The notes under the pieces are model-generated. The model saw only the letters and a program-made list of their open reading frames with translations, searched no databases and was not told the DNA's origin. Below, in pieces: positions 1-64,000 of a stretch of DNA of 64,000 nucleotides. The translations under genes were made by a program, and so were the position numbers. Numbering within the stretch: position 1 is the stretch's first letter; each line of letters begins with the position of its first letter. This DNA comes from Arthrobacter sp. D5-1 (GTDB lineage Bacteria; Actinomycetota; Actinomycetes; Actinomycetales; Micrococcaceae): assembly GCF_017357425.1 (NCBI RefSeq), contig NZ_CP014571.1, positions 3,410,001-3,474,000 on the forward strand, read 5' to 3'.

Positions 1-158
1 TCGACAACCTGGACGAATACGTGACGTGCCGAACGGTTGACGACCAGACGAGGACGTACAGCCGTACCGGTGATGCGCTTGCGGATACGAAGCTGGCGAC
101 GGCTGCGTGCAGCAGACTTGCTCTTGTTCGTACGCTTCTTATTAATTGCGATGGCCAT
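1..158 (-). CDS. rplR: 50S ribosomal protein L18, N-terminal part (cut by window edge)
   Basis: The reading frame starts with ATG at 158 and runs off the window edge, giving the first 52 residues. The basic N-terminus followed by RPRLVV and [12 protein letters not shown] is typical of L18, which binds 5S rRNA in the central protuberance of the large subunit. It begins three bases after the rplF stop, in the usual spc-operon order L6-L18. Identification is firm from sequence and position; the C-terminal half is outside the window. Confidence 0.95.
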
Positions 159-161
159 GGT

Positions 162-698
162 TTACTTACCAGCCTTTCCGACCTTGCGGCGGATGACTTC
201 GCCGGCGTAACGGACACCCTTGCCCTTGTAGGGGTCAGGCTTGCGCAGCTTGCGAATGTTGGCAGCAACCTCGCCGACCTGCTGCTTGTTGATACCCGAA
301 ACAGAGAGCTTGGTCGGACCCTCTACTACGAAGGTGATGCCTTCGGGTGCAGAGACGTTAACCGGGTGGCTGTAGCCCAGAGCGAACTCCAGGTCAGAAC
401 CCTTGGCCTGAACGCGGTAACCAGTACCAACGATTTCAAGCTTCTTCTCGTAGCCCTCGGTAACGCCCTGAATCATGTTGGCGATCAGGGTGCGGGTCAG
501 GCCGTGCAGCGAACGCGAGTTGCGCTCGTCGTTCGGGCGGGTGACCGTCAGGGTGTTCTCTTCCTGGGTAACCTCGATCGGGCTGGCCACAGTGTGGCTC
601 AGCTCGCCTTTGGCACCTTTGACGTTGATGACGGAGCCATCAAGCTTGACCTCAACTCCGGCAGGAACGGTGATGGGGAGACGTCCAATACGTGACAT
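162..698 (-). CDS. rplF: 50S ribosomal protein L6
   Basis: This 178-residue protein has the usual bacterial L6 length. It starts MSRIGRLPI and ends with the L6 signature region ([14 protein letters not shown]) and a basic tail. L6 binds 23S rRNA near the factor-binding site and the sarcin-ricin loop. The gene lies between rpsH and rplR in the spc operon, and a purine-rich GGAAAGGAAGAG stretch precedes the ATG. Nothing unusual is visible. Confidence 0.98.
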
Positions 699-716
699 TA
701 TTCTCTTCCTTTCCCG

Positions 717-1115
717 TTACCAGACGTACGCGAGGACTTCGCCGCCCACGCCCTTCTTGCCGGCCTGCTTGTCAGTCAGGAGGCCGGAAGAGGTGGACAG
801 GATTGCGACACCCAGGCCACCCAGCACGTGCGGCAGGTTGGTGGACTTCGCGTAAACGCGGAGACCCGGCTTGGAGATGCGGCGGACGCCAGCGATGGAA
901 CGCTCGCGGTTCGGACCGAACTTAAGGTCGATGGTCAGCTTCTTGCCAACCTCGGCGTCTTCTTCCTTCCAGCCGGCAATGTAGCCTTCTGCCTTCAGGA
1001 TGTCAGCAACGCGTGCCTTCAGTTTGCTGTACGGCATGGACACGGTGTCGTGGTATGCCGAGTTTGCATTGCGCAGACGCGTGAGCATGTCTGCGACAGG
1101 ATCTGTCATAGTCAT
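717..1115 (-). CDS. rpsH: 30S ribosomal protein S8
   Basis: The 132-residue product begins [17 protein letters not shown] and ends with the S8 C-terminal motif ([12 protein letters not shown] followed by GGEVLAYVW). S8 binds the central domain of 16S rRNA and, in well-studied bacteria, represses spc-operon translation. The ATG at 1115 is used here; a second in-frame ATG at 1109 would remove two residues. The gene directly follows rplE with 78 bases between, and the S14 gene usually found there is absent. Confidence 0.98.
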
Positions 1116-1193
1116 TTGGGCTATAGCCCTTCCTCGTACCGGTTTCCGCTGCGCCGGCTCTCAAGAGCCTGCGAAGACGGACCTGTCACGTAG

Positions 1194-1772
1194 TTAGTTT
1201 TCGGTCTTGAACGGGAAACCAAGCGCCTTGAGCAGCGCGCGGCCTTCGTCATCGGTCTTGGCGGTGGTGACGACCGTGATGTCCATACCGCGAACGCGGT
1301 CGATGGAGTCCTGGTCGATCTCGTGGAACATAACCTGCTCGGTCAGACCGAAGGTGTAGTTGCCGTTGCCATCGAACTGCTTGCCGTTGAGGCCGCGGAA
1401 GTCACGGATACGCGGCAGAGCCAGCGAAACCAGACGATCCACGAATTCCCACATGCGGTCCCCACGCAGAGTTGCGTGTGCACCGATCGGCATGCCTTCG
1501 CGCAGCTTGAACTGTGCGATTGACTTGCGGGCCTTGGTTACCTGCGGCTTCTGGCCGGTGATCAGGGTGAGGTCGCGGACAGCGCCGTCGATCAGCTTGG
1601 AGTCCTTGGCGGCATCTCCAACACCCATGTTCACTACAACCTTGACCAGGCGGGGAACCTGGTTGACGTTCGCGTAGCTGAATTCCTCCTGCAGGGACTT
1701 CTTGATGGTCTCTGCATACTTGGTCTTCAGACGCGGAACGATCTTCACTGGAGTCTCGAGTGTCTCACTCAT
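1194..1772 (-). CDS. rplE: 50S ribosomal protein L5
   Basis: This 192-residue protein has a short extra N-terminus ([12 protein letters not shown]) before the L5 core. Family blocks seen include [32 protein letters not shown] and [17 protein letters not shown]5 binds 5S rRNA and contacts P-site tRNA and the small subunit. Its ATG overlaps the rplX stop by one base (TGATG), so the two are probably translationally coupled. Confidence 0.98.
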
Positions 1773-2131
1773 CAGATGTCCTTCCCGGTGGCCTTGGACA
1801 CGCGGATACGGACGGTCTTGGTAGCGCCATCCTTCTCAACGGTGTCGAGACGGAAACCAACACGGGTCGGCTTCTTGGTCGACGGGTCAACCAGAGCAAC
1901 GTTGGAAACGTGGATCGGGGCCTCAACGACCTCAATGCCACCGGTCTTGGTGCCGCGCTGCGACTGACCGACCTTGGTGTGCTTGGTGACGCGGTTGATT
2001 CCCTCTACCAGCACGCGGTTGGTGTCCGGGAATACGCGCAGAACCTTGCCCTGCTTGCCGCGGTCTCCGCCGCGTTCCTGCTTGGCGCCGGTGATGACCT
2101 GAACGAGGTCACCCTTCTTGATCTTAGCCAT
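1772..2131 (-). CDS. rplX: 50S ribosomal protein L24
   Basis: The 119-residue product starts [15 protein letters not shown], carrying the N-terminal KOW motif, and continues with [17 protein letters not shown], typical of L24. L24 binds 23S rRNA early in large-subunit assembly. The gene lies three bases after rplN and overlaps the start of rplE by one base, which fits the standard spc order L14-L24-L5. Confidence 0.98.
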
Positions 2132-2134
2132 GGA

Positions 2135-2503
2135 CTAAAGCACCTCCGGGGCCAGCGAAACGATCTTCATGAACTTCTTGTCGCGAAGTTCACGACCAAC
2201 CGGGCCGAAGATACGGGTACCGCGGGGGTCACCGTCATTCTTCAGGATCACAGCTGCGTTTTCGTCAAACTTGATGTAGGAACCATCCGCACGGCGGCGT
2301 TCCTTCTTGGTACGAACGATGACAGCCTTGACGACGTCACCCTTCTTTACGTTGCCGCCAGGGATAGCGTCCTTGACGGTAGCGACGATCACGTCGCCAA
2401 TGCCTGCGTAGCGACGACCAGATCCACCGAGAACGCGAATGGTAAGGATTTCCTTAGCACCCGTGTTGTCGGCGACCTTGAGTCGCGACTCCTGCTGAAT
2501 CAA
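2135..2503 (-). CDS. rplN: 50S ribosomal protein L14, TTG start
   Basis: This 122-residue protein has the exact family length. It begins with TTG read as Met ([18 protein letters not shown]), preceded by a strong AAGGAG ribosome-binding site. The block [21 protein letters not shown] is the L14 signature region. L14 sits at the subunit interface, next to L3 and L19. It is the first gene of the spc operon here: a 353-base gap holding a terminator and a possible promoter separates it from rpsQ. Confidence 0.98.
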
Positions 2504-2741
2504 TTTCTACTCCTTGCGTCGCGCCGGTTCTCAGACCGAAATCATGCATACGGAATGAGCCTTGCGGAACGGTTGATCGGGGTGTCTCTTGACCTGCCTG
2601 GATTTTGCCAGTACAGGCCTAAACGCCCGTGCCACAAGCATCAGCTTCCCTTGCAGAAAACTCTGCGCGGGGCAGTATGCAGCGGCACGATTGTTTACGA
2701 GGTAGTTGACGGCGCACAAGTGGCGCCATACAAACTCAATA

Positions 2742-2749
2742 TCCTAGCA
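2742..2749 (-). promoter_or_regulatory. Possible extended -10 element of the spc promoter
   Basis: Read on the minus strand, TGCTAGGAT lies just downstream of the rpsQ terminator and about 240 bases upstream of rplN. It matches an extended -10 element (TGn plus a TAnnnT hexamer). No good -35 box is present 17-18 bases further up, so the call is tentative. A very similar TGCTAGACT lies upstream of rpsL. Confidence 0.3.
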
Positions 2750-2784
2750 CGTTTACGGCCTGAAGCCGAAACGGCCGGAGATGC

Positions 2785-2822
2785 GGAAAGGCCCGCGCTC
2801 CCTGGGGAACACGGGCCTTTCC
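2785..2822 (-). terminator. Terminator after rpsQ (end of S10 operon)
   Basis: An 11-base perfect stem (2785-2795 with 2812-2822, arm GGAAAGGCCCG) with a 16-base loop lies 34 bases after the rpsQ stop on the minus strand. It has no long U-tract, which is common in high-GC actinobacteria. Confidence 0.75.
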
Positions 2823-2856
2823 AGTGAATCACTGCCAGGCATGCCCGGCGTCGGAT

Positions 2857-3153
2857 TTACTTGGCCTTTTCGAGGATCTCCACCAGACGCCACCGCTTGG
2901 TAGCGGACAGCGGGCGGGTCTCAGAGATGAGAACGAGGTCGCCGATGCCGGCGGTGTTCTCTTCGTCGTGAGCCTTGATCTTCGAGGTGCGGCGAATAAC
3001 CTTGCCGTACAGAGCGTGCTTCACGCGGTCTTCAACCTGAACAACGATGGTCTTTTCCATCTTGTCAGAGACAACGTAGCCGCGACGCGTCTTACGGTAA
3101 CCGCGCTGTTCAGCGCTGGCTGCTGCTTCCGTCACAGTTTCCTTCTCGCTCAC
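2857..3153 (-). CDS. rpsQ: 30S ribosomal protein S17
   Basis: This 98-residue protein has a short acidic N-terminal extension ([13 protein letters not shown]) before the S17 core. The core carries [14 protein letters not shown] and the [12 protein letters not shown] block. S17 is an OB-fold protein that binds 16S rRNA early in small-subunit assembly. Its start overlaps the rpmC stop by four bases (ATGA type), so the two are coupled. It is the last gene of the S10 operon and is followed by a terminator. Confidence 0.98.
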
Positions 3154-3470
3154 TTGGCGTCCTCTCCAGCTTCAACCTCGGCCTTTTCAGCCTTGGCAGC
3201 CTTCTTGGACTTCTTTTCTTCCTTGGCTTCCACAACCGGTGCGGCAACCTCGGCACGAATGCCCAGCTCGCGCTCACGGAGAACGGTGTAGATGCGTGCG
3301 ATGTCCTTCTTTACCGCACGCAGGCGACCGTGGTTCTCCAGCTGTCCGGTGGCGGACTGGAAACGCAGGTTGAACAGCTCTTCCTTGGACTTGCGGAGTT
3401 CTTCAACGAGACGCTCGTTGTCGAAACCGTCCAGCTGTGCGGGTGCGAGATCCTTCGACCCTACTGCCAT
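3150..3470 (-). CDS. rpmC: 50S ribosomal protein L29 with C-terminal extension
   Basis: The product is 106 residues; most bacterial L29 proteins are 60-75. The first 70 or so residues are the L29 core ([20 protein letters not shown] and [12 protein letters not shown]). The last 35 residues are an Ala/Lys/Glu-rich tail. L29 lies at the exit of the peptide tunnel. The frame is continuous and ends by overlapping rpsQ, so the tail is part of the gene and not a readthrough artefact. Such tails are common in this family of actinobacteria. Confidence 0.97.
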
Positions 3471-3472
3471 TT

Positions 3473-3889
3473 CTATTCACCACCTTCGCGACGCACAATG
3501 CGTGCCTTCAACGGGAGCTTGTGGATTGCCAGGCGCAGGGCCTCGCGAGCTACCTCTTCATTGACACCGGAGAGTTCGAAGAGAACCCGGCCCGGCTTGA
3601 CGTTTGCGACCCACCATTCCGGAGAACCCTTACCGGAACCCATACGGGTTTCAGCAGGCTTCTTCGTCAGCGGACGGTCCGGGTAGATGTTGATCCAGAC
3701 CTTGCCGCCACGCTTGATGTGGCGGGTCATCGCAATACGAGCGGACTCGATCTGACGGTTGGTAACGTATGCCGGGCTCAGGGCCTGGATACCGTACTCA
3801 CCGAAGCTGACCTTGGTGCCGCCCGTAGCAGCGCCGGAACGACCCGGGTGGTGCTGCTTACGGTGCTTTACTCGACGTGGGATAAGCAT
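3473..3889 (-). CDS. rplP: 50S ribosomal protein L16
   Basis: This 138-residue protein has the normal L16 length. It starts [17 protein letters not shown] and carries the [23 protein letters not shown] and [18 protein letters not shown] regions. L16 helps shape the A site and peptidyl-transferase centre of the large subunit. It directly follows rpsC with no gap and is followed by rpmC two bases on. Confidence 0.98.
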
Positions 3890-4711
3890 TTAAGCCTGTC
3901 CTCCTTCTGCTGCGGGAGCAGCAGCTTCAGCGGCCGGTGCTTCAACGGCAGCGGGTGCTGCCTCAGCTGCCGGACGGTCGTTACGACGACGGCGGTCGCC
4001 ACCCGGGCGGCCCGGACGGTCTCCTGCACGGCCACGGGACGGAGCAGCAGCTGCCTGCTGAGCCAGTTCCTTGGCAGTTACGTCACCCTTGTAGATCCAA
4101 ACCTTCACACCGATGCGGCCGAAGGTGGTCTTGGCTTCGTAGAAGCCGTAGTCGATGTTCGCGCGGAGGGTGTGCAGGGGCACACGGCCTTCGCGGTAGA
4201 ACTCCGAGCGGGACATTTCTGCGCCACCCAGACGGCCCGAGCAAGCAACACGGATGCCCTTGGCACCCGCACGCTGTGCGGACTGCATTGCCTTCTTCAT
4301 CGCACGGCGGAAAGCCACGCGGGAAGTCAGCTGCTCAGCGATGCCCTGGGCAACAAGCTGTGCTTCCATCTCGGGGTTCTTGACCTCGAGGATGTTCAGC
4401 TGAACCTGCTTGCCGGTGAGCTTCTCGAGCTCGCCGCGGATGCGGTCTGCTTCAGCGCCGCGGCGGCCGATGACGATACCCGGGCGTGCCGTGTGGATGT
4501 CCACGCGGACACGGTCACGGGTGCGCTCGATCTCGACCTTGGCGATGCCGGCGCGCTCCATGCCGGTGGACATGAGCTGACGGATCTTGATGTCCTCGCG
4601 GACGAAGTCCTTGTAGCGCTGTCCGGGCTTGGTGCTGTCAGCGAACCAGTGCGAAACGTGGTCGGTGGTGATGCCGAGTCGGAACCCGTGCGGGTTTACT
4701 TTCTGTCCCAC
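3890..4711 (-). CDS. rpsC: 30S ribosomal protein S3
   Basis: The 273-residue product begins [18 protein letters not shown]. It contains the KH type-2 RNA-binding domain ([17 protein letters not shown]) and the S3 C-terminal domain ([17 protein letters not shown]). S3 lines the mRNA entry tunnel. From about residue 215 it has a low-complexity tail, Arg/Gly-rich and then Ala/Pro/Glu-rich, longer than in enteric S3 (about 233). It sits between rplV and rplP with no spacer on either side. Confidence 0.98.
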
Positions 4712-5077
4712 TTAGCGAGCCTCCTCTTTCTCCGGGGTTGCGACAACCAGCGTGATGTGGCTGGTCCGCTTCCTAATGCGGTAGGCGCGGCCCTGGGCAC
4801 GCGGCTGGAACCGCTTCATGGTCGGGCCTTCATCAACAAATGCTTCGGTGATGAAGAGGTCGCTGTCGTCGAATGCAACGCCGTCACGGTCCGCGAGGAC
4901 ACGTGCGTTGGCCATTGCCGACTGAAGTACCTTGAATACCGGCTCCGAAGCTGCCTGGGGGGCAAACTTCAGAATTGCCAGAGCCTCATTCGCTTGCTTA
5001 CCACGAACAAGGTTGACGACGCGCCGGGCCTTCATAGGCGTTACGCGGATGTGACGCGCAATAGCCTTGGCTTCCAT
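4712..5077 (-). CDS. rplV: 50S ribosomal protein L22
   Basis: This 121-residue protein starts [20 protein letters not shown] and has the L22 signature near its end ([20 protein letters not shown]). Its beta-hairpin reaches into the peptide exit tunnel. The stop is directly followed by the rpsC start. A GAGAGAAGGAAAG stretch in front of the ATG is a good ribosome-binding site. Confidence 0.98.
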
Positions 5078-5115
5078 TGCTTTCCTTCTCTCGTCTAAGA
5101 CGTAAAGTCAGGCGC

Positions 5116-5397
5116 CTAGCGGCGCTTGCCCTTACGGTCGTCCTTAACATGGCCGCGGAATGTCCGCGTGGGAGCGAATTCGCCGAGCTTGTGCCCGACC
5201 ATCGACTCTGTGACAAACACCGGGATGTGCTTGCGTCCGTCGTGTACGGCGATCGTGTGCCCGAGCATGTCGGGGATGATCATCGAACGGCGGGACCAGG
5301 TCTTGATGACGTTCTTGGTGCCCTTATCGTTTTCCCGTGCGACCTTCACAAAGAGGTGCTGGTCAACGAAAGGACCTTTTTTCAGGCTGCGTGGCAT
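5116..5397 (-). CDS. rpsS: 30S ribosomal protein S19
   Basis: The 93-residue product begins [15 protein letters not shown] and has the S19 signature ([19 protein letters not shown]) followed by [15 protein letters not shown]19 sits in the head of the small subunit with S13. It is preceded by rplB (12 bases) and followed by rplV (38 bases), the standard S10-operon order. Confidence 0.98.
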
Positions 5398-5409
5398 GTG
5401 TCCAGGCTC

Positions 5410-6249
5410 CTATCGCTTGTTCTTGCCAGTACGGCGGCGACGAACAATAAGCTTGTCGCTCTCTTTGTTCGGACGGCGGGTACGGCCCTCGGGCTTGCCG
5501 TTCGGGTTAACCGGGTGACGTCCACCGGAAGTCTTACCTTCACCACCACCGTGCGGGTGGTCAACCGGGTTCATGGCTACACCACGGACGGTCGGGCGAA
5601 CGCCCTTCCAGCGCATGCGGCCGGCCTTGCCCCAGTTGATGTTCGACTGCTCGGCGTTGCCCACCTCGCCGACGGTTGCGCGGCAGCGCACGTCAACGTT
5701 GCGGATTTCACCGGAGGGCAGACGCAGCTGGGCGAAACGGCCTTCCTTGGCAACGAGCTGTACCGAAGCACCTGCGGAACGAGCCATCTTGGCGCCGCCA
5801 CCCGGACGCAGTTCAACTGCGTGGATTACGGTACCAACCGGGATGTTGCGCAGCGGCAGGTTGTTGCCCGGCTTGATGTCAGCGTCGGGACCAGCCTCGA
5901 CGAAGTCACCCTGGGACAGCTTGTTCGGAGCGATGATGTAACGCTTGGTGCCATCAACGTAGTGCAGGAGTGCGATGCGAGCCGTGCGGTTCGGGTCGTA
6001 CTCGATTTCGGCAACGCGGGCGTTGACGCCGTCCTTGTCGTGACGACGGAAGTCGATCAGACGGTACTGGCGCTTGTGCCCACCACCCTTGTGACGGGTG
6101 GTGATCTTACCGGAGTTGTTACGGCCGCCAGTCTTGTGCAGCGGACGCAGCAACGACTTTTCCGGAGTCGATCGCGTGATTTCAGCAAAGTCGGCTACGC
6201 TCGAGCCACGACGGCCCGGGGTAGTCGGCTTGTATTTACGGATTCCCAT
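5410..6249 (-). CDS. rplB: 50S ribosomal protein L2
   Basis: This 279-residue protein begins [15 protein letters not shown] and has the L2 C-terminal signature ([18 protein letters not shown]). The histidine in that loop is important for peptidyl-transferase activity in the family. L2 is an early-binding protein needed for subunit association. Its length and neighbours (rplW, rpsS) are normal. Confidence 0.98.
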
Positions 6250-6278
6250 AATTTATTTCCTCGTTAAAGTGGTCTCCG

Positions 6279-6584
6279 CTACGCGAGCGGACCGCCGAAG
6301 ATGTCGATTGTGCCTTCTTTGAGGGTGACAATTGCACGCTTGGTGCTCTTGCGCTGACCCCAGCCGAATTTGGTGCGCTTGCGCTTACCGGCACGGTTGA
6401 TGGTGTTGATCGAGTCAACCTTGACCGAGAAGATCTTCTCGACGGCCAATTTGATCTCGGTCTTGTTCGAGCGAGGGTCCACCAGGAAGGTGTACTTGCC
6501 TTCGTCGATCAGACCGTAGCTCTTTTCCGAAACGACGGGTGCAAGCACGACGTCGCGCGGGTCCTTGATGGTGGTTACGCTCAC
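6279..6584 (-). CDS. rplW: 50S ribosomal protein L23
   Basis: The 101-residue product carries the typical L23 elements: [17 protein letters not shown] near the start and [16 protein letters not shown] in the middle. L23 lies at the tunnel exit and is the docking site for trigger factor and SRP. Its ATG overlaps the rplD stop by four bases, so the pair is translationally coupled. Confidence 0.98.
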
Positions 6585-7198
6585 TTGGAGGCCTCCTCGT
6601 TCTTTAGCTTGTCAGCGACGAACGCCTCGAAAGCAGCCTTGGTGAAGACCACGTCGTCGGAGATAAGCACGTCGTAGGTGTTCAGCTGGTCTGCGTACAG
6701 AACGTGAACATCCTGGAGGTTGCGCACGGAAAGTGCAGCAACATCGTTGGCGCGCTCGATTACGACGAGCAGGTTCTTGCGCTCAGTGACGGAGCGCAGC
6801 GAAGCCAGTGCGTCCTTGGCGGACGGCTTGGTGCCGGCTACCAGTTCAGCGATGACGTGGATGCGGCCGTTGCGGGCGCGGTCAGACAGGGCGCCGCGGA
6901 GTGCAGCAGCCTTCATCTTCTTGGGGGTGCGCTGGCTGTAGTCACGAGGGGTCGGACCGTGGACAACGCCACCGCCGGTCATGTGAGGAGCACGGATTGA
7001 ACCCTGACGGGCGCGGCCGGTGCCCTTCTGCTTGAACGGCTTGCGACCTGCACCGGAAACCTCGGCGCGGGTCTTCGTCTTGTGGGTACCCTGGCGTGCA
7101 GCAGCGAGCTGTGCGACGACGACCTGGTGCAGCAGCGGCACGTTGGTCTGGACGTCGAAGATCTCTGCAGGCAGGTCTACCTTGACAGTGCTAGTCAT
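6581..7198 (-). CDS. rplD: 50S ribosomal protein L4
   Basis: This 205-residue protein has the L4 tunnel-loop region ([20 protein letters not shown] followed by GTGRARQGS). L4 lines the constriction of the exit tunnel and can control S10-operon expression in enteric bacteria; nothing in this sequence shows whether it does so here. The gene lies four bases after rplC and overlaps rplW. Confidence 0.98.
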
Positions 7199-7202
7199 TG
7201 AA

Positions 7203-7853
7203 CTAGGCTCCCTTCACGGCGGTGCGTACGAGTACGACCTGGCCGCGGGCGCCGGGGACGGCACCCTTGATAAGGAGCAGCGACTTCTCAACGTCAACAG
7301 CGTGAACCGTGAGGTTCAGCGTGGTGTGACGTTCGGCGCCCATGCGGCCGGCCATTTTCAGGCCCTTGAAGACGCGGCTCGGGGTGGATGCGCCACCGAT
7401 GGAGCCAGGCTTACGGTGGTTCTTGTGGGCACCGTGGGAAGCGCCAACGCCGTGGAAGCCGTGACGCTTCATAACACCGGCGAAGCCCTTACCCTTTGAG
7501 GTGCCGACGACGTCGATCTTCTGGCCGGCTTCGAAGATCTCAACAGAGAGCTCCTGGCCCAGCTCGTAGGATGCGGCGTCTGCGGTACGCAGTTCGACGA
7601 CATGGCGGCGAGGGGTGACGCCAGCCTTTTCAAAGTGACCAGCCAGCGGCTTGGTGACCTTGCGGGGATCGATCTGGCCGTAGCCGATCTGTACGGCGAC
7701 GTAGCCATCTACCTCTGCGTTGCGCAGCTGGGTGATGACGTTGGAGTCAGCCTGGACAACAGTTACCGGGATGAGCTTGTTGTTCTCGTCCCAGACCTGG
7801 GTCATGCCGAGCTTCGTGCCCAGCAGGCCCTTTACGTTACGGGTTGCGGTCAT
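7203..7853 (-). CDS. rplC: 50S ribosomal protein L3
   Basis: The 216-residue product begins [20 protein letters not shown]. It contains the L3 signature ([20 protein letters not shown]) and the loop [19 protein letters not shown], which reaches toward the peptidyl-transferase centre. L3 is one of the first proteins to bind 23S rRNA. It lies between rpsJ and rplD as expected. Confidence 0.98.
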
Positions 7854-7870
7854 AGTCTCTCAGCACCTCC

Positions 7871-8179
7871 CTAGAGCTTGATTTCGATGTTCACGTCTGC
7901 AGGCAGATCGAGACGCATAAGCGAGTCGACGGCCTTCGGCGTGGGGTCGATGATGTCGATCAGACGCTTGTGAGTACGCATTTCGAAGTGCTCACGGCTG
8001 TCCTTGTACTTGTGAGGAGAGCGAATTACGCAGTAAACGTTCTTCTCCGTGGGCAGCGGCACCGGGCCGACTACCGTTGCGCCTGCGCGCGTGACCGTCT
8101 CAACGATCTTCCGCGCTGAAACATCAATGACCTCGTGGTCATATGACTTCAGCCGGATGCGGATTTTTTGTCCCGCCAT
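7871..8179 (-). CDS. rpsJ: 30S ribosomal protein S10 (NusE)
   Basis: This 102-residue protein begins [19 protein letters not shown] and has the S10 signature ([19 protein letters not shown]). S10 is part of the small-subunit head and, as NusE, joins the antitermination complex with NusB and NusG. It is the first gene of the S10 operon, with a strong GAAAGAGAG site upstream and a leader of a few hundred bases. Confidence 0.98.
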
Positions 8180-8573
8180 GTCGCCTGACTCTCTTTCAGC
8201 TAGTGCTGCTCTAGTTAGGGCTGCTCTGTTTACTTACCTGTTGATGTGGCCGCCGAAGCGTTTGAGGATTTACCACCACACGCCGCACAAGCTGAATCCG
8301 GATATTCCGGGTTCCTCAACCTGCCGGCGCACCGACCCCCGCGGTCGGGCGTGTCGCGATTTCCACGCAGACTCGACCGCATTCCATGGGGTTCAGGGTT
8401 ATGTTTGGTCTTCCACTTGGACCCTGACACCCGGCATTATCCGGATCGGGACACGAAGAAGCGCTTGAACAACTCATCCAGTATGGCGGAAATATGAGGC
8501 AAAGGCCAATCGACGGTATAAGGGCCCCTGCAAGACCATTGCCCGGGCGCCTGCACCTGAGGAAGATGGGTGC
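8180..8573. other. Divergent intergenic region: S10-operon leader and GH1 promoter area
   Basis: These 394 bases separate rpsJ (minus) from the beta-glucosidase (plus) and must hold both promoters. No gene is visible; short open frames on both strands have no ribosome-binding site or recognisable product. A possible sigma-A-like promoter for rpsJ is listed separately and would give a leader of about 290 bases. No known riboswitch or L4-leader fold was identified by eye. Confidence 0.6.
8480..8509 (-). promoter_or_regulatory. Possible S10-operon promoter
   Basis: On the minus strand TTGGCC (8504-8509) and CATACT (8480-8485) are 18 bases apart. They match the -35 and -10 consensus moderately. 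They lie about 300 bases upstream of rpsJ, so transcripts would have a long leader. The call comes from sequence likeness alone. Confidence 0.4.
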
Positions 8574-10007
8574 ATGACCGTCCAGGATTCAGGCTCAGTG
8601 GAAGATCTTGCCGCGCGCCTGCGTCCGGGTTTCACCCTGGGGGTGGCGTCTGCGGCTTTCCAGATTGAAGGATCACTGACCGCTGATGGCCGTGGTCCGT
8701 CGGGCTGGGATGCCTTCGCGGAAAAGCCAGGAGCAATAGTCGACGGCGACTCCCCCACTGTAGCGTGCGACCATTACAACCGCGCCGATGAAGACATCGC
8801 GTTGATGCAGGAGCTTGGCGTGGACTCCTACCGCTTCTCGCTGTCCTGGCCGCGGATCCAACCCGGCGGCAAGGGCTCCATCAATCAACGCGGTCTGGAC
8901 TTTTACGATCGCCTCATCGACAAACTCCTGGCCGCAGGCATCTCCCCCATGGCTACCCTGTTCCACTGGGATACCCCTTTGGAACTGGAGCATGCAGGCG
9001 GGTGGATGAACCGCGACACTGCCGAGCGCTTTGCTGTCTATTGCGCCGCCGCTGCAGACCGCTTCGGTGACCGTGTTGATCACTGGGTCACCATGAACGA
9101 ACCCGTGTCAGTCACCGTGCAGGGGTACTCCTTGGGAGTGCACGCCCCGGGCCGGCAACTGCTTTTCGATTCCCTGCCTGCCGCACATCATCAATTACTG
9201 GGACACGGAATGGCCGTCCGGGCCCTGCGGAACGCCGGCGTCAAAGGGCAGATCGGAGTGTCCAACATGCACTGCCCCGTCGAGTCTGCCAGCAACAGTC
9301 TGGGCGACCGGCTGATGACGCAGGCGCTGGACCTGATCCTCAACCGCATCTATGCCGATGCGATACTGCTAGGCCAATACCCCAAGCCACCCTGGCCCAT
9401 GAAGCCGTGGTTCCGCTCACTCGGCACCATCCACGACGGCGATCTTGAACTGATCAGCCAACCTTTGGACTTCTACGGGCTCAACTACTACTACCCCGTG
9501 AAGGTGGCAGCAGGACCCGGGCCTGCGGAGATCCCCACCGGAAAGTCACCGGAGATGAGCGAAGTTCCCTTCCACCTGGCCGCCTACCAGGAGTATGAAA
9601 CCACAGGGTTCGGCTGGCCCGTTGCACCGGAGTACCTGGCGCTGTTGCTGCGACAAATGAAGGACCGGTACGGGGACGCTCTTCCCCCGGTGTACATCAC
9701 CGAAGGCGGGGCAAGTTTTCCGGAGCCGCCCCACGTTGACGGCCCCGTCCAGGACACCAACCGCATTTCCTACCTGGCTGAGCACCTCGGCCACGCCCTG
9801 ACAGCGACAGGTCCGGGCGGTATTGCCGAGGATGTGGATCTGCGCGGCTACTACGTCTGGACGCTGCTGGACAATTTCGAATGGGCGGCCGGCTACTCAC
9901 AGCGTTTCGGATTGGTCCATGTGGACTTCCACACCCAGGAACGGACTCCCAAGGAGTCCTATTACTGGTTGCGTGCACTGGAGCGAGCCCGCTCCCAAGA
10001 ACCGTAG
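8574..10007 (+). CDS. GH1 beta-glucosidase
   Basis: The 477-residue product is a glycoside hydrolase family 1 enzyme that removes terminal beta-linked glucose (or related sugars) from small glycosides. The N-terminal signature FTLGVASAAFQIEG is present. The acid/base Glu176 is in TMNEP and the nucleophile Glu377 is in YITEGG. No signal peptide is seen, so it acts in the cytoplasm on imported sugars. It is the only plus-strand gene within the str/S10 ribosomal region and has no transporter or sugar regulator beside it. Exact substrate is not predictable. Confidence 0.93.
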   Translation: MTVQDSGSVEDLAARLRPGFTLGVASAAFQIEGSLTADGRGPSGWDAFAEKPGAIVDGDSPTVACDHYNRADEDIALMQELGVDSYRFSLSWPRIQPGGKGSINQRGLDFYDRLIDKLLAAGISPMATLFHWDTPLELEHAGGWMNRDTAERFAVYCAAAADRFGDRVDHWVTMNEPVSVTVQGYSLGVHAPGRQLLFDSLPAAHHQLLGHGMAVRALRNAGVKGQIGVSNMHCPVESASNSLGDRLMTQALDLILNRIYADAILLGQYPKPPWPMKPWFRSLGTIHDGDLELISQPLDFYGLNYYYPVKVAAGPGPAEIPTGKSPEMSEVPFHLAAYQEYETTGFGWPVAPEYLALLLRQMKDRYGDALPPVYITEGGASFPEPPHVDGPVQDTNRISYLAEHLGHALTATGPGGIAEDVDLRGYYVWTLLDNFEWAAGYSQRFGLVHVDFHTQERTPKESYYWLRALERARSQEP

Positions 10008-10043
10008 GCCGCCTGGCTAGCCCAGTCCTGCTAAAACGACGGG

Positions 10044-10169
10044 TTACTTGTTCTTGTTGGCACGCCTGATGCGCTTTGCGCGTTCAATCTCGCTCCGGAA
10101 GTTCTTGCGGCCCCACAGCACGCCCCCACCGATGGCGGCAATGACTGCCAGGAAAATCAGGAATTCCAT
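10044..10169 (-). CDS. Small membrane protein, 41 residues
   Basis: A short frame starts with ATG at 10169 after a clear GAGGAG ribosome-binding site. It encodes a 41-residue peptide with one hydrophobic helix (MEFLIFLAVIAAIGGGVLWG) followed by a strongly basic cytoplasmic tail (KRIRRANKNK). The stop is 37 bases beyond the end of the convergent GH1 gene. It follows the 1503-residue membrane protein by 28 bases on the same strand and may be co-transcribed with it. Function unknown. Confidence 0.72.
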   Translation of the reverse strand: MEFLIFLAVIAAIGGGVLWGRKNFRSEIERAKRIRRANKNK

Positions 10170-10197
10170 ACTGCGCTCCTCTTCGTAGACTGCCAGA

Positions 10198-13100
10198 TTA
10201 TCGGATTCCGTCCCTGTCCTGTCCCCACGGGGCATTACCGGGCGAAGCATTGCCCGGGTAGACACCGTCGGAGTGAGCACTGTCGGGTGAAGTATCGCCC
10301 CGGTTGAAGCCGTCGGTACTGGCGGCGCCCGGCGCAAAGTTCTGCGGCGGAACACCACCCGGCGCAAAGTTCTGCGGCGGAACACCACCCGGCGCAAAGT
10401 TCTGCGGCGGAACACCACCCGGCGCAAAGTTCTGCGGCGGAACACCCCCGGGCGCAAAGTTCTGCGGCGGAACACCACCGGGCAGCTGCGGCTTCCGGTT
10501 CAGGCGCCACACTGCCAGGACAATCAACGCCAGGGCAACCAGCGCCAGCATGGCGAACGCGTACGAGCGCAACGCCCACATGACACTGAGGGCAACGCCC
10601 ACGGCGCCCCACCACACCATGGCCCGTTCGGCCAGCAGCAACCCGGCGACCAGAAGCACCGCGTGGCCCACCAGCACATACAACTGCTGCGGGGCTGTTC
10701 CGCCAAAGATGGTCCCCAAGGATGTCAAAGACAGGGCGCCCGCGGCAAGGACCAGCCGAAGCAGACCTTCGCTCCGCTGCTTTCTCATGTAGCGCAGCCC
10801 TGCTAAAACAGCCCCGGCCAGGACGTACCACTGCACGGTCCAGAACCAGTCCGGCCCAGTGTCGCCCACGAACAGCACCGCACGCTGGAGGGCGGCTAAA
10901 GACGCCAGCGCCGCAATTTCTCCAGCAAGCCACTTGCCGTACGGTATCTCAACAACTACCAGCGCACCGGTCGCGACCACCAGGAAAAAACCGACCCATG
11001 ATGTCTCATCGCTGATCAAACCAATGGCGGCCGACGACGCGAGCGCCACGGCTGCTGTTCCCGTCAGGGCGTTTCGCCTCAGCGGTTCCCCGCTGATTGC
11101 TGCTCCTCCGAGCCGCTTCACCGCGTAAAGAAGCACTGCTGTTCCAACACCACCCACCAGCCATGGTGCGTAGTCGCTCCATACTCCCGGCGCCATGTCC
11201 CTCAGCAAACCTTCGACGGCGGGAACGGCACCAACCAGCATGGACGGCGCGGCGCCGAGGTAGAGGGCGGGCAAGTGCTCAACGTGCGAGGCAGCGAACA
11301 GCACGGACGCAAGGACCAGCACTGCCAGCCCAGCCAGGGCGTAGGACACGGCAAGGGTCAACAGACCACCGGTGACGACGAACGCCACTGCAGCAATGAA
11401 CCAGAACCAGCGCTCCGCAACGTGGCCGGCGGCACCTTGTCCGGGACGGACCGTGGCACGCACAACCCGGACAACGACGAGCACGGCTGCGAGCCCCAGG
11501 AGCACCACCGGTACCTGGGCCCTGTCCAGCAGTGGCTGGTACAACCAGGTGCCCGACGGGAACGTCAAGGACGGACCGGAAGCAATCACGCCCCCGACCA
11601 CGGCAGGGATACCGAAGTATTGGATTCCATGGATTCCCAGAAGACGCCAAGCGATCACAGCGGAGGCCGCGCAGAGTCCCAACTCGATAAGGACCACCCA
11701 ACGGCCGCCGCCGTTGTAGGTCACTGCCAGCAGGTAAGCCGCGGGCAGAAGGAGCTGGGCAGCCAGAGTACCCCACACCATGGCCTGCTGGAAGGCGATG
11801 TCCACACCACGGCTTCTCTGGATCCAGGTCACGGCATGCTGCAGCACGAGGACCACAGCCAAGGTCATGGAGACGGTGGTGGTCGACCCGGAAAGATCCC
11901 CCACCAGCACGCCAATGAAGGCCAAAGACAAAACACGGAGTCCCAGCATGTAGGCGCCCCGTACTAAACGGCCCTTTGCCGCTGCCACCATGAAGCCGCT
12001 GTAGGCCGCGAAGAGTCCCAGCAGGATCTCAACATCCCGCACACTTCCGAGCCGTAGAGCCAGAAGCAACACCAATGCCGCCGGCGCGAAAAGCCATGCT
12101 GCCGAATGCCTGCGCAGGACTACGCCGCAGAGAATTGCCGCAAGTGCCGTCGCGATTGCTGCAACCCCAGGCTGCCAGCCTCCGCGCAGGAATTGCTCCC
12201 CTGAGGCCATGGAAACCGTCAGGACGGTGGCGGCTCCCGCCATCACGGTCACCACCGCTCCGGCGTCGACCACGGATGCACGGGGGAAGCGCCTGCGGCT
12301 GCTTTGCTGCAAGGGAAGGACCAGCTGCAGGGCCCCCGCTGCAACTACGACCAAGGCCACCTTGGGTAGCTCGCCAGCCACGCTGAAGCTGAAGCCATGC
12401 CGCATCGCGTCAAAGTAGGAAGAACCGGCCAGGACGGTACCTGCAGCCCGAGCAAGCCACCAATAGGACTGGCGGTGGGAGGAAACAGGCATTCGGATGG
12501 CGGTCGCGGCGAAGTAGGCAACCGCTACCAGGAGGACCACGTTGCCCAGCGCCAGCGACACCGTGGCCGATGCCACCACGCCTGCAACGATGGCCGTAGC
12601 CGGGGCCAGGACCTCGCCCAGGGTAGGACGCCAGGACCCGACGCCGGCCTTGCTTTGCCGGGTGGGCGGGAACATCAAAGCACCTGAGGCTGCACCTGCG
12701 AACAACACCAACAGCACCGCGGTCCCTACGAGGGGATGACCCGCAGCTCGGTCCACGAACGGCAGGACGAGCAAGCCCGCTACTGCGAGCCCACCGAATC
12801 CAGCAAGGGTCGCCTGCGGAACCAAAAGGTGGACTCCAGCACGTTCAAGCCAGGCGCTGACCAGTTGCTGCACTCCAGCCGCAGCCACAAGTGCTACCAA
12901 GGAAAGGGCAATCCTGTCCGGGCTTTCGGCAAAAACACCGGCAGCCGCGGTAGGCGCTGCCACCGTCACGGCAAGTCGTGCTGCAAGCACCAATGGTTGA
13001 CGGAAGGATGCCGGATGAGCAGCCGCCCGCACTGACCAGTACAGTGCGGCAGACGCCAGGAGCGCCGACACCGGCCATGCGCCCAACAGACCCATGAACG

Positions 13101-14709
13101 GCAGGGACACCGCGAGGACGACGCCGGGCGCGAACTCGGTGCCGTGGCCCAACTTCCAGCCCACCACCATGGCGGTCACCATGGTCACGCTGAGTGGAAC
13201 ATAGCCGGGCAAGTCGTAAGCCCCGAGGGCCAAGACCACTGTCAGGATGGCTGCCGTCGCCAATTGAAGGCCCAGGCAGGACAAGGCGTCGTACCACCAG
13301 TGCCGCAGATTCAGCCCCTTACCCCCGAGCGCAACTCCCAGGGACTGGACTCCACAGCAAATAACTGCCGCTAGCATCACTGCGCTGACATCCGAGGTGG
13401 TATCCCACACCACTCCCAGCAACGCCAACGTCAGCGTTGCGCGCGCTCCGTAGGCGTGCTGCAGTCTGTACCGGGCCTGTGGAATGAAGGCCATTACGGC
13501 GAAGTACATGCCGCACATCAGCATGACCAGCGGGTACTCACCCTTGGCCAGGAGGTGAGGTGTGACCGTGACCGCAAGCGCCACCAAGGGCACTACATAG
13601 GGATGGAGCACCATCAGCGGACGGACATAAAGCGGTGGCAACCACCGCGGACGAGTCAGCGCACCCAGGGTCAGGACGATGGCGACTCCGATCAGCGCAG
13701 TGAAGTACCAGACCAAAGCGCCGCCCAGCACTGAAACTCCGGACCACGCGGTAGAGACAACGAAGCTCAGGGAAAGGAAGGCCAGGACCTTGTTGTCCAG
13801 ACGAACCGCGGTATACGTATAAACAGCTGTTCCCAGCAGTGAGGTGACCAGCCACGCGGCCGGACCGTTGGGCAGCACAAAGTTGTACATGGCAAGGCCC
13901 GTCACGGGAATGAGCGCCAAACCCGTGCCGACGAAGGCAACTGCGGCTGGACGCAACCGCGGCATTTTGGCATGGATGACCAAACCGGCAACGTAGAACA
14001 GGGTGGTGATGAAGCAGATACCTGCAAAGCGGAAGAGTGCAGGAAGGCTTGTCCCCACAAAGAGGGCACCCGCGGCGACCAAGAGAAGACTGGCTACGTA
14101 GAGCGTGACGTTGATGTTCTGTTGGTCGCGTTTGGCCTTACGGGCCGCGGCCGCCTCGGGAGTTTCCCGATGTATCGGTACCTGCTGGCCCGCTGCCCAC
14201 TGCGGCTGTGTGGCCATGACGGGACGCTGCGGGACTGCGGGAGGGTGAACGCCCGACGGCGGCTTGGGGGCCTGCGCTGGGAAGGGCACCGCCACGTGCG
14301 TCGGTGGATGCACTGAGTGCGCGGGGGCCTGCGCTGGGAAGGGCGCTGCCACGTGCGTCGGTGGATGCACTGAGTGCGCGGGGGCCTGCGCTGGGAAGGG
14401 CGCCGCCACGTGCGTCGGTGGATGCAGTGGTGCTGATGCAGGCATCACGGCGGCCCCGGCCCCGTAGGTTATCGGAGCCGAAGCGGCTGGTTGAGGGGGC
14501 GTCGACACCTCTGCAGCGTGGATCTTGGCCTCGGCGTCGCGCCAGCCGGCCATGTGGCCTGCCAGAAAGCCTGCCTGGTAGGCGCGGTGCTCAGCGATGC
14601 CTGTGGCGGCAGCGGTCCCCGCGGCATCTTTCCGGCCCCGGCCTCGACCGATGGCACTGCTCACCGCCGCTGTCACAGCAAGGAGTATCAGTACTAACAG
14701 GACTTCCAT
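10198..14709 (-). CDS. Giant polytopic membrane protein with terminal repeats (unknown function)
   Basis: This 1503-residue protein starts with ATG at 14709 after GGAGTAGCC. It has an N-terminal hydrophobic anchor (MEVLLVLILLAVTAAVSSAIG), then a linker of about 150 residues with His/Pro/Ala repeats. From about residue 200 to 1430 it has dozens of hydrophobic segments, typical of very large actinobacterial membrane proteins. It ends in five GGVPPQNFAP repeats. No catalytic motif is recognised. It lies between tuf and the GH1 gene, after the tuf terminator, so it is transcribed separately. An envelope or glycan-related role is possible but is not shown by the sequence. Confidence 0.85.
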   Translation of the reverse strand: MEVLLVLILLAVTAAVSSAIGRGRGRKDAAGTAAATGIAEHRAYQAGFLAGHMAGWRDAEAKIHAAEVSTPPQPAASAPITYGAGAAVMPASAPLHPPTHVAAPFPAQAPAHSVHPPTHVAAPFPAQAPAHSVHPPTHVAVPFPAQAPKPPSGVHPPAVPQRPVMATQPQWAAGQQVPIHRETPEAAAARKAKRDQQNINVTLYVASLLLVAAGALFVGTSLPALFRFAGICFITTLFYVAGLVIHAKMPRLRPAAVAFVGTGLALIPVTGLAMYNFVLPNGPAAWLVTSLLGTAVYTYTAVRLDNKVLAFLSLSFVVSTAWSGVSVLGGALVWYFTALIGVAIVLTLGALTRPRWLPPLYVRPLMVLHPYVVPLVALAVTVTPHLLAKGEYPLVMLMCGMYFAVMAFIPQARYRLQHAYGARATLTLALLGVVWDTTSDVSAVMLAAVICCGVQSLGVALGGKGLNLRHWWYDALSCLGLQLATAAILTVVLALGAYDLPGYVPLSVTMVTAMVVGWKLGHGTEFAPGVVLAVSLPFMGLLGAWPVSALLASAALYWSVRAAAHPASFRQPLVLAARLAVTVAAPTAAAGVFAESPDRIALSLVALVAAAGVQQLVSAWLERAGVHLLVPQATLAGFGGLAVAGLLVLPFVDRAAGHPLVGTAVLLVLFAGAASGALMFPPTRQSKAGVGSWRPTLGEVLAPATAIVAGVVASATVSLALGNVVLLVAVAYFAATAIRMPVSSHRQSYWWLARAAGTVLAGSSYFDAMRHGFSFSVAGELPKVALVVVAAGALQLVLPLQQSSRRRFPRASVVDAGAVVTVMAGAATVLTVSMASGEQFLRGGWQPGVAAIATALAAILCGVVLRRHSAAWLFAPAALVLLLALRLGSVRDVEILLGLFAAYSGFMVAAAKGRLVRGAYMLGLRVLSLAFIGVLVGDLSGSTTTVSMTLAVVLVLQHAVTWIQRSRGVDIAFQQAMVWGTLAAQLLLPAAYLLAVTYNGGGRWVVLIELGLCAASAVIAWRLLGIHGIQYFGIPAVVGGVIASGPSLTFPSGTWLYQPLLDRAQVPVVLLGLAAVLVVVRVVRATVRPGQGAAGHVAERWFWFIAAVAFVVTGGLLTLAVSYALAGLAVLVLASVLFAASHVEHLPALYLGAAPSMLVGAVPAVEGLLRDMAPGVWSDYAPWLVGGVGTAVLLYAVKRLGGAAISGEPLRRNALTGTAAVALASSAAIGLISDETSWVGFFLVVATGALVVVEIPYGKWLAGEIAALASLAALQRAVLFVGDTGPDWFWTVQWYVLAGAVLAGLRYMRKQRSEGLLRLVLAAGALSLTSLGTIFGGTAPQQLYVLVGHAVLLVAGLLLAERAMVWWGAVGVALSVMWALRSYAFAMLALVALALIVLAVWRLNRKPQLPGGVPPQNFAPGGVPPQNFAPGGVPPQNFAPGGVPPQNFAPGGVPPQNFAPGAASTDGFNRGDTSPDSAHSDGVYPGNASPGNAPWGQDRDGIR
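10331..10480. repeat. Five 30-bp tandem repeats (C-terminal PPQNFAP repeats)
   Basis: Five near-identical 30-bp units begin at 10331, 10361, 10391, 10421 and 10451. They encode five copies of a ten-residue Gly/Pro/Gln/Asn/Phe unit in the tail of the 1503-residue membrane protein. The unit is a multiple of three, so copy number can change without a frameshift. The near identity at DNA level suggests recent expansion. Confidence 0.95.
14266..14426. repeat. Three 57-bp tandem repeats (N-terminal HPPTHV repeats)
   Basis: Units starting at 14266, 14323 and 14380 are nearly identical and 57 bp long; the last is slightly incomplete. They encode 19-residue His/Pro/Ala-rich repeats (containing HPPTHVAAPFPAQAP) in the soluble linker after the first membrane helix of the 1503-residue protein. 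The frame is kept. Confidence 0.93.
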
Positions 14710-14783
14710 GGCTACTCCTTGATGTCACGGGAATCTGGCATTTCGCCGACGTTTATTCCAATCGATAGAGTAACTGTACCAAA

Positions 14784-14815
14784 AAGAACCCCACCGCCGA
14801 AACGGTGGGGTTCTT
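14784..14815 (-). terminator. Rho-independent terminator of tuf
   Basis: A perfect 13-base stem (14784-14796 with 14803-14815) with a 6-base loop is followed on the minus strand by a run of T. It lies about 50 bases after the tuf stop and ends the str operon. Confidence 0.92.
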
Positions 14816-14865
14816 CTTGAATGACTACCGGTTGAGCCGGAAGGTCACCGATCTACAAGTAGTGA

Positions 14866-16056
14866 CTACTTGATGATGCTGGTGACACGTCCCGAACCAA
14901 CGGTGCGGCCGCCTTCGCGGATAGCGAAGCCGAGGCCCTCTTCCATAGCGATCGGCTGGATGAGCGCAACGGTCATCTCAGTGTTGTCGCCAGGCATAAC
15001 CATTTCCGTGCCTTCCGGCAGGGTGATGACGCCGGTTACGTCCGTGGTACGGAAGTAGAACTGCGGGCGGTAGTTGGAGTAGAACGGGTTGTGACGTCCG
15101 CCTTCGTCCTTGGACAGGATGTAGACGTTGGCTTCGAAGTCGGTGTGCGGGGTGATTGAACCCGGCTTGACGACAACCTGGCCACGCTCGACATCGTCGC
15201 GCTTCAGACCGCGGAGCAGGAGGCCACAGTTCTCGCCGGCCCATGCTTCGTCGAGCTGCTTGTGGAACATCTCGATACCGGTAACCGTGGTCTTCTGGAT
15301 CGGGCGGATGCCAACGATCTCAACCTCGGAGTTGATGGCGAGGGTTCCACGCTCGGCGCGACCCGTAACAACGGTGCCACGACCGGTGATCGTGAAGACG
15401 TCTTCGATCGGCATCAGGAACGGCTTGTCGCGGTCACGTACGGGGTCCGGAACGGACTCGTCGACTGCTGCCATCAGGTCCTGGACGGACTTGACCCAAA
15501 CCGGGTCGCCTTCCAGAGCCTTGAGGCCGGAAACGCGAACAACCGGAGCCTCATCGCCATCGAAGCCCTGCGAGCTCAGGAGCTCACGAACTTCCATTTC
15601 GACGAGGTCGAGGAGTTCTTCGTCATCAACCATGTCGGACTTGTTCAGTGCGACCAGCAGGTAGGGAACGCCAACCTGGCGGGCGAGCAGAACGTGCTCA
15701 CGGGTCTGAGCCATCGGACCATCGGTTGCAGCAACCACGAGGATTGCGCCGTCCATCTGGGCAGCACCGGTGATCATGTTCTTGATGTAGTCAGCGTGAC
15801 CCGGGGCGTCTACGTGTGCGTAGTGGCGCTTCTCGGTCTGGTACTCCACGTGGGAGATGTTGATGGTAATACCGCGCTGGCGCTCTTCCGGAGCAGAGTC
15901 AATCGACGCGAAGTCGCGCTGCTCGTTGAGATCCGGGTACTGGTCGTACAGCACCTTGGAAATGGCGGCAGTCAATGTCGTCTTACCGTGGTCAACGTGA
16001 CCAATGGTGCCGATGTTGACGTGCGGCTTAGTCCGCTCGAACTTTGCCTTTGCCAC
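14866..16056 (-). CDS. tuf: Translation elongation factor Tu
   Basis: This 396-residue GTPase brings aminoacyl-tRNA to the ribosomal A site. G1 is GHVDHGKT, G3 is DAPGHADY and G4 is NKSD; domains II and III are complete, ending [10 protein letters not shown]. The start is GTG at 16056 after GGAGGAACCT. It is the last gene of the str operon. The 231 bases between fusA and tuf may carry an extra promoter. Only one tuf copy is seen in this window. Confidence 0.99.
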
Positions 16057-16287
16057 AGGTTCCTCCTAGAACGATTTCAAGTGAAGTGCTCCTCGGCCGC
16101 GCTTTTCGCGGCAGAAACTTTAGCAAGTCTACTTGGGGGCTTGGTTTTGGTGAAATTGCAGATTCAGGAACCAATAATAGTTCCTCGAGCCTGTTTGCGC
16201 AGGGACCGGGCCGCGGCTCTCGCCGCAGCCCCGCCTCATGCGCTTAGATGCCTTCCCGATACCGGAATTGCATCCGTTACCGGGAGA

Positions 16288-18402
16288 TTACTCGCCGCGG
16301 GTTTTCTGGATGATCTCGTCGGCAACTGCCTTCGGGACCTCCGCGTAGCTGTTGAACGTCATGGAGTACACAGCGCGACCCTGGGTCTTGGACCGGAGGT
16401 CACCGATGTAGCCGAACATGCCGGACAGCGGAACGTGTGCACGGATAACCTTCACACCTGCTGCGTCTTCCATGGACTGCATCTGGCCGCGGCGGGCGTT
16501 CAGGTCACCGATAACATCACCCATGTATTCCTCAGGTGTGCGGACCTCAACATCCATCAACGGTTCAAGCAGAACAGGGTTCGCCTTGCGTGCAGCTTCC
16601 TTGAAAGCCATACGTCCGGCGATCTTGAACGCCATTTCCGAGGAGTCAACATCGTGGGACGCGCCATCAATCAGCGTGGCCTTGATGCCGACAACCGGGT
16701 AACCAGCCAGGACGCCGTCGTTCAGTGCATCCTGGATACCAGCGTCAACGGACGGGATGTATTCACGCGGAACGCGGCCACCAGTGACCTTGTTCTCGAA
16801 TGCGTACAGCTCGCCGGAAGCTGTGTCCATGGGCTCGATCGCGATCTGGATCTTTGCGAACTGACCCGAACCACCGGTCTGCTTCTTGTGCGTGTAGTCA
16901 TGACGCTCGACTGCGCGCTTGATGGTTTCGCGGTAAGCAACCTGCGGCTTGCCAACGTTTGCCTCGACCTTGAATTCGCGGCGCATGCGGTCCACCAGGA
17001 TGTCCAGGTGGAGCTCGCCCATGCCGGCGATGATGGTCTGGCCCGTGTCTTCGTTGAGGGAAACCTGGAAGGTCGGGTCCTCAGCGGAGAGCTTCTGGAT
17101 GGCCGTGGAGAGCTTCTCCTGGTCACCCTTGGTGTTGGGCTCGATGGCAACCGAGATCACGGGCTCCGGGAAGCTCATGGACTCGAGGACGATCTGGTTG
17201 TTGGCATCGCACAGGGTGTCACCCGTGGTGGTGTCCTTCAGACCGATGGCTGCGTAGATGTGGCCGGCGGTAGCGCCCTCAACGGGCATTTCCTTGTTGG
17301 CGTGCATCTGGAACAGCTTGCCGATACGTTCCTTCTTGCCCTTGGTGGAGTTGACCACCTGGGCGCCTGCCTCAACGTGACCGGAGTACACGCGGACGAA
17401 GGTCAGCTGACCGAAGAACGGGTGCGCAGCAATCTTGAAGGCGAGGGCCGAGAACGGCTCGTCAGCAGAGGGCTTGCGGGTGAGTTCCTTCTCTTCGTCG
17501 CGGGGATCGTGACCGATCATCGGCGGGACGTCGAGCGGGTTCGGCAGGAAGTCAACAACAGCGTCAAGCATCGGCTGGACACCGCGGTTCTTGAAGGCAG
17601 AACCACAGAACACCGGGTAAAGCTCGGAGTTGATGGTCATCTTGCGGATGCCGGCCTTCAGTTCCTCAAGGGTGAGTTCTTCACCTTCGAGGTACTTCTC
17701 CATGAGTTCTTCGGAAGCCTCGGCAACAGTCTCTACGAGCTGTGCACGGTACTCTTCAGCCTTGGCCTGGAGGTCCGCCGGGATTTCCTGCACTTCGTAG
17801 GAAGCGCCCATGGTGACGTCACCCTTTGCGTCGCCAGGCCAAACCAGGGCGCGCATTTCGAGGAGGTCAACAACACCGATGAAGTCGTTCTCAGCACCGA
17901 TGGGCAGCTGCATAACCAGCGGCTTGGCACCAAGGCGGGAGATGATGGTGTCTACGGTGAAGTAGAAGTCAGCGCCCAGCTTGTCCATCTTGTTGACGAA
18001 GCAGATACGCGGAACGTTGTACTTGTCAGCCTGGCGCCAAACAGTCTCGGACTGCGGCTCCACGCCTTCCTTGCCGTCGAACACTGCAACTGCACCGTCG
18101 AGGACGCGCAAGGAGCGCTCAACCTCAACCGTGAAGTCCACGTGGCCCGGGGTGTCGATGATGTTGATCTGGTTCTTGTCCCAGAAGCAAGTCACGGCGG
18201 CAGACGTGATGGTGATGCCGCGTTCCTTTTCCTGTTCCATCCAGTCAGTCGTCGAAGCGCCGTCGTGCGTCTCGCCGATTTTGTGGTTCACACCCGTGTA
18301 GAACAGGATGCGCTCGGTAGTGGTGGTCTTGCCGGCATCGATGTGGGCCATGATGCCGATATTGCGGACCTTATTAAGGTCGGTAAGCACGTCCTGTGCC
18401 AC
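16288..18402 (-). CDS. fusA: Translation elongation factor G
   Basis: The 704-residue GTPase drives ribosomal translocation and, with RRF, recycling. G1 is AHIDAGKTT, the switch regions include [11 protein letters not shown]3 is DTPGHVDF and G4 is NKMDKLGAD. Domains II to V are complete, and the length is normal. The start is GTG at 18402. It follows rpsG in the usual str-operon order. Confidence 0.99.
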
Positions 18403-18471
18403 GGGGTCTCCCTTTCGGATGGACTACACGTTCGCCGCCGGCTCAGTGAGCCGGCGGCGTCCGGAAAGTTT

Positions 18472-18942
18472 TTACCAGCGGTAGTGTGCGAAGGCCTTGT
18501 TGGACTCGGCCATCTTGTGGGTGTCTTCGCGACGCTTCACAGCGGCACCAAGACCATTGGAGGCATCCAGGATTTCGTTCTGGAGGCGCTCGGTCATGGT
18601 CTTCTCGCGGCGGGCCTTGGAGTAGCCCACGAGCCAACGCAGAGCGAGGGCAGTGGAGCGACCCGGCTTGACCTCAACCGGAACCTGGTAGGTAGCGCCA
18701 CCAACACGGCGTGAACGTACCTCGAGCGAAGGCTTGACGTTGTCCATGGCCTTCTTGAGAGCGGCAACGGGGTCGCCGCCGGACTTGGCACGTGCACCTT
18801 CAAGTGCACCGTAAACGATGCGCTCTGCGGTGGACTTCTTGCCGTCGACCAGAACCTTGTTGATCAGCTGAGTGACCAACGGGGAGCCGTAAACGGGATC
18901 GGAAACTAGCGGCCGCTTCGGGGCCGGACCCTTGCGAGGCAT
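18472..18942 (-). CDS. rpsG: 30S ribosomal protein S7
   Basis: The true start is the ATG at 18942 giving [11 protein letters not shown] and a 156-residue protein, the usual S7 length. An upstream in-frame start would extend it into rpsL and is not credible. S7 initiates assembly of the small-subunit head and binds near the E site. It lies one base after the rpsL stop. Confidence 0.98.
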
Positions 18943-18943
18943 A

Positions 18944-19318
18944 TTACTTCTTCTCCATCTTTGCGCCGTAACGGCTGCGAGCCTGCTTGCGGTTCTTGAC
19001 ACCCTGGGTATCGAGTGCGCCGCGGACGATCTTGTAGCGGACACCCGGAAGGTCCTTCACACGACCACCACGGACGAGCACGATGGAGTGCTCCTGGAGG
19101 TTGTGGCCAACACCGGGGATGTAGGCGGTTACTTCTACGCCACCGTTGAGACGCACACGTGCCACCTTACGGAGAGCCGAGTTCGGCTTCTTGGGGGTGG
19201 TGGTGTAAACGCGGGTGCAAACACCGCGGCGCATCGGGCTGCCCTTCAGCGCGGGAGCCTTGGTCTTGGAGACCTTCGGCGTGCGGCCCTTGCGGACCAG
19301 CTGGTTAATCGTAGGCAC
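18944..19318 (-). CDS. rpsL: 30S ribosomal protein S12, GTG start
   Basis: The gene starts with GTG at 19318 ([12 protein letters not shown]), giving the standard 124-residue S12. It contains [15 protein letters not shown] and the [11 protein letters not shown] loop, where changes cause streptomycin resistance in other bacteria. S12 is part of the decoding centre. It is the first gene of the str operon, and an extended -10 promoter candidate lies about 240 bases upstream. Confidence 0.98.
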
Positions 19319-19556
19319 TTTCGTGTTCTCCGTTGTTTGATCTCTGCCCCCACACACAGGCGCCAGCCTGGGTAAACGTGGGAACTTTGGCGTTGCTCGT
19401 GCAGCCGGCCGAAACTCCGGTAGGCGTGCAAAAGTGCGGCATTCGTTGCGCATGTTGCCCGCAACCCGGAAACAGGCTCCACCCAGCACCATGAGAACAA
19501 AACCAAAATGATGCTGCGGCGGCCTTCATCCACTGCCACACAGAACAATTACCAAA

Positions 19557-19586
19557 AGTCTAGCACGGCTTGATCTAGGGCCTTAA
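19557..19586 (-). promoter_or_regulatory. Possible str-operon promoter with extended -10
   Basis: On the minus strand TTAAGG (19581-19586) and TAGACT (19557-19562) are 18 bases apart. TG sits one base before the -10, making an extended -10 element. It lies just after the rpoC terminators, about 240 bases upstream of rpsL. Confidence 0.5.
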
Positions 19587-19596
19587 TCGGGTGTAT

Positions 19597-19636
19597 GGAG
19601 GACGACGGCGCAACCCGTCTGCCGCCGTCGTCCTCC
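19597..19636 (-). terminator. Second hairpin after rpoC
   Basis: A perfect 14-base stem (19597-19610 with 19623-19636, arm GGAGGACGACGGCG) with a 12-base loop. It has no clear U-tract on either strand. It probably backs up the first hairpin at the end of the rpoBC transcript. Confidence 0.7.
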
Positions 19637-19679
19637 ACTCCCCCGGCTGACCGCGCGAAAAGCTGCCGCCGTTAACAGG

Positions 19680-19712
19680 TCCGGCCCCGCACTCATGGAG
19701 TACGGGGCCGGA
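19680..19712 (-). terminator. First hairpin after rpoC
   Basis: A perfect 10-base stem (19680-19689 with 19703-19712, arm TCCGGCCCCG) with a 13-base loop lies 44 bases after the rpoC stop. The only short T-run (CTTTT) is on the plus-strand side, so it would be a hairpin-only terminator for rpoC. Confidence 0.72.
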
Positions 19713-19756
19713 CTTTTACCGCGTCAACTCAACGTTGACGGCTGGCGAACAACGGA

Positions 19757-23656
<3,900 letters not shown>

Positions 23657-23759
23657 AGGGTCCCTGTTCTCTCTTGTTCTCTAAATTCTGAAGTCTTGGT
23701 TACGGGAAGAGGGAGCTGTTCCGACGGACAGTTGTTGAGGCTGCCCGCCGGAACAGCTG

Positions 23760-27266
<3,507 letters not shown>

Positions 27267-27738
27267 GAGGGATCCTTCCACAGACCTTCAGGCGTTTTCA
27301 GATCTCCCCCGTTTGCATCCCGCAGAGTGCTCCGCAGGATACTTATTCCGGTTCCGCTATATGACCCGGACCCAGTCCACTCATTGGCTGTGCACGTTAA
27401 GGAACGGCACGTCAATGGCGCAGCTGAGAGGTAAAGCCCACCGCTATATGAAGGCTGAAGGTTAACAGGGAAGACGCAAATATCTACAATACGGCAAAGC
27501 AGCCTTCCTGTCTACCCCAGATCGTCCGTGATTGCAAGCACCGTTGCTGCAGGCACCTAAGCGGCGGGCGCCACAGGCATCCACCAGCCGCGCAACCCGA
27601 AGCTTCAGCAGGCATCCCCCGCCAAAGAGCTCCTGCAAAAGAGATGGAATGCAGCGGAAGGCACAACCGTTGAAAGGGTAGGCTGGCGCACGCCCCGCGA
27701 TAGCCTTGCACCACCACTCCCGGATCGGAAGAGAGACC
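27267..27738. other. Intergenic region upstream of rpoB and the thiolase gene
   Basis: These 472 bases lie between divergent genes (rpoB minus, thiolase plus) and contain no supported gene. The 11-base motif CCGCTATATGA occurs twice (27354-27364 and 27441-27451); on the minus strand it reads TCATATAGCGG and could supply AT-rich -10 boxes for rpoB. No -35 partner is convincing. The rpoB leader is therefore probably 70 to 200 bases long. Confidence 0.55.
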
Positions 27739-28938
27739 ATGACCAACTCCGCTGACGACAATGACGTTGTCATCCTTGCCGCTTCCCGTACCCCACAGGG
27801 TCGACTCAACGGCCAGCTGGCGGGCTTCACCGCCGTCGACCTTGGTGCACATGCCATCACCGCTGCCCTGGCCGCCAGCGGCGTGAAAGCCGAACAAGTG
27901 GACGCCGTGATCATGGGGCAGGTGCTCCAGGCCGGAGCGGGCCAGAACCCGGCCCGTCAGAGCGCTATTGCAGCGGGCGTTGGCTGGAATATTCCAGCCC
28001 TGACCATCAACAAGGTATGCCTCTCCGGGCTCACTGCCGTCATTGATGCCGCGCGGATGATCCGCAGCGGTGACGCCACCGTAGTGGTGGCCGGCGGCCA
28101 GGAATCCATGACCCGGGCACCGCACCTCCTTCCCGGCTCCCGGCAGGGCTGGACCTACGGTGCAATCCAGGCCTTGGACGCAGCGGCCCACGACGGACTC
28201 ACGGACGCCTTCGACGGACAGTCCATGGGTTTGTCCACAGAAACCAAGAACCTCACCCTTGGCATTGACCGCAAGGCACAGGACGAGGTTGCTGCTGCCT
28301 CCCACCAGCGTGCCGCTGCCGCCATCGCGGACGGAACGTTCGACGTCGAAATTGCTCCGGTGAAAGTCAAGCAGCGCAAGGGCGATCCTCTGGTCCTCAG
28401 CACGGATGAAGGCGTCCGCCCCAACACGACAGTGGAAACCCTGGCGCCGCTCAAGGCCGCGTTTGCTACCGACGGCACCATTACGGCAGGAAACTCCTCT
28501 CCGCTGTCCGACGGCGCCTCCGCGCTGGTACTGACCAGCCGCCGTTTCGCCGAAGACAACGGCCTGGAATACCTGGCCGTTGTGGGGAAGCCCGGCCAGG
28601 TTGCCGGCCCGGACAACTCACTGCATTCCCAGCCTTCCAACGCCATTGCCCAAGCCCTGAAACGGGCCGGCTGGACGGCAGAGGACCTGGACTTCATTGA
28701 AATCAATGAAGCGTTCGGCTCCGTGGCGGTCCAATCCCTCAAGGACCTGCGTTATCCGCTGGAGAAGTGCAATATCCATGGCGGCGCCATTGCCCTGGGC
28801 CACCCCATCGGGGCGTCCGGCGCACGCCTCGCGCTGCATGCAGCCCACGAACTCAAACGCCGGGGTACGGGCAAAGCCGCAGTGTCGCTGTGCGGCGGTG
28901 GCGGCCAGGGTGAAGCCCTTCTCCTGTACCGCGACTAA
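27739..28938 (+). CDS. Acetyl-CoA C-acetyltransferase (thiolase)
   Basis: The start at 27739 (MTNSADDNDVVILAASRTP) follows GGAAGAGAG and gives 399 residues, the normal thiolase length. Catalytic residues are visible: Cys94 in NKVCLSG, His in GHPIGASGAR and the second Cys in CGGGGQGEA. Such enzymes condense two acetyl-CoA to acetoacetyl-CoA or run the reverse step. Nothing next to it (no hydroxyacyl-CoA dehydrogenase or PHA synthase) fixes the pathway. The gene is 18 bases upstream of the ybaK-like gene and is probably co-transcribed. Confidence 0.95.
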   Translation: MTNSADDNDVVILAASRTPQGRLNGQLAGFTAVDLGAHAITAALAASGVKAEQVDAVIMGQVLQAGAGQNPARQSAIAAGVGWNIPALTINKVCLSGLTAVIDAARMIRSGDATVVVAGGQESMTRAPHLLPGSRQGWTYGAIQALDAAAHDGLTDAFDGQSMGLSTETKNLTLGIDRKAQDEVAAASHQRAAAAIADGTFDVEIAPVKVKQRKGDPLVLSTDEGVRPNTTVETLAPLKAAFATDGTITAGNSSPLSDGASALVLTSRRFAEDNGLEYLAVVGKPGQVAGPDNSLHSQPSNAIAQALKRAGWTAEDLDFIEINEAFGSVAVQSLKDLRYPLEKCNIHGGAIALGHPIGASGARLALHAAHELKRRGTGKAAVSLCGGGGQGEALLLYRD

Positions 28939-28956
28939 TACTTCGAACGAGGACTG

Positions 28957-29451
28957 ATGGGAAACGTTGTGAATGAACCTGTGACGGACGGCGCTGAGAG
29001 GTTCCTGTCCGATGCCGCCGCGCGCGGACTGGACGTTGACGTCGTCGAGCGTCCCGCAGCGCGCAGCCTCGAAGAAGCTGCCGGAATCCTGGGCATCAGC
29101 CCTGCGGATATTGTGAAGTCGTTGGTGGTCAAGCACCGGGATGGCAGCTTCCTGTTCGCACTGATTCCCGGGGACCGCCAGATCTCGTGGCCGAAACTGC
29201 GGGCACTGGTGGGTGTCAACAAGCTCTCGCTCCCCCACGCCGACGTCGCCCTGGCCGCCACAGGATACGAGCGGGGAACCATCACGCCCTTGGGCAGCAC
29301 CACGGCCTGGCCCGTGTACGCCGACGCCACCATCAGCGGGCGTCGCATCTCCATGGGCGCAGGTGCGCACGGCCGGAGCGCTTTCGTGGACGCGGACGCC
29401 CTCACCGCCGCACTGGGCGCAGTAGTAGCGGACATCAGCGAACCCAACTAG
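28957..29451 (+). CDS. YbaK/ProX-type aminoacyl-tRNA deacylase
   Basis: This 164-residue protein matches the YbaK/EbsC group: an N-terminal VDVVERPAARSLEEAA segment, then ILGISPADIVKSLVVKH with the conserved lysine, and GTITPLGST and SMGAGAHG later. Family members hydrolyse mischarged tRNAs, often Cys-tRNA(Pro). It acts in the cytoplasm as a trans-editing enzyme. It lies 18 bases after the thiolase gene and is followed by a strong hairpin. The exact tRNA substrate cannot be read from sequence. Confidence 0.88.
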   Translation: MGNVVNEPVTDGAERFLSDAAARGLDVDVVERPAARSLEEAAGILGISPADIVKSLVVKHRDGSFLFALIPGDRQISWPKLRALVGVNKLSLPHADVALAATGYERGTITPLGSTTAWPVYADATISGRRISMGAGAHGRSAFVDADALTAALGAVVADISEPN

Positions 29452-29458
29452 CTCGCAA

Positions 29459-29492
29459 TTGAGCGCGTTTTGAGCCGTCAAAACGCGCTCAA
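29459..29492. terminator. Terminator after the YbaK-type gene
   Basis: A perfect 13-base stem (29459-29471 with 29480-29492, arm TTGAGCGCGTTTT) with an 8-base loop sits eight bases after the stop. It lies between convergent genes and may work on both strands. Confidence 0.85.
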
Positions 29493-29522
29493 CTGCCACC
29501 TGCTTGGGTGCGGTTAAACGCA

Positions 29523-29565
29523 GGAAGCCCCGCCCGGTTCCTTTGTCGGAACGGGCGGGGCTTCC
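29523..29565 (-). terminator. Terminator of rplJ-rplL
   Basis: A perfect 14-base GC-rich stem (29523-29536 with 29552-29565, arm GGAAGCCCCGCCCG) lies 15 bases after the rplL stop on the minus strand. Inner bases can extend the stem further. Confidence 0.87.
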
Positions 29566-29579
29566 ACAAGCAAGACGAG

Positions 29580-29957
29580 TTACTTGAGGGTAACCGTTGC
29601 GCCAGCTTCTTCGAGCTGAGCCTTTGCCTTCTCGGCAGCTTCCTTGGTGGCGCCTTCGAGAACAGCCTTCGGTGCGCTGTCAACCAGGTCCTTGGCTTCC
29701 TTGAGGCCGAGGGAGGTGATGGCGCGAACTTCCTTGATCACTGCGATCTTCTTGTCGCCAGCAGCTTCGAGAACGACGTCGAATTCAGTCTTCTCTTCAG
29801 CAGCTTCAGCAGCACCGCCGGCAGCGGGGCCGGCAACTGCAACAGCAGCAGCCGTAACTTCGAAGGTCTCTTCGAAGAGCTTGACGAACTCGGAGAGCTC
29901 GATGATGGTCAGTTCCTTGAAAGCTTCAATGAGCTCTTCGTTGCTGAGCTTCGCCAT
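29580..29957 (-). CDS. rplL: 50S ribosomal protein L7/L12
   Basis: This 125-residue protein has the L12 N-terminal dimerisation domain, an Ala/Gly-rich hinge (about residues 38-50), and the C-terminal factor-binding domain ([20 protein letters not shown], then [16 protein letters not shown]). L12 dimers form the flexible stalk that recruits translation factors. It follows rplJ by 76 bases and ends in a strong terminator. Confidence 0.99.
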
Positions 29958-30033
29958 GGTGGCGTCCTTCCATTAGTTGGTGCAGATGCGGACCAGGCCG
30001 CGACATGCACCGGAGTTTGATTGGGGGGAGAAC

Positions 30034-30636
30034 TTAGTTCTCTTCGGTTGCAGCTTCAGCGGCTTCGGCCGGAGCCGCAACCTCTTCAGCAGCAGCCTCA
30101 ACAGCAGCCTCTTCAGCCGGAGCTTCTTCAGCGGCCGGTGCAGATGCGCCGCCCTCTTCTTCAAGCTTGAGGCGCAGGGCGTCGATGATACGAGCAGCAG
30201 CGGATGCGGGAGCCTTGAGGACACCAGCAACGCGTGCAAGCTGCAGTTCGCGGGACTCGAGGGCTGCCAGTGCGGCAACTCCTGCTGCGTCCAATGCCTT
30301 GCCTTCGAAGACGCCGGTCTTGATAACCAGCTGCTTGTTGGCCTTGGCAAAGTCCGTCAGGCTCTTGGCAGCAGCAACAGCGTCACCCTTGATGAAGGCG
30401 ATTGCAGTAGGGCCGGCGAGCTGATCGTTGAATGCTTCAACTCCAGCTTCCTTGGCTGCAATGGCACTCAGGGTGTTCTTGACGACCGAGAACTTGGTGT
30501 CCTGGCCGAGCGCAACACGCAGTTCCTTGAGCTGTGCAACAGTGAGCCCGCGGTATTCGGTCAGGACAGCCGCGTTCGATTCCTTGAAATCGTTGGTGAT
30601 CTCTGCAACTGCGGAGATCTTGCTAGGCGTTGTCAT
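30034..30636 (-). CDS. rplJ: 50S ribosomal protein L10 with acidic C-terminal tail
   Basis: The 200-residue product begins MTTPSKISAVAEITNDFKES and contains the L10 rRNA-binding domain (TEYRGLTVAQLKELR). Residues after about 165 form an Ala/Glu-rich tail, longer than in enteric L10 (165 residues). L10 anchors the L12 stalk and usually represses its own operon through a leader. A hairpin with a T-run lies about 60 bases upstream. Confidence 0.98.
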   Translation of the reverse strand: MTTPSKISAVAEITNDFKESNAAVLTEYRGLTVAQLKELRVALGQDTKFSVVKNTLSAIAAKEAGVEAFNDQLAGPTAIAFIKGDAVAAAKSLTDFAKANKQLVIKTGVFEGKALDAAGVAALAALESRELQLARVAGVLKAPASAAARIIDALRLKLEEEGGASAPAAEEAPAEEAAVEAAAEEVAAPAEAAEAATEEN

Positions 30637-30691
30637 AACCCTCCTTCCGGGGAATAAAGCCGGTCTTCCGGGTCCCCGCTCACGAGAGCTA

Positions 30692-30729
30692 AAACTAAAA
30701 ACGCCCCGCGCAGATGCACGGGGCTTGGC
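30692..30729 (-). promoter_or_regulatory. Hairpin with U-tract upstream of rplJ (L10 leader attenuator or terminator)
   Basis: On the minus strand AAGCCCCGTG pairs imperfectly with CGCGGGGC (core stem 30703-30708 with 30719-30724) and is followed by GTTTTTAGTTTT. It lies between the GNAT gene stop and rplJ, about 60 bases before the rplJ ATG. It could simply end the upstream transcript. Its closeness to rplJ and the lack of a visible promoter after it also allow an attenuator bound by L10-L12. Confidence 0.5.
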
Positions 30730-30810
30730 TCAACACAGACTGAATCCGTGGAGACTTGCTTCGTTCACCTGCGCCGGCCGCCCTATGTTCAGGGTCCTTC
30801 GTCAAGGAAT

Positions 30811-32022
30811 TCACTTTAGCCTCAAGGGCGTAGCTGCAGAATTGAGCTTCGCTCGAAAGAGTGGATTCCCATCAACCGACGGTCTTTGGTATTTCAAGGT
30901 TACGGGAGAGTGTTCCCCAAACCAAATCGACGGCGGTACTAGTCCGACGACGTCGTGTCCTTGCCCCGTCCGGGAAGTTCCTTCTGCCAGAGTCCGGTGA
31001 CGCCCGCCGTCGTAAATCCCAACTGCTTGTTCACTGTGAGGAGGTAGCGGTTCTCGGGCGCGTTCCCGGTGTTCCTGGAGAACCAAGGTGTCGTCTTGGA
31101 AAACCACGTCCTGGCGGTGCGCCAGGACGCTGATGGTGGTCAGGCCCACCAAACGTCCGCTCTCACTATGCTCGACGGCGGTGACCACCGTGCGTCGTCC
31201 CTGCGCCAGGGCTGCGTCTTCTGTTTCACGCAGGACAACGGGATCGAACACCATGCCGCTTGCCTCGACCTCGGGGGCATCTTCTTCCCCCTCATCGCGG
31301 ACCACCTCGCCGGCAGCATTTTCCAACTCCGCCACGGCTTCAAGCCACGGTTCCGGGCAGCGGTCCGTCCAGTGGTGCAGGACATAGCGGCCGCCATTGG
31401 CTTCCTCGGCCTCCACCTGCAGGTCGCCCACCAGTTTGGAGTCGAGGGGCAGGACGCAGGAGCTGAACTGCTCAATGTGCTGCAGGGTGTAGCCGGCACG
31501 TTTGGCAAAATCCACTTCCCTGCTGCTCACGGGAATAAAGCCCGCACCGCTTCCAGGGATCAGCTGGTCCTCGGGGACCTCAGTCAGTGATGTTGCAGGA
31601 TGGTTGGTGTCCACCAGGATCATGGTCCTGCCCTCTGCCCGCGCCAGTTGTTCGGCGGCTTCAAGCAATTGCCGTCCGACGCCCTGGCTTTGATACTCAG
31701 GCAGGATATCCAAGGTGAATTCGGCCAGGTCCATGTTGTCGGCCAGGGGCAAGGCAATATCCACGGTGCCCACAATGGCGCCATCGACCTTGGCCACCAG
31801 GATGATCTGGCGCTCATAGGGATCGGAGAACTCCAGCAGCTTCTCCAGGGGTGTGTAGGCGAGGTCGTCGCTCCCCCAGGTCTCCATGCGTACCCGTCGG
31901 CCTACTTCCACAGCGTCCAGGAAATCAGCGGCGTCGGGGCTGTCCAGGGTGTCAGGCACCCACAGCTGCTCGACGTGAACGGTCTTTGCCTCGTCTACAG
32001 TCATCCCAGCCGTTTCTGCCAT
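30811..32022 (-). CDS. GNAT-family N-acetyltransferase, two-domain (paralogue 1)
   Basis: This 403-residue protein has two GNAT-like halves. The first has ILPEYQSQGVGRQLLEAAEQ, the acetyl-CoA-binding motif A. In the second half motif A is changed (DTLVLQEHRERAREPLPPHS). The start may be the ATG at 32022 or one at 32004, which overlaps the stop of the upstream paralogue as ATGA. The second GNAT gene sits just upstream, so the pair arose by tandem duplication and is translationally coupled. Substrate unknown. The pair separates rplKA from rplJL. Confidence 0.85.
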   Translation of the reverse strand: MAETAGMTVDEAKTVHVEQLWVPDTLDSPDAADFLDAVEVGRRVRMETWGSDDLAYTPLEKLLEFSDPYERQIILVAKVDGAIVGTVDIALPLADNMDLAEFTLDILPEYQSQGVGRQLLEAAEQLARAEGRTMILVDTNHPATSLTEVPEDQLIPGSGAGFIPVSSREVDFAKRAGYTLQHIEQFSSCVLPLDSKLVGDLQVEAEEANGGRYVLHHWTDRCPEPWLEAVAELENAAGEVVRDEGEEDAPEVEASGMVFDPVVLRETEDAALAQGRRTVVTAVEHSESGRLVGLTTISVLAHRQDVVFQDDTLVLQEHRERAREPLPPHSEQAVGIYDGGRHRTLAEGTSRTGQGHDVVGLVPPSIWFGEHSPVTLKYQRPSVDGNPLFRAKLNSAATPLRLK

Positions 32023-33107
32023 TCGCCTTCAAAGCCGGAGGGCTTGAATCCCAGGGCGTTATTTATGGCCAGCATATGCCGGTTTTCATTGGCGTTCCAT
32101 GTCATCACCGACGTGGCGTCTGGCCAGAGGTCCCTTGCGCGACGAAGATTGGCGATCTTGACCAACATCCCCAAGCGGTGGCCACGGTGTCCAGGGGCCA
32201 CCAACGTGTCCTCCTGGTAGATCACTGCAGGCAGGGCTGCGCGATGTGTCAGGACTGTGTAGGCAGCCAGCTCACCAGTGGCGTCGTGCCGGGCGACCGC
32301 CACCACCGGGTCAACACCGCCCGCCCTCCAGGCGGATTCTTCCTGGCGTACCCGGGCGGCATCCCAGTCTTCACCCTCCCAGCCCAACCCGGCGATGGGC
32401 ACTTCCGTGCTCATGAGGCTCTTGAGTCGTGCGAAGACGTCCACCAGATGGTCCGGGCACCGGTCCTGCCAGGCGATGACGCTGTACCCGGCAGCCCGCT
32501 GCACAGCTTCAGACTCGAGCTCCCGCAGGATGTCCTCCCCGACGGGGAAGGGCAGCGTGCTGTTTGTTTCAACCTGTTCCAGCGAGTACCCATGATGGAG
32601 GGCGAAAAGGGTGGATGCGGAATCCAGCGGCACACCGCCGGTGCCGGACTTGGCCTCCAGCAACCGGGCCCGTTCCGTGGCCGGCCCGAGTGGCTCCTCG
32701 CAGTACCCGTCAAGGGAGATGCGGCCTCTTCCACGCGCCAGTTCCTCCACAACGCCAAGGATGGCGGATCCAAACCCGCGCCGCCGGAAAGGTGCGGCGA
32801 CGAGGACGTCCACGCCCGCCGTCGTCGTGTTTTCCCTCAGTGGCAGTGTCAGCGTTCCCCGTCCCACCACGGCACCATCGAGATAGGCCAGGAACGCCTG
32901 CCGCTCCTCGTACTCACTCCCCCGCCAAAAGACAGCTGCTTCAGCCAACGTGGGACAACGGTCCCGGTTGCCCCAGAGCTCCAGCTGGTGGGCAATGTCC
33001 AGCCCATGGAACGCATTGAATTCCGACTCATCGTCACCAGGCTGCGCAGGCACGGGGATCCGTTCTACGGACAGCCCGCCAGGGATGGAAGGGTTCGACG
33101 ACGACAC
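32001..33107 (-). CDS. GNAT-family N-acetyltransferase, two-domain (paralogue 2)
   Basis: From a GTG at 33107 the product is 368 residues (MSSSNPSIPGG). A longer frame reaching 33173 exists but reads through the rplA terminator. The N-terminal GNAT domain has DVLVAAPFRRRGFGSAILG; the C-terminal half has VAPGHRGHRLGMLVKIANL. Both halves resemble those of the neighbouring gene, including shared HGLDIAHQLELW-like and HHWTDRCP/AWQDRCP blocks. Mycothiol synthase and Eis-like enzymes have similar tandem GNAT folds, but no substrate can be assigned. The exact start is uncertain. Confidence 0.82.
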   Translation of the reverse strand: MSSSNPSIPGGLSVERIPVPAQPGDDESEFNAFHGLDIAHQLELWGNRDRCPTLAEAAVFWRGSEYEERQAFLAYLDGAVVGRGTLTLPLRENTTTAGVDVLVAAPFRRRGFGSAILGVVEELARGRGRISLDGYCEEPLGPATERARLLEAKSGTGGVPLDSASTLFALHHGYSLEQVETNSTLPFPVGEDILRELESEAVQRAAGYSVIAWQDRCPDHLVDVFARLKSLMSTEVPIAGLGWEGEDWDAARVRQEESAWRAGGVDPVVAVARHDATGELAAYTVLTHRAALPAVIYQEDTLVAPGHRGHRLGMLVKIANLRRARDLWPDATSVMTWNANENRHMLAINNALGFKPSGFEGEWQKRLG

Positions 33108-33156
33108 GCACCACAGCCTACGGCGCACCACTGCCGGTGAACAGGGAACAAGGCAA

Positions 33157-33189
33157 AAAGGACCGCCCGGCATAGCCGGACGGTCCTTT
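33157..33189 (-). terminator. Terminator of rplK-rplA
   Basis: A stem (33157-33170 with 33176-33189; one mismatch) carrying AAAGGACCG ends in TTTTTG on the minus strand. It lies about 25 bases after the rplA stop and ends the rplKA transcript before the GNAT pair. Confidence 0.88.
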
Positions 33190-33212
33190 ATCAGAGCCAG
33201 TGCTCGCGAAGC

Positions 33213-33920
33213 TTACGCGTCGGTGAGAACCTTGGTGACGTTCGGGTCAACGGTGATGCCCGGACCGAACGTGGTGGCAACGGTAGCCTTCTGGATGTAG
33301 CGGCCCTTGGAAGCGGACGGCTTCAAGCGAAGCACCTCTTCCAGTGCAGCTGCGTAGTTCTCGGCCAGCTTGTTGGCGTCGAAGGAAACCTTGCCGATGA
33401 TGAAGTGCAGGTTCGAGTGCTTGTCGACGCGGAAGTCGATCTTGCCACCCTTGATGTCGTTGACAGCCTTGGTGACATCCGGGGTAACCGTACCGGTCTT
33501 CGGGTTCGGCATGAGGTTACGCGGGCCGAGGACCTTACCGAGGCGGCCAACCTTGCCCATGAGGTCAGGGGTTGCCACTGCGGCGTCGAAATCGGTCCAG
33601 CCAGCTGCGATCTTTTCGATCAGGTCATCGGAACCAACGAAGTCGGCGCCGGCAGCGATTGCTGCTTCAGCCTTGTCGCCGGTTGCGAAAACGAGGACGC
33701 GGGCGGTCTTACCGGTGCCGTGCGGCAGGTTGACGGTGCCACGAACCATCTGGTCGGCCTTACGCGGGTCAACGCCCAAACGGAAAGCTACCTCAACGGT
33801 TGCGTCGAACTTGGAAGGGTTGGTGTCCTTCGCGAGGGTGATGGCTTCGATCGGGGCGTAGACCTTGTCTGCCTCGATCTTGGCTACGGCTGCCTCATAT
33901 GCTTTGCTGCGCTTTGCCAT
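33213..33920 (-). CDS. rplA: 50S ribosomal protein L1
   Basis: Starting at 33920 ([18 protein letters not shown]) gives 235 residues, the usual L1 length; a longer upstream frame adds an unrelated segment and lacks support. The L1 signature [20 protein letters not shown] is intact. L1 binds 23S rRNA at the mobile stalk that handles deacylated tRNA, and in many bacteria it represses the rplKA mRNA. It follows rplK, but rplJ-rplL are displaced by the two GNAT genes. Confidence 0.98.
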
Positions 33921-34067
33921 GCTGCTGTTTCTCCTTGTGCAGTTGTGGTCTGCGGACCGCGCTGGGCCCTGCCACAGTCGTGGATCCGGCAAGGATCCTG
34001 CGACATTTCAAATGTTTCAGATGCCGGTTGCCCGGCGGGTGAAGGCCACAATGGCCTTCGAAGACTA

Positions 34068-34499
34068 CTAGCCTTCTACGGTGATACCCATGGAGCGGGC
34101 GGTGCCGGCGATGATCAGGGCAGCAGCCTTGATGTCGTTGGCGTTGAGGTCTTCCATCTTGGTGGAAGCAATTTCCTCGACCTGTGCCTGGGTCAGCTTG
34201 GCAACCTTGACGGTGTGCGGGGTAGCTGAACCCTTGGCGACGCCTGCAGCCTTCTTGATGAGCTCTGCAGCCGGCGGGGTCTTGGTGATGAAGGTGAAGG
34301 AACGGTCTTCGTAGACCGTGATTTCCACCGGGATAACGTTTCCGCGCTGGGATTCCGTTGCAGCGTTGTACGCCTTGCAGAATTCCATGATGTTGACACC
34401 GTGCTGGCCAAGCGCAGGACCGATCGGCGGGGCCGGGTTAGCGGCACCTGCCTGGATCTGCAGCTTGATGAGGCCGGTGACCTTCTTCTTGGGAGCCAA
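34068..34499 (-). CDS. rplK: 50S ribosomal protein L11
   Basis: The 143-residue product starts [20 protein letters not shown] and has the [19 protein letters not shown] block with the conserved prolines. L11 binds the GTPase-associated region of 23S rRNA with L10-L12 and is needed for RelA activation. It lies about 130 bases after nusG and 147 before rplA. Confidence 0.98.
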
Positions 34500-34629
34500 T
34501 GTAGGGTCCTTCTCTCAATAGCTTCCTGGGGCACAGGAGCGCGTCCCAGGTTTTTGGCCGCCATGGCGAGGCGGCCGGCCGCTCCCGAACTGCTAAGCAG
34601 GCAGGACTGGAGCGAAATTTTGGAATCAG

Positions 34630-35514
34630 CTAGATCTTGGTGACCTGGTTGAATGCGAGCGTCACCGGGGTTTCGCGCTCGAAGATCGAGACCAGGACCA
34701 CCAGGGTCTGGGACTCGGGCTTGATCTCGGAGATCGTTGCCGGAAGGGTCTCGAACGGGCCCTCCTTGACGATGACCGACTCGCCGACCTCGAAGTCGAC
34801 GGCCACGGGAGCCTGGTTCTGCTTGTTGACCGGCTTGCCCTGCTCTGCCTGCTCTTCCTCGAAGACCGGGGCGAGCATGGAGAAGACCTCGTCAAGGCGC
34901 AGCGGCACGGGGTTGTGGGCGTTGCCCACGAAGCCGGTGACGCCAGGGGTGTGGCGAACGGCGCCCCAGGAGGCGTCGGTCAGGTCCATGCGGACCAGGA
35001 CGTAGCCGGGAATGCGAACGCGGTTGATGACCTTGCGCTGCGCGTTCTTGATCTCGACGACCTCTTCCATGGGGACCTGGATTTCGAAGATGTAATCTTC
35101 CATGTCCAGGGTCTGGATACGGGTCTCAAGGTTTGCCTTCACGCGGTTTTCGTAACCTGCGTAGGAGTGGATGACGTACCAGTCACCTTCCTGGCGGCGC
35201 AGCTTGCCCTTGAATTCTTCGGCCGGATCGGCCGGAGCTGCAGCAGCGGCGGCTGCCAGGTCGTCGCCGTCGGACTCTTCCGAAGCGTCGTCCTCGTCTG
35301 CAACATCGCCGGACGCGTCATCAGATTCGGCGTCGACGTCAGCTTCGAAGTCCTCTTCGGAATCATCGGCGTCGGCAGATTCGGGCGCAGCAGAATCAAC
35401 CTCGGACTCTTCCGCAGCCTCAACTGCAGCGCCCTCAGTTTCTTCCAGCTCAGTCTCGTTTACCTCGAGCTCCTGCTCAGACACTTGGTCTCCTGCTTCC
35501 TCATTGCCTAACAT
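34630..35514 (-). CDS. nusG: Transcription termination/antitermination protein NusG, acidic N-terminal extension
   Basis: This 294-residue protein is much longer than E. coli NusG (181). The first 110 or so residues are a Glu/Asp/Ala-rich low-complexity segment; the NGN domain follows ([19 protein letters not shown]) and the KOW domain is near the end ([14 protein letters not shown]). Long acidic N-termini are usual in actinobacterial NusG. NusG links RNA polymerase with Rho or the ribosome. The gene lies between secE and rplK. Confidence 0.97.
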
Positions 35515-35598
35515 GCCTATTTAAATGGCTCAATTCCGCAAACCCCGCAAAACTCCTGAATTACCGAGGAATTTCACACAGTTTGCGGACAGATCCGC

Positions 35599-35880
35599 TT
35601 AGCGGTCCGTAGCCCCTGACCCACCGAAGACCCAGCTGACTCCCGTGCCGAAGGCCAGGTCCAGAAGGGTGACGATGAGCATCATGATGGCCACGAACAC
35701 CAGCACCACGAGCGTGTAATTGATCAGTTCCTTGCGGGTGGGAGCAACGACCTTCTTCAGTTCACCAATGACCTGGCGGACGAAGAGAGCAATACGGGCG
35801 AAGAAGCCACGATCGGCTTTCTTGGCGGGACGGCCCTTCGAGCTGCTGGCAGCTGTTTCGGTCACCTGGTCCTCACTCAC
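35599..35880 (-). CDS. secE: Preprotein translocase subunit SecE
   Basis: The 93-residue product has a short polar N-terminus, the conserved SecE amphipathic region (FVRQVIGELKKVVAPTRKEL) and one transmembrane helix (TLVVLVFVAIMMLIVTLLDL). SecE stabilises SecY in the Sec channel. It sits between tRNA-Trp and nusG, a classical arrangement. Confidence 0.97.
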   Translation of the reverse strand: MSEDQVTETAASSSKGRPAKKADRGFFARIALFVRQVIGELKKVVAPTRKELINYTLVVLVFVAIMMLIVTLLDLAFGTGVSWVFGGSGATDR

Positions 35881-35960
35881 CTTGCAAAGTCGTTGACCCG
35901 ACTCTGATCAGAGCCATGGTTGCTGCGCTTGCCCCGGCGTTTCCGCCGGGACAGCTTGCG

Positions 35961-36033
35961 CAGGGCAGACAGGACTCGAACCTGCAACCTGCGGTTTTGG
36001 AGACCGCTGCGCTACCAATTGCGCCACTACCCT
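35961..36033 (-). tRNA. trpT: tRNA-Trp (anticodon CCA)
   Basis: A complete 73-base cloverleaf is seen on the minus strand. The acceptor stem is AGGGTAG with CTGCCCT (one G-U pair), the anticodon loop is CTCCAAA, the T loop is TTCGAGT and the discriminator is G. CCA is not encoded. It lies just upstream of secE, as in many actinobacteria, and may be co-transcribed with it. Confidence 0.96.
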
Positions 36034-36285
36034 ATGGATCGAATCCATGTTTCAGGCCGCACTTCAGCCTGTGGTGCTTTTCAACACCGGTGAACCAGTC
36101 TACGCAAGAATTTCGCGATAGTCGAACCGGCCCGTTTCCGGTCCCCCCAGCCCTAAAAACCTGTGATCAGCATTATCAGTCACAAAGTCCGGCAGGCACG
36201 CGGGAGGTCCGCAGAACAGCATAAGGTAGTTTACGTCGAATCCCATCATCCAGCCCACGAGCTGCCTGCGAAGAACGGTACATAG

Positions 36286-37515
36286 ATGTCTGCCGGAACA
36301 ACTACCGCCCGCATTTCACAGCGAATCTCCGCCATTGCCGAGTCCGCCACCCTTGCCGTTGATGCCAAGGCCAAGGCACTGAAGGCCGCAGGCCGTCCCG
36401 TGATCGGTTTCGGTGCCGGGGAACCCGATTTCCCCACCCCGGATTACATTGTCCAGGCCGCCATTGAAGCTGCGGGCCAGCCGAAGTACCACCGCTACTC
36501 CCCCGCCGGCGGCCTCCCTGAGCTGAAGAAGGCCATCGCAGAGAAGACCCTGCGGGACTCCGGCTACCAGGTTGACCCCTCCCAGGTGCTGGTGACCAAC
36601 GGCGGCAAGCAGGCCGTGTACAACACCTTCGCTACACTGGTGGATCCGGGCGACGAGGTCATCATTCCCACCCCGTTCTGGACCACCTACCCGGAAGCCA
36701 TCCGCCTCGCCGGCGGCGTTCCCGTTGAGGTCTTCGCCGGGCCGGAACAGGGATACCTGGTGACCGTCGAGCAGCTGGAAACAGCCGTGACGGACCGGAC
36801 CAAGATCCTGCTGTTCGTTTCCCCGTCCAACCCCACCGGTGCCGTTTACAGCCCGGAGCAAGTTGCGGAGATCGGCAAATGGGCCGCGTCCAAGGGCCTG
36901 TGGGTTGTCACGGACGAAATCTACGAGCACCTGACCTATGACGGTGTGGAGTTCACCTCCATCGCCACTGCCGCTCCGGAACTGGGCGACAAAGTTGTCA
37001 TCCTCAACGGTGTGGCCAAGACCTATGCCATGACCGGATGGCGCGTTGGCTGGATGATTGGCCCGGCCGACGTCATCAAGGCAGCCACCAACCTGCAGTC
37101 GCACGCGACGTCCAACGTCTCCAACATCATGCAGGTGGCCGCCGCCGCTGCCCTCACGGGTCCGCTGACCGCCGTCGACGAAATGAAGGTAGCCTTCGAC
37201 CGCCGCCGCAAAGCGATCGTCGCCGGACTCAACGCGATTGACGGCGTTGAATGCCCGACGCCGACCGGCGCCTTCTACGTGTACGCGGACGTCCGTGGGC
37301 TGCTGGGTAAGGAATTTGAGACTTCGAACGGTCCCGTCCGTCCTTCCACCTCTGCTGAACTCGCCACCCTCATCCTCGACGAGGTTGAGGTAGCCGTGGT
37401 TCCGGGTGAAGCGTTCGGGCCCTCCGGCTACGTCCGCCTGTCCTACGCTTTGGGCGACGAAGACCTCGCCGAGGGTGTCCGCCGCATTCAGGAATTCCTG
37501 GGCAAGGCCAAGTAA
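36286..37515 (+). CDS. Pyridoxal-phosphate aminotransferase (aspartate type, class I)
   Basis: The 409-residue protein is a fold-type I aminotransferase of the aspartate/prephenate group. The PLP-binding lysine is Lys245 in [12 protein letters not shown]. The SNPTGAVY motif and the arginine in YVRLSYA, which binds the substrate carboxylate, are present. It probably converts aspartate and 2-oxoglutarate to oxaloacetate and glutamate. It starts ATG with a weak ribosome-binding site, is divergent from tRNA-Trp, and ends in a strong terminator. Sequence alone does not separate aspartate from broader specificity. Confidence 0.92.
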
Positions 37516-37526
37516 GCAACCAGCCA

Positions 37527-37571
37527 ACGCAAACGCTCTTCCACCATCGGTAGGTGGGAGAGCGTTTGCGT
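37527..37571. terminator. Strong terminator between convergent aminotransferase and response-regulator genes
   Basis: A 19-base stem (37527-37545 with 37553-37571, one wobble pair) with a 7-base loop; TTT follows on the plus strand. It probably serves both directions. Confidence 0.93.
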
Positions 37572-37628
37572 TTAAGGCGCGGGATCTGAGAGAGCGATCG
37601 GGAAAACCCGACGGGAAGTGAACGGGCG

Positions 37629-38303
37629 TTAGAGGAGGCGGCGCTCGGCCGCCCACTTGGTGAGCTCGTGGCGGCTGGAGAGCTGCAGCTTCCTCAGGAC
37701 GGCCGAAACATGGGTTTCCACGGTCTTGATGGAAATGAAGAGTTCCTTGGCGACTTCCTTGTAGCTGTATCCCCGCGCGATGAGCCTCATGACTTCGAGT
37801 TCGCGCGCAGAAAGCTTGTCCAGTTCGTCGTCCGCGATATCCGCCGGAGCAGTACCGAACGCATCCAGCACAAAGCCCGCAAGCCGCGGTGAGAAGACTG
37901 CGTCGCCATCGGCCACCCTGATCACGGCATCGGAAATCTCTTTGCCGGAGATGGTCTTGGTGACATACCCACGGGCACCGGCGCGGATGACGGAGACCAC
38001 GTCCTCGGCTGCGTCCGAAACACTGAGCGCCAGGAAACTGGTGGTTCCCAGCAACGCGGTCGATCCGGCAATGACCTCACGGCCGCCACCGCCCAGTCCG
38101 CCGGGAAGGTGAACGTCCAGGAGCACCACCTCCGGGCGGGTTTCGGCAATGACGGCGATGGCCTGCTCCACCGTTCCGGCTTCTCCCACGACGTCCATGC
38201 GGGCATCGAGATCGGCCTTCAGCCCGGACCGGAAGATGGTGTGGTCATCCACGATCACCACCCGCACCGTGCGTCCTGGACCATTCTGGGGGTTGGTGCT
38301 CAT
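37629..38303 (-). CDS. NarL/LuxR-family response regulator (LiaR-like)
   Basis: The 224-residue regulator has a CheY-like receiver with acidic pair Asp19-Asp20, phospho-acceptor Asp63 (LLDVHLPGG) and the KTI lysine. A LuxR-type helix-turn-helix follows (LSARELEVMRLIARGYSYKE and SIKTVETHVSAVLRKL). It is co-transcribed with the kinase gene: the kinase stop overlaps this start as ATGA. It probably controls the locus in answer to envelope signals. Confidence 0.95.
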   Translation of the reverse strand: MSTNPQNGPGRTVRVVIVDDHTIFRSGLKADLDARMDVVGEAGTVEQAIAVIAETRPEVVLLDVHLPGGLGGGGREVIAGSTALLGTTSFLALSVSDAAEDVVSVIRAGARGYVTKTISGKEISDAVIRVADGDAVFSPRLAGFVLDAFGTAPADIADDELDKLSARELEVMRLIARGYSYKEVAKELFISIKTVETHVSAVLRKLQLSSRHELTKWAAERRLL

Positions 38304-39886
38304 TGCTTCGCTTCTCCATTCCGGGCTTCACTGTTCCGGGTTTCACTGTTCCGTTGTTCGCCCGCGTCGCCGTTGGCGGACGGCAGGGTCAGCCGGACTT
38401 CCGTTCCGTCGCTGCTGCTGTTGATGGTCGCTGTGCCACCGTGCCGCTTCATCCGGCCAATGATCGATTCCTTGACGCCCAGCCTGTCGTCCGGAACAGC
38501 TTCCGGATCGAAGCCGGGACCGCGGTCCTTGACGAAGATTTCCGTAGTGCCCGCAGTACTCTCCACGTACACGGACACCGCTCCGCCGCCATGCCGCGCG
38601 GCGTTGAGCATCGCTTCACGGGCTGCCTGCACCATGGCCTCGTGCCGCTCCGTCATGTCGGTATCGCCCACCGCCACCACTTCTACCGCATGGCCTTGGG
38701 AGTCTTCAACCTCCGCTGCGACAGCCTTGATGCGCTCGGCCAGGAGCCCTGATTCCTTGGCTGCATCACTGAAAAGCCAGGCCCGGAGTTCGCGTTCCTG
38801 TGCCCTGGCAAGCCGTACGACGTCCTGCTCCGACCCCGCCCTGCGCTGGATCAGCGCCAAGGTCTGCAGCACGGAATCGTGCAGATGGGCGGCAATCTCG
38901 GCGCGTTCTGTCTCCCGGATGCGTCCTGCCCGTTCGGTTTCCAGGTCCTTCCAAAACTTCAGTCCCCAGGGCAGCAGAACCAGGGCAACCCCACCCAGGA
39001 CGGCCACGGACGCCAGCAGCGCCAGCCAGGTCTGTTCCCACGATCCCGAGCCGGACACCATGACCAGGACGCCCGCCACCACCAGCGCCAGCCCGGCTGC
39101 CAGCCGGACCCAGCCCCCGGCTTGATCGGCTTTCGTCTTGTCCACCAGGCCGGCCCTGCGCGTTTCGTCGAGCTGCATCCAGGCGATAGCCGCACCGCCC
39201 AGGATGGCCGCAGCCGGTATGAGGGTCCCCAGGGGAACGTCGACGCCGAACTGGCGGGCAATCAGGATGGCGGCCACCAGGAGCAGGGCCGCGCCGAGAA
39301 GGATTTCCTTGCCATATTGGATACGCCGTGAGGAGAACCAGGATGCCAAGCCGCCCCCACCGCCGCTGCCCGCCCAGTCCCACGCGGCGGTGGGACTGCC
39401 AAACCCTGCAGGTTCAGCAGCGGGAACCTGACCACGGCCCGCGGCGTCGCTGCCGCCCGGGACCGGATGGCCAGCAGCTGCCCCGGGAAACGGCCCGCCC
39501 ACCGGGACGGAACCAAGGACAGGAGGTGCGCCGGCCGCCGATGGTGGGCATCCGGCGTCGTACGTTTTCGATGCCTGGTGACTTCCAGCGCCTGGTGTGA
39601 ATCCGGCAGGCGTGGTTCCACCATTGGGCGGCAGGCTTACGGCAGGAGCAATGGGCGACGCCGGACGGCGGGCATTGCGCTTGGCGCTCTCATCCGCCGT
39701 GGGAACCATGGTCCACAGCCACGCGTAGAAAGCCACGCCAGCGCCGCCGGCGAAACACGCCAGGATCATGCCAAGCCGGACGAACTTGACCGGCCAGCCC
39801 AAGTGATCTGCCAGCCCACTGCAGACGCCGGCAATCATGCGGTCGCTGCTGCGAACCAGCACGGGGCGTTGTACAGCGGTAGTCAT
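38300..39886 (-). CDS. Sensor histidine kinase with N-terminal PspC domain (LiaS-like)
   Basis: From ATG 39886 (MTTAVQRPVLVRSS) the product is 528 residues. Order: PspC domain (about 8-64, DRMIAGVCSGLADHLGWPVKFVR), a Pro/Gly/Ala-rich linker, several membrane helices, a HisKA_3 dimerisation domain with His336 (AAHLHDSVLQTLALIQ), and an HATPase domain (DRGPGFDPEAVPDDRLGVKE). It pairs with the downstream regulator by overlap. PspC-containing kinases in actinobacteria are linked to envelope stress. An earlier ATG four codons up is less likely. Confidence 0.93.
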   Translation of the reverse strand: MTTAVQRPVLVRSSDRMIAGVCSGLADHLGWPVKFVRLGMILACFAGGAGVAFYAWLWTMVPTADESAKRNARRPASPIAPAVSLPPNGGTTPAGFTPGAGSHQASKTYDAGCPPSAAGAPPVLGSVPVGGPFPGAAAGHPVPGGSDAAGRGQVPAAEPAGFGSPTAAWDWAGSGGGGGLASWFSSRRIQYGKEILLGAALLLVAAILIARQFGVDVPLGTLIPAAAILGGAAIAWMQLDETRRAGLVDKTKADQAGGWVRLAAGLALVVAGVLVMVSGSGSWEQTWLALLASVAVLGGVALVLLPWGLKFWKDLETERAGRIRETERAEIAAHLHDSVLQTLALIQRRAGSEQDVVRLARAQERELRAWLFSDAAKESGLLAERIKAVAAEVEDSQGHAVEVVAVGDTDMTERHEAMVQAAREAMLNAARHGGGAVSVYVESTAGTTEIFVKDRGPGFDPEAVPDDRLGVKESIIGRMKRHGGTATINSSSDGTEVRLTLPSANGDAGEQRNSETRNSEARNGEAKQ

Positions 39887-40011
39887 GTACCAATCCAAAC
39901 ACGGATAAGGGTGACCCGGACTGGAAACCAGCGTAGTTCGGGGGTCCCTCAGGGGTCATTCAGGGTATCCCCCAGTAGAGGGAAGGACGGGCGGGGCGGC
40001 AGGATCGAAGT

Positions 40012-41553
40012 ATGAACGCGAACAGCATCAATCCAGAGGAACCCGGAACGCCAGGCACTGCCGGCACCTCCGGCGCACAGCAAGGACCCACCGCCGGCAC
40101 TTCCGCGGGAACTGGTCCGGACAATGGCAACTACCCGCCGGCCGGCGCCGCTCCGGCCGTTTCCCAGGAGAACTTCTTCGACTGGATCCGCAACCAAGGC
40201 ATCCGCCGCGGACCGGACCGCTGGATTGGCGGCGTCGCAAGCGGCGTGGCCCACCGCTTCGGCATCGATCCGCTGATTGTGCGGGGCATCTTCATTGTCC
40301 TGGCGCTCTTCGCCGGCGTTGGGGTGCTGCTTTACGGCATTGCCTGGGCCCTCCTGCCGGAGCCCGATGGCCGCATCCACGTCCAGGAAGCAGCTGCCGG
40401 CCGCTGGTCCGGAGGCATGACCGGCGCGTTGATCACCACGATCATCGGACTCCCGAGCCTGGGCCGGGGATTCTGGGGTTGGGGCTGGGACGGATTGCCT
40501 GGCCTGTTCTGGACGCTGTTCTGGATGGGTGGCATCTTCTACCTCATCTACTTCCTGGTCCAACGCAACAAAGCTTCGAAGGGAACTCCGCCCATGGGCC
40601 AGCAGAACTATTCCGCAGCACCCGGGAAGACCTCCGCGTACGGAACCCCCGCACCGGGGACGCCAGTGGCCCACGGGCCGTCAACCGCTTACGGACCGTC
40701 TGCCGCGTATGGGACTTCGACCGCGGGCAACACGGGCGTCCCTGTCTACGGCGTCGGCCAGCACGGGACCAACCTCCATGGTCACAGCGCCGGCGCCGTA
40801 CCGCCATCGGGCCCGTACACGCCGTCGGGTCCTTACAGCCCGTCCAATCCGTCCGGCCCCCGTCCACCGCAGGGCCCCATTCCCCCGCAGGACTGGCAGC
40901 CCCAGCCCGCCGCCCCCAAGCGCAAGGGACCCGGGGCTGCGATCGTGGCAGTCTCCGCCGGAGCTGCGTTGCTGGCCGGCGGTACGTTGAAAGCGCTCGA
41001 CGCCGGGAACGTCATTGAGTTGGGCAACTCCGCCAACGCCGTGGTGTGGGCCACCGGTGCCGCAGTCCTGGGCCTGGGCATCCTGGTCGCGGGGCTCCGC
41101 GGCCGGACCTCAGGGTTCCTTGGTTTCCTTGCAGTGGCTGCCCTCATCATCGGCGGGATCTTCAACGTGGTCCCCAGGGACGGAGACCGTTTCACTTTCC
41201 ACGACGTGAACTGGGCACCCACATCCCTGGAGCAAGCGCGGCAAGGGATCGACGTCACCGGCGCCCAAGGGGTGGTGGACCTGACCGACATCACCATGAA
41301 TCCCCCGCTGATCTCCGAAGTCCTGATCCCCGTTGATGCGACCGCCAGCAACGTGACGGTCATCATTCCCGACGACGTGCCTGTGGAAGTCAGGGCGGAC
41401 ATGACCTTCGGCAACCTCAACGAACGCGGCTCGGACCGCGGCGGCCGGCTCCAGGACGAGCGGACCCTGTACAACACCGGGAAGCCCGGAGCCAACCTCG
41501 TGGTGGAAATCGACGGCACGTTCAGCAACGTGACCATCCAGGAAGGAAACTGA
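40012..41553 (+). CDS. PspC-domain membrane protein with LiaF-like C-terminal domain
   Basis: The 513-residue protein starts MNANSINPEEPGT. It has a PspC domain (about residues 60-125, DRWIGGVASGVAHRFGIDPL), several helices, a long Pro/Gly/Ser/Tyr-rich linker, more helices near residues 305-390, and a C-terminal beta-rich domain (about 400-513) with repeats of IDVTGAQGVVDL and NVTVIIPDDVPVEVRAD. That domain resembles the LiaF/toast-rack group, which inhibits LiaS. It is divergent from the kinase gene and shares its 125-base promoter region, as in a three-component LiaFSR-like system. Confidence 0.85.
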   Translation: MNANSINPEEPGTPGTAGTSGAQQGPTAGTSAGTGPDNGNYPPAGAAPAVSQENFFDWIRNQGIRRGPDRWIGGVASGVAHRFGIDPLIVRGIFIVLALFAGVGVLLYGIAWALLPEPDGRIHVQEAAAGRWSGGMTGALITTIIGLPSLGRGFWGWGWDGLPGLFWTLFWMGGIFYLIYFLVQRNKASKGTPPMGQQNYSAAPGKTSAYGTPAPGTPVAHGPSTAYGPSAAYGTSTAGNTGVPVYGVGQHGTNLHGHSAGAVPPSGPYTPSGPYSPSNPSGPRPPQGPIPPQDWQPQPAAPKRKGPGAAIVAVSAGAALLAGGTLKALDAGNVIELGNSANAVVWATGAAVLGLGILVAGLRGRTSGFLGFLAVAALIIGGIFNVVPRDGDRFTFHDVNWAPTSLEQARQGIDVTGAQGVVDLTDITMNPPLISEVLIPVDATASNVTVIIPDDVPVEVRADMTFGNLNERGSDRGGRLQDERTLYNTGKPGANLVVEIDGTFSNVTIQEGN

Positions 41554-41554
41554 C

Positions 41555-41926
41555 ATGAGCACCAACGAGCCCGGCAAGGCCAACGAAGCCCAGCCCACAG
41601 TGCCCCTGCCCAAAGAAACCAACCCCACCGAGGCCCTGCCCAAGCCACGGCTCCAGGAAATCCCGCTGACGCCACCGCTGGAGCGCAGCTTCCAGGTGGA
41701 GCACGCGGACGACGACGAGCCCCGGCAAGCCCGGATCGGCACCGTGGTGTGGGGGTTGATCGTGATAGCCCTGGCGGCCTTGATCGTCATCTCAACGCTC
41801 GGTTGGGTCACACTGAACGGCACGTACGTCCTGATAGGCCTGATGATCGGTGCAGGAGCAGCCTTGGTAGTGGGAGGACTCCTCTCCGCCCGCAAAGGTT
41901 CCAAAAAAGTGACCACTACGAAGTGA
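41555..41926 (+). CDS. Small membrane protein of the PspC locus
   Basis: The 123-residue protein has a Pro/Glu-rich N-terminus of about 65 residues and two membrane helices (WGLIVIALAALIVISTLGWV, then VLIGLMIGAGAALVVGGLL) with a short basic end. It begins one base after the stop of the PspC/LiaF-like gene and precedes a second PspC gene, so it belongs to that operon. Function unknown. Confidence 0.85.
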   Translation: MSTNEPGKANEAQPTVPLPKETNPTEALPKPRLQEIPLTPPLERSFQVEHADDDEPRQARIGTVVWGLIVIALAALIVISTLGWVTLNGTYVLIGLMIGAGAALVVGGLLSARKGSKKVTTTK

Positions 41927-41957
41927 CAAAGCAACCACAACAGGGAAGTCTGTAGCC

Positions 41958-42206
41958 ATGGACAAGTTCTTCAGCATCGTCAGGGGCTTCGGCCTGAAGC
42001 GTGGACCGCAACGCTGGCTGGGCGGGATCTGCGGAGGAATCGCGGCCAAGCTCAGGGTGGACGTGGCATACGTCCGGGTGGCATTCCTGCTCTTCTGCCT
42101 GCTGCCGGGACCCGCGTTCGTGATCTATATCCTTGGCTGGCTGATCCTGCCGGACCAGAACAATAAGATCGCCCTCGAATCGTTCATCAGCCAGCGTTCC
42201 CGGTAA
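41958..42206 (+). CDS. Small PspC-domain protein
   Basis: This 82-residue protein is nearly all PspC domain: RGPQRWLGGICGGIAAKLRV, then AYVRVAFLLFCLLPGPAFV and GWLILPDQ. PspC proteins are membrane partners in phage-shock or envelope-stress responses. It is the third PspC domain of this locus and ends just before a terminator. Confidence 0.9.
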   Translation: MDKFFSIVRGFGLKRGPQRWLGGICGGIAAKLRVDVAYVRVAFLLFCLLPGPAFVIYILGWLILPDQNNKIALESFISQRSR

Positions 42207-42227
42207 GTCCCGGTCACAAAGCACACG

Positions 42228-42257
42228 AAGCGTCCCGCCACCAGGCGGGGCGCTTCC
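42228..42257 (+). terminator. Terminator of the PspC operon
   Basis: A 13-base stem (42228-42240 with 42245-42257, one wobble) with a 4-base loop, followed by CTTTGTTTT on the plus strand. Confidence 0.92.
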
Positions 42258-42310
42258 TTTGTTTTCAGACACGTTTCCACTACCGCACGGCCGGGTTCAA
42301 AAGTAACCGT

Positions 42311-42341
42311 TTGTGTCCCACCCCACATGCGCGTCTACAAT
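42311..42341 (+). promoter_or_regulatory. Possible pfkA promoter
   Basis: A good -10 box (TACAAT, 42336-42341) is preceded by a weak -35 (TTGTGT at 42311, 19-base spacing). It lies about 60 bases before the pfkA ATG and after the previous terminator. Confidence 0.42.
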
Positions 42342-42399
42342 CATGGGGAGCTCAGCGTGGCGCTCTGCACGTATTCCTCCAAGCCATGAGTGAGCAAAC

Positions 42400-43511
42400 A
42401 TGAAAATTGGCATTCTGACCAGCGGTGGCGACTGCCCCGGCCTCAACGCAGTGATCCGGGGAGCCGTCCTCAAGGGCATCGCCATCCACGGCCAGGAATT
42501 TGTGGGCTTCCGTGACGGCTGGCGTGGTGTTGTGGAAGGTGATGTCATTGACATCCCCCGCACCATGGTCCGCGGTATCGCCAAGCAGGGTGGCACCATC
42601 CTGGGCACATCCCGCACCAACCCGTTTGAAAACGGCGGTGGCCCGGACGTCATCAAAGCCCACATGGAACGCCTGGGCATTGACGCGATCATCGCCATCG
42701 GCGGCGAGGGAACCCTGGCAGCGGCCAAGCGCCTCACCGATGCAGGCCTGAAAATCGTCGGCGTCCCCAAGACCGTGGACAACGACCTCGATGCCACCGA
42801 CTACACCTTCGGCTTCGATTCACCGATGCAGGCCTGAAAATCGTCGGCGTCCCCAAGACCGTGGACAACGACCTCGATGCCACCGACTACACCTTCGGCT
42901 TCGATACCGCAGTCCAGATCGCCACGGAGGCCATTGATCGCCTCCGGACCACCGGGGAGTCCCACCACCGGTGCATGATCGCCGAAGTCATGGGCCGCCA
43001 TGTCGGCTGGATCGCCCTGCACGCCGGCATGGCCGCCGGCGCCCATGCCATCCTGATCCCCGAGCAGAAGGTCAGCATCGAGGAGATCACTGAGTGGGTC
43101 CAGGAAGCCCACGATCGTGGCCGCGCGCCCCTGGTAGTGGTTGCTGAAGGCTTCGTTCCGGAACATATGGAGTCCCCGCACTCCGAGCGCGGGCTGGATA
43201 CCTTTGGCCGTCCCCGCCTCGGCGGCATCGCGGACCAGCTGGCCCCCGAGATCGAGGCCCGCACGGGCATTGAAACCCGCGCCACGATCCTCGGCCACAT
43301 TCAGCGCGGTGGCGTCCCCACCGCCTACGACCGCGTTCTGGCAACCCGCCTGGGCATGGCCGCCATCGACTCCGTAGTGGACGGACGATGGGGCACCATG
43401 GTGGCCCTCAAGGGAACGGACATCTCCCACGTAGGCTTCGAGGAAGCCCTGGGCAAGCTCAAGACCGTACCGCAGCACCGCTACGACGAAGCGTCTGTGC
43501 TTTTCGGCTAG
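42400..43511 (+). pseudogene. pfkA: 6-phosphofructokinase, frameshifted by an 86-bp tandem duplication
   Basis: The enzyme phosphorylates fructose 6-phosphate in glycolysis. The first 140 residues are intact: SGGDCPGLNAVIR, GGEGT (101-105; Gly104 marks the ATP type) and KTVDND with catalytic Asp127. The frame then enters a second copy of 42734-42819, is shifted by two, and stops at 42837. The rest of the protein (TAVQIATEAIDRL to the end) continues in another frame to 43511. Removing one 86-bp copy restores a 341-residue protein, the normal length. The downstream part has no ribosome-binding site. It is either a real null mutation or an assembly error; the latter seems likelier for a central gene. 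Confidence 0.93.
42734..42905 (+). repeat. Perfect 86-bp tandem duplication inside pfkA
   Basis: Copy 1 is 42734-42819 and copy 2 is 42820-42905, both beginning TCACCGATGCAGG and ending CTTCGAT. The bases flanking the pair do not extend the identity, so the junction has no microhomology. Eighty-six is not a multiple of three, which shifts the frame. Confidence 0.98.
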
Positions 43512-43528
43512 TCGGTTAGGCTGAATCC

Positions 43529-44278
43529 ATGACTCTTGAGCCCACGTCCGCTGCCATTATCCAGCTGGCGTGGGCTCGCCATTTGGGGCTCGACGACGAC
43601 GCTTTCGCCACCGCCGCAGCCCGGCTCACCAACTCGACAACGGACCCCGGCGACCCCGCACACCGCATCACCCGCGTGGACGAATCAGCCCGGGCAGTGG
43701 TCTTCCTCAGGCTCTTCGGAGTTTCCGCGATGGTGGGGCCGCAGTGGGCCTTGGACGCCGCCGTCGGACTTCCTGATACAGAGCTCGCCCAACACGTGAC
43801 CCTGCTGACCCTGACCCGGTCCCATGGAGGGCACGGGCTGGGATCAACGGCCCTGTTCTTCGCTGACGATTTGCCGCTGCAGCAACCTTCCGACGACCTC
43901 ACAGTCTCCCGGGGCAACCCGGAGGCCATCAGCCTTGAAGGGCAGTGCCCTCCGGACGATGTCAATGAGGTGGGGCTGCAGGGCCTGGAACACCGGTTCA
44001 CCATCATGCACCCTGACGAGGCACCGCCCACCCCCGTGGCCTGCGGTGCCTACTCCGAATGGGAAGGCATCCTGGCCAACATGGGCGTTCTGGTGGCGCC
44101 TCCGTGGCGTCGCCGCGGCTTGGGAACCCTGGCGGCGTCCATTGCAGCCCACGAAGCATTGGCGTCCGGGCTGACCCTCCAGTGGAAAGCCGATGTCAGC
44201 AACACCGGAGCGCTCGCGATGGCCCGCAGCCTTGGCTTTGCCACGGGTGGGCTCCACGCTGGCGTGCTGCTCGGCTGA
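43529..44278 (+). CDS. GNAT-family N-acetyltransferase
   Basis: The 249-residue protein has its GNAT fold in the C-terminal half: GVLVAPPWRRRGLGTLAAS is motif A, and NTGALAMARSLGFATGG is the usual acceptor-side end. The N-terminal half is unfamiliar (residues 1-150, Ala/Thr/Asp-rich). It follows pfkA by 17 bases and ends in a long terminator. Substrate unknown. Confidence 0.82.
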   Translation: MTLEPTSAAIIQLAWARHLGLDDDAFATAAARLTNSTTDPGDPAHRITRVDESARAVVFLRLFGVSAMVGPQWALDAAVGLPDTELAQHVTLLTLTRSHGGHGLGSTALFFADDLPLQQPSDDLTVSRGNPEAISLEGQCPPDDVNEVGLQGLEHRFTIMHPDEAPPTPVACGAYSEWEGILANMGVLVAPPWRRRGLGTLAASIAAHEALASGLTLQWKADVSNTGALAMARSLGFATGGLHAGVLLG

Positions 44279-44290
44279 TTCCCCCAGATT

Positions 44291-44341
44291 TTGTCCACCT
44301 GATGCCCTTGAGGAGTCTTCTTCAGGGCATCAGGTGGACAA
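44291..44341. terminator. Bidirectional terminator, 18-base perfect stem
   Basis: 44291-44308 pairs perfectly with 44324-44341 (arm starts TTGTCCACCTGATGC). It lies between the convergent GNAT and MFS genes and probably ends both transcripts. Confidence 0.9.
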
Positions 44342-44345
44342 GACC

Positions 44346-45866
44346 CTAGGTGTTGAGGTCAGCCTTGGCAGTTTCCGGCGCGGATGCGGACCTGCCGCCC
44401 CAACCCTTTACTGACTTCGGCTTCCCAAAGAACAGCGCCACCACCGCGCCCAGCAGGATCGCGCAGGCGGGCAGCAGGATGGACTGGCTCATCGCCGTCG
44501 AGAATCCTGCATGAAGGGCTTCCGGCAGTACGCCGCCCATGGACGCTTCGCCCACGGGAGCACCGGCCGGGGCTGCGGGCAATTCCGCGGAGAGCCGCGA
44601 CTGGATCAGGGCAGCGATGGCCGCTGAACCCAGGACAGCACCGATTTGGCGGGTGGTGTTGAAGACACCGGAGCCTGCACCGGCCTGCCGCGGTTCCAGG
44701 TTGCGGGTGGTGGCGTTGGACACCGGTCCCCAGATGAAGGCGTTGGCAACACCTTGCAGCGCGCTGGGCAACAGGAACATCCAGATGGGAGTGTCCGGTC
44801 CCAGCAGGGCAGCGGTCCAGAAGAGGGCTCCTGCCATGCAGAGCAGGCCAAACGAGGCAAAGTATCGAGGATTCGCCCGGTCAATGAGCTTGCCTACGAA
44901 CGGTGCCAGGGCACCGGAAATAACGGCCATGGGGATCATGAGCAGCGCCGACTGGGTGGGCGTCAATCCGCGGACCGTCTGGTAGTAGAAGATGGTTGGC
45001 AGCGGGAACGCCGTCACCGTGAAACCGACGGCCATGATGGTGGTGTTGCCCAGGGAGAAGTTGCGGTCCTTGAACAGGCCAAGTGGCAGCAGCGGTTCCC
45101 CGCCCCGGCGTTCAAGGAGCCATTGCCAGAGCACAAAGAGAACCAGGACCACCAGTCCGGTGATGATCAGCCCCCAAACGGTGACGAATCCGGTGACCGT
45201 TCCCCACTTGTAGGTCTGGCCTTCCTGGATGCCAAAGACCAGCAGGAACATGCCGACGGCGGACAGCACCACGCCGAGAACGTCGAACGAGTGCGTGTGG
45301 GTGGTCAGTTTCGGTACGAAACGCATCACCAGGATGAAGGCCACGATCCCAATGGGGACGTTGACGAAGAAGATCCATTCCCAACCCAGGCTGTCCACCA
45401 GCACGCCGCCAAGAATAGGGCCAACCAGCACGGCCATGCCGGCGGTAGCTCCCCACAGCCCCATGGCCGCACCGCGGCGGTCCGGCGGGAAGATTCGGGT
45501 GATGACGGCCATGGTCTGGGGCGTCATCATGGCTGCACCCAGGCCTTGGAGGACACGGGCGGCGATCAACATGGTGACGTCACCGGAGAGACCGCACCAC
45601 AACGACGCAAGGGTGAAGACCACCAGGCCTATCAGGTAAAGGTTCTTCGGTCCGAACCGGTCCCCCAGCCTCCCGGTGATGAGCAGGGGCACTGCGTACG
45701 CCAGCAGATAGGCGCTGGTGACCCAGATGACGGCATTTATGTCCGTGTTGAGGCCCTCCATGATCCGCGGATTCGCGACCGACACGATGGTGGTGTCGAT
45801 GAGGATCATGAAGAAGCCCACCACGAGTGACCACAGCGCGGGCCACGGCTTAGCTACGTTTTCCAA
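44346..45866 (-). CDS. MFS multidrug exporter (DHA2/EmrB-QacA type), TTG start
   Basis: From TTG 45866 (MENVAKPWPALWSLVVGFFM), with AAAGGA five bases in front, the product is 506 residues with about 14 membrane helices. Motifs seen are FFMILIDTTIVSVA in the first helix, GRLGDRFGPKNLYL (motif A) and GPILGGVLVDSLGWEWIFF (motif C, typical of drug/H+ antiporters). The gene overlaps the stop of the padR gene by 17 bases, so the regulator and pump are co-transcribed. The likely role is export of a toxic compound under PadR control; the substrate is unknown. Confidence 0.92.
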   Translation of the reverse strand: MENVAKPWPALWSLVVGFFMILIDTTIVSVANPRIMEGLNTDINAVIWVTSAYLLAYAVPLLITGRLGDRFGPKNLYLIGLVVFTLASLWCGLSGDVTMLIAARVLQGLGAAMMTPQTMAVITRIFPPDRRGAAMGLWGATAGMAVLVGPILGGVLVDSLGWEWIFFVNVPIGIVAFILVMRFVPKLTTHTHSFDVLGVVLSAVGMFLLVFGIQEGQTYKWGTVTGFVTVWGLIITGLVVLVLFVLWQWLLERRGGEPLLPLGLFKDRNFSLGNTTIMAVGFTVTAFPLPTIFYYQTVRGLTPTQSALLMIPMAVISGALAPFVGKLIDRANPRYFASFGLLCMAGALFWTAALLGPDTPIWMFLLPSALQGVANAFIWGPVSNATTRNLEPRQAGAGSGVFNTTRQIGAVLGSAAIAALIQSRLSAELPAAPAGAPVGEASMGGVLPEALHAGFSTAMSQSILLPACAILLGAVVALFFGKPKSVKGWGGRSASAPETAKADLNT

Positions 45867-46479
45867 GGGATTCCTTTGGCTTGTGTGAAGTGTCTGATGG
45901 AGCCGGCAGGGGTTCGTCCCAGGGCAGGTGCCCGTTGCCCAACTCCTCGAGGAGGCCGCGGATCCACGCGATCTCCGTTCGGCGCATTGCTTGTTGATAC
46001 GTGATGTCAATCCAGTACTTACGGGCAAGTCCCTTGGCCGTCACCGTGGCCTCCGCCCGGACCAGGAAGTCGAGATCGGCAGTGAGTGCTACCACCCGTT
46101 CTTCCAGCAGCTCCGCCACCGTGCTGGAAGGGAGGTGATGCGCTTCGGCGATGGCATGCGGAAAGAGTGGGTACTCGTTGACCGGGGTTGACAGCATGGC
46201 TTGGAGCCGGGCTTCCAGGGCGTCGTGTCCGGCGTCAGTGATCCGGTACGTGGTCCGCTCAGGACGGTTGCCCTCCCGTTCCGTGCCTGTTGCCTCGACC
46301 AGCCCGCTTTCCTCCAGACGGCCAACGGCGTGATAAAGCGTCCCTGGCCTGACCTTGACCAGGCGGTCCTCGTGCCGCGCCATCAGCACTTGATACATCT
46401 CGTAGGGATGCAGAGGTTGTTCCGCCAGGAGCGCCAGAGACGCGACACCCAAGGGGGTCAGCTCAGCAGCTTTGGGCAT
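45850..46479 (-). CDS. PadR-family transcriptional regulator
   Basis: The start at 46479 (MPKAAELTPLGVASLALLAE) follows GGAAAGAGG and gives 209 residues. The N-terminal winged helix has the PadR hallmarks (HPYEMYQVLMARHED, VRPGTLYHAVGRLEESGLV, RTTYRITDAGHDAL). The C-terminal helical part is of the longer PadR subtype (Vir_act_alpha_C). A perfect 16-base palindrome lies about 40 bases upstream and is its probable operator. It probably represses itself and the downstream exporter until a ligand binds. Confidence 0.94.
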   Translation of the reverse strand: MPKAAELTPLGVASLALLAEQPLHPYEMYQVLMARHEDRLVKVRPGTLYHAVGRLEESGLVEATGTEREGNRPERTTYRITDAGHDALEARLQAMLSTPVNEYPLFPHAIAEAHHLPSSTVAELLEERVVALTADLDFLVRAEATVTAKGLARKYWIDITYQQAMRRTEIAWIRGLLEELGNGHLPWDEPLPAPSDTSHKPKESLGKRS

Positions 46480-46501
46480 GCCAAACCTCTTTCCGCAAGT
46501 A

Positions 46502-46532
46502 ATATTCCACCACAACTATTCCACGTGGAATA
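46502..46532 (-). promoter_or_regulatory. Putative PadR operator
   Basis: TATTCCACGTGGAATA (46517-46532) is a perfect 16-base palindrome. A half copy (ATATTCCAC) lies at 46502-46510, 15 bases away. The pair lies 23-53 bases upstream of the padR start. PadR-family operators are often imperfect palindromes of this size with ATGT/ACAT-like arms; this one has a different core, so direct binding is an inference. Confidence 0.7.
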
Positions 46533-46545
46533 TAGGGGCGCAAAT

Positions 46546-46574
46546 AAGCCCGACCGCTGTGGGCGGTCGGGCTT
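46546..46574 (-). terminator. Terminator after the ankyrin gene
   Basis: A perfect 12-base stem (46546-46557 with 46563-46574) with a short loop and AAGCCCGACCGC arm lies just after the ankyrin gene stop on the minus strand. Confidence 0.87.
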
Positions 46575-46588
46575 GAGTGCTTGAGGAC

Positions 46589-47002
46589 TCAGCCCAGGAG
46601 GGCCTGGATCTCCGTCCGCGCAAACATGGTTGCAGCATCACGCGCGGAGGGGGTTCCGGCGTCGGGGTCCGCTCCTGCATCCAACAGCGCCCGGGCGACG
46701 GCCGTGTAGCCCTTGAACACCGCCCCGGCAAGGGGCGTCTGGCCGCGGTCGTTGGCGGCGTTGACGTCCGCGCCGTGATGGAGGATCACCTGCACGGCTT
46801 CCTCGTGCCCGTGGTAGGCCGCAAGCATCAGCAGCGAGTCGCCGGCAGCGTTGGTCAGGGTTGCGGGAGCGCCCGCATTCAAGTAGCTCCGAAGCACGTC
46901 GGTGTCGCCTTCACGGGCAGCATCAAACAATGCATGGGCAAGGGCCAACGTTTCGTCGTCGACACCTGCGTCGTGGCCGGCAGGGCCTGTGGGCTGGCTC
47001 AT
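46589..47002 (-). CDS. Ankyrin-repeat protein
   Basis: From ATG 47002 (MSQPTGPAGHDAGVDD) the product is 137 residues with about three ankyrin repeats: GDTDVLRSYLNAGAPATLTN, GDSLLMLAAYHGHEEAVQVI then LHHGADVNAAND, and GQTPLAGAVFKGYTAVARAL. Ankyrin repeats bind other proteins. The start overlaps the ygfZ stop as ATGA, so the two are translationally coupled. No enzyme domain is present and the partner is unknown. Confidence 0.92.
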   Translation of the reverse strand: MSQPTGPAGHDAGVDDETLALAHALFDAAREGDTDVLRSYLNAGAPATLTNAAGDSLLMLAAYHGHEEAVQVILHHGADVNAANDRGQTPLAGAVFKGYTAVARALLDAGADPDAGTPSARDAATMFARTEIQALLG

Positions 47003-48084
47003 CGGTGGGGTCCCTTCAGGAATCCGGTCTGGCGCCCGACAACCTGGCCGGCGTCGGGGGCGACGATCACTTCCTGGGCGGCAATGTACGGCTCCTCGCC
47101 ATCCATCACCGTCAGGGACTCCTCCGCCGAAACGGAACGCTTGATCACGGCCAAAGCCACGGGTCCCATTTCGAAGTGCTGCGCCACCGATGTCAGAGTA
47201 CCCACCTTGCGCTCCCCGGCAAATACAACACTTCCCACAGCCGGCAACGTGTGCTGCGAACCGTCCAACTGCAGGAACACGAGGCGGCGCGGCGGATGGC
47301 CCAGGTTGTGGACGCGGGCGATGGTCTCCTGCCCCTTGTAGCAGCCCTTGTTCAGATGGACCGAGGTCCTCAGGAGATCCAGTTCGTGGGGAATCGTCTT
47401 TTCGTCGGTCTCGGCACCCAGGCGCGGCCTCCATGCCGCGACCCGCAGGGCGTCCGCAGCCATCGCTCCAGCCAGGGGAAGGCCCTCAACCGTCTGCTCA
47501 AGCTCCGCCGCAGGGACGAGGTATTCGAACCACGGCCGCTCGAGCCCAGGGTGCGACTCCTCCGGGACAATGCTGTACGCATAGCCGCCCGGGCTGACAT
47601 GCGGCCAGGGATCTTCCCACACCAGGCGGGACGAGAACTGCTCCACGGGCTTGGTGGCGCCAAGAACTGCCCACTGCTCCGAAGCGTCCTCAATCTCCAC
47701 CCGAAGCATGAACTTCATCTTGTTCAGCCACTCGGCCAGAGGTGCAGCCTCTGCGGCCTCCACGATCAGCCAAGTGGTCTCGCCGTCGTCGATAACCCTG
47801 GCATCAAACTCGATGCGGCCCTGGACGCTGAGCAGCAGCAGTTCGCTGGCGACGCCAGGCTGGAGGTTGGTGAGCTGCTGCGAGGACAGCGTATTGAGCC
47901 AGCTGAGCCGGTCCGGTCCGGACACGGTCACCACACCCCGGTGGGAAAGATCGACGACGGCGGTGCCGGCTGCCAAGGCACGCTGCTCACGCAGCGGCTC
48001 GCCATAGTGGGCAGCGACGCCGGCGTCCAGGCCGGTGTCCTCGACGGCGCCAGGGCGCGACAACAGAGGGCTCGTGTAAGTCAT
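46999..48084 (-). CDS. ygfZ: YgfZ/GcvT folate-binding protein (Fe-S cluster repair)
   Basis: From ATG 48084 (MTYTSPLLSRPGAVEDTG) the product is 361 residues. It has the GcvT-like fold and the YgfZ signature near residue 250 (LNKGCYKGQETIARVHN) with the conserved Cys in KGCYKGQE. Family members use folate in the maintenance of certain Fe-S enzymes. It overlaps the downstream ankyrin gene by four bases. A longer upstream frame adds an unconvincing segment with no ribosome-binding site. Confidence 0.92.
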   Translation of the reverse strand: MTYTSPLLSRPGAVEDTGLDAGVAAHYGEPLREQRALAAGTAVVDLSHRGVVTVSGPDRLSWLNTLSSQQLTNLQPGVASELLLLSVQGRIEFDARVIDDGETTWLIVEAAEAAPLAEWLNKMKFMLRVEIEDASEQWAVLGATKPVEQFSSRLVWEDPWPHVSPGGYAYSIVPEESHPGLERPWFEYLVPAAELEQTVEGLPLAGAMAADALRVAAWRPRLGAETDEKTIPHELDLLRTSVHLNKGCYKGQETIARVHNLGHPPRRLVFLQLDGSQHTLPAVGSVVFAGERKVGTLTSVAQHFEMGPVALAVIKRSVSAEESLTVMDGEEPYIAAQEVIVAPDAGQVVGRQTGFLKGPHR

Positions 48085-48139
48085 ATGTAGTAGAAGTCCT
48101 TGCAGCTCAGCAGTATTCCGGGGGTGGCGATATTTCAGG

Positions 48140-48862
48140 TCAGCGGTATTCAGGATTTTCGAAGTCGAACCGGGTACCCGCTTTCCATTCCTCCGGCAGG
48201 TTGCCGTAAGCCGGGATACCCCCGGCATCCCTGAGGATTTTGGCCATGTGCAGCAGGTTCCAGGTCATGAACGTGGTGTTCCTGTTAGTAAAATCACTCT
48301 CAGGACCACCCGATCCTTCGTCCAGATAGCTGGGACCGGGACCCACGGGACCGATCCATCCGGCGTCCGCCTGGGGTGGGATGGTGAAGCCGATGTGCTG
48401 GAGGCTGTACAGCACATTCATGGAACAGTGCTTGATGCCGTCCTCGTTGCCCGTGATGAGGCAACCGCCCACCTTGGGATAAAACGCCCATTGGCCGTTG
48501 CTGTTCAACTCGCCGGAGTGGGCATACAGCCGCTCGATGAGTTTCTTGGTTTGGGAGGAATTGTCACCCAACCAGATGGGGCCGGCCACCACCACGATGT
48601 CGGCCTCGCGGACATCAGGGTAGATCCCGGGCCACTCGTCCGTTGCCCAGCCATGCTGGCGCATATCGGGATAGACACCGCTGGCAATGTCATGGTCAAC
48701 GGTCCGGACAAGCTTGGTAGTGACACCCTGCTTCTCCATGATGTCCCGGCTGATCTTGATCAGCCCGTCAGTGTTACTGGGTTGCGGTGAAGGCTTCAGC
48801 GTGCCATTGAAGAAGACGGCCTTGAGGCCCTCGTAGCCTTCGGGCTTGAGGTGGGTGTTCAC
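48140..48862 (-). CDS. Flavodoxin-like NAD(P)H-dependent oxidoreductase
   Basis: The 240-residue protein has the FMN-binding flavodoxin fold: FFNGTLKPSPQPSNTDGL binds phosphate, IVVAGPIWLGDNSSQTKKLI is the wrapping loop, and GCLITGNEDG lies near the flavin ring. It probably reduces quinones or nitro/azo compounds with FMN. It stands alone between ygfZ and the nitrobindin-like gene on the same strand. The physiological substrate is not known. Confidence 0.85.
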   Translation of the reverse strand: MNTHLKPEGYEGLKAVFFNGTLKPSPQPSNTDGLIKISRDIMEKQGVTTKLVRTVDHDIASGVYPDMRQHGWATDEWPGIYPDVREADIVVVAGPIWLGDNSSQTKKLIERLYAHSGELNSNGQWAFYPKVGGCLITGNEDGIKHCSMNVLYSLQHIGFTIPPQADAGWIGPVGPGPSYLDEGSGGPESDFTNRNTTFMTWNLLHMAKILRDAGGIPAYGNLPEEWKAGTRFDFENPEYR

Positions 48863-48913
48863 TTTCTGCTCCTTCTGCTGGCTGCTTGCTGGAACGTCCG
48901 GTGAAGCCCCGGG

Positions 48914-49513
48914 TCAGGACACCTTGTGCAGGAATGCCGAGGCGTGGGCTTCGAGTGCTTTGCCGCTGGCAGCAACATCCCACCGCCACAGGAGGTTCCC
49001 GTCCACCAGGCCGAAGATCCGGGTGGCTGCGGTGTATTCCTTGGAGTGGCTCCCACGCATCACCATGTCGGTGCTCAGCTGGATCTGGGGTCCCTTGATC
49101 TGACCGTAGTAAAGCTCGGTGATGCCACCGGGGTGCGCAATCGACACCGAGATGTCGAAGCCGCCGTCTTTGTTGCGGCGCTCTTCCACATCGTCGGCGG
49201 TCTTGAGAACCGGGACGATGTCCGCAGGAATCAGGCCGGGTCCGCCGTCGCCTTCCTGGAGCTTCCGCTCCAAGGCCCAGAACCCGGTTTCGACAGTCAA
49301 CGGACGCAACTTTGCGCCGTCGTCGTCACTGAGCCAGGTCTCGGCCCTGTACTGCAGGTAGGGCAAGCCATTATGGGTGAAGGAAACGTGCTGGACGAAA
49401 TGCTCGGAATCCTCGTCACCGCTGCCGAGTCGGCCGCGTCCTTCCCACTCACCAATGAGCCAGGAAAGGGGGACGAGTTCAGGCGTCAGATCAGTAGGGA
49501 TCTCAATAGGCAC
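48914..49513 (-). CDS. Nitrobindin-like FABP-family heme-binding protein
   Basis: The 199-residue protein begins MPIEIPTDLTPELVPLSWLI and has the nitrobindin motif GEWEGRGR. Later come a beta-barrel pattern and GDNLLWRWDVAA-like strands with a C-terminal His near the end (HASAFLHKVS). Nitrobindins bind heme and act on nitric oxide or peroxynitrite. The position in the barrel of the proximal His cannot be read precisely. Standard 190-200 residue length. Confidence 0.85.
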   Translation of the reverse strand: MPIEIPTDLTPELVPLSWLIGEWEGRGRLGSGDEDSEHFVQHVSFTHNGLPYLQYRAETWLSDDDGAKLRPLTVETGFWALERKLQEGDGGPGLIPADIVPVLKTADDVEERRNKDGGFDISVSIAHPGGITELYYGQIKGPQIQLSTDMVMRGSHSKEYTAATRIFGLVDGNLLWRWDVAASGKALEAHASAFLHKVS

Positions 49514-49549
49514 AACGACTACCTCTGTTGGAGAGCAGGACCGGAAAGT

Positions 49550-49663
49550 TTACTTCTGGCCCTTGAAAAGGCGGTAAACGACAAAACCTGCGAACCATGC
49601 CATGGCAACGCTGGCCAGGCCAAGGAGGACGAGGAAGAAGATTTCAAATGCGAGTACAGACAT
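49550..49663 (-). CDS. Small membrane protein, 37 residues
   Basis: A short frame starts ATG at 49663 after GGATGG and encodes one hydrophobic helix (FEIFFLVLLGLASVAMAWF) with a basic end (RLFKGQK). It lies between the 244-residue membrane protein and the nitrobindin-like gene on the same strand with small gaps, so it fits an operon. Function unknown; it resembles short single-pass proteins common in actinobacteria. Confidence 0.68.
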   Translation of the reverse strand: MSVLAFEIFFLVLLGLASVAMAWFAGFVVYRLFKGQK

Positions 49664-49679
49664 GATGCCATCCTAACCG

Positions 49680-50414
49680 TTAGTAGATGAGTAGTTTGTC
49701 TATGAAGTACACCAAGGCCCCCACGGCCCAGACGGGGGCAACTCCCATTCCCACGGCTGCCGGAATGTTCAGGCGGCCGCGCCGAAGGGTGGTCATCCGC
49801 CGGAAGGACACGAGGACGGAGCCAACCACCACGCCAACCAACGCCGCGGGAAGTACTGCAATATCAGAGAATACAAGACCGGCGAGGGGACCCATGAGTC
49901 CGGCCATGACGACACCCAGCGGAGCCACGATACGGTCAGGCCACCGGATGATTCCCACCATCAGGGCCACTGCCGCGCTCAGGCCGGCCACCAGGACCAT
50001 TTCCTTCACTCCGTTGAACCGTGCGCCGGCAATCCACCCTGCGCCCAGGCAATTCAAGAGCACGCCGGCACAGCATCCGAGTGTTGATTCCAGGCGCTGC
50101 GCCTGCCCCGTTCCGCGGACAAGCTGGACAACGAAGACCGCCATCACGCCTACGGCAATGAAGGCCGGCGTCCCTTCCAGGAATCCAGGAGCCGGAAGGT
50201 AGGCTGCGGTCACTGCCGATCCCGCACCGGCCAACCCGATCACCGCCGCCAGCGTTTTCTTGGCAGGGACACCAAGGAAATGCGGCCAGCCAATCCCCAC
50301 GGCCGCGGAGGCAGCAATGCCGACGCCCACCATGGCTTCCCGGGAAACGAAGGTGCTGGCCACGATGGCTGTGAGCGCCACGAGTCCAAATACCCCGATG
50401 CTCCAAGACTTCAC
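49680..50414 (-). CDS. Polytopic membrane protein (unknown function)
   Basis: The 244-residue protein has about seven hydrophobic helices from the first residues on (WSIGVFGLVALTAIVASTF). The loops are short and no catalytic or transporter motif is recognised. It is the first gene of a minus-strand group with the 37-residue peptide and the nitrobindin-like gene. It may be annotated as a permease, but nothing here proves transport. Confidence 0.75.
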   Translation of the reverse strand: MKSWSIGVFGLVALTAIVASTFVSREAMVGVGIAASAAVGIGWPHFLGVPAKKTLAAVIGLAGAGSAVTAAYLPAPGFLEGTPAFIAVGVMAVFVVQLVRGTGQAQRLESTLGCCAGVLLNCLGAGWIAGARFNGVKEMVLVAGLSAAVALMVGIIRWPDRIVAPLGVVMAGLMGPLAGLVFSDIAVLPAALVGVVVGSVLVSFRRMTTLRRGRLNIPAAVGMGVAPVWAVGALVYFIDKLLIY

Positions 50415-50674
50415 TGTGTGCCGACCTCAATCCGATGCGCCTTACGACCTCTCGACAATCCTGCCTTATGCCGGCCCAATATGTCGTAATTCCGGTGTCC
50501 GCCCGTCACGAATCCATGTGTCGCAGGGCACTGATGGGTATACTCAGACTTCAACGGTGCACTGTATTGGCCTTGATCCCGTTACAACGGGCAGAGGCTG
50601 CCAATGCGCTGTGACCGGCCGGGAATCTCCGGTTTCGACGCCCGATGATGCGCGTACAGCCCATTGGAGGAACT
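50415..50674. other. Divergent promoter region upstream of glnR
   Basis: These 260 bases lie between the membrane-protein gene (minus) and glnR (plus). A good -10 hexamer (TATACT, 50539-50544) is on the plus strand about 130 bases before glnR; the -35 is poor. No gene is supported. Confidence 0.45.
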
Positions 50675-51373
50675 ATGTCGCACATCCTGCTCCTGACGAA
50701 CAGCACCGGCTCATCGGTGGACATTTTGCCTGCCTTGGAGTTGCTGAACCACCGCGTACACATTCTCCCGGCAGAACCCACGGCCCTGCTTGAAACCGAT
50801 CCCACGGACATCGTTTTCCTTGATGCCCGCAAGGATCTGGTGGGGGCCCGCTCCTTGACCCAACTGCTGAAAGCCACCGGGCTCAGCGCTCCACTCATGC
50901 TCATCCTCACGGAGGGCGGCATGGCTGCCGTCTCCTCGGCCTGGGCAGTGGATGACATTGTGCTGGACTCCGCCGGACCGGCCGAGGTGGAAGCCCGTAT
51001 CCGCCTCGCCATGGCAAGGGCGGTTCCCGGCGAAGAGGAAACCCAGACGGAGATCCGTGCTGCCGGCGTCGTGATTGACGAAGCGAGTTATACCGCCCGG
51101 GTCAGCGGCCAGCCCCTGAACCTGACGTTCAAGGAATTTGAACTCCTGAAGTACCTGGCGCAGCACCCGGGACGGGTATTCACGCGCCAACAACTGCTGA
51201 CCGAGGTCTGGGGCTATGACTACTACGGAGGCACCCGCACCGTGGACGTCCACATCCGGCGGCTCCGCGCCAAGCTCGGAGTGGATCACGAGAACCTGAT
51301 CAGCACGGTCCGCAACGTGGGCTACCGGCTCACGCTGGTGCGACTCCCGGATGACGAACTCTCGGAGGCCTGA
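50675..51373 (+). CDS. glnR: GlnR-type nitrogen regulator (OmpR family, atypical receiver)
   Basis: The ATG at 50675 follows GGAGGAACT and gives 232 residues. The receiver-like N-terminus ([37 protein letters not shown]) lacks the usual acidic pair and matches actinobacterial GlnR, an orphan regulator of nitrogen assimilation. The C-terminal winged helix is complete ([40 protein letters not shown]). No partner kinase is next to it. It ends in a terminator. GlnR is by far the best family match; other OmpR regulators have a normal receiver. Confidence 0.9.
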
Positions 51374-51411
51374 GCGGCCCCGGCACGATCCCCAAAACCT
51401 GACGACACATA

Positions 51412-51447
51412 AAAGAGGCCGGAATCCCTGCGGATTCCGGCCTCTTT
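51412..51447 (+). terminator. Terminator of glnR
   Basis: A perfect 16-base stem (51412-51427 with 51432-51447, arm AAAGAGGCCGGAATCC) and a 4-base loop, with CTTT at its end, 39 bases after the glnR stop. Confidence 0.92.
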
Positions 51448-51455
51448 CATCTTCT

Positions 51456-51510
51456 TGGTGGAGGACATACGGGTCGAACGTATCGAGGCCACCCCACTGG
51501 TGGATCCCCC
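51456..51510 (-). other. tRNA-like 3' half (T arm, acceptor strand, CCA) between glnR and mshD
   Basis: On the minus strand the 3' end reads GTCCTCC, A, CCA: a 7-base acceptor strand, discriminator and encoded CCA. Before it is a perfect T arm, ATACG-TTCGACC-CGTAT (51467-51483), with canonical T-loop bases. No complete tRNA is present: no anticodon arm fits and no GGAGGAC start exists. GGGGGAT (51504-51510) could pair with the acceptor strand (two wobbles), enclosing only a short hairpin CCACC-loop-GGTGG. It is a tRNA remnant, an attachment-site relic or an odd tRNA-like RNA. The 3' half is convincing; function is unknown. Confidence 0.5.
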
Positions 51511-51594
51511 CTGCGCTGGCTTAAGAAGCTGACTTACTGTGCCTCAAGTCACGCGCACCCGGAAAACTGGCCCGTCCTGATCATCGCCGGCGCC

Positions 51595-52515
51595 TTGGAC
51601 CCCGATCTCCTCAGGGACGTCAAGACCCTCGCCGCCGCAGCCGGGGAGTCCGACGGGAACCCGCCTTTTTCGGAGCAGACGCTGGTGATGCTGCGGGGCG
51701 TCGATTCCGGAGACCACTCGGTCTTGTCCTTGGCCCTTTACGCACCGGACGAAGATTCCGATCCGGCCACGGCTGAAGACCTGGCGGGAATCGCCGTCGT
51801 CGTTTTGGCGCCCGACTCAAGCGGCGTGCTGGAGCTGGCCGTCCACCCGAGCTATCGCAACCAGGGTGTGGCCGGAAGGCTGCTGGGCGCCCTGCAGGAC
51901 AAGCGGAGCCTCGACGGACTCAGCGCATGGTCGCATGGGAACCACGAGGCCGCCGCCGAGCTCGCCACCCGTTTCGGATACGGACCGGTCCGTGAGCTGT
52001 GGAAGATGCGGCTCATGTCCTCTGCGTCTGCACTGCCCGACGCCGGCCTCCCGGACGGGGTCTCTCTCCGCGCCTTCGTTCCAGGCCAGGATGAGCAAGC
52101 GTGGCTGGCAGCCAACCGCGCTGCGTTCTCCCACCACCCTGAGCAGGGATCGATGACCCTGGCGGACCTCGAAGCCCGGAAGGCTGAGGACTGGTTCGAT
52201 CCCGCAGGGTTCCTCTTGGCCGTCAACACCGACGGGGAGCTCCTGGGTTTCCACTGGACCAAAGTCCATCCCCGGCAGGGTCCGCACCCGGCCATCGGCG
52301 AGGTGTATGTGGTGGGCGTTACTCCAGCGGCGCAAGGGCTGGGGCTGGGCAAGGCCCTGACGGTCGCTGGAATCAAGCACCTCCAGGAAAAAGGACTGCA
52401 TGCAGTCATGCTGTACGTGGACGCCGACAACCAGGCAGCGGTAGCCCTATATCAGAAACTCGGTTTCGTTCGCTGGGACACCGATGTGATGTATGGACCT
52501 TTAACCAAAAATTAA
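51595..52515 (+). CDS. mshD: Mycothiol synthase, N-terminus unclear
   Basis: MshD acetylates Cys-GlcN-Ins in the last step of mycothiol synthesis. The 306-residue product from TTG 51595 has two GNAT domains; the first carries ELAVHPSYRNQGVAGRLLGA and the second VYVVGVTPAAQGLGLGKALT then YVDADNQAAVALYQKLGF. The family usually has about 20 more residues; here ENWPVLIIAGALDPDLL is readable upstream (51562-51609) but no ATG, GTG or TTG is in frame there. A GTG at 51539 is one frame off, as if one base were missing. The TTG has no ribosome-binding site, so the start is in doubt. Confidence 0.85.
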   Translation: MDPDLLRDVKTLAAAAGESDGNPPFSEQTLVMLRGVDSGDHSVLSLALYAPDEDSDPATAEDLAGIAVVVLAPDSSGVLELAVHPSYRNQGVAGRLLGALQDKRSLDGLSAWSHGNHEAAAELATRFGYGPVRELWKMRLMSSASALPDAGLPDGVSLRAFVPGQDEQAWLAANRAAFSHHPEQGSMTLADLEARKAEDWFDPAGFLLAVNTDGELLGFHWTKVHPRQGPHPAIGEVYVVGVTPAAQGLGLGKALTVAGIKHLQEKGLHAVMLYVDADNQAAVALYQKLGFVRWDTDVMYGPLTKN

Positions 52516-52618
52516 CCCGGCGTGATTGCCGGACGGAATGCCGGTGACATCTATGATTCGGGCAGCCCAATTGCTTGTAATGTGGGAGGAAACCCCGTCC
52601 TGAGCTTAGGAGAACCCC

Positions 52619-54868
52619 ATGCAGCCGGACCCCGTCGGCACCGCCGGATCCACCTCGAAGGGTGCAACCTTGCCCCCACGCTTCGGATCTTCGGAAGTGC
52701 CGGCCTCGCGTGCCACCCAGGACCGCATCGATATTCCGGAATTCGCACCGAGCCTGGAGCCGGAAGGCGACATCTCTCCGGACCGTTTCCTGGACCGCGA
52801 GCTGAGCTGGCTGGCCTTCAACTCCCGTGTGCTGGAACTCGCCGAAGATCCTGAACTTTTCCTGCTGGAACGTGTCAGTTTCCTGTCGATTTTTGCCTCG
52901 AACCTGGACGAGTTCTTCATGGTCCGCGTTGCCGGCCTCAAGAGGCGTATCGCCACGGGCCTGGCTGTGCCCTCCCCGGCCGGGCTGAGCCCCATTGAGG
53001 TGCTGGAACAGATCAGTGAAGAGGCCCACAGGCTTCAGGAGCGTCACGCAAGGGTCTTCGCTGAGCAGATCCGACCTGCACTGGCTTACGAGCACATCCA
53101 CATCATGCACTGGCATGAACTGGATGAGGATGCCCGCCACCGGATCAGCATCATGTTCCAGGAGAAGGTCTTCCCCATCCTGACACCGCTTGCTGTGGAC
53201 CCAGCGCACCCCTTCCCCTACATCTCCGGCCTCTCCCTCAACCTTGCCGTGATCGTCAGCAACCCGATCAGCGACAAAGAGCTTTTCGCACGCGTCAAGG
53301 TACCGGACCAGCTTCCCCGCCTCATTTCCGTGGACGGACCGCGTGCAGGCGCCATTCCGGGCCGCGTAGCCCGGTTCATCGCGCTCGAAGAGGTCATTGC
53401 CGTCCACCTGGATAAGCTTTTCCCCGGCATGGAAGTCCTGGAGCACCACACCTTCCGTGTCACCCGCAATGAGGACCTGGAAGTTGAAGAGGACGACGCC
53501 GAGAACCTCCTGCAGGCCTTGGAGAAGGAACTGCTGCGTCGCCGCTTCGGCCCGCCGGTACGGCTGGAAGTCACCACGGACATCAACCCGAACATCAAGG
53601 CCCTGCTGATCCGTGAACTCGGGGTTGAAGAGTCCGAGGTCTACTCCGTTCCCGCACCGTTGGATCTCCGCGGACTGTCAGCCATCAGCGCCATTGACCG
53701 CGCGGATCTGCACTACCCCAAGCATGTCCCGCACACTTCCCGCTACCTTAACGAGTCCGAGACCTCGAAGGCCGCCAATGTCTTCGCCGCGATGCGCCGC
53801 AGGGACATCCTGCTCCACCACCCCTACGACTCGTTCTCCACCTCGGTCCAGGCTTTCCTGGAACAAGCGGCCGCGGATCCCAAGGTGCAGGCCATCAAAC
53901 AGACCCTTTACCGGACGTCTGGTGACTCCCCCATCGTTGACGCCCTCATCGATGCCGCCGAGGCAGGTAAACAAGTCCTGGCCCTTGTTGAAATCAAAGC
54001 CCGCTTTGATGAGCAGGCCAACATATCGTGGGCGCGCAAGCTGGAACAGGCGGGCGTTCACGTGGTGTACGGCATCGTGGGCCTGAAAACCCATTGCAAG
54101 TTGTCCCTGGTGGTTCGACAGGAAGTGGACGGCCTCCGCCGCTACTGCCACATCGGCACCGGCAACTACCACCCCCGCACGGCCCGCTACTACGAAGACC
54201 TTGGCCTTCTGACGGCCAATGAACAAGTGGGCGAGGACTTGTCCAAACTGTTCAACCAGCTCTCCGGCTACGCGCCGAAGTCCACGTTCAAAAGGTTGCT
54301 CGTTGCGCCGCGGTCCGTGCGGGCCGGCTTGATGGACAGGATTGAAACCGAAATCCGCAACGCCCAGGCCGGCGTGCCCGGATTGGTACAGATCAAGGTC
54401 AACTCGATGGTGGACGAAGCCATCATCGATGCCCTCTACCGGGCCTCACAGGCCGGTGTGAAGGTTGACGTCGTGGTGCGCGGCATCTGCTCCCTGCGCC
54501 CTGGCGTGCCGGGACTCAGCGAGAACATCAGGGTCCGTTCCGTCCTGGGTCGCTTCCTTGAACACTCACGCGTCTTTGCTTTTGGCAACGGTGGCGATCC
54601 CGTGGTGTACATCGGCTCCGCCGACATGATGCACCGCAACCTGGACCGCCGCGTAGAGGCGCTGGTGCAGCTGGCCAGCAAGGAAGATACAGCTACCGTC
54701 ATGGACCTGCTGCGTCGCTATGTTGATGACGGGACTGCCAGCTGGCACCTGGACGATCACGGACACTGGACCAGGCACCACTTGGACCAGGACGGCAAGC
54801 CATTGCTGGACATGCAATCCTGGCTCCTGGCCTCCCGTTCGCGCCAGCGGGCATCGGCACGGCGGTAG
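52619..54868 (+). CDS. ppk: Polyphosphate kinase
   Basis: The 749-residue enzyme (PPK1 type) makes polyphosphate from ATP. The N and H domains begin near [20 protein letters not shown]. The catalytic region has [15 protein letters not shown] and [20 protein letters not shown] with the phospho-accepting and assisting histidines. The start follows AGGAGAACCCC. The downstream mutT1-like gene starts nine bases after its stop, a conserved actinobacterial pairing. Confidence 0.97.
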
Positions 54869-54877
54869 AGGAACCAC

Positions 54878-55932
54878 TTGAACAGCGATACCCCCGTGGC
54901 GGATCAGACTGACCACCCCGGCGAGTCGGTGGCTGTTGTAGCAGCCGGTGCCATTCCGTGGCGGATCAACAAGGGTGCCCTTGAGGTTCTCCTCATCCAC
55001 CGGCCTCGGTACGACGATTGGTCCTGGCCTAAAGGAAAGCTCGACGCCGGCGAAACAGTCCCTGAGTGCGCAGCACGTGAAGTGTGGGAAGAGATTGGCC
55101 TCCAGGCTCCTGGCCTAAAGGAAAGCTCGACGCCGGCGAAACAGTCCCTGAGTGCGCAGCACGTGAAGTGTGGGAAGAGATTGGCCTCCAGGCTCCCTTG
55201 GGCATACCGCTTCCCGCCATTCACTACCATGTGTCTGCGGGTTTGAAGGTGGTCCGCTACTGGGCTGTCCGGGTCAACGGAGCCCAGCTCAGGCCCGACG
55301 GCAAGGAAGTGGACAGCGTCATGTGGTGCAGCCCTGACAGGGCGGCCGCATTCCTGAGCAACCCCACCGATACGGAGCCGCTCGAATACCTCGAAAAAGC
55401 GCACATCCGCGGTGAGCTGGACACCTGGCCACTGGTGCTGATCCGCCATGCCAAGGCCAAGCCCCGGTCCTCCTGGACCAAGGCTGAGGGCGACCGTCCG
55501 TTGGCAGCGACGGGCCAGCGGCAGGCAGTTGCCGTTCAACGCCTCCTGGAGGTTTGGAAGCCGCAGCGGGTGGTCACCAGCCCTTGGGCACGGTGTGTTG
55601 CCACGATCGCCCCTTATGCCAAAGCCAGCGGGGCCAAGGTGAAACTGGTGGAGGCACTCACGGAGCACAGCCACCACCGCTCCCCCAAGAAGACTGCTGC
55701 AGCGGTGGAGGCTTTGTTCGACAAACAGGTTCCGATCGCCGTCTGCACTCACCGCCCTGCGCTTCCTACTGCCTTGAAACAGCTGGGACAACACATGTCG
55801 CACGGCTTGAAAGCCCTCCTGCCGGAATCAGACCCATACCTGACACCAGGCGAAGTGATTGTCTGCCAGGTGGCGCGTGGATCTGAGAGGAAGATTGTTT
55901 CCGTGGAACAGGTCAAGCCTTTCGACGACTAG
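54878..55932 (+). pseudogene. mutT1: Nudix hydrolase/histidine phosphatase (MutT1-like), frameshifted by an 86-bp duplication
   Basis: TTG 54878 follows GAGGAAC. The N-terminal Nudix domain (residues to about 78) has a full Nudix box from GKLDAGE to REVWEEIGL. The gene then repeats 55022-55107, loses the frame, and the first product stops at 55246. A second frame, with its own copy of the Nudix box, runs to 55932 and carries the histidine phosphatase domain (LIRHAKAKPRSSW). Deleting one copy gives a 322-residue MutT1-like protein, the usual Nudix plus phosphatase layout. MutT1 cleans oxidised guanine nucleotides and related phosphates. Either a true mutation or an assembly artefact. Confidence 0.92.
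55022..55193 (+). repeat. Perfect 86-bp tandem duplication inside the mutT1-like gene
   Basis: Copy 1 is 55022-55107 and copy 2 is 55108-55193; both begin TCCTGGCCTAAAGG and end CTCCAGGC. The junction has 3 bases of microhomology (TCC). The unit includes the whole Nudix box. The length, 86 bp, equals that in pfkA although the sequences are unrelated. Confidence 0.98.
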
Positions 55933-55963
55933 GACCACACGGTTCCGGAGCTTGACCCCCGGT

Positions 55964-55999
55964 CTTTTGTATCAAATACTTAGTACATTGATACAAAAG
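55964..55999 (+). promoter_or_regulatory. Inverted-repeat operator before the membrane-protein/gntR operon
   Basis: CTTTTGTATCAA (55964-55975) is matched exactly by TTGATACAAAAG (55988-55999). The centre contains the palindrome TACTTAGTA. The whole is a nearly perfect 36-base palindrome ending two bases before an ATG. YtrA-type GntR regulators bind long palindromes of this kind in front of their own operons, and such a gene is third-party evidence here (57675-58067). Confidence 0.85.
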
Positions 56000-56016
56000 A
56001 CATGGGGGTCTTGTCC

Positions 56017-57678
56017 GTGTATGTAAACCTGCCGCCTTTGCTTTTCCTTGGGCCTGCAGTCGGCGCCGTGATCGTTTATCTTTTCCTTCGCCTGCAGGTG
56101 TGGTCCAAGCCCGATGCCCAATCCGTTGCCTCGCATGGACTATGGGTGGGAATCATCGGGTGGATGGCCAGTTCCCTGCAAGGAGCCATGAACGCGGGGA
56201 TCCTTCGCGTCAATCCCGTCGGGGCAAGCGCACCTTCCACTCCCGAGCAGATCGCCGGCGCACTCGGCTGGCCCATTCTCGCCTGCCTCGCCGTCCATGC
56301 GTTGGGTCAACTGAGCTACCCCGCGCCCAAGGCACCCAGAAGGTACGCAGAACTGACCGTCCGCAGGATCAGGGACTTCCTCCCCCGCAAACTCGCGTGG
56401 ACCACCGCCTCGATCTTCGCCTACGCAGCCGTGGTCATCGCCTGGGTGGCTGCGCTGCCTGAGCACATCCCGGTGCTCCCGACTCCCCCGGACCTTTCCA
56501 GTCCCCCGGACCAGACACCGCCCAACGGCTACATAGGGCAGGGACAAGAAGGCAGGATCCCCGGTGTGGAACTGGCCATCTGGCTGGGCGGAGCGCTGTT
56601 GCTTCTTGCCGTCGGAACGTGGTTGATACTCCTCCTCATCGCCCGCCGCCGTCAGCTGGAAACACTCGACAGCGACGATAACCGGGTCCTCCGCATCATC
56701 GCCACCAACCGCTTGCTCCGGACGGTCGCGACCATCGCCGCAGGGCTGGCAGCCATCGCTGGAAACTTTGCGGCCCAACCGGCCCCCGGCGCCATATGGC
56801 AGTCGTCCTGGTTCAACGCCCTTGGCCTGTTCAACATGGTGGTGCTCCTGATGATGTGGTGGTGGCGGGTTCCTGAACTGCCGTCGCTGCTCAAGGCGGC
56901 CAAGACCGCCAGTGCCGCTACGCTTCGCGCTGATCCCCGTACCCACCGGGCAGCCCGGCTCAGCATCTCCATCGGTGCGGTACTGGGGGTCGTGGGCGGG
57001 CTTGCCCTGGTGGCCGGCTACGCAGTGATCCTGTTGCCTGCGCAAACAACTGCACCGTGGGCATTTCCTTTGCTGACGGGAACAGTGGCCTTACTCCTCC
57101 TGGCAGCCATCGCAGCAGGCGATCTCCTGATCGCCCGGAACTACGGAACATCCGACGCTCCAAACCACTGGCCTCGGCAACCCGTCTCCCGGGGTCTGCT
57201 CTCGTTTGCCATTGGCAGCGCCCTGGTACTGGGTGTGGCGATCGCATTCGCCGTGGCCGGTGAAGTGCGCCCGTTTGGTCCCAAGACCTGGCCTGCCGCC
57301 GTTCTCGTCACCATACTGGTGGCGCTGGCCGGCGCCGCAGCCATCCTTGCCGTGCGCCGCCGTCGTGGCATCCCGGAAGGCGAAAGCGGCGCTGGACTGG
57401 ACGCGGCGTTGAGGGCCATCAGCATGTATCGAATAGTAAGGACGCTGGCCGCGTACTGCCTGGGGCAAGCGTCCGCGCTGCTGATCGGTACCGGCAACCT
57501 TTGGTATGACGTATTCCCCTCCGCTGCAAGCCCGGATCCGATCGGTCCCAGCCCACTCCCCATCATTGGCATAGCGCTCGCCGTCATCGCGGTCCTTGTC
57601 TCCGTGACACCAGTGCGGAGCCTGTTCCGCACCATTCCACGGGGACGGGTCGCAAAACAGGGAGAACACGCACAATGA
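56017..57678 (+). CDS. Polytopic membrane protein of a YtrA-type operon
   Basis: The product has about 550 residues (553 from GTG 56017, 558 from ATG 56002). GTG at 56017 is preferred because GGGGG lies eight bases before it and the ATG is only two bases after the operator. It has an N-terminal helix, a DUF1648-like feel with 12 or so helices, and no catalytic motif. It overlaps the gntR start as ATGA. YtrA-type regulators usually control ABC transporters or membrane proteins beside them. The function here is unknown. Confidence 0.8.
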   Translation: MYVNLPPLLFLGPAVGAVIVYLFLRLQVWSKPDAQSVASHGLWVGIIGWMASSLQGAMNAGILRVNPVGASAPSTPEQIAGALGWPILACLAVHALGQLSYPAPKAPRRYAELTVRRIRDFLPRKLAWTTASIFAYAAVVIAWVAALPEHIPVLPTPPDLSSPPDQTPPNGYIGQGQEGRIPGVELAIWLGGALLLLAVGTWLILLLIARRRQLETLDSDDNRVLRIIATNRLLRTVATIAAGLAAIAGNFAAQPAPGAIWQSSWFNALGLFNMVVLLMMWWWRVPELPSLLKAAKTASAATLRADPRTHRAARLSISIGAVLGVVGGLALVAGYAVILLPAQTTAPWAFPLLTGTVALLLLAAIAAGDLLIARNYGTSDAPNHWPRQPVSRGLLSFAIGSALVLGVAIAFAVAGEVRPFGPKTWPAAVLVTILVALAGAAAILAVRRRRGIPEGESGAGLDAALRAISMYRIVRTLAAYCLGQASALLIGTGNLWYDVFPSAASPDPIGPSPLPIIGIALAVIAVLVSVTPVRSLFRTIPRGRVAKQGEHAQ

Positions 57679-58067
57679 CCGCAGGGATCACGGTGGACCT
57701 TTCGGATCCTGTTCCTCCGTACGAGCAGATCCGCCGGCAACTCAGCTCCCTGATCGCAGTGGGAGTCCTGGAGCCCGGGAGTCGCTTGCCCACAGTCCGC
57801 AGCCTGGCCTCCGACCTCGGCATCGCGGTGGGCACCGTGGCGCGCGCCTATAAGGAGCTTGAGCAGGCCGGACTGATTGAATCACGACGGCGCAACGGGA
57901 CTGTCGTTGTCGGCCCGCCACCGGCGCCCCACGGCACGGTCCGGGCTGACGCTGCGGTGATGGCCGCCGTCGACGGTTTGATCCGGACGGCTCGCGACGC
58001 AGGCATTCGTGACGACACTCTCATAGATCTGGTGAGAGGCCGGCTGGCAAGTAAGCTGGACTCGTGA
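57675..58067 (+). CDS. GntR-family regulator, YtrA subtype
   Basis: The 130-residue protein has a GntR winged helix at the N-terminus ([59 protein letters not shown]) and only a short helical tail, the mark of the YtrA subfamily, which lacks a large ligand domain. It probably binds the palindrome at 55964-55999 and represses the operon. It overlaps the gene before it and thyA after it by four bases each. Confidence 0.93.
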
Positions 58068-58867
58068 GCATCCCCACCCCTTATGAAGACCTTCTGCGTG
58101 ACGTCATGGCGAACGGCACGCACAAGTCGGACCGCACCGGAACCGGAACGCGCAGCGTTTTTGGCCGTCAACTGAGGTTCGATCTCGCCGGGAGCTTCCC
58201 GCTCATCACCACCAAGCGGGTCCACTTCAAGTCCGTTGCCGTGGAACTTCTCTGGTTCCTGCGCGGTGACTCGAACGTGAAGTGGATGCAGGACCAAGGC
58301 GTCTCCATCTGGGATGAGTGGGCTGACGCTGATGGCGAACTCGGCCCGGTGTACGGGGTGCAGTGGCGCAGCTGGCCAACCCCCGACGGCGGGCACATTG
58401 ACCAGATGTCCGAGCTCATGACCAACCTTGCCGCCAACCCGGACTCCCGCCGCCACATCGTGTCCGCGTGGAACGTTTCCGAGCTCAAGGACATGGCCCT
58501 GCCGCCCTGCCACGCGTTTTTCCAGTTCTACGTGGCGGACGGCAAACTGTCCTGCCAGCTGTATCAACGCTCAGCGGACACATTCCTGGGAGTGCCGTTC
58601 AACATTGCCTCCTACGCGCTGCTGACCCGGATGGTGGCGCAGCAACTGGACCTGGAACCGGGCGAATTCGTCTGGACCGGCGGTGACGTCCACGTCTACG
58701 ACAACCACGTGGACCAGGTTGCCGAGCAGCTCAGCCGTGAGCCCTTCGAATATCCGCAGCTCAAGATCCTCCGGAAGCCGGACTCGATCTTCGACTACAC
58801 CCTGGACGACTTTGAGGTTGTGGACTACCGCCACCACCCCACTATCAAGGCGCCGATCGCGGTATGA
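58064..58867 (+). CDS. thyA: Thymidylate synthase
   Basis: The GTG at 58064 overlaps the gntR stop. The 267-residue enzyme turns dUMP into dTMP with methylene-tetrahydrofolate. The catalytic Cys is in [31 protein letters not shown] and DVHVYDNH form the dUMP site, and LPPCH is intact. Its length and motifs are those of the classical ThyA. It overlaps folA by four bases (ATGA). Confidence 0.97.
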
Positions 58868-59463
58868 GCACCCCTTCTTCCGAGACTCCTTCCCCGCTGC
58901 CCGGCGTCGTCTTCACCCAGGAAACCGCGGCCCGCATGACGGGTATCGGCCTGGTATGGGCCCAGACCAAGTCCGGCGTGATCGGCAAGGACGGCTCCAT
59001 GCCATGGCACTTGCCTGAAGACCTGAAGCACTTCAGCAAACTCACCTCGGGCCACCCCGTCATCATGGGCCGCAAGACCTGGTTGTCGTTCCCGGAAAAG
59101 TACCGCCCGCTCCCGGGCCGCACCAACATCGTGGTGACCCGTAACGCTGAGTGGGCTTCAACGCCCGAAGCCGAGGGCGCCGTCGTGGTTTCATCCCTTG
59201 ACGCCGCCCTGCTGGAATCGCAATTCGCTCCAGGCGGCCAAAAAGTGTGGATCATTGGCGGCGGCGAGATCTTTGAGCAGTCCATGGGCATCGCCAACCT
59301 GGCGGTCATCACCATCATCGATGCGGATCTGGAGGGCGACACCTACGCTCCAGAGCTTGGCCCCGACTGGACCTTCGACACCGTGGCGCCGCCCGAGGGC
59401 TGGCTCACCGCCAACAACGGCACAAACTACCGGTTCACCACGTGGCGCCGGACCGAAAGCTAG
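58864..59463 (+). CDS. folA: Dihydrofolate reductase
   Basis: The 199-residue protein starts with a 25-residue Ser/Thr/Pro-rich extension and then the DHFR core: [33 protein letters not shown] start ([16 protein letters not shown]), [10 protein letters not shown] and [12 protein letters not shown]. It recycles the dihydrofolate made by ThyA. The overlap with thyA suggests equal expression. A later in-frame ATG (residue 25) would give a standard 175-residue enzyme; the ATGA-overlap start is preferred. Confidence 0.95.
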
Positions 59464-59474
59464 GAGCCCAGGAT

Positions 59475-59705
59475 ATGCAGGCAATACTGAAGAAACCTGA
59501 AACCCTGTTCGTGCTGGGCTACATGCTCCTGCCACTCTTCGCCCTGATTTCCGCCATCGTGGGATTGACCATGATCCTGGGCGGCAACCGGATTGCCGGA
59601 ATCATTGTGCTGATCGTTGTCACGCAGGTATTCACTTTTGGTGCCTTCTTCGCCCTGCGCAAGCGCAAGGCCGTCCTGCTGCGGGAGCCCGACGCCGGCA
59701 GCTAA
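59475..59705 (+). CDS. Small membrane protein, 76 residues
   Basis: ATG 59475 follows AGGAGCCCAGGAT. The 76-residue product has two helices (FVLGYMLLPLFALISAIVGL, then IAGIIVLIVVTQVFTFGAFF) and a basic tail. It lies 11 bases after folA and ends the coupled set. Homologues next to folA are common in Arthrobacter-like genomes, as far as I recall. Function unknown. Confidence 0.8.
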   Translation: MQAILKKPETLFVLGYMLLPLFALISAIVGLTMILGGNRIAGIIVLIVVTQVFTFGAFFALRKRKAVLLREPDAGS

Positions 59706-59812
59706 GCCCGTGCGGTCGGCGTGCGGGCCGCTGTGGCGAGTGGCGTCGTCGTACGTTCCGGTGGTGACGTAACCAACAGCGGCTCTGCGCCCCGAAAGTT
59801 TAGACTGGGTGA

Positions 59813-60955
59813 ATGACTACAGCAGCTAATCCGTCCGTTGGACTGGTCGGTTGGCGTGGCATGGTCGGCTCCGTCCTGATGCAGCGCATGCAGGACGAAA
59901 ACGACTTCGCCAACATCAACCCGGTATTTTTCTCCACCTCGAACGCAGGAGGTGCCGCCCCGTCCTTCGCAGATGGGGCCGGCAAGCTCGAGGATGCGTT
60001 TGACATCGAGACGCTGGCCAAGCTGCCGATTATTGTCACCGCCCAGGGCGGCGACTACACCAAGCAGGTCCACGGCGAACTCCGCAGCCGTGGCTGGGAC
60101 GGCCTCTGGATCGACGCCGCTTCCACCTTGCGCATGAATGACGATTCCATCATCGTGCTGGACCCCATCAACCGTGACGTCATCGACGCCGGCCTGTCCG
60201 GGGGCGTGAAGGACTTCATCGGCGGCAACTGCACGGTTTCCTGCATGCTTATGGGCCTCGGAGGCCTGTTCAAGAACAACCTGGTCGAATGGGGCACCTC
60301 CATGACCTACCAGGCCGCCTCCGGAGGCGGTGCACGCCACATGCGTGAACTCCTCAACCAGTTCGGCACGCTCAATAATGAAGTCCGCAGCGAACTGGAT
60401 GATCCTGCGTCGGCCATCCTCGAAATCGACCACAAGGTCCTCGCCGCACAGCGCACCGGCGTTGACGCCACCCAGTTCGGCGTACCGCTGGCAGGGTCCC
60501 TGATTCCCTGGATCGATGCCGACCTCGGCAACGGCCAGTCCAAGGAAGAATGGAAAGCCGGAGTAGAGACCAACAAGATCCTCGGCACCGGAAACGGCAC
60601 CGCCGGCAAGGACCACATCGCCATGGACGGTCTGTGCATCCGCATCGGCGCCATGCGTTCACACTCCCAGGCCCTCACGCTCAAGCTGCGCGAAGACCTG
60701 TCCGTAACCGAAATCGAGAACCTCCTGGCCAAGGACAACGAGTGGGCCAAGGTTGTTCCCAACACCAAGGAAGCCTCCATGGCGGACCTGACCCCCGTGG
60801 CAGCATCCGGCACGCTGGACATTCCCGTGGGCCGTATCCGGAAGCTTGAAATGGGTCCGGAATACATCAGCGCCTTCACCGTGGGCGACCAGCTCCTATG
60901 GGGTGCAGCCGAGCCGCTGCGCCGCATGCTCAACATCGTGACGGGCAAGCTCTAG
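59813..60955 (+). CDS. asd: Aspartate-semialdehyde dehydrogenase (E. coli type)
   Basis: The 380-residue enzyme reduces aspartyl phosphate to the semialdehyde in lysine, threonine, methionine and diaminopimelate synthesis. NADP-binding [13 protein letters not shown] is at the N-terminus; the catalytic Cys lies in [12 protein letters not shown]. It is of the proteobacterial 370-380 residue type, unlike the shorter actinobacterial Asd next to ask. It starts 107 bases after the small membrane protein gene and ends in a terminator; no lysC is nearby. Confidence 0.95.
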
Positions 60956-60978
60956 GCTTCACGCACCGGTTTGTTGAC

Positions 60979-61020
60979 AACCCGCTGTTCCGCTGCTGCC
61001 CAGCAACGGAACAGCGGGTT
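60979..61020. terminator. Terminator between convergent asd and HTH_42 genes
   Basis: A perfect 14-base stem (60979-60992 with 61007-61020, arm AACCCGCTGTTCCG), with TTTT at its plus-strand end. It probably ends asd; it may work in both directions. Confidence 0.93.
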
Positions 61021-61067
61021 TTCCGCGTCGTAGGGTGTGTTCAGCCGGCGGGATCGGCCAACATCCT

Positions 61068-62201
61068 TCAGCCGGCCATGAACTTCAGGTACGCCCTCCC
61101 CTGAGCCTCGAAGGCACGGCCAGCGGCTGTCCCCAACTCCCCCGCGAACGGCTCCGGCACCACGCCTACAGACTTCCCGCTCACGGTTCTGGCCCACGTT
61201 CCCACCACTTCCCCGCCGGAGACGATGATGCGCTTGAAAACCCCGTTCTTGCCCGGCACTACCCGTTCGGCGTACTCGGGCGCGAGTACCAGGCTCCGAT
61301 CCTGGTAACCGAGCAGGTACTCATCGAAGCCGGGAAGAGCCAGCAACGAGCGTGAGCCGGGGACGCCGTCGTCGATCATTGCCGCCGTCTCAGGCGACAA
61401 CCAATAACTGGTGCCGTCCAGCGGCACCTCAACCAGCCGGTCATGCAATGTAGTAAGAGCCGCACGCGCCTCAGTGAGCGGCACTTGGCTCCACCACGAA
61501 AAATCCTTGATGGTGGCCGGGCCGTGGCTCCTGAGGTAGCGGAACAGCAGCTCCGCGATGCCCTCCTCACGGCCAAGGTCCCGGGACTCAGGTATCCACT
61601 CCTCAAATGGCACAAACAGTTGCTGCACCCCAGCCTTTCCGCTGGATGCCGCCATCGGCCCCTGCACCAGCCAAGCGCGCTGGCACAAGCTCCCCAGCAA
61701 GTGGATCCCGCGCTGTGCTGTGGTGGTCTGGCCGGCTTCCTCAAACGCGTGGAACAGCTGCTCCCGGGTCGCGCCGTGTGCGCCCTCCGTTGCCTTCAGC
61801 ACCTCCGTGGTTTTAACCGCGATGTCCCGGCAATGGCTGATGTCGTCCTGGGTAATGCCGAGTTCACGGTGCCGGCCGGCCACAGTGGACATGAGGCGGT
61901 CACTGGTGATGCCCAAAATCCACCGGAGATCCTCGGGGGCCAGGAGGTGCAACGTCCCGCGCATGGGCCAGGAACGGACCACGGTCCCGGCGTCGAGGGC
62001 AGCCCTGACGTCCGAGGCCCGGGTGCCGGGCACGCGCTGCCCCACGGCCCACAGCGCGTGGCCAAGGTCCTGGGCCTGCATCGCCGTCATCCAACGAACC
62101 GCATCAGCAACCGAGGGAAAGCCCCCAGCCAACAGGCCTTGGCTTGCGAGCCGCAAACGGCCCATGACGCGCGGACTGGGATTCTTTGGGGCTGCAGGCA
62201 T
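61068..62201 (-). CDS. Winged-helix DNA-binding protein, AlkZ/HTH_42 family
   Basis: The 377-residue protein belongs to the HTH_42 group, with AMQAQD (the QxQ motif of AlkZ-type DNA glycosylases), SWPMRGTLHLL and LPGFDEYLLGYQDR. Members unhook DNA crosslinks or bind DNA; the QAQ motif supports a glycosylase-like role. It stands alone with its own start (ATG 62201). The lesion it removes is not known from sequence. Confidence 0.85.
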   Translation of the reverse strand: MPAAPKNPSPRVMGRLRLASQGLLAGGFPSVADAVRWMTAMQAQDLGHALWAVGQRVPGTRASDVRAALDAGTVVRSWPMRGTLHLLAPEDLRWILGITSDRLMSTVAGRHRELGITQDDISHCRDIAVKTTEVLKATEGAHGATREQLFHAFEEAGQTTTAQRGIHLLGSLCQRAWLVQGPMAASSGKAGVQQLFVPFEEWIPESRDLGREEGIAELLFRYLRSHGPATIKDFSWWSQVPLTEARAALTTLHDRLVEVPLDGTSYWLSPETAAMIDDGVPGSRSLLALPGFDEYLLGYQDRSLVLAPEYAERVVPGKNGVFKRIIVSGGEVVGTWARTVSGKSVGVVPEPFAGELGTAAGRAFEAQGRAYLKFMAG

Positions 62202-62286
62202 GCTTCATCCTAAAAGGGCCGGCATGCACAGGGAACCTTGCCGCGCCTCCCAGCCCTCACCCAGCAGCGGATCCTAGGATGGATTC

Positions 62287-62766
62287 ATGCTTTTTGGAGA
62301 TCTTGCCCCGTTTGTGCGGCCGATGAGCCGGTGGTTGGCTACCGCCGGCTGGTTCTGCACTCTGGTGGGACTTGGCGCCGGGCTGATCGTTGCCGTGGGA
62401 ACGGGCGTCAGCCTCTCCCCGTCAATGCGGGCCATCCAGACAGCCAGCCTCGTAGCAACCGCCGCCGCCGCGCTCCTCATCGGAACCGCCGCGGCAAGCC
62501 AGCCCGTTTCCGACCGCAACGACGACGCTCCTGAACCCTGGTTCTACCCGGCGGCCGCAGCACAGGTCCGCAGCTTCCTCGTTGGAGCCATCGTCATGCT
62601 CCTGGGCTTGGTGGGCTTCGCCGCTGCAAGCCTGTACATGCCCAGCGGGCCATCGCCGCAGAGTATCGCGTTCAGCCAGATCTTCCTGCTGGGCTCGGTC
62701 AGTTGTGGGCTGACATTCCTGTTGCTCAACAAGATCCTGCCGATTGCCGAGCGGCGAACACGCTAG
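62287..62766 (+). CDS. Membrane protein, four helices (unknown function)
   Basis: The 159-residue product starts MLFGDLAPFVRPMSRWL after AGGATGG and has about four hydrophobic helices with short loops. No family is recognised. It is divergent from the HTH_42 gene and converges on murB. The next 94 bases before murB show nothing. Confidence 0.75.
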   Translation: MLFGDLAPFVRPMSRWLATAGWFCTLVGLGAGLIVAVGTGVSLSPSMRAIQTASLVATAAAALLIGTAAASQPVSDRNDDAPEPWFYPAAAAQVRSFLVGAIVMLLGLVGFAAASLYMPSGPSPQSIAFSQIFLLGSVSCGLTFLLLNKILPIAERRTR

Positions 62767-62860
62767 GTTTCCGTCCCGGCGCTACGCCGAGGAGCTGGAT
62801 CTCGACCGAAAGACCCTCCGGATACCCCCGAGAGCTCACCCCTCGCGAGCTGTACTTGCC

Positions 62861-63928
62861 TTAGAACGAAAGGCCGATCAGCAGCGGTTCCGGGTGCAGT
62901 TCAATGCCATAACGTTCGACGACGCCGGCCCTCACCTCGCGCGCGATGGCCACCATATCCGCGGCCGATGCTGTCCCCCGGTTGGTGATGGCGAGGGTGT
63001 GTTTGGTGGACAGGGATGCCCTGCCGCCTGAGACACTCGATTCCTCCAGCCCAAAGCCCTTGCCGAACCCGGCGTGGTCGATCAACCAGGCAGCGGAAAG
63101 CTTGATGAGTCCGTCGTCGCCCGCGGGATACTTTGGCGCGTTCTCCGGCAACTCTGCAGCGCGTTCTGCCTCCACGATCGGGTTGGTGAAGAAGGAACCT
63201 GTGGAGTACGTGTCCCGGTCTTTTGCATCCAGGACCATGCCCTTGGAAGCGCGGAGCCGGAGGACTTCCCTCCGGACATCGTTGGAGTAGGCGCGCTTGC
63301 CTGCCTCCACGCCCAGCACCCGGGCCAACTCGGCGTAACGGATGGGGGCGCTCATCCGTCCCAGCGGCAACTGAAACTCCACTGTCAGCACCACGTACCG
63401 GGGCGAGCCCTCAACCGTGGTCTGTTTCAGGATGGAGTCGCGGTACCCGAATTTGAGCTCGGAATTGGTAAAGGTCTGAACTGCGTTGCGTTCACGATCC
63501 CAGGTCCGCACGGCGGCGATCGTTTGTGAAACGTCTGAGCCGTAGGCGCCCACATTTTGCACGGGCGTAGCTCCTGTGGCACCGGGAATTCCGGAGAGCG
63601 CTTCCAGCCCGGACCAGGCGTGCAGGACGGAGTGTTCCACCAGCGCATCCCAATTGTGTCCGGCCTGTACCACCACCGACACACCGCCACAGCTGTCCTC
63701 GGAGTTCACGGTGAAGCCCTGGGAGGCGATCTTCAGCACAGTCCCCGGGTAGCCTTCGTCCGAGATCAGAAGGTTGGACCCGCCTCCGATAATCAGGAGT
63801 TTCTGGCCCGCAGCGTCAGCCGAACGGACGGCGTCGATAATCTCTGCCTCAGTACGGGCCTCAACGTAGTTGCCCGCGGGGCCGCCGACGGCGGCAGTGG
63901 TCAGTTCGGAAAGCAGTGTTTGGGTCAC
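62861..63928 (-). CDS. murB: UDP-N-acetylenolpyruvoylglucosamine reductase
   Basis: The 355-residue enzyme reduces UDP-GlcNAc-enolpyruvate to UDP-MurNAc with NADPH and FAD. The FAD-binding LIIGGGSNLLISDEGYPG and later GIPGATGATPVQNVGAYG are present. The catalytic Ser is in DRDTYSTGSFFTNP. It starts nine bases after the stop of the partial gene at the window edge and is probably co-transcribed with it. Confidence 0.95.
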   Translation of the reverse strand: MTQTLLSELTTAAVGGPAGNYVEARTEAEIIDAVRSADAAGQKLLIIGGGSNLLISDEGYPGTVLKIASQGFTVNSEDSCGGVSVVVQAGHNWDALVEHSVLHAWSGLEALSGIPGATGATPVQNVGAYGSDVSQTIAAVRTWDRERNAVQTFTNSELKFGYRDSILKQTTVEGSPRYVVLTVEFQLPLGRMSAPIRYAELARVLGVEAGKRAYSNDVRREVLRLRASKGMVLDAKDRDTYSTGSFFTNPIVEAERAAELPENAPKYPAGDDGLIKLSAAWLIDHAGFGKGFGLEESSVSGGRASLSTKHTLAITNRGTASAADMVAIAREVRAGVVERYGIELHPEPLLIGLSF

Positions 63929-63937
63929 CCATTAAGC

Positions 63938-64000
63938 CTAACGGGCTTCGTTGGGCTGGACGGACTTGGCCTTCTGCTGCCCGGAGAGCGGGGCCAGGAA
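63938..64000 (-). CDS. C-terminal end of an unidentified gene (cut by window edge)
   Basis: The last 20 codons of a minus-strand frame (ending KSVQPNEAR, TAG at 63938) are visible. The stop is nine bases before murB, so the gene probably shares its transcript. In related actinobacteria a MaoC-type dehydratase gene often precedes murB, but these residues are not enough to say so here. Confidence 0.55.
   Translation of the reverse strand, partial: FLAPLSGQQKAKSVQPNEAR

Follow-up and report, generated by a model that had tools for sequence, protein, structure and literature searches.

Two tandem duplications of exactly 86 bp in the genome assembly of Arthrobacter sp. D5-1 probably result from one segment joined untrimmed at both ends

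In the genome assembly of Arthrobacter sp. D5-1, a 6-phosphofructokinase gene and a MutT1-like NUDIX/phosphatase gene are each broken by a perfect tandem duplication of 86 bp. Both duplications are probably a single assembly artefact, produced when a 12.3-kb segment was joined to its neighbours with the overlaps left untrimmed. It is more likely that the repeats arose in silico than that the living cell had them. Read literally, the assembly describes a strain without a working MutT1-like enzyme, which suggests a raised mutation rate, and without one phosphofructokinase. Both losses are probably false.

Results

The genome consists of 5,121,291 bases in three contigs, designated C1 (4,738,058 bases), C2 (316,012 bases) and C3 (67,221 bases). 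The window, i.e. the whole stretch of 64 kb that was analysed, corresponds to C1:3410001-3474000, and positions without a contig name refer to it. Including the window, 2,847,233 bases were scanned, which is 55.6% of the genome. The coordinates of the features are compiled in Table 1.

Table 1. Features of the two duplicated sites and of the segment between them
Feature	Position	Strand	Remarks
Site 1 unit, first copy	42734..42819	+	Inside phosphofructokinase gene
Site 1 unit, second copy	42820..42905	+	Identical to first copy; end homology none
Site 2 unit, first copy	55022..55107	+	Inside NUDIX/phosphatase gene; unrelated to site 1 unit
Site 2 unit, second copy	55108..55193	+	Identical to first copy; matching continues for 3 bases, to 55196
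Putative separately assembled segment	42820..55107		Distance between duplications and gene order in G136; separateness inferred
6-Phosphofructokinase gene, broken in this assembly	42400..43511	+	Open frames 42400-42837 and 42861-43511; PF00365 in two pieces
MutT1-like NUDIX and histidine-phosphatase gene, broken in this assembly	54878..55932	+	Open frames 54878-55246 and 55084-55932; PF00293, PF00300

Tandem Repeats Finder and an exact-match script agreed on both duplications. At site 1 (42734-42905) the match run at a period of 86 was exactly 86 bases long, and at site 2 (55022-55193) it was 89 bases long; the end homology was 0 bp and 3 bp, respectively. Exact repeats of this kind are far beyond chance. 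Since 86 is not divisible by 3, both reading frames are broken. The best local alignment between the units of the two sites scored 8 on the same strand and 9 on the opposite strand, and since these scores were equalled in 58% and 37% of 1000 shuffles, the units are unrelated. Repeat finding, reading frames and shuffles thus confirmed the preliminary description, which had reported two perfect, tandem, frame-breaking units of 86 bp with unrelated sequences. The starts of the duplications are 12,288 bases apart (3 x 4096) with an ambiguity of 3 bases, and the segment between them therefore measures 12,288 to 12,291 bases.

No other array within the window had a unit exceeding 57 bp, the rows of period 60, 90 and 120 being multiples of a single 30-bp array and not separate arrays. 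The units of the arrays at 10328 (30 bp x 5) and 14266 (57 bp x 3) are multiples of three. Both arrays lie in frame near the two ends of one open frame of 1508 codons (10201-14724, minus strand, stop to stop). Runs of small hydrophobic residues, recognised by eye, suggest that this frame encodes a membrane protein.

In the phosphofructokinase gene, the pieces before and after the break matched positions 1-142 and 126-276 of the 277 positions of the Pfam PFK model PF00365. A second phosphofructokinase with an open frame of 452 amino acids is present at C1:2183566-2184447. For both pieces of the NUDIX/phosphatase gene the top model was NF052459 (NCBIfam MutT1, 8-oxo-(d)GTP phosphatase). Each piece is partial and reached only 72.5 and 124.2 bits, below the curated cut-off of 475 bits, and the gene is therefore referred to as MutT1-like only. 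Among the matches listed, the closest relatives of its protein have 322 amino acids.

Both genes had matches in all 36 same-genus genomes, and the NUDIX/phosphatase gene was matched in 120 of 121 genomes, the genome under study included; the sole miss was a genome that is 63% complete. The best protein matches to the two genes were at 96% (among the best 120 of 1523) and 94% (among the best 120 of 7965), in a database clustered at 90%, which is too coarse to show if the same species also has intact proteins.

Among named relatives, those nearest in this region belong to Paenarthrobacter and Arthrobacter, with a DNA identity of at most about 87%. When 110 relative loci were searched with each unit, the site 1 unit was present in 89 and the site 2 unit in 77, presence being defined as a match over 50 bp or more; every one of these loci (89/89 and 77/77) had a single copy. 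In the remaining loci the site was not reached or the sequence was too diverged, and some loci may be the same genome obtained through two collections. An alignment-offset test on 80 relative loci was abandoned in favour of these unit counts, as the 70 and 68 loci spanning the sites were all split and the alignments overran, giving offsets from 13 to 158. The contig WNZI01000028.1 is labelled Vibrio cholerae strain 35D; the response regulator that it encodes is 81% identical to the Arthrobacter-type query, and the record may be mislabelled or contaminated.

The nearest genome found, here called G136, is 93-96% identical across 14 kb with conserved gene order, and it is shorter by exactly 86 bp at each of the two sites (the matches overlapped by 86 bp at site 1, and by 87 minus one shared query base at site 2). 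An intergenic stretch at 51533-51546 has 14 bases here versus 79 in G136. The remaining gaps in the aligned parts are intergenic, one base beyond the NUDIX gene, or within a divergent stretch at 46534-46993, where a single-base gap at 46841 lies within an open frame. On this comparison, the assembly is not generally noisy in this region.

A scan of the whole genome for perfect tandems of period 86 had been proposed, in the expectation of further seams. In the 2,847,233 bases scanned only the two known sites were found; there was no third tandem of this period, either perfect or decayed (at least 72% identity), and the unbroken 1.58 Mb around the window (C1:2850001-4434000) contained no further seam. 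Nor did the scanned part hold the many tandem duplications of other lengths that, according to the preliminary description, would have spoken against an artefact: one comparable tandem of 115 bp was detected, and the others were explained otherwise.

The 115-bp tandem (C1:4076793-4077023) is perfect, with a match run of 116 and an end homology of 1 bp. It is located just after a gene that, from its translation, is presumably of the LysR type. The end of this gene lies in the first copy, and the gene remains intact. The unit also occurs once, with 83% identity, in a paralogous region at C1:4051414, and a search for the region of the tandem in G136 found nothing. This tandem may represent either a third seam or a duplication of the ordinary kind.

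On C2, an incomplete 873-bp tandem (C2:120561, match run 853) and a 303-bp tandem with an end homology of 17 bp (C2:124853) are less than 5 kb apart. The other arrays in the scanned part had units of 30-39, 57, 60 or 66 bp, and many had a unit of 31 or 32 bp. A short motif, of which 14 bases were used for the search and which often forms 32-bp tandem repeats, occurred at 35 places in about 17 clusters on C1, and at none in the window, C2 or C3 (within the 2.85 Mb scanned).

The region C1:254464-257365 shows perfect tandems of 668 and 787 bp, but these were rejected as support for untrimmed joins, because they represent an ISL3-type insertion sequence (PF01610) nested in its own copy. At both levels the element has 8-bp target duplications of similar sequence, as read by eye, and it lies close to where the 23S gene begins in a ribosomal RNA operon (end of 16S and 23S identified by Rfam). 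This copy of the 23S gene looks interrupted. Three direct repeats, at C1:1743085 (86 bp), C1:2888535 (85 bp) and C1:3172655 (105 bp), were likewise discarded, since they consist of paired tRNA genes (Asn, Lys and Met). All exact, non-tandem direct repeats of 85-105 bp at most 300 bp apart in the scanned 55.6% were either such tRNA pairs or part of a 60/66-bp coding array.

As a control, 80 relative loci (1,581,003 bases) were scanned, and no near-perfect tandem with a period above 63 was found. At the rate of the genome under study (3 per 2.85 Mb), zero would be expected about one time in five, and the control is thus too small to prove an excess in this genome.

Discussion

We infer that a separate segment existed and was joined untrimmed. 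The segment between the sites would have been assembled apart from its neighbours and would have overlapped each of them by 86 bases. Joining both ends with the overlaps left in place would then have produced the perfect tandem copies, while the organism itself would have one copy per site and two intact genes. A single join event of this kind accounts together for the equal length, the perfection, the lack of end homology and the closeness of the duplications.

In favour of an artefact are the equal length at unrelated sites, the perfect copies with almost no end homology, the single copy in all relatives with the unit, the conserved order and 86-bp difference at both sites in G136, the rarity of such tandems in the scanned 55.6%, the closeness of the two sites, and the presence of the broken genes throughout the genus. 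Against it, neither unit recurs, a third 86-bp seam was absent from the scanned 55.6%, the 115-bp tandem has another length, and the sequence around the sites appears well assembled when compared with G136.

The proposal that the genes are intact and the duplications an assembly artefact is thus favoured by equal length, perfection and single copies in relatives, but a de Bruijn graph with k = 87, the specific cause given for it, is unsupported. In such graphs neighbouring contigs are described as having fixed k-1 overlaps, 86 bases at k = 87 (PMC9215042), which assemblers have to remove (PMC5481147), and spurious broken genes made by assembly have been documented (PMC11017572). In the present genome no 20-mer of either unit was found elsewhere in the 2.85 Mb scanned. 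In searches of the whole genome, the first step of which was loose, site 1 yielded only a paralogous phosphofructokinase stretch with 76% identity and site 2 yielded nothing else. As neither unit recurs, a break of the graph at these sites is not explained by a genomic repeat, which weakens the case for k = 87; the breaks would have to come from errors in the reads or from variants of the strain. Contigs from SPAdes overlap by k itself, which is an odd number, and an overlap of 86 bases would therefore suggest an assembler that leaves k-1 overlaps.

The foremost alternative, although an unlikely one, is that the sequenced strain or its culture recently acquired two real tandem duplications whose lengths agree by coincidence. 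Such duplications would leave one phosphofructokinase and the MutT1-like enzyme inactive, and slippage between the copies could remove the extra copy again. The 115-bp and 303-bp tandems indicate that real duplications probably occur in this genome, the region is otherwise clean in comparison with G136, and the second phosphofructokinase could make the loss of the first bearable. However, equal lengths would be expected by chance for two duplications in only 0.23% of cases if lengths are log-uniform between 40 and 1000 bp, or in 0.53% between 40 and 300 bp, and for any two of three duplications in 0.69% (log-uniform, 40-1000 bp). Two random sites fall within 12.3 kb of each other in about 0.9% of cases. 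The length distribution is an assumption, and the figures for equality and for closeness were both computed after the fact. In addition, end homologies of 0 and 3 bp offer little for slippage, no unusual hairpin or single-strand structure was predicted at either unit (z 0.07 and 0.92), and the events would need to have struck two widely conserved genes at a distance of 12 kb.

The length of the segment, 3 x 4096, may hint at block processing or be a coincidence. In another computing artefact, the sequence would have been processed block by block with a margin of 86 bases, and a single block of 12,288 bases would have retained its two margins. With a range of 12,288-12,291, a multiple of 4096 would be hit for about 1 in 1000 random lengths. 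The match was noticed after the fact, however, and the error would not be systematic, as judged from the lack of further seams in the 1.58 Mb scanned unbroken around the window. To our knowledge, no tool uses an 86-base margin, and this origin is regarded as quite improbable.

Scars of a mobile element that made 86-bp target duplications and was precisely excised in two places would give equal lengths at unrelated sites, and some insertion sequences do make long target duplications; yet no element flanked by 86-bp repeats was recognised in the scanned 55.6%, where close direct repeats of 85-105 bp were accounted for as above, the one insertion sequence looked at (ISL3-type) makes 8-bp duplications, and such scars are highly improbable. 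It is hardly to be expected either that some cellular process producing clean tandems of a fixed 86 bp without end homology, a mobile element for example, hit both neighbouring genes.

An untrimmed segment thus remains the preferred explanation. An inexpensive way to look for untrimmed joins in finished genomes is to search for perfect tandems of equal length that disrupt conserved genes and enclose a single segment.

Of the known ways in which such repeats arise, microhomology-mediated tandem duplication also gives perfect adjacent copies that break a gene. It involves several bases of homology at the ends of the unit. Here only 0 and 3 bp were found, and the lengths are equal at unrelated sites. 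The spurious assembly pseudogenes of Cooley and Wright (2024, PMC11017572) are similar in that conserved genes seem broken in one assembly, but that work is summarised in terms of frameshifts and internal stops in general, not of duplications of equal length as in this genome. The untrimmed k-1 overlap of de Bruijn contigs differs from the present case in that neither overlap is a genomic repeat here and only one segment is affected in the scanned part. It is alike in its perfect adjacent copies, in a fixed length at unrelated sequences, and in needing no end homology.
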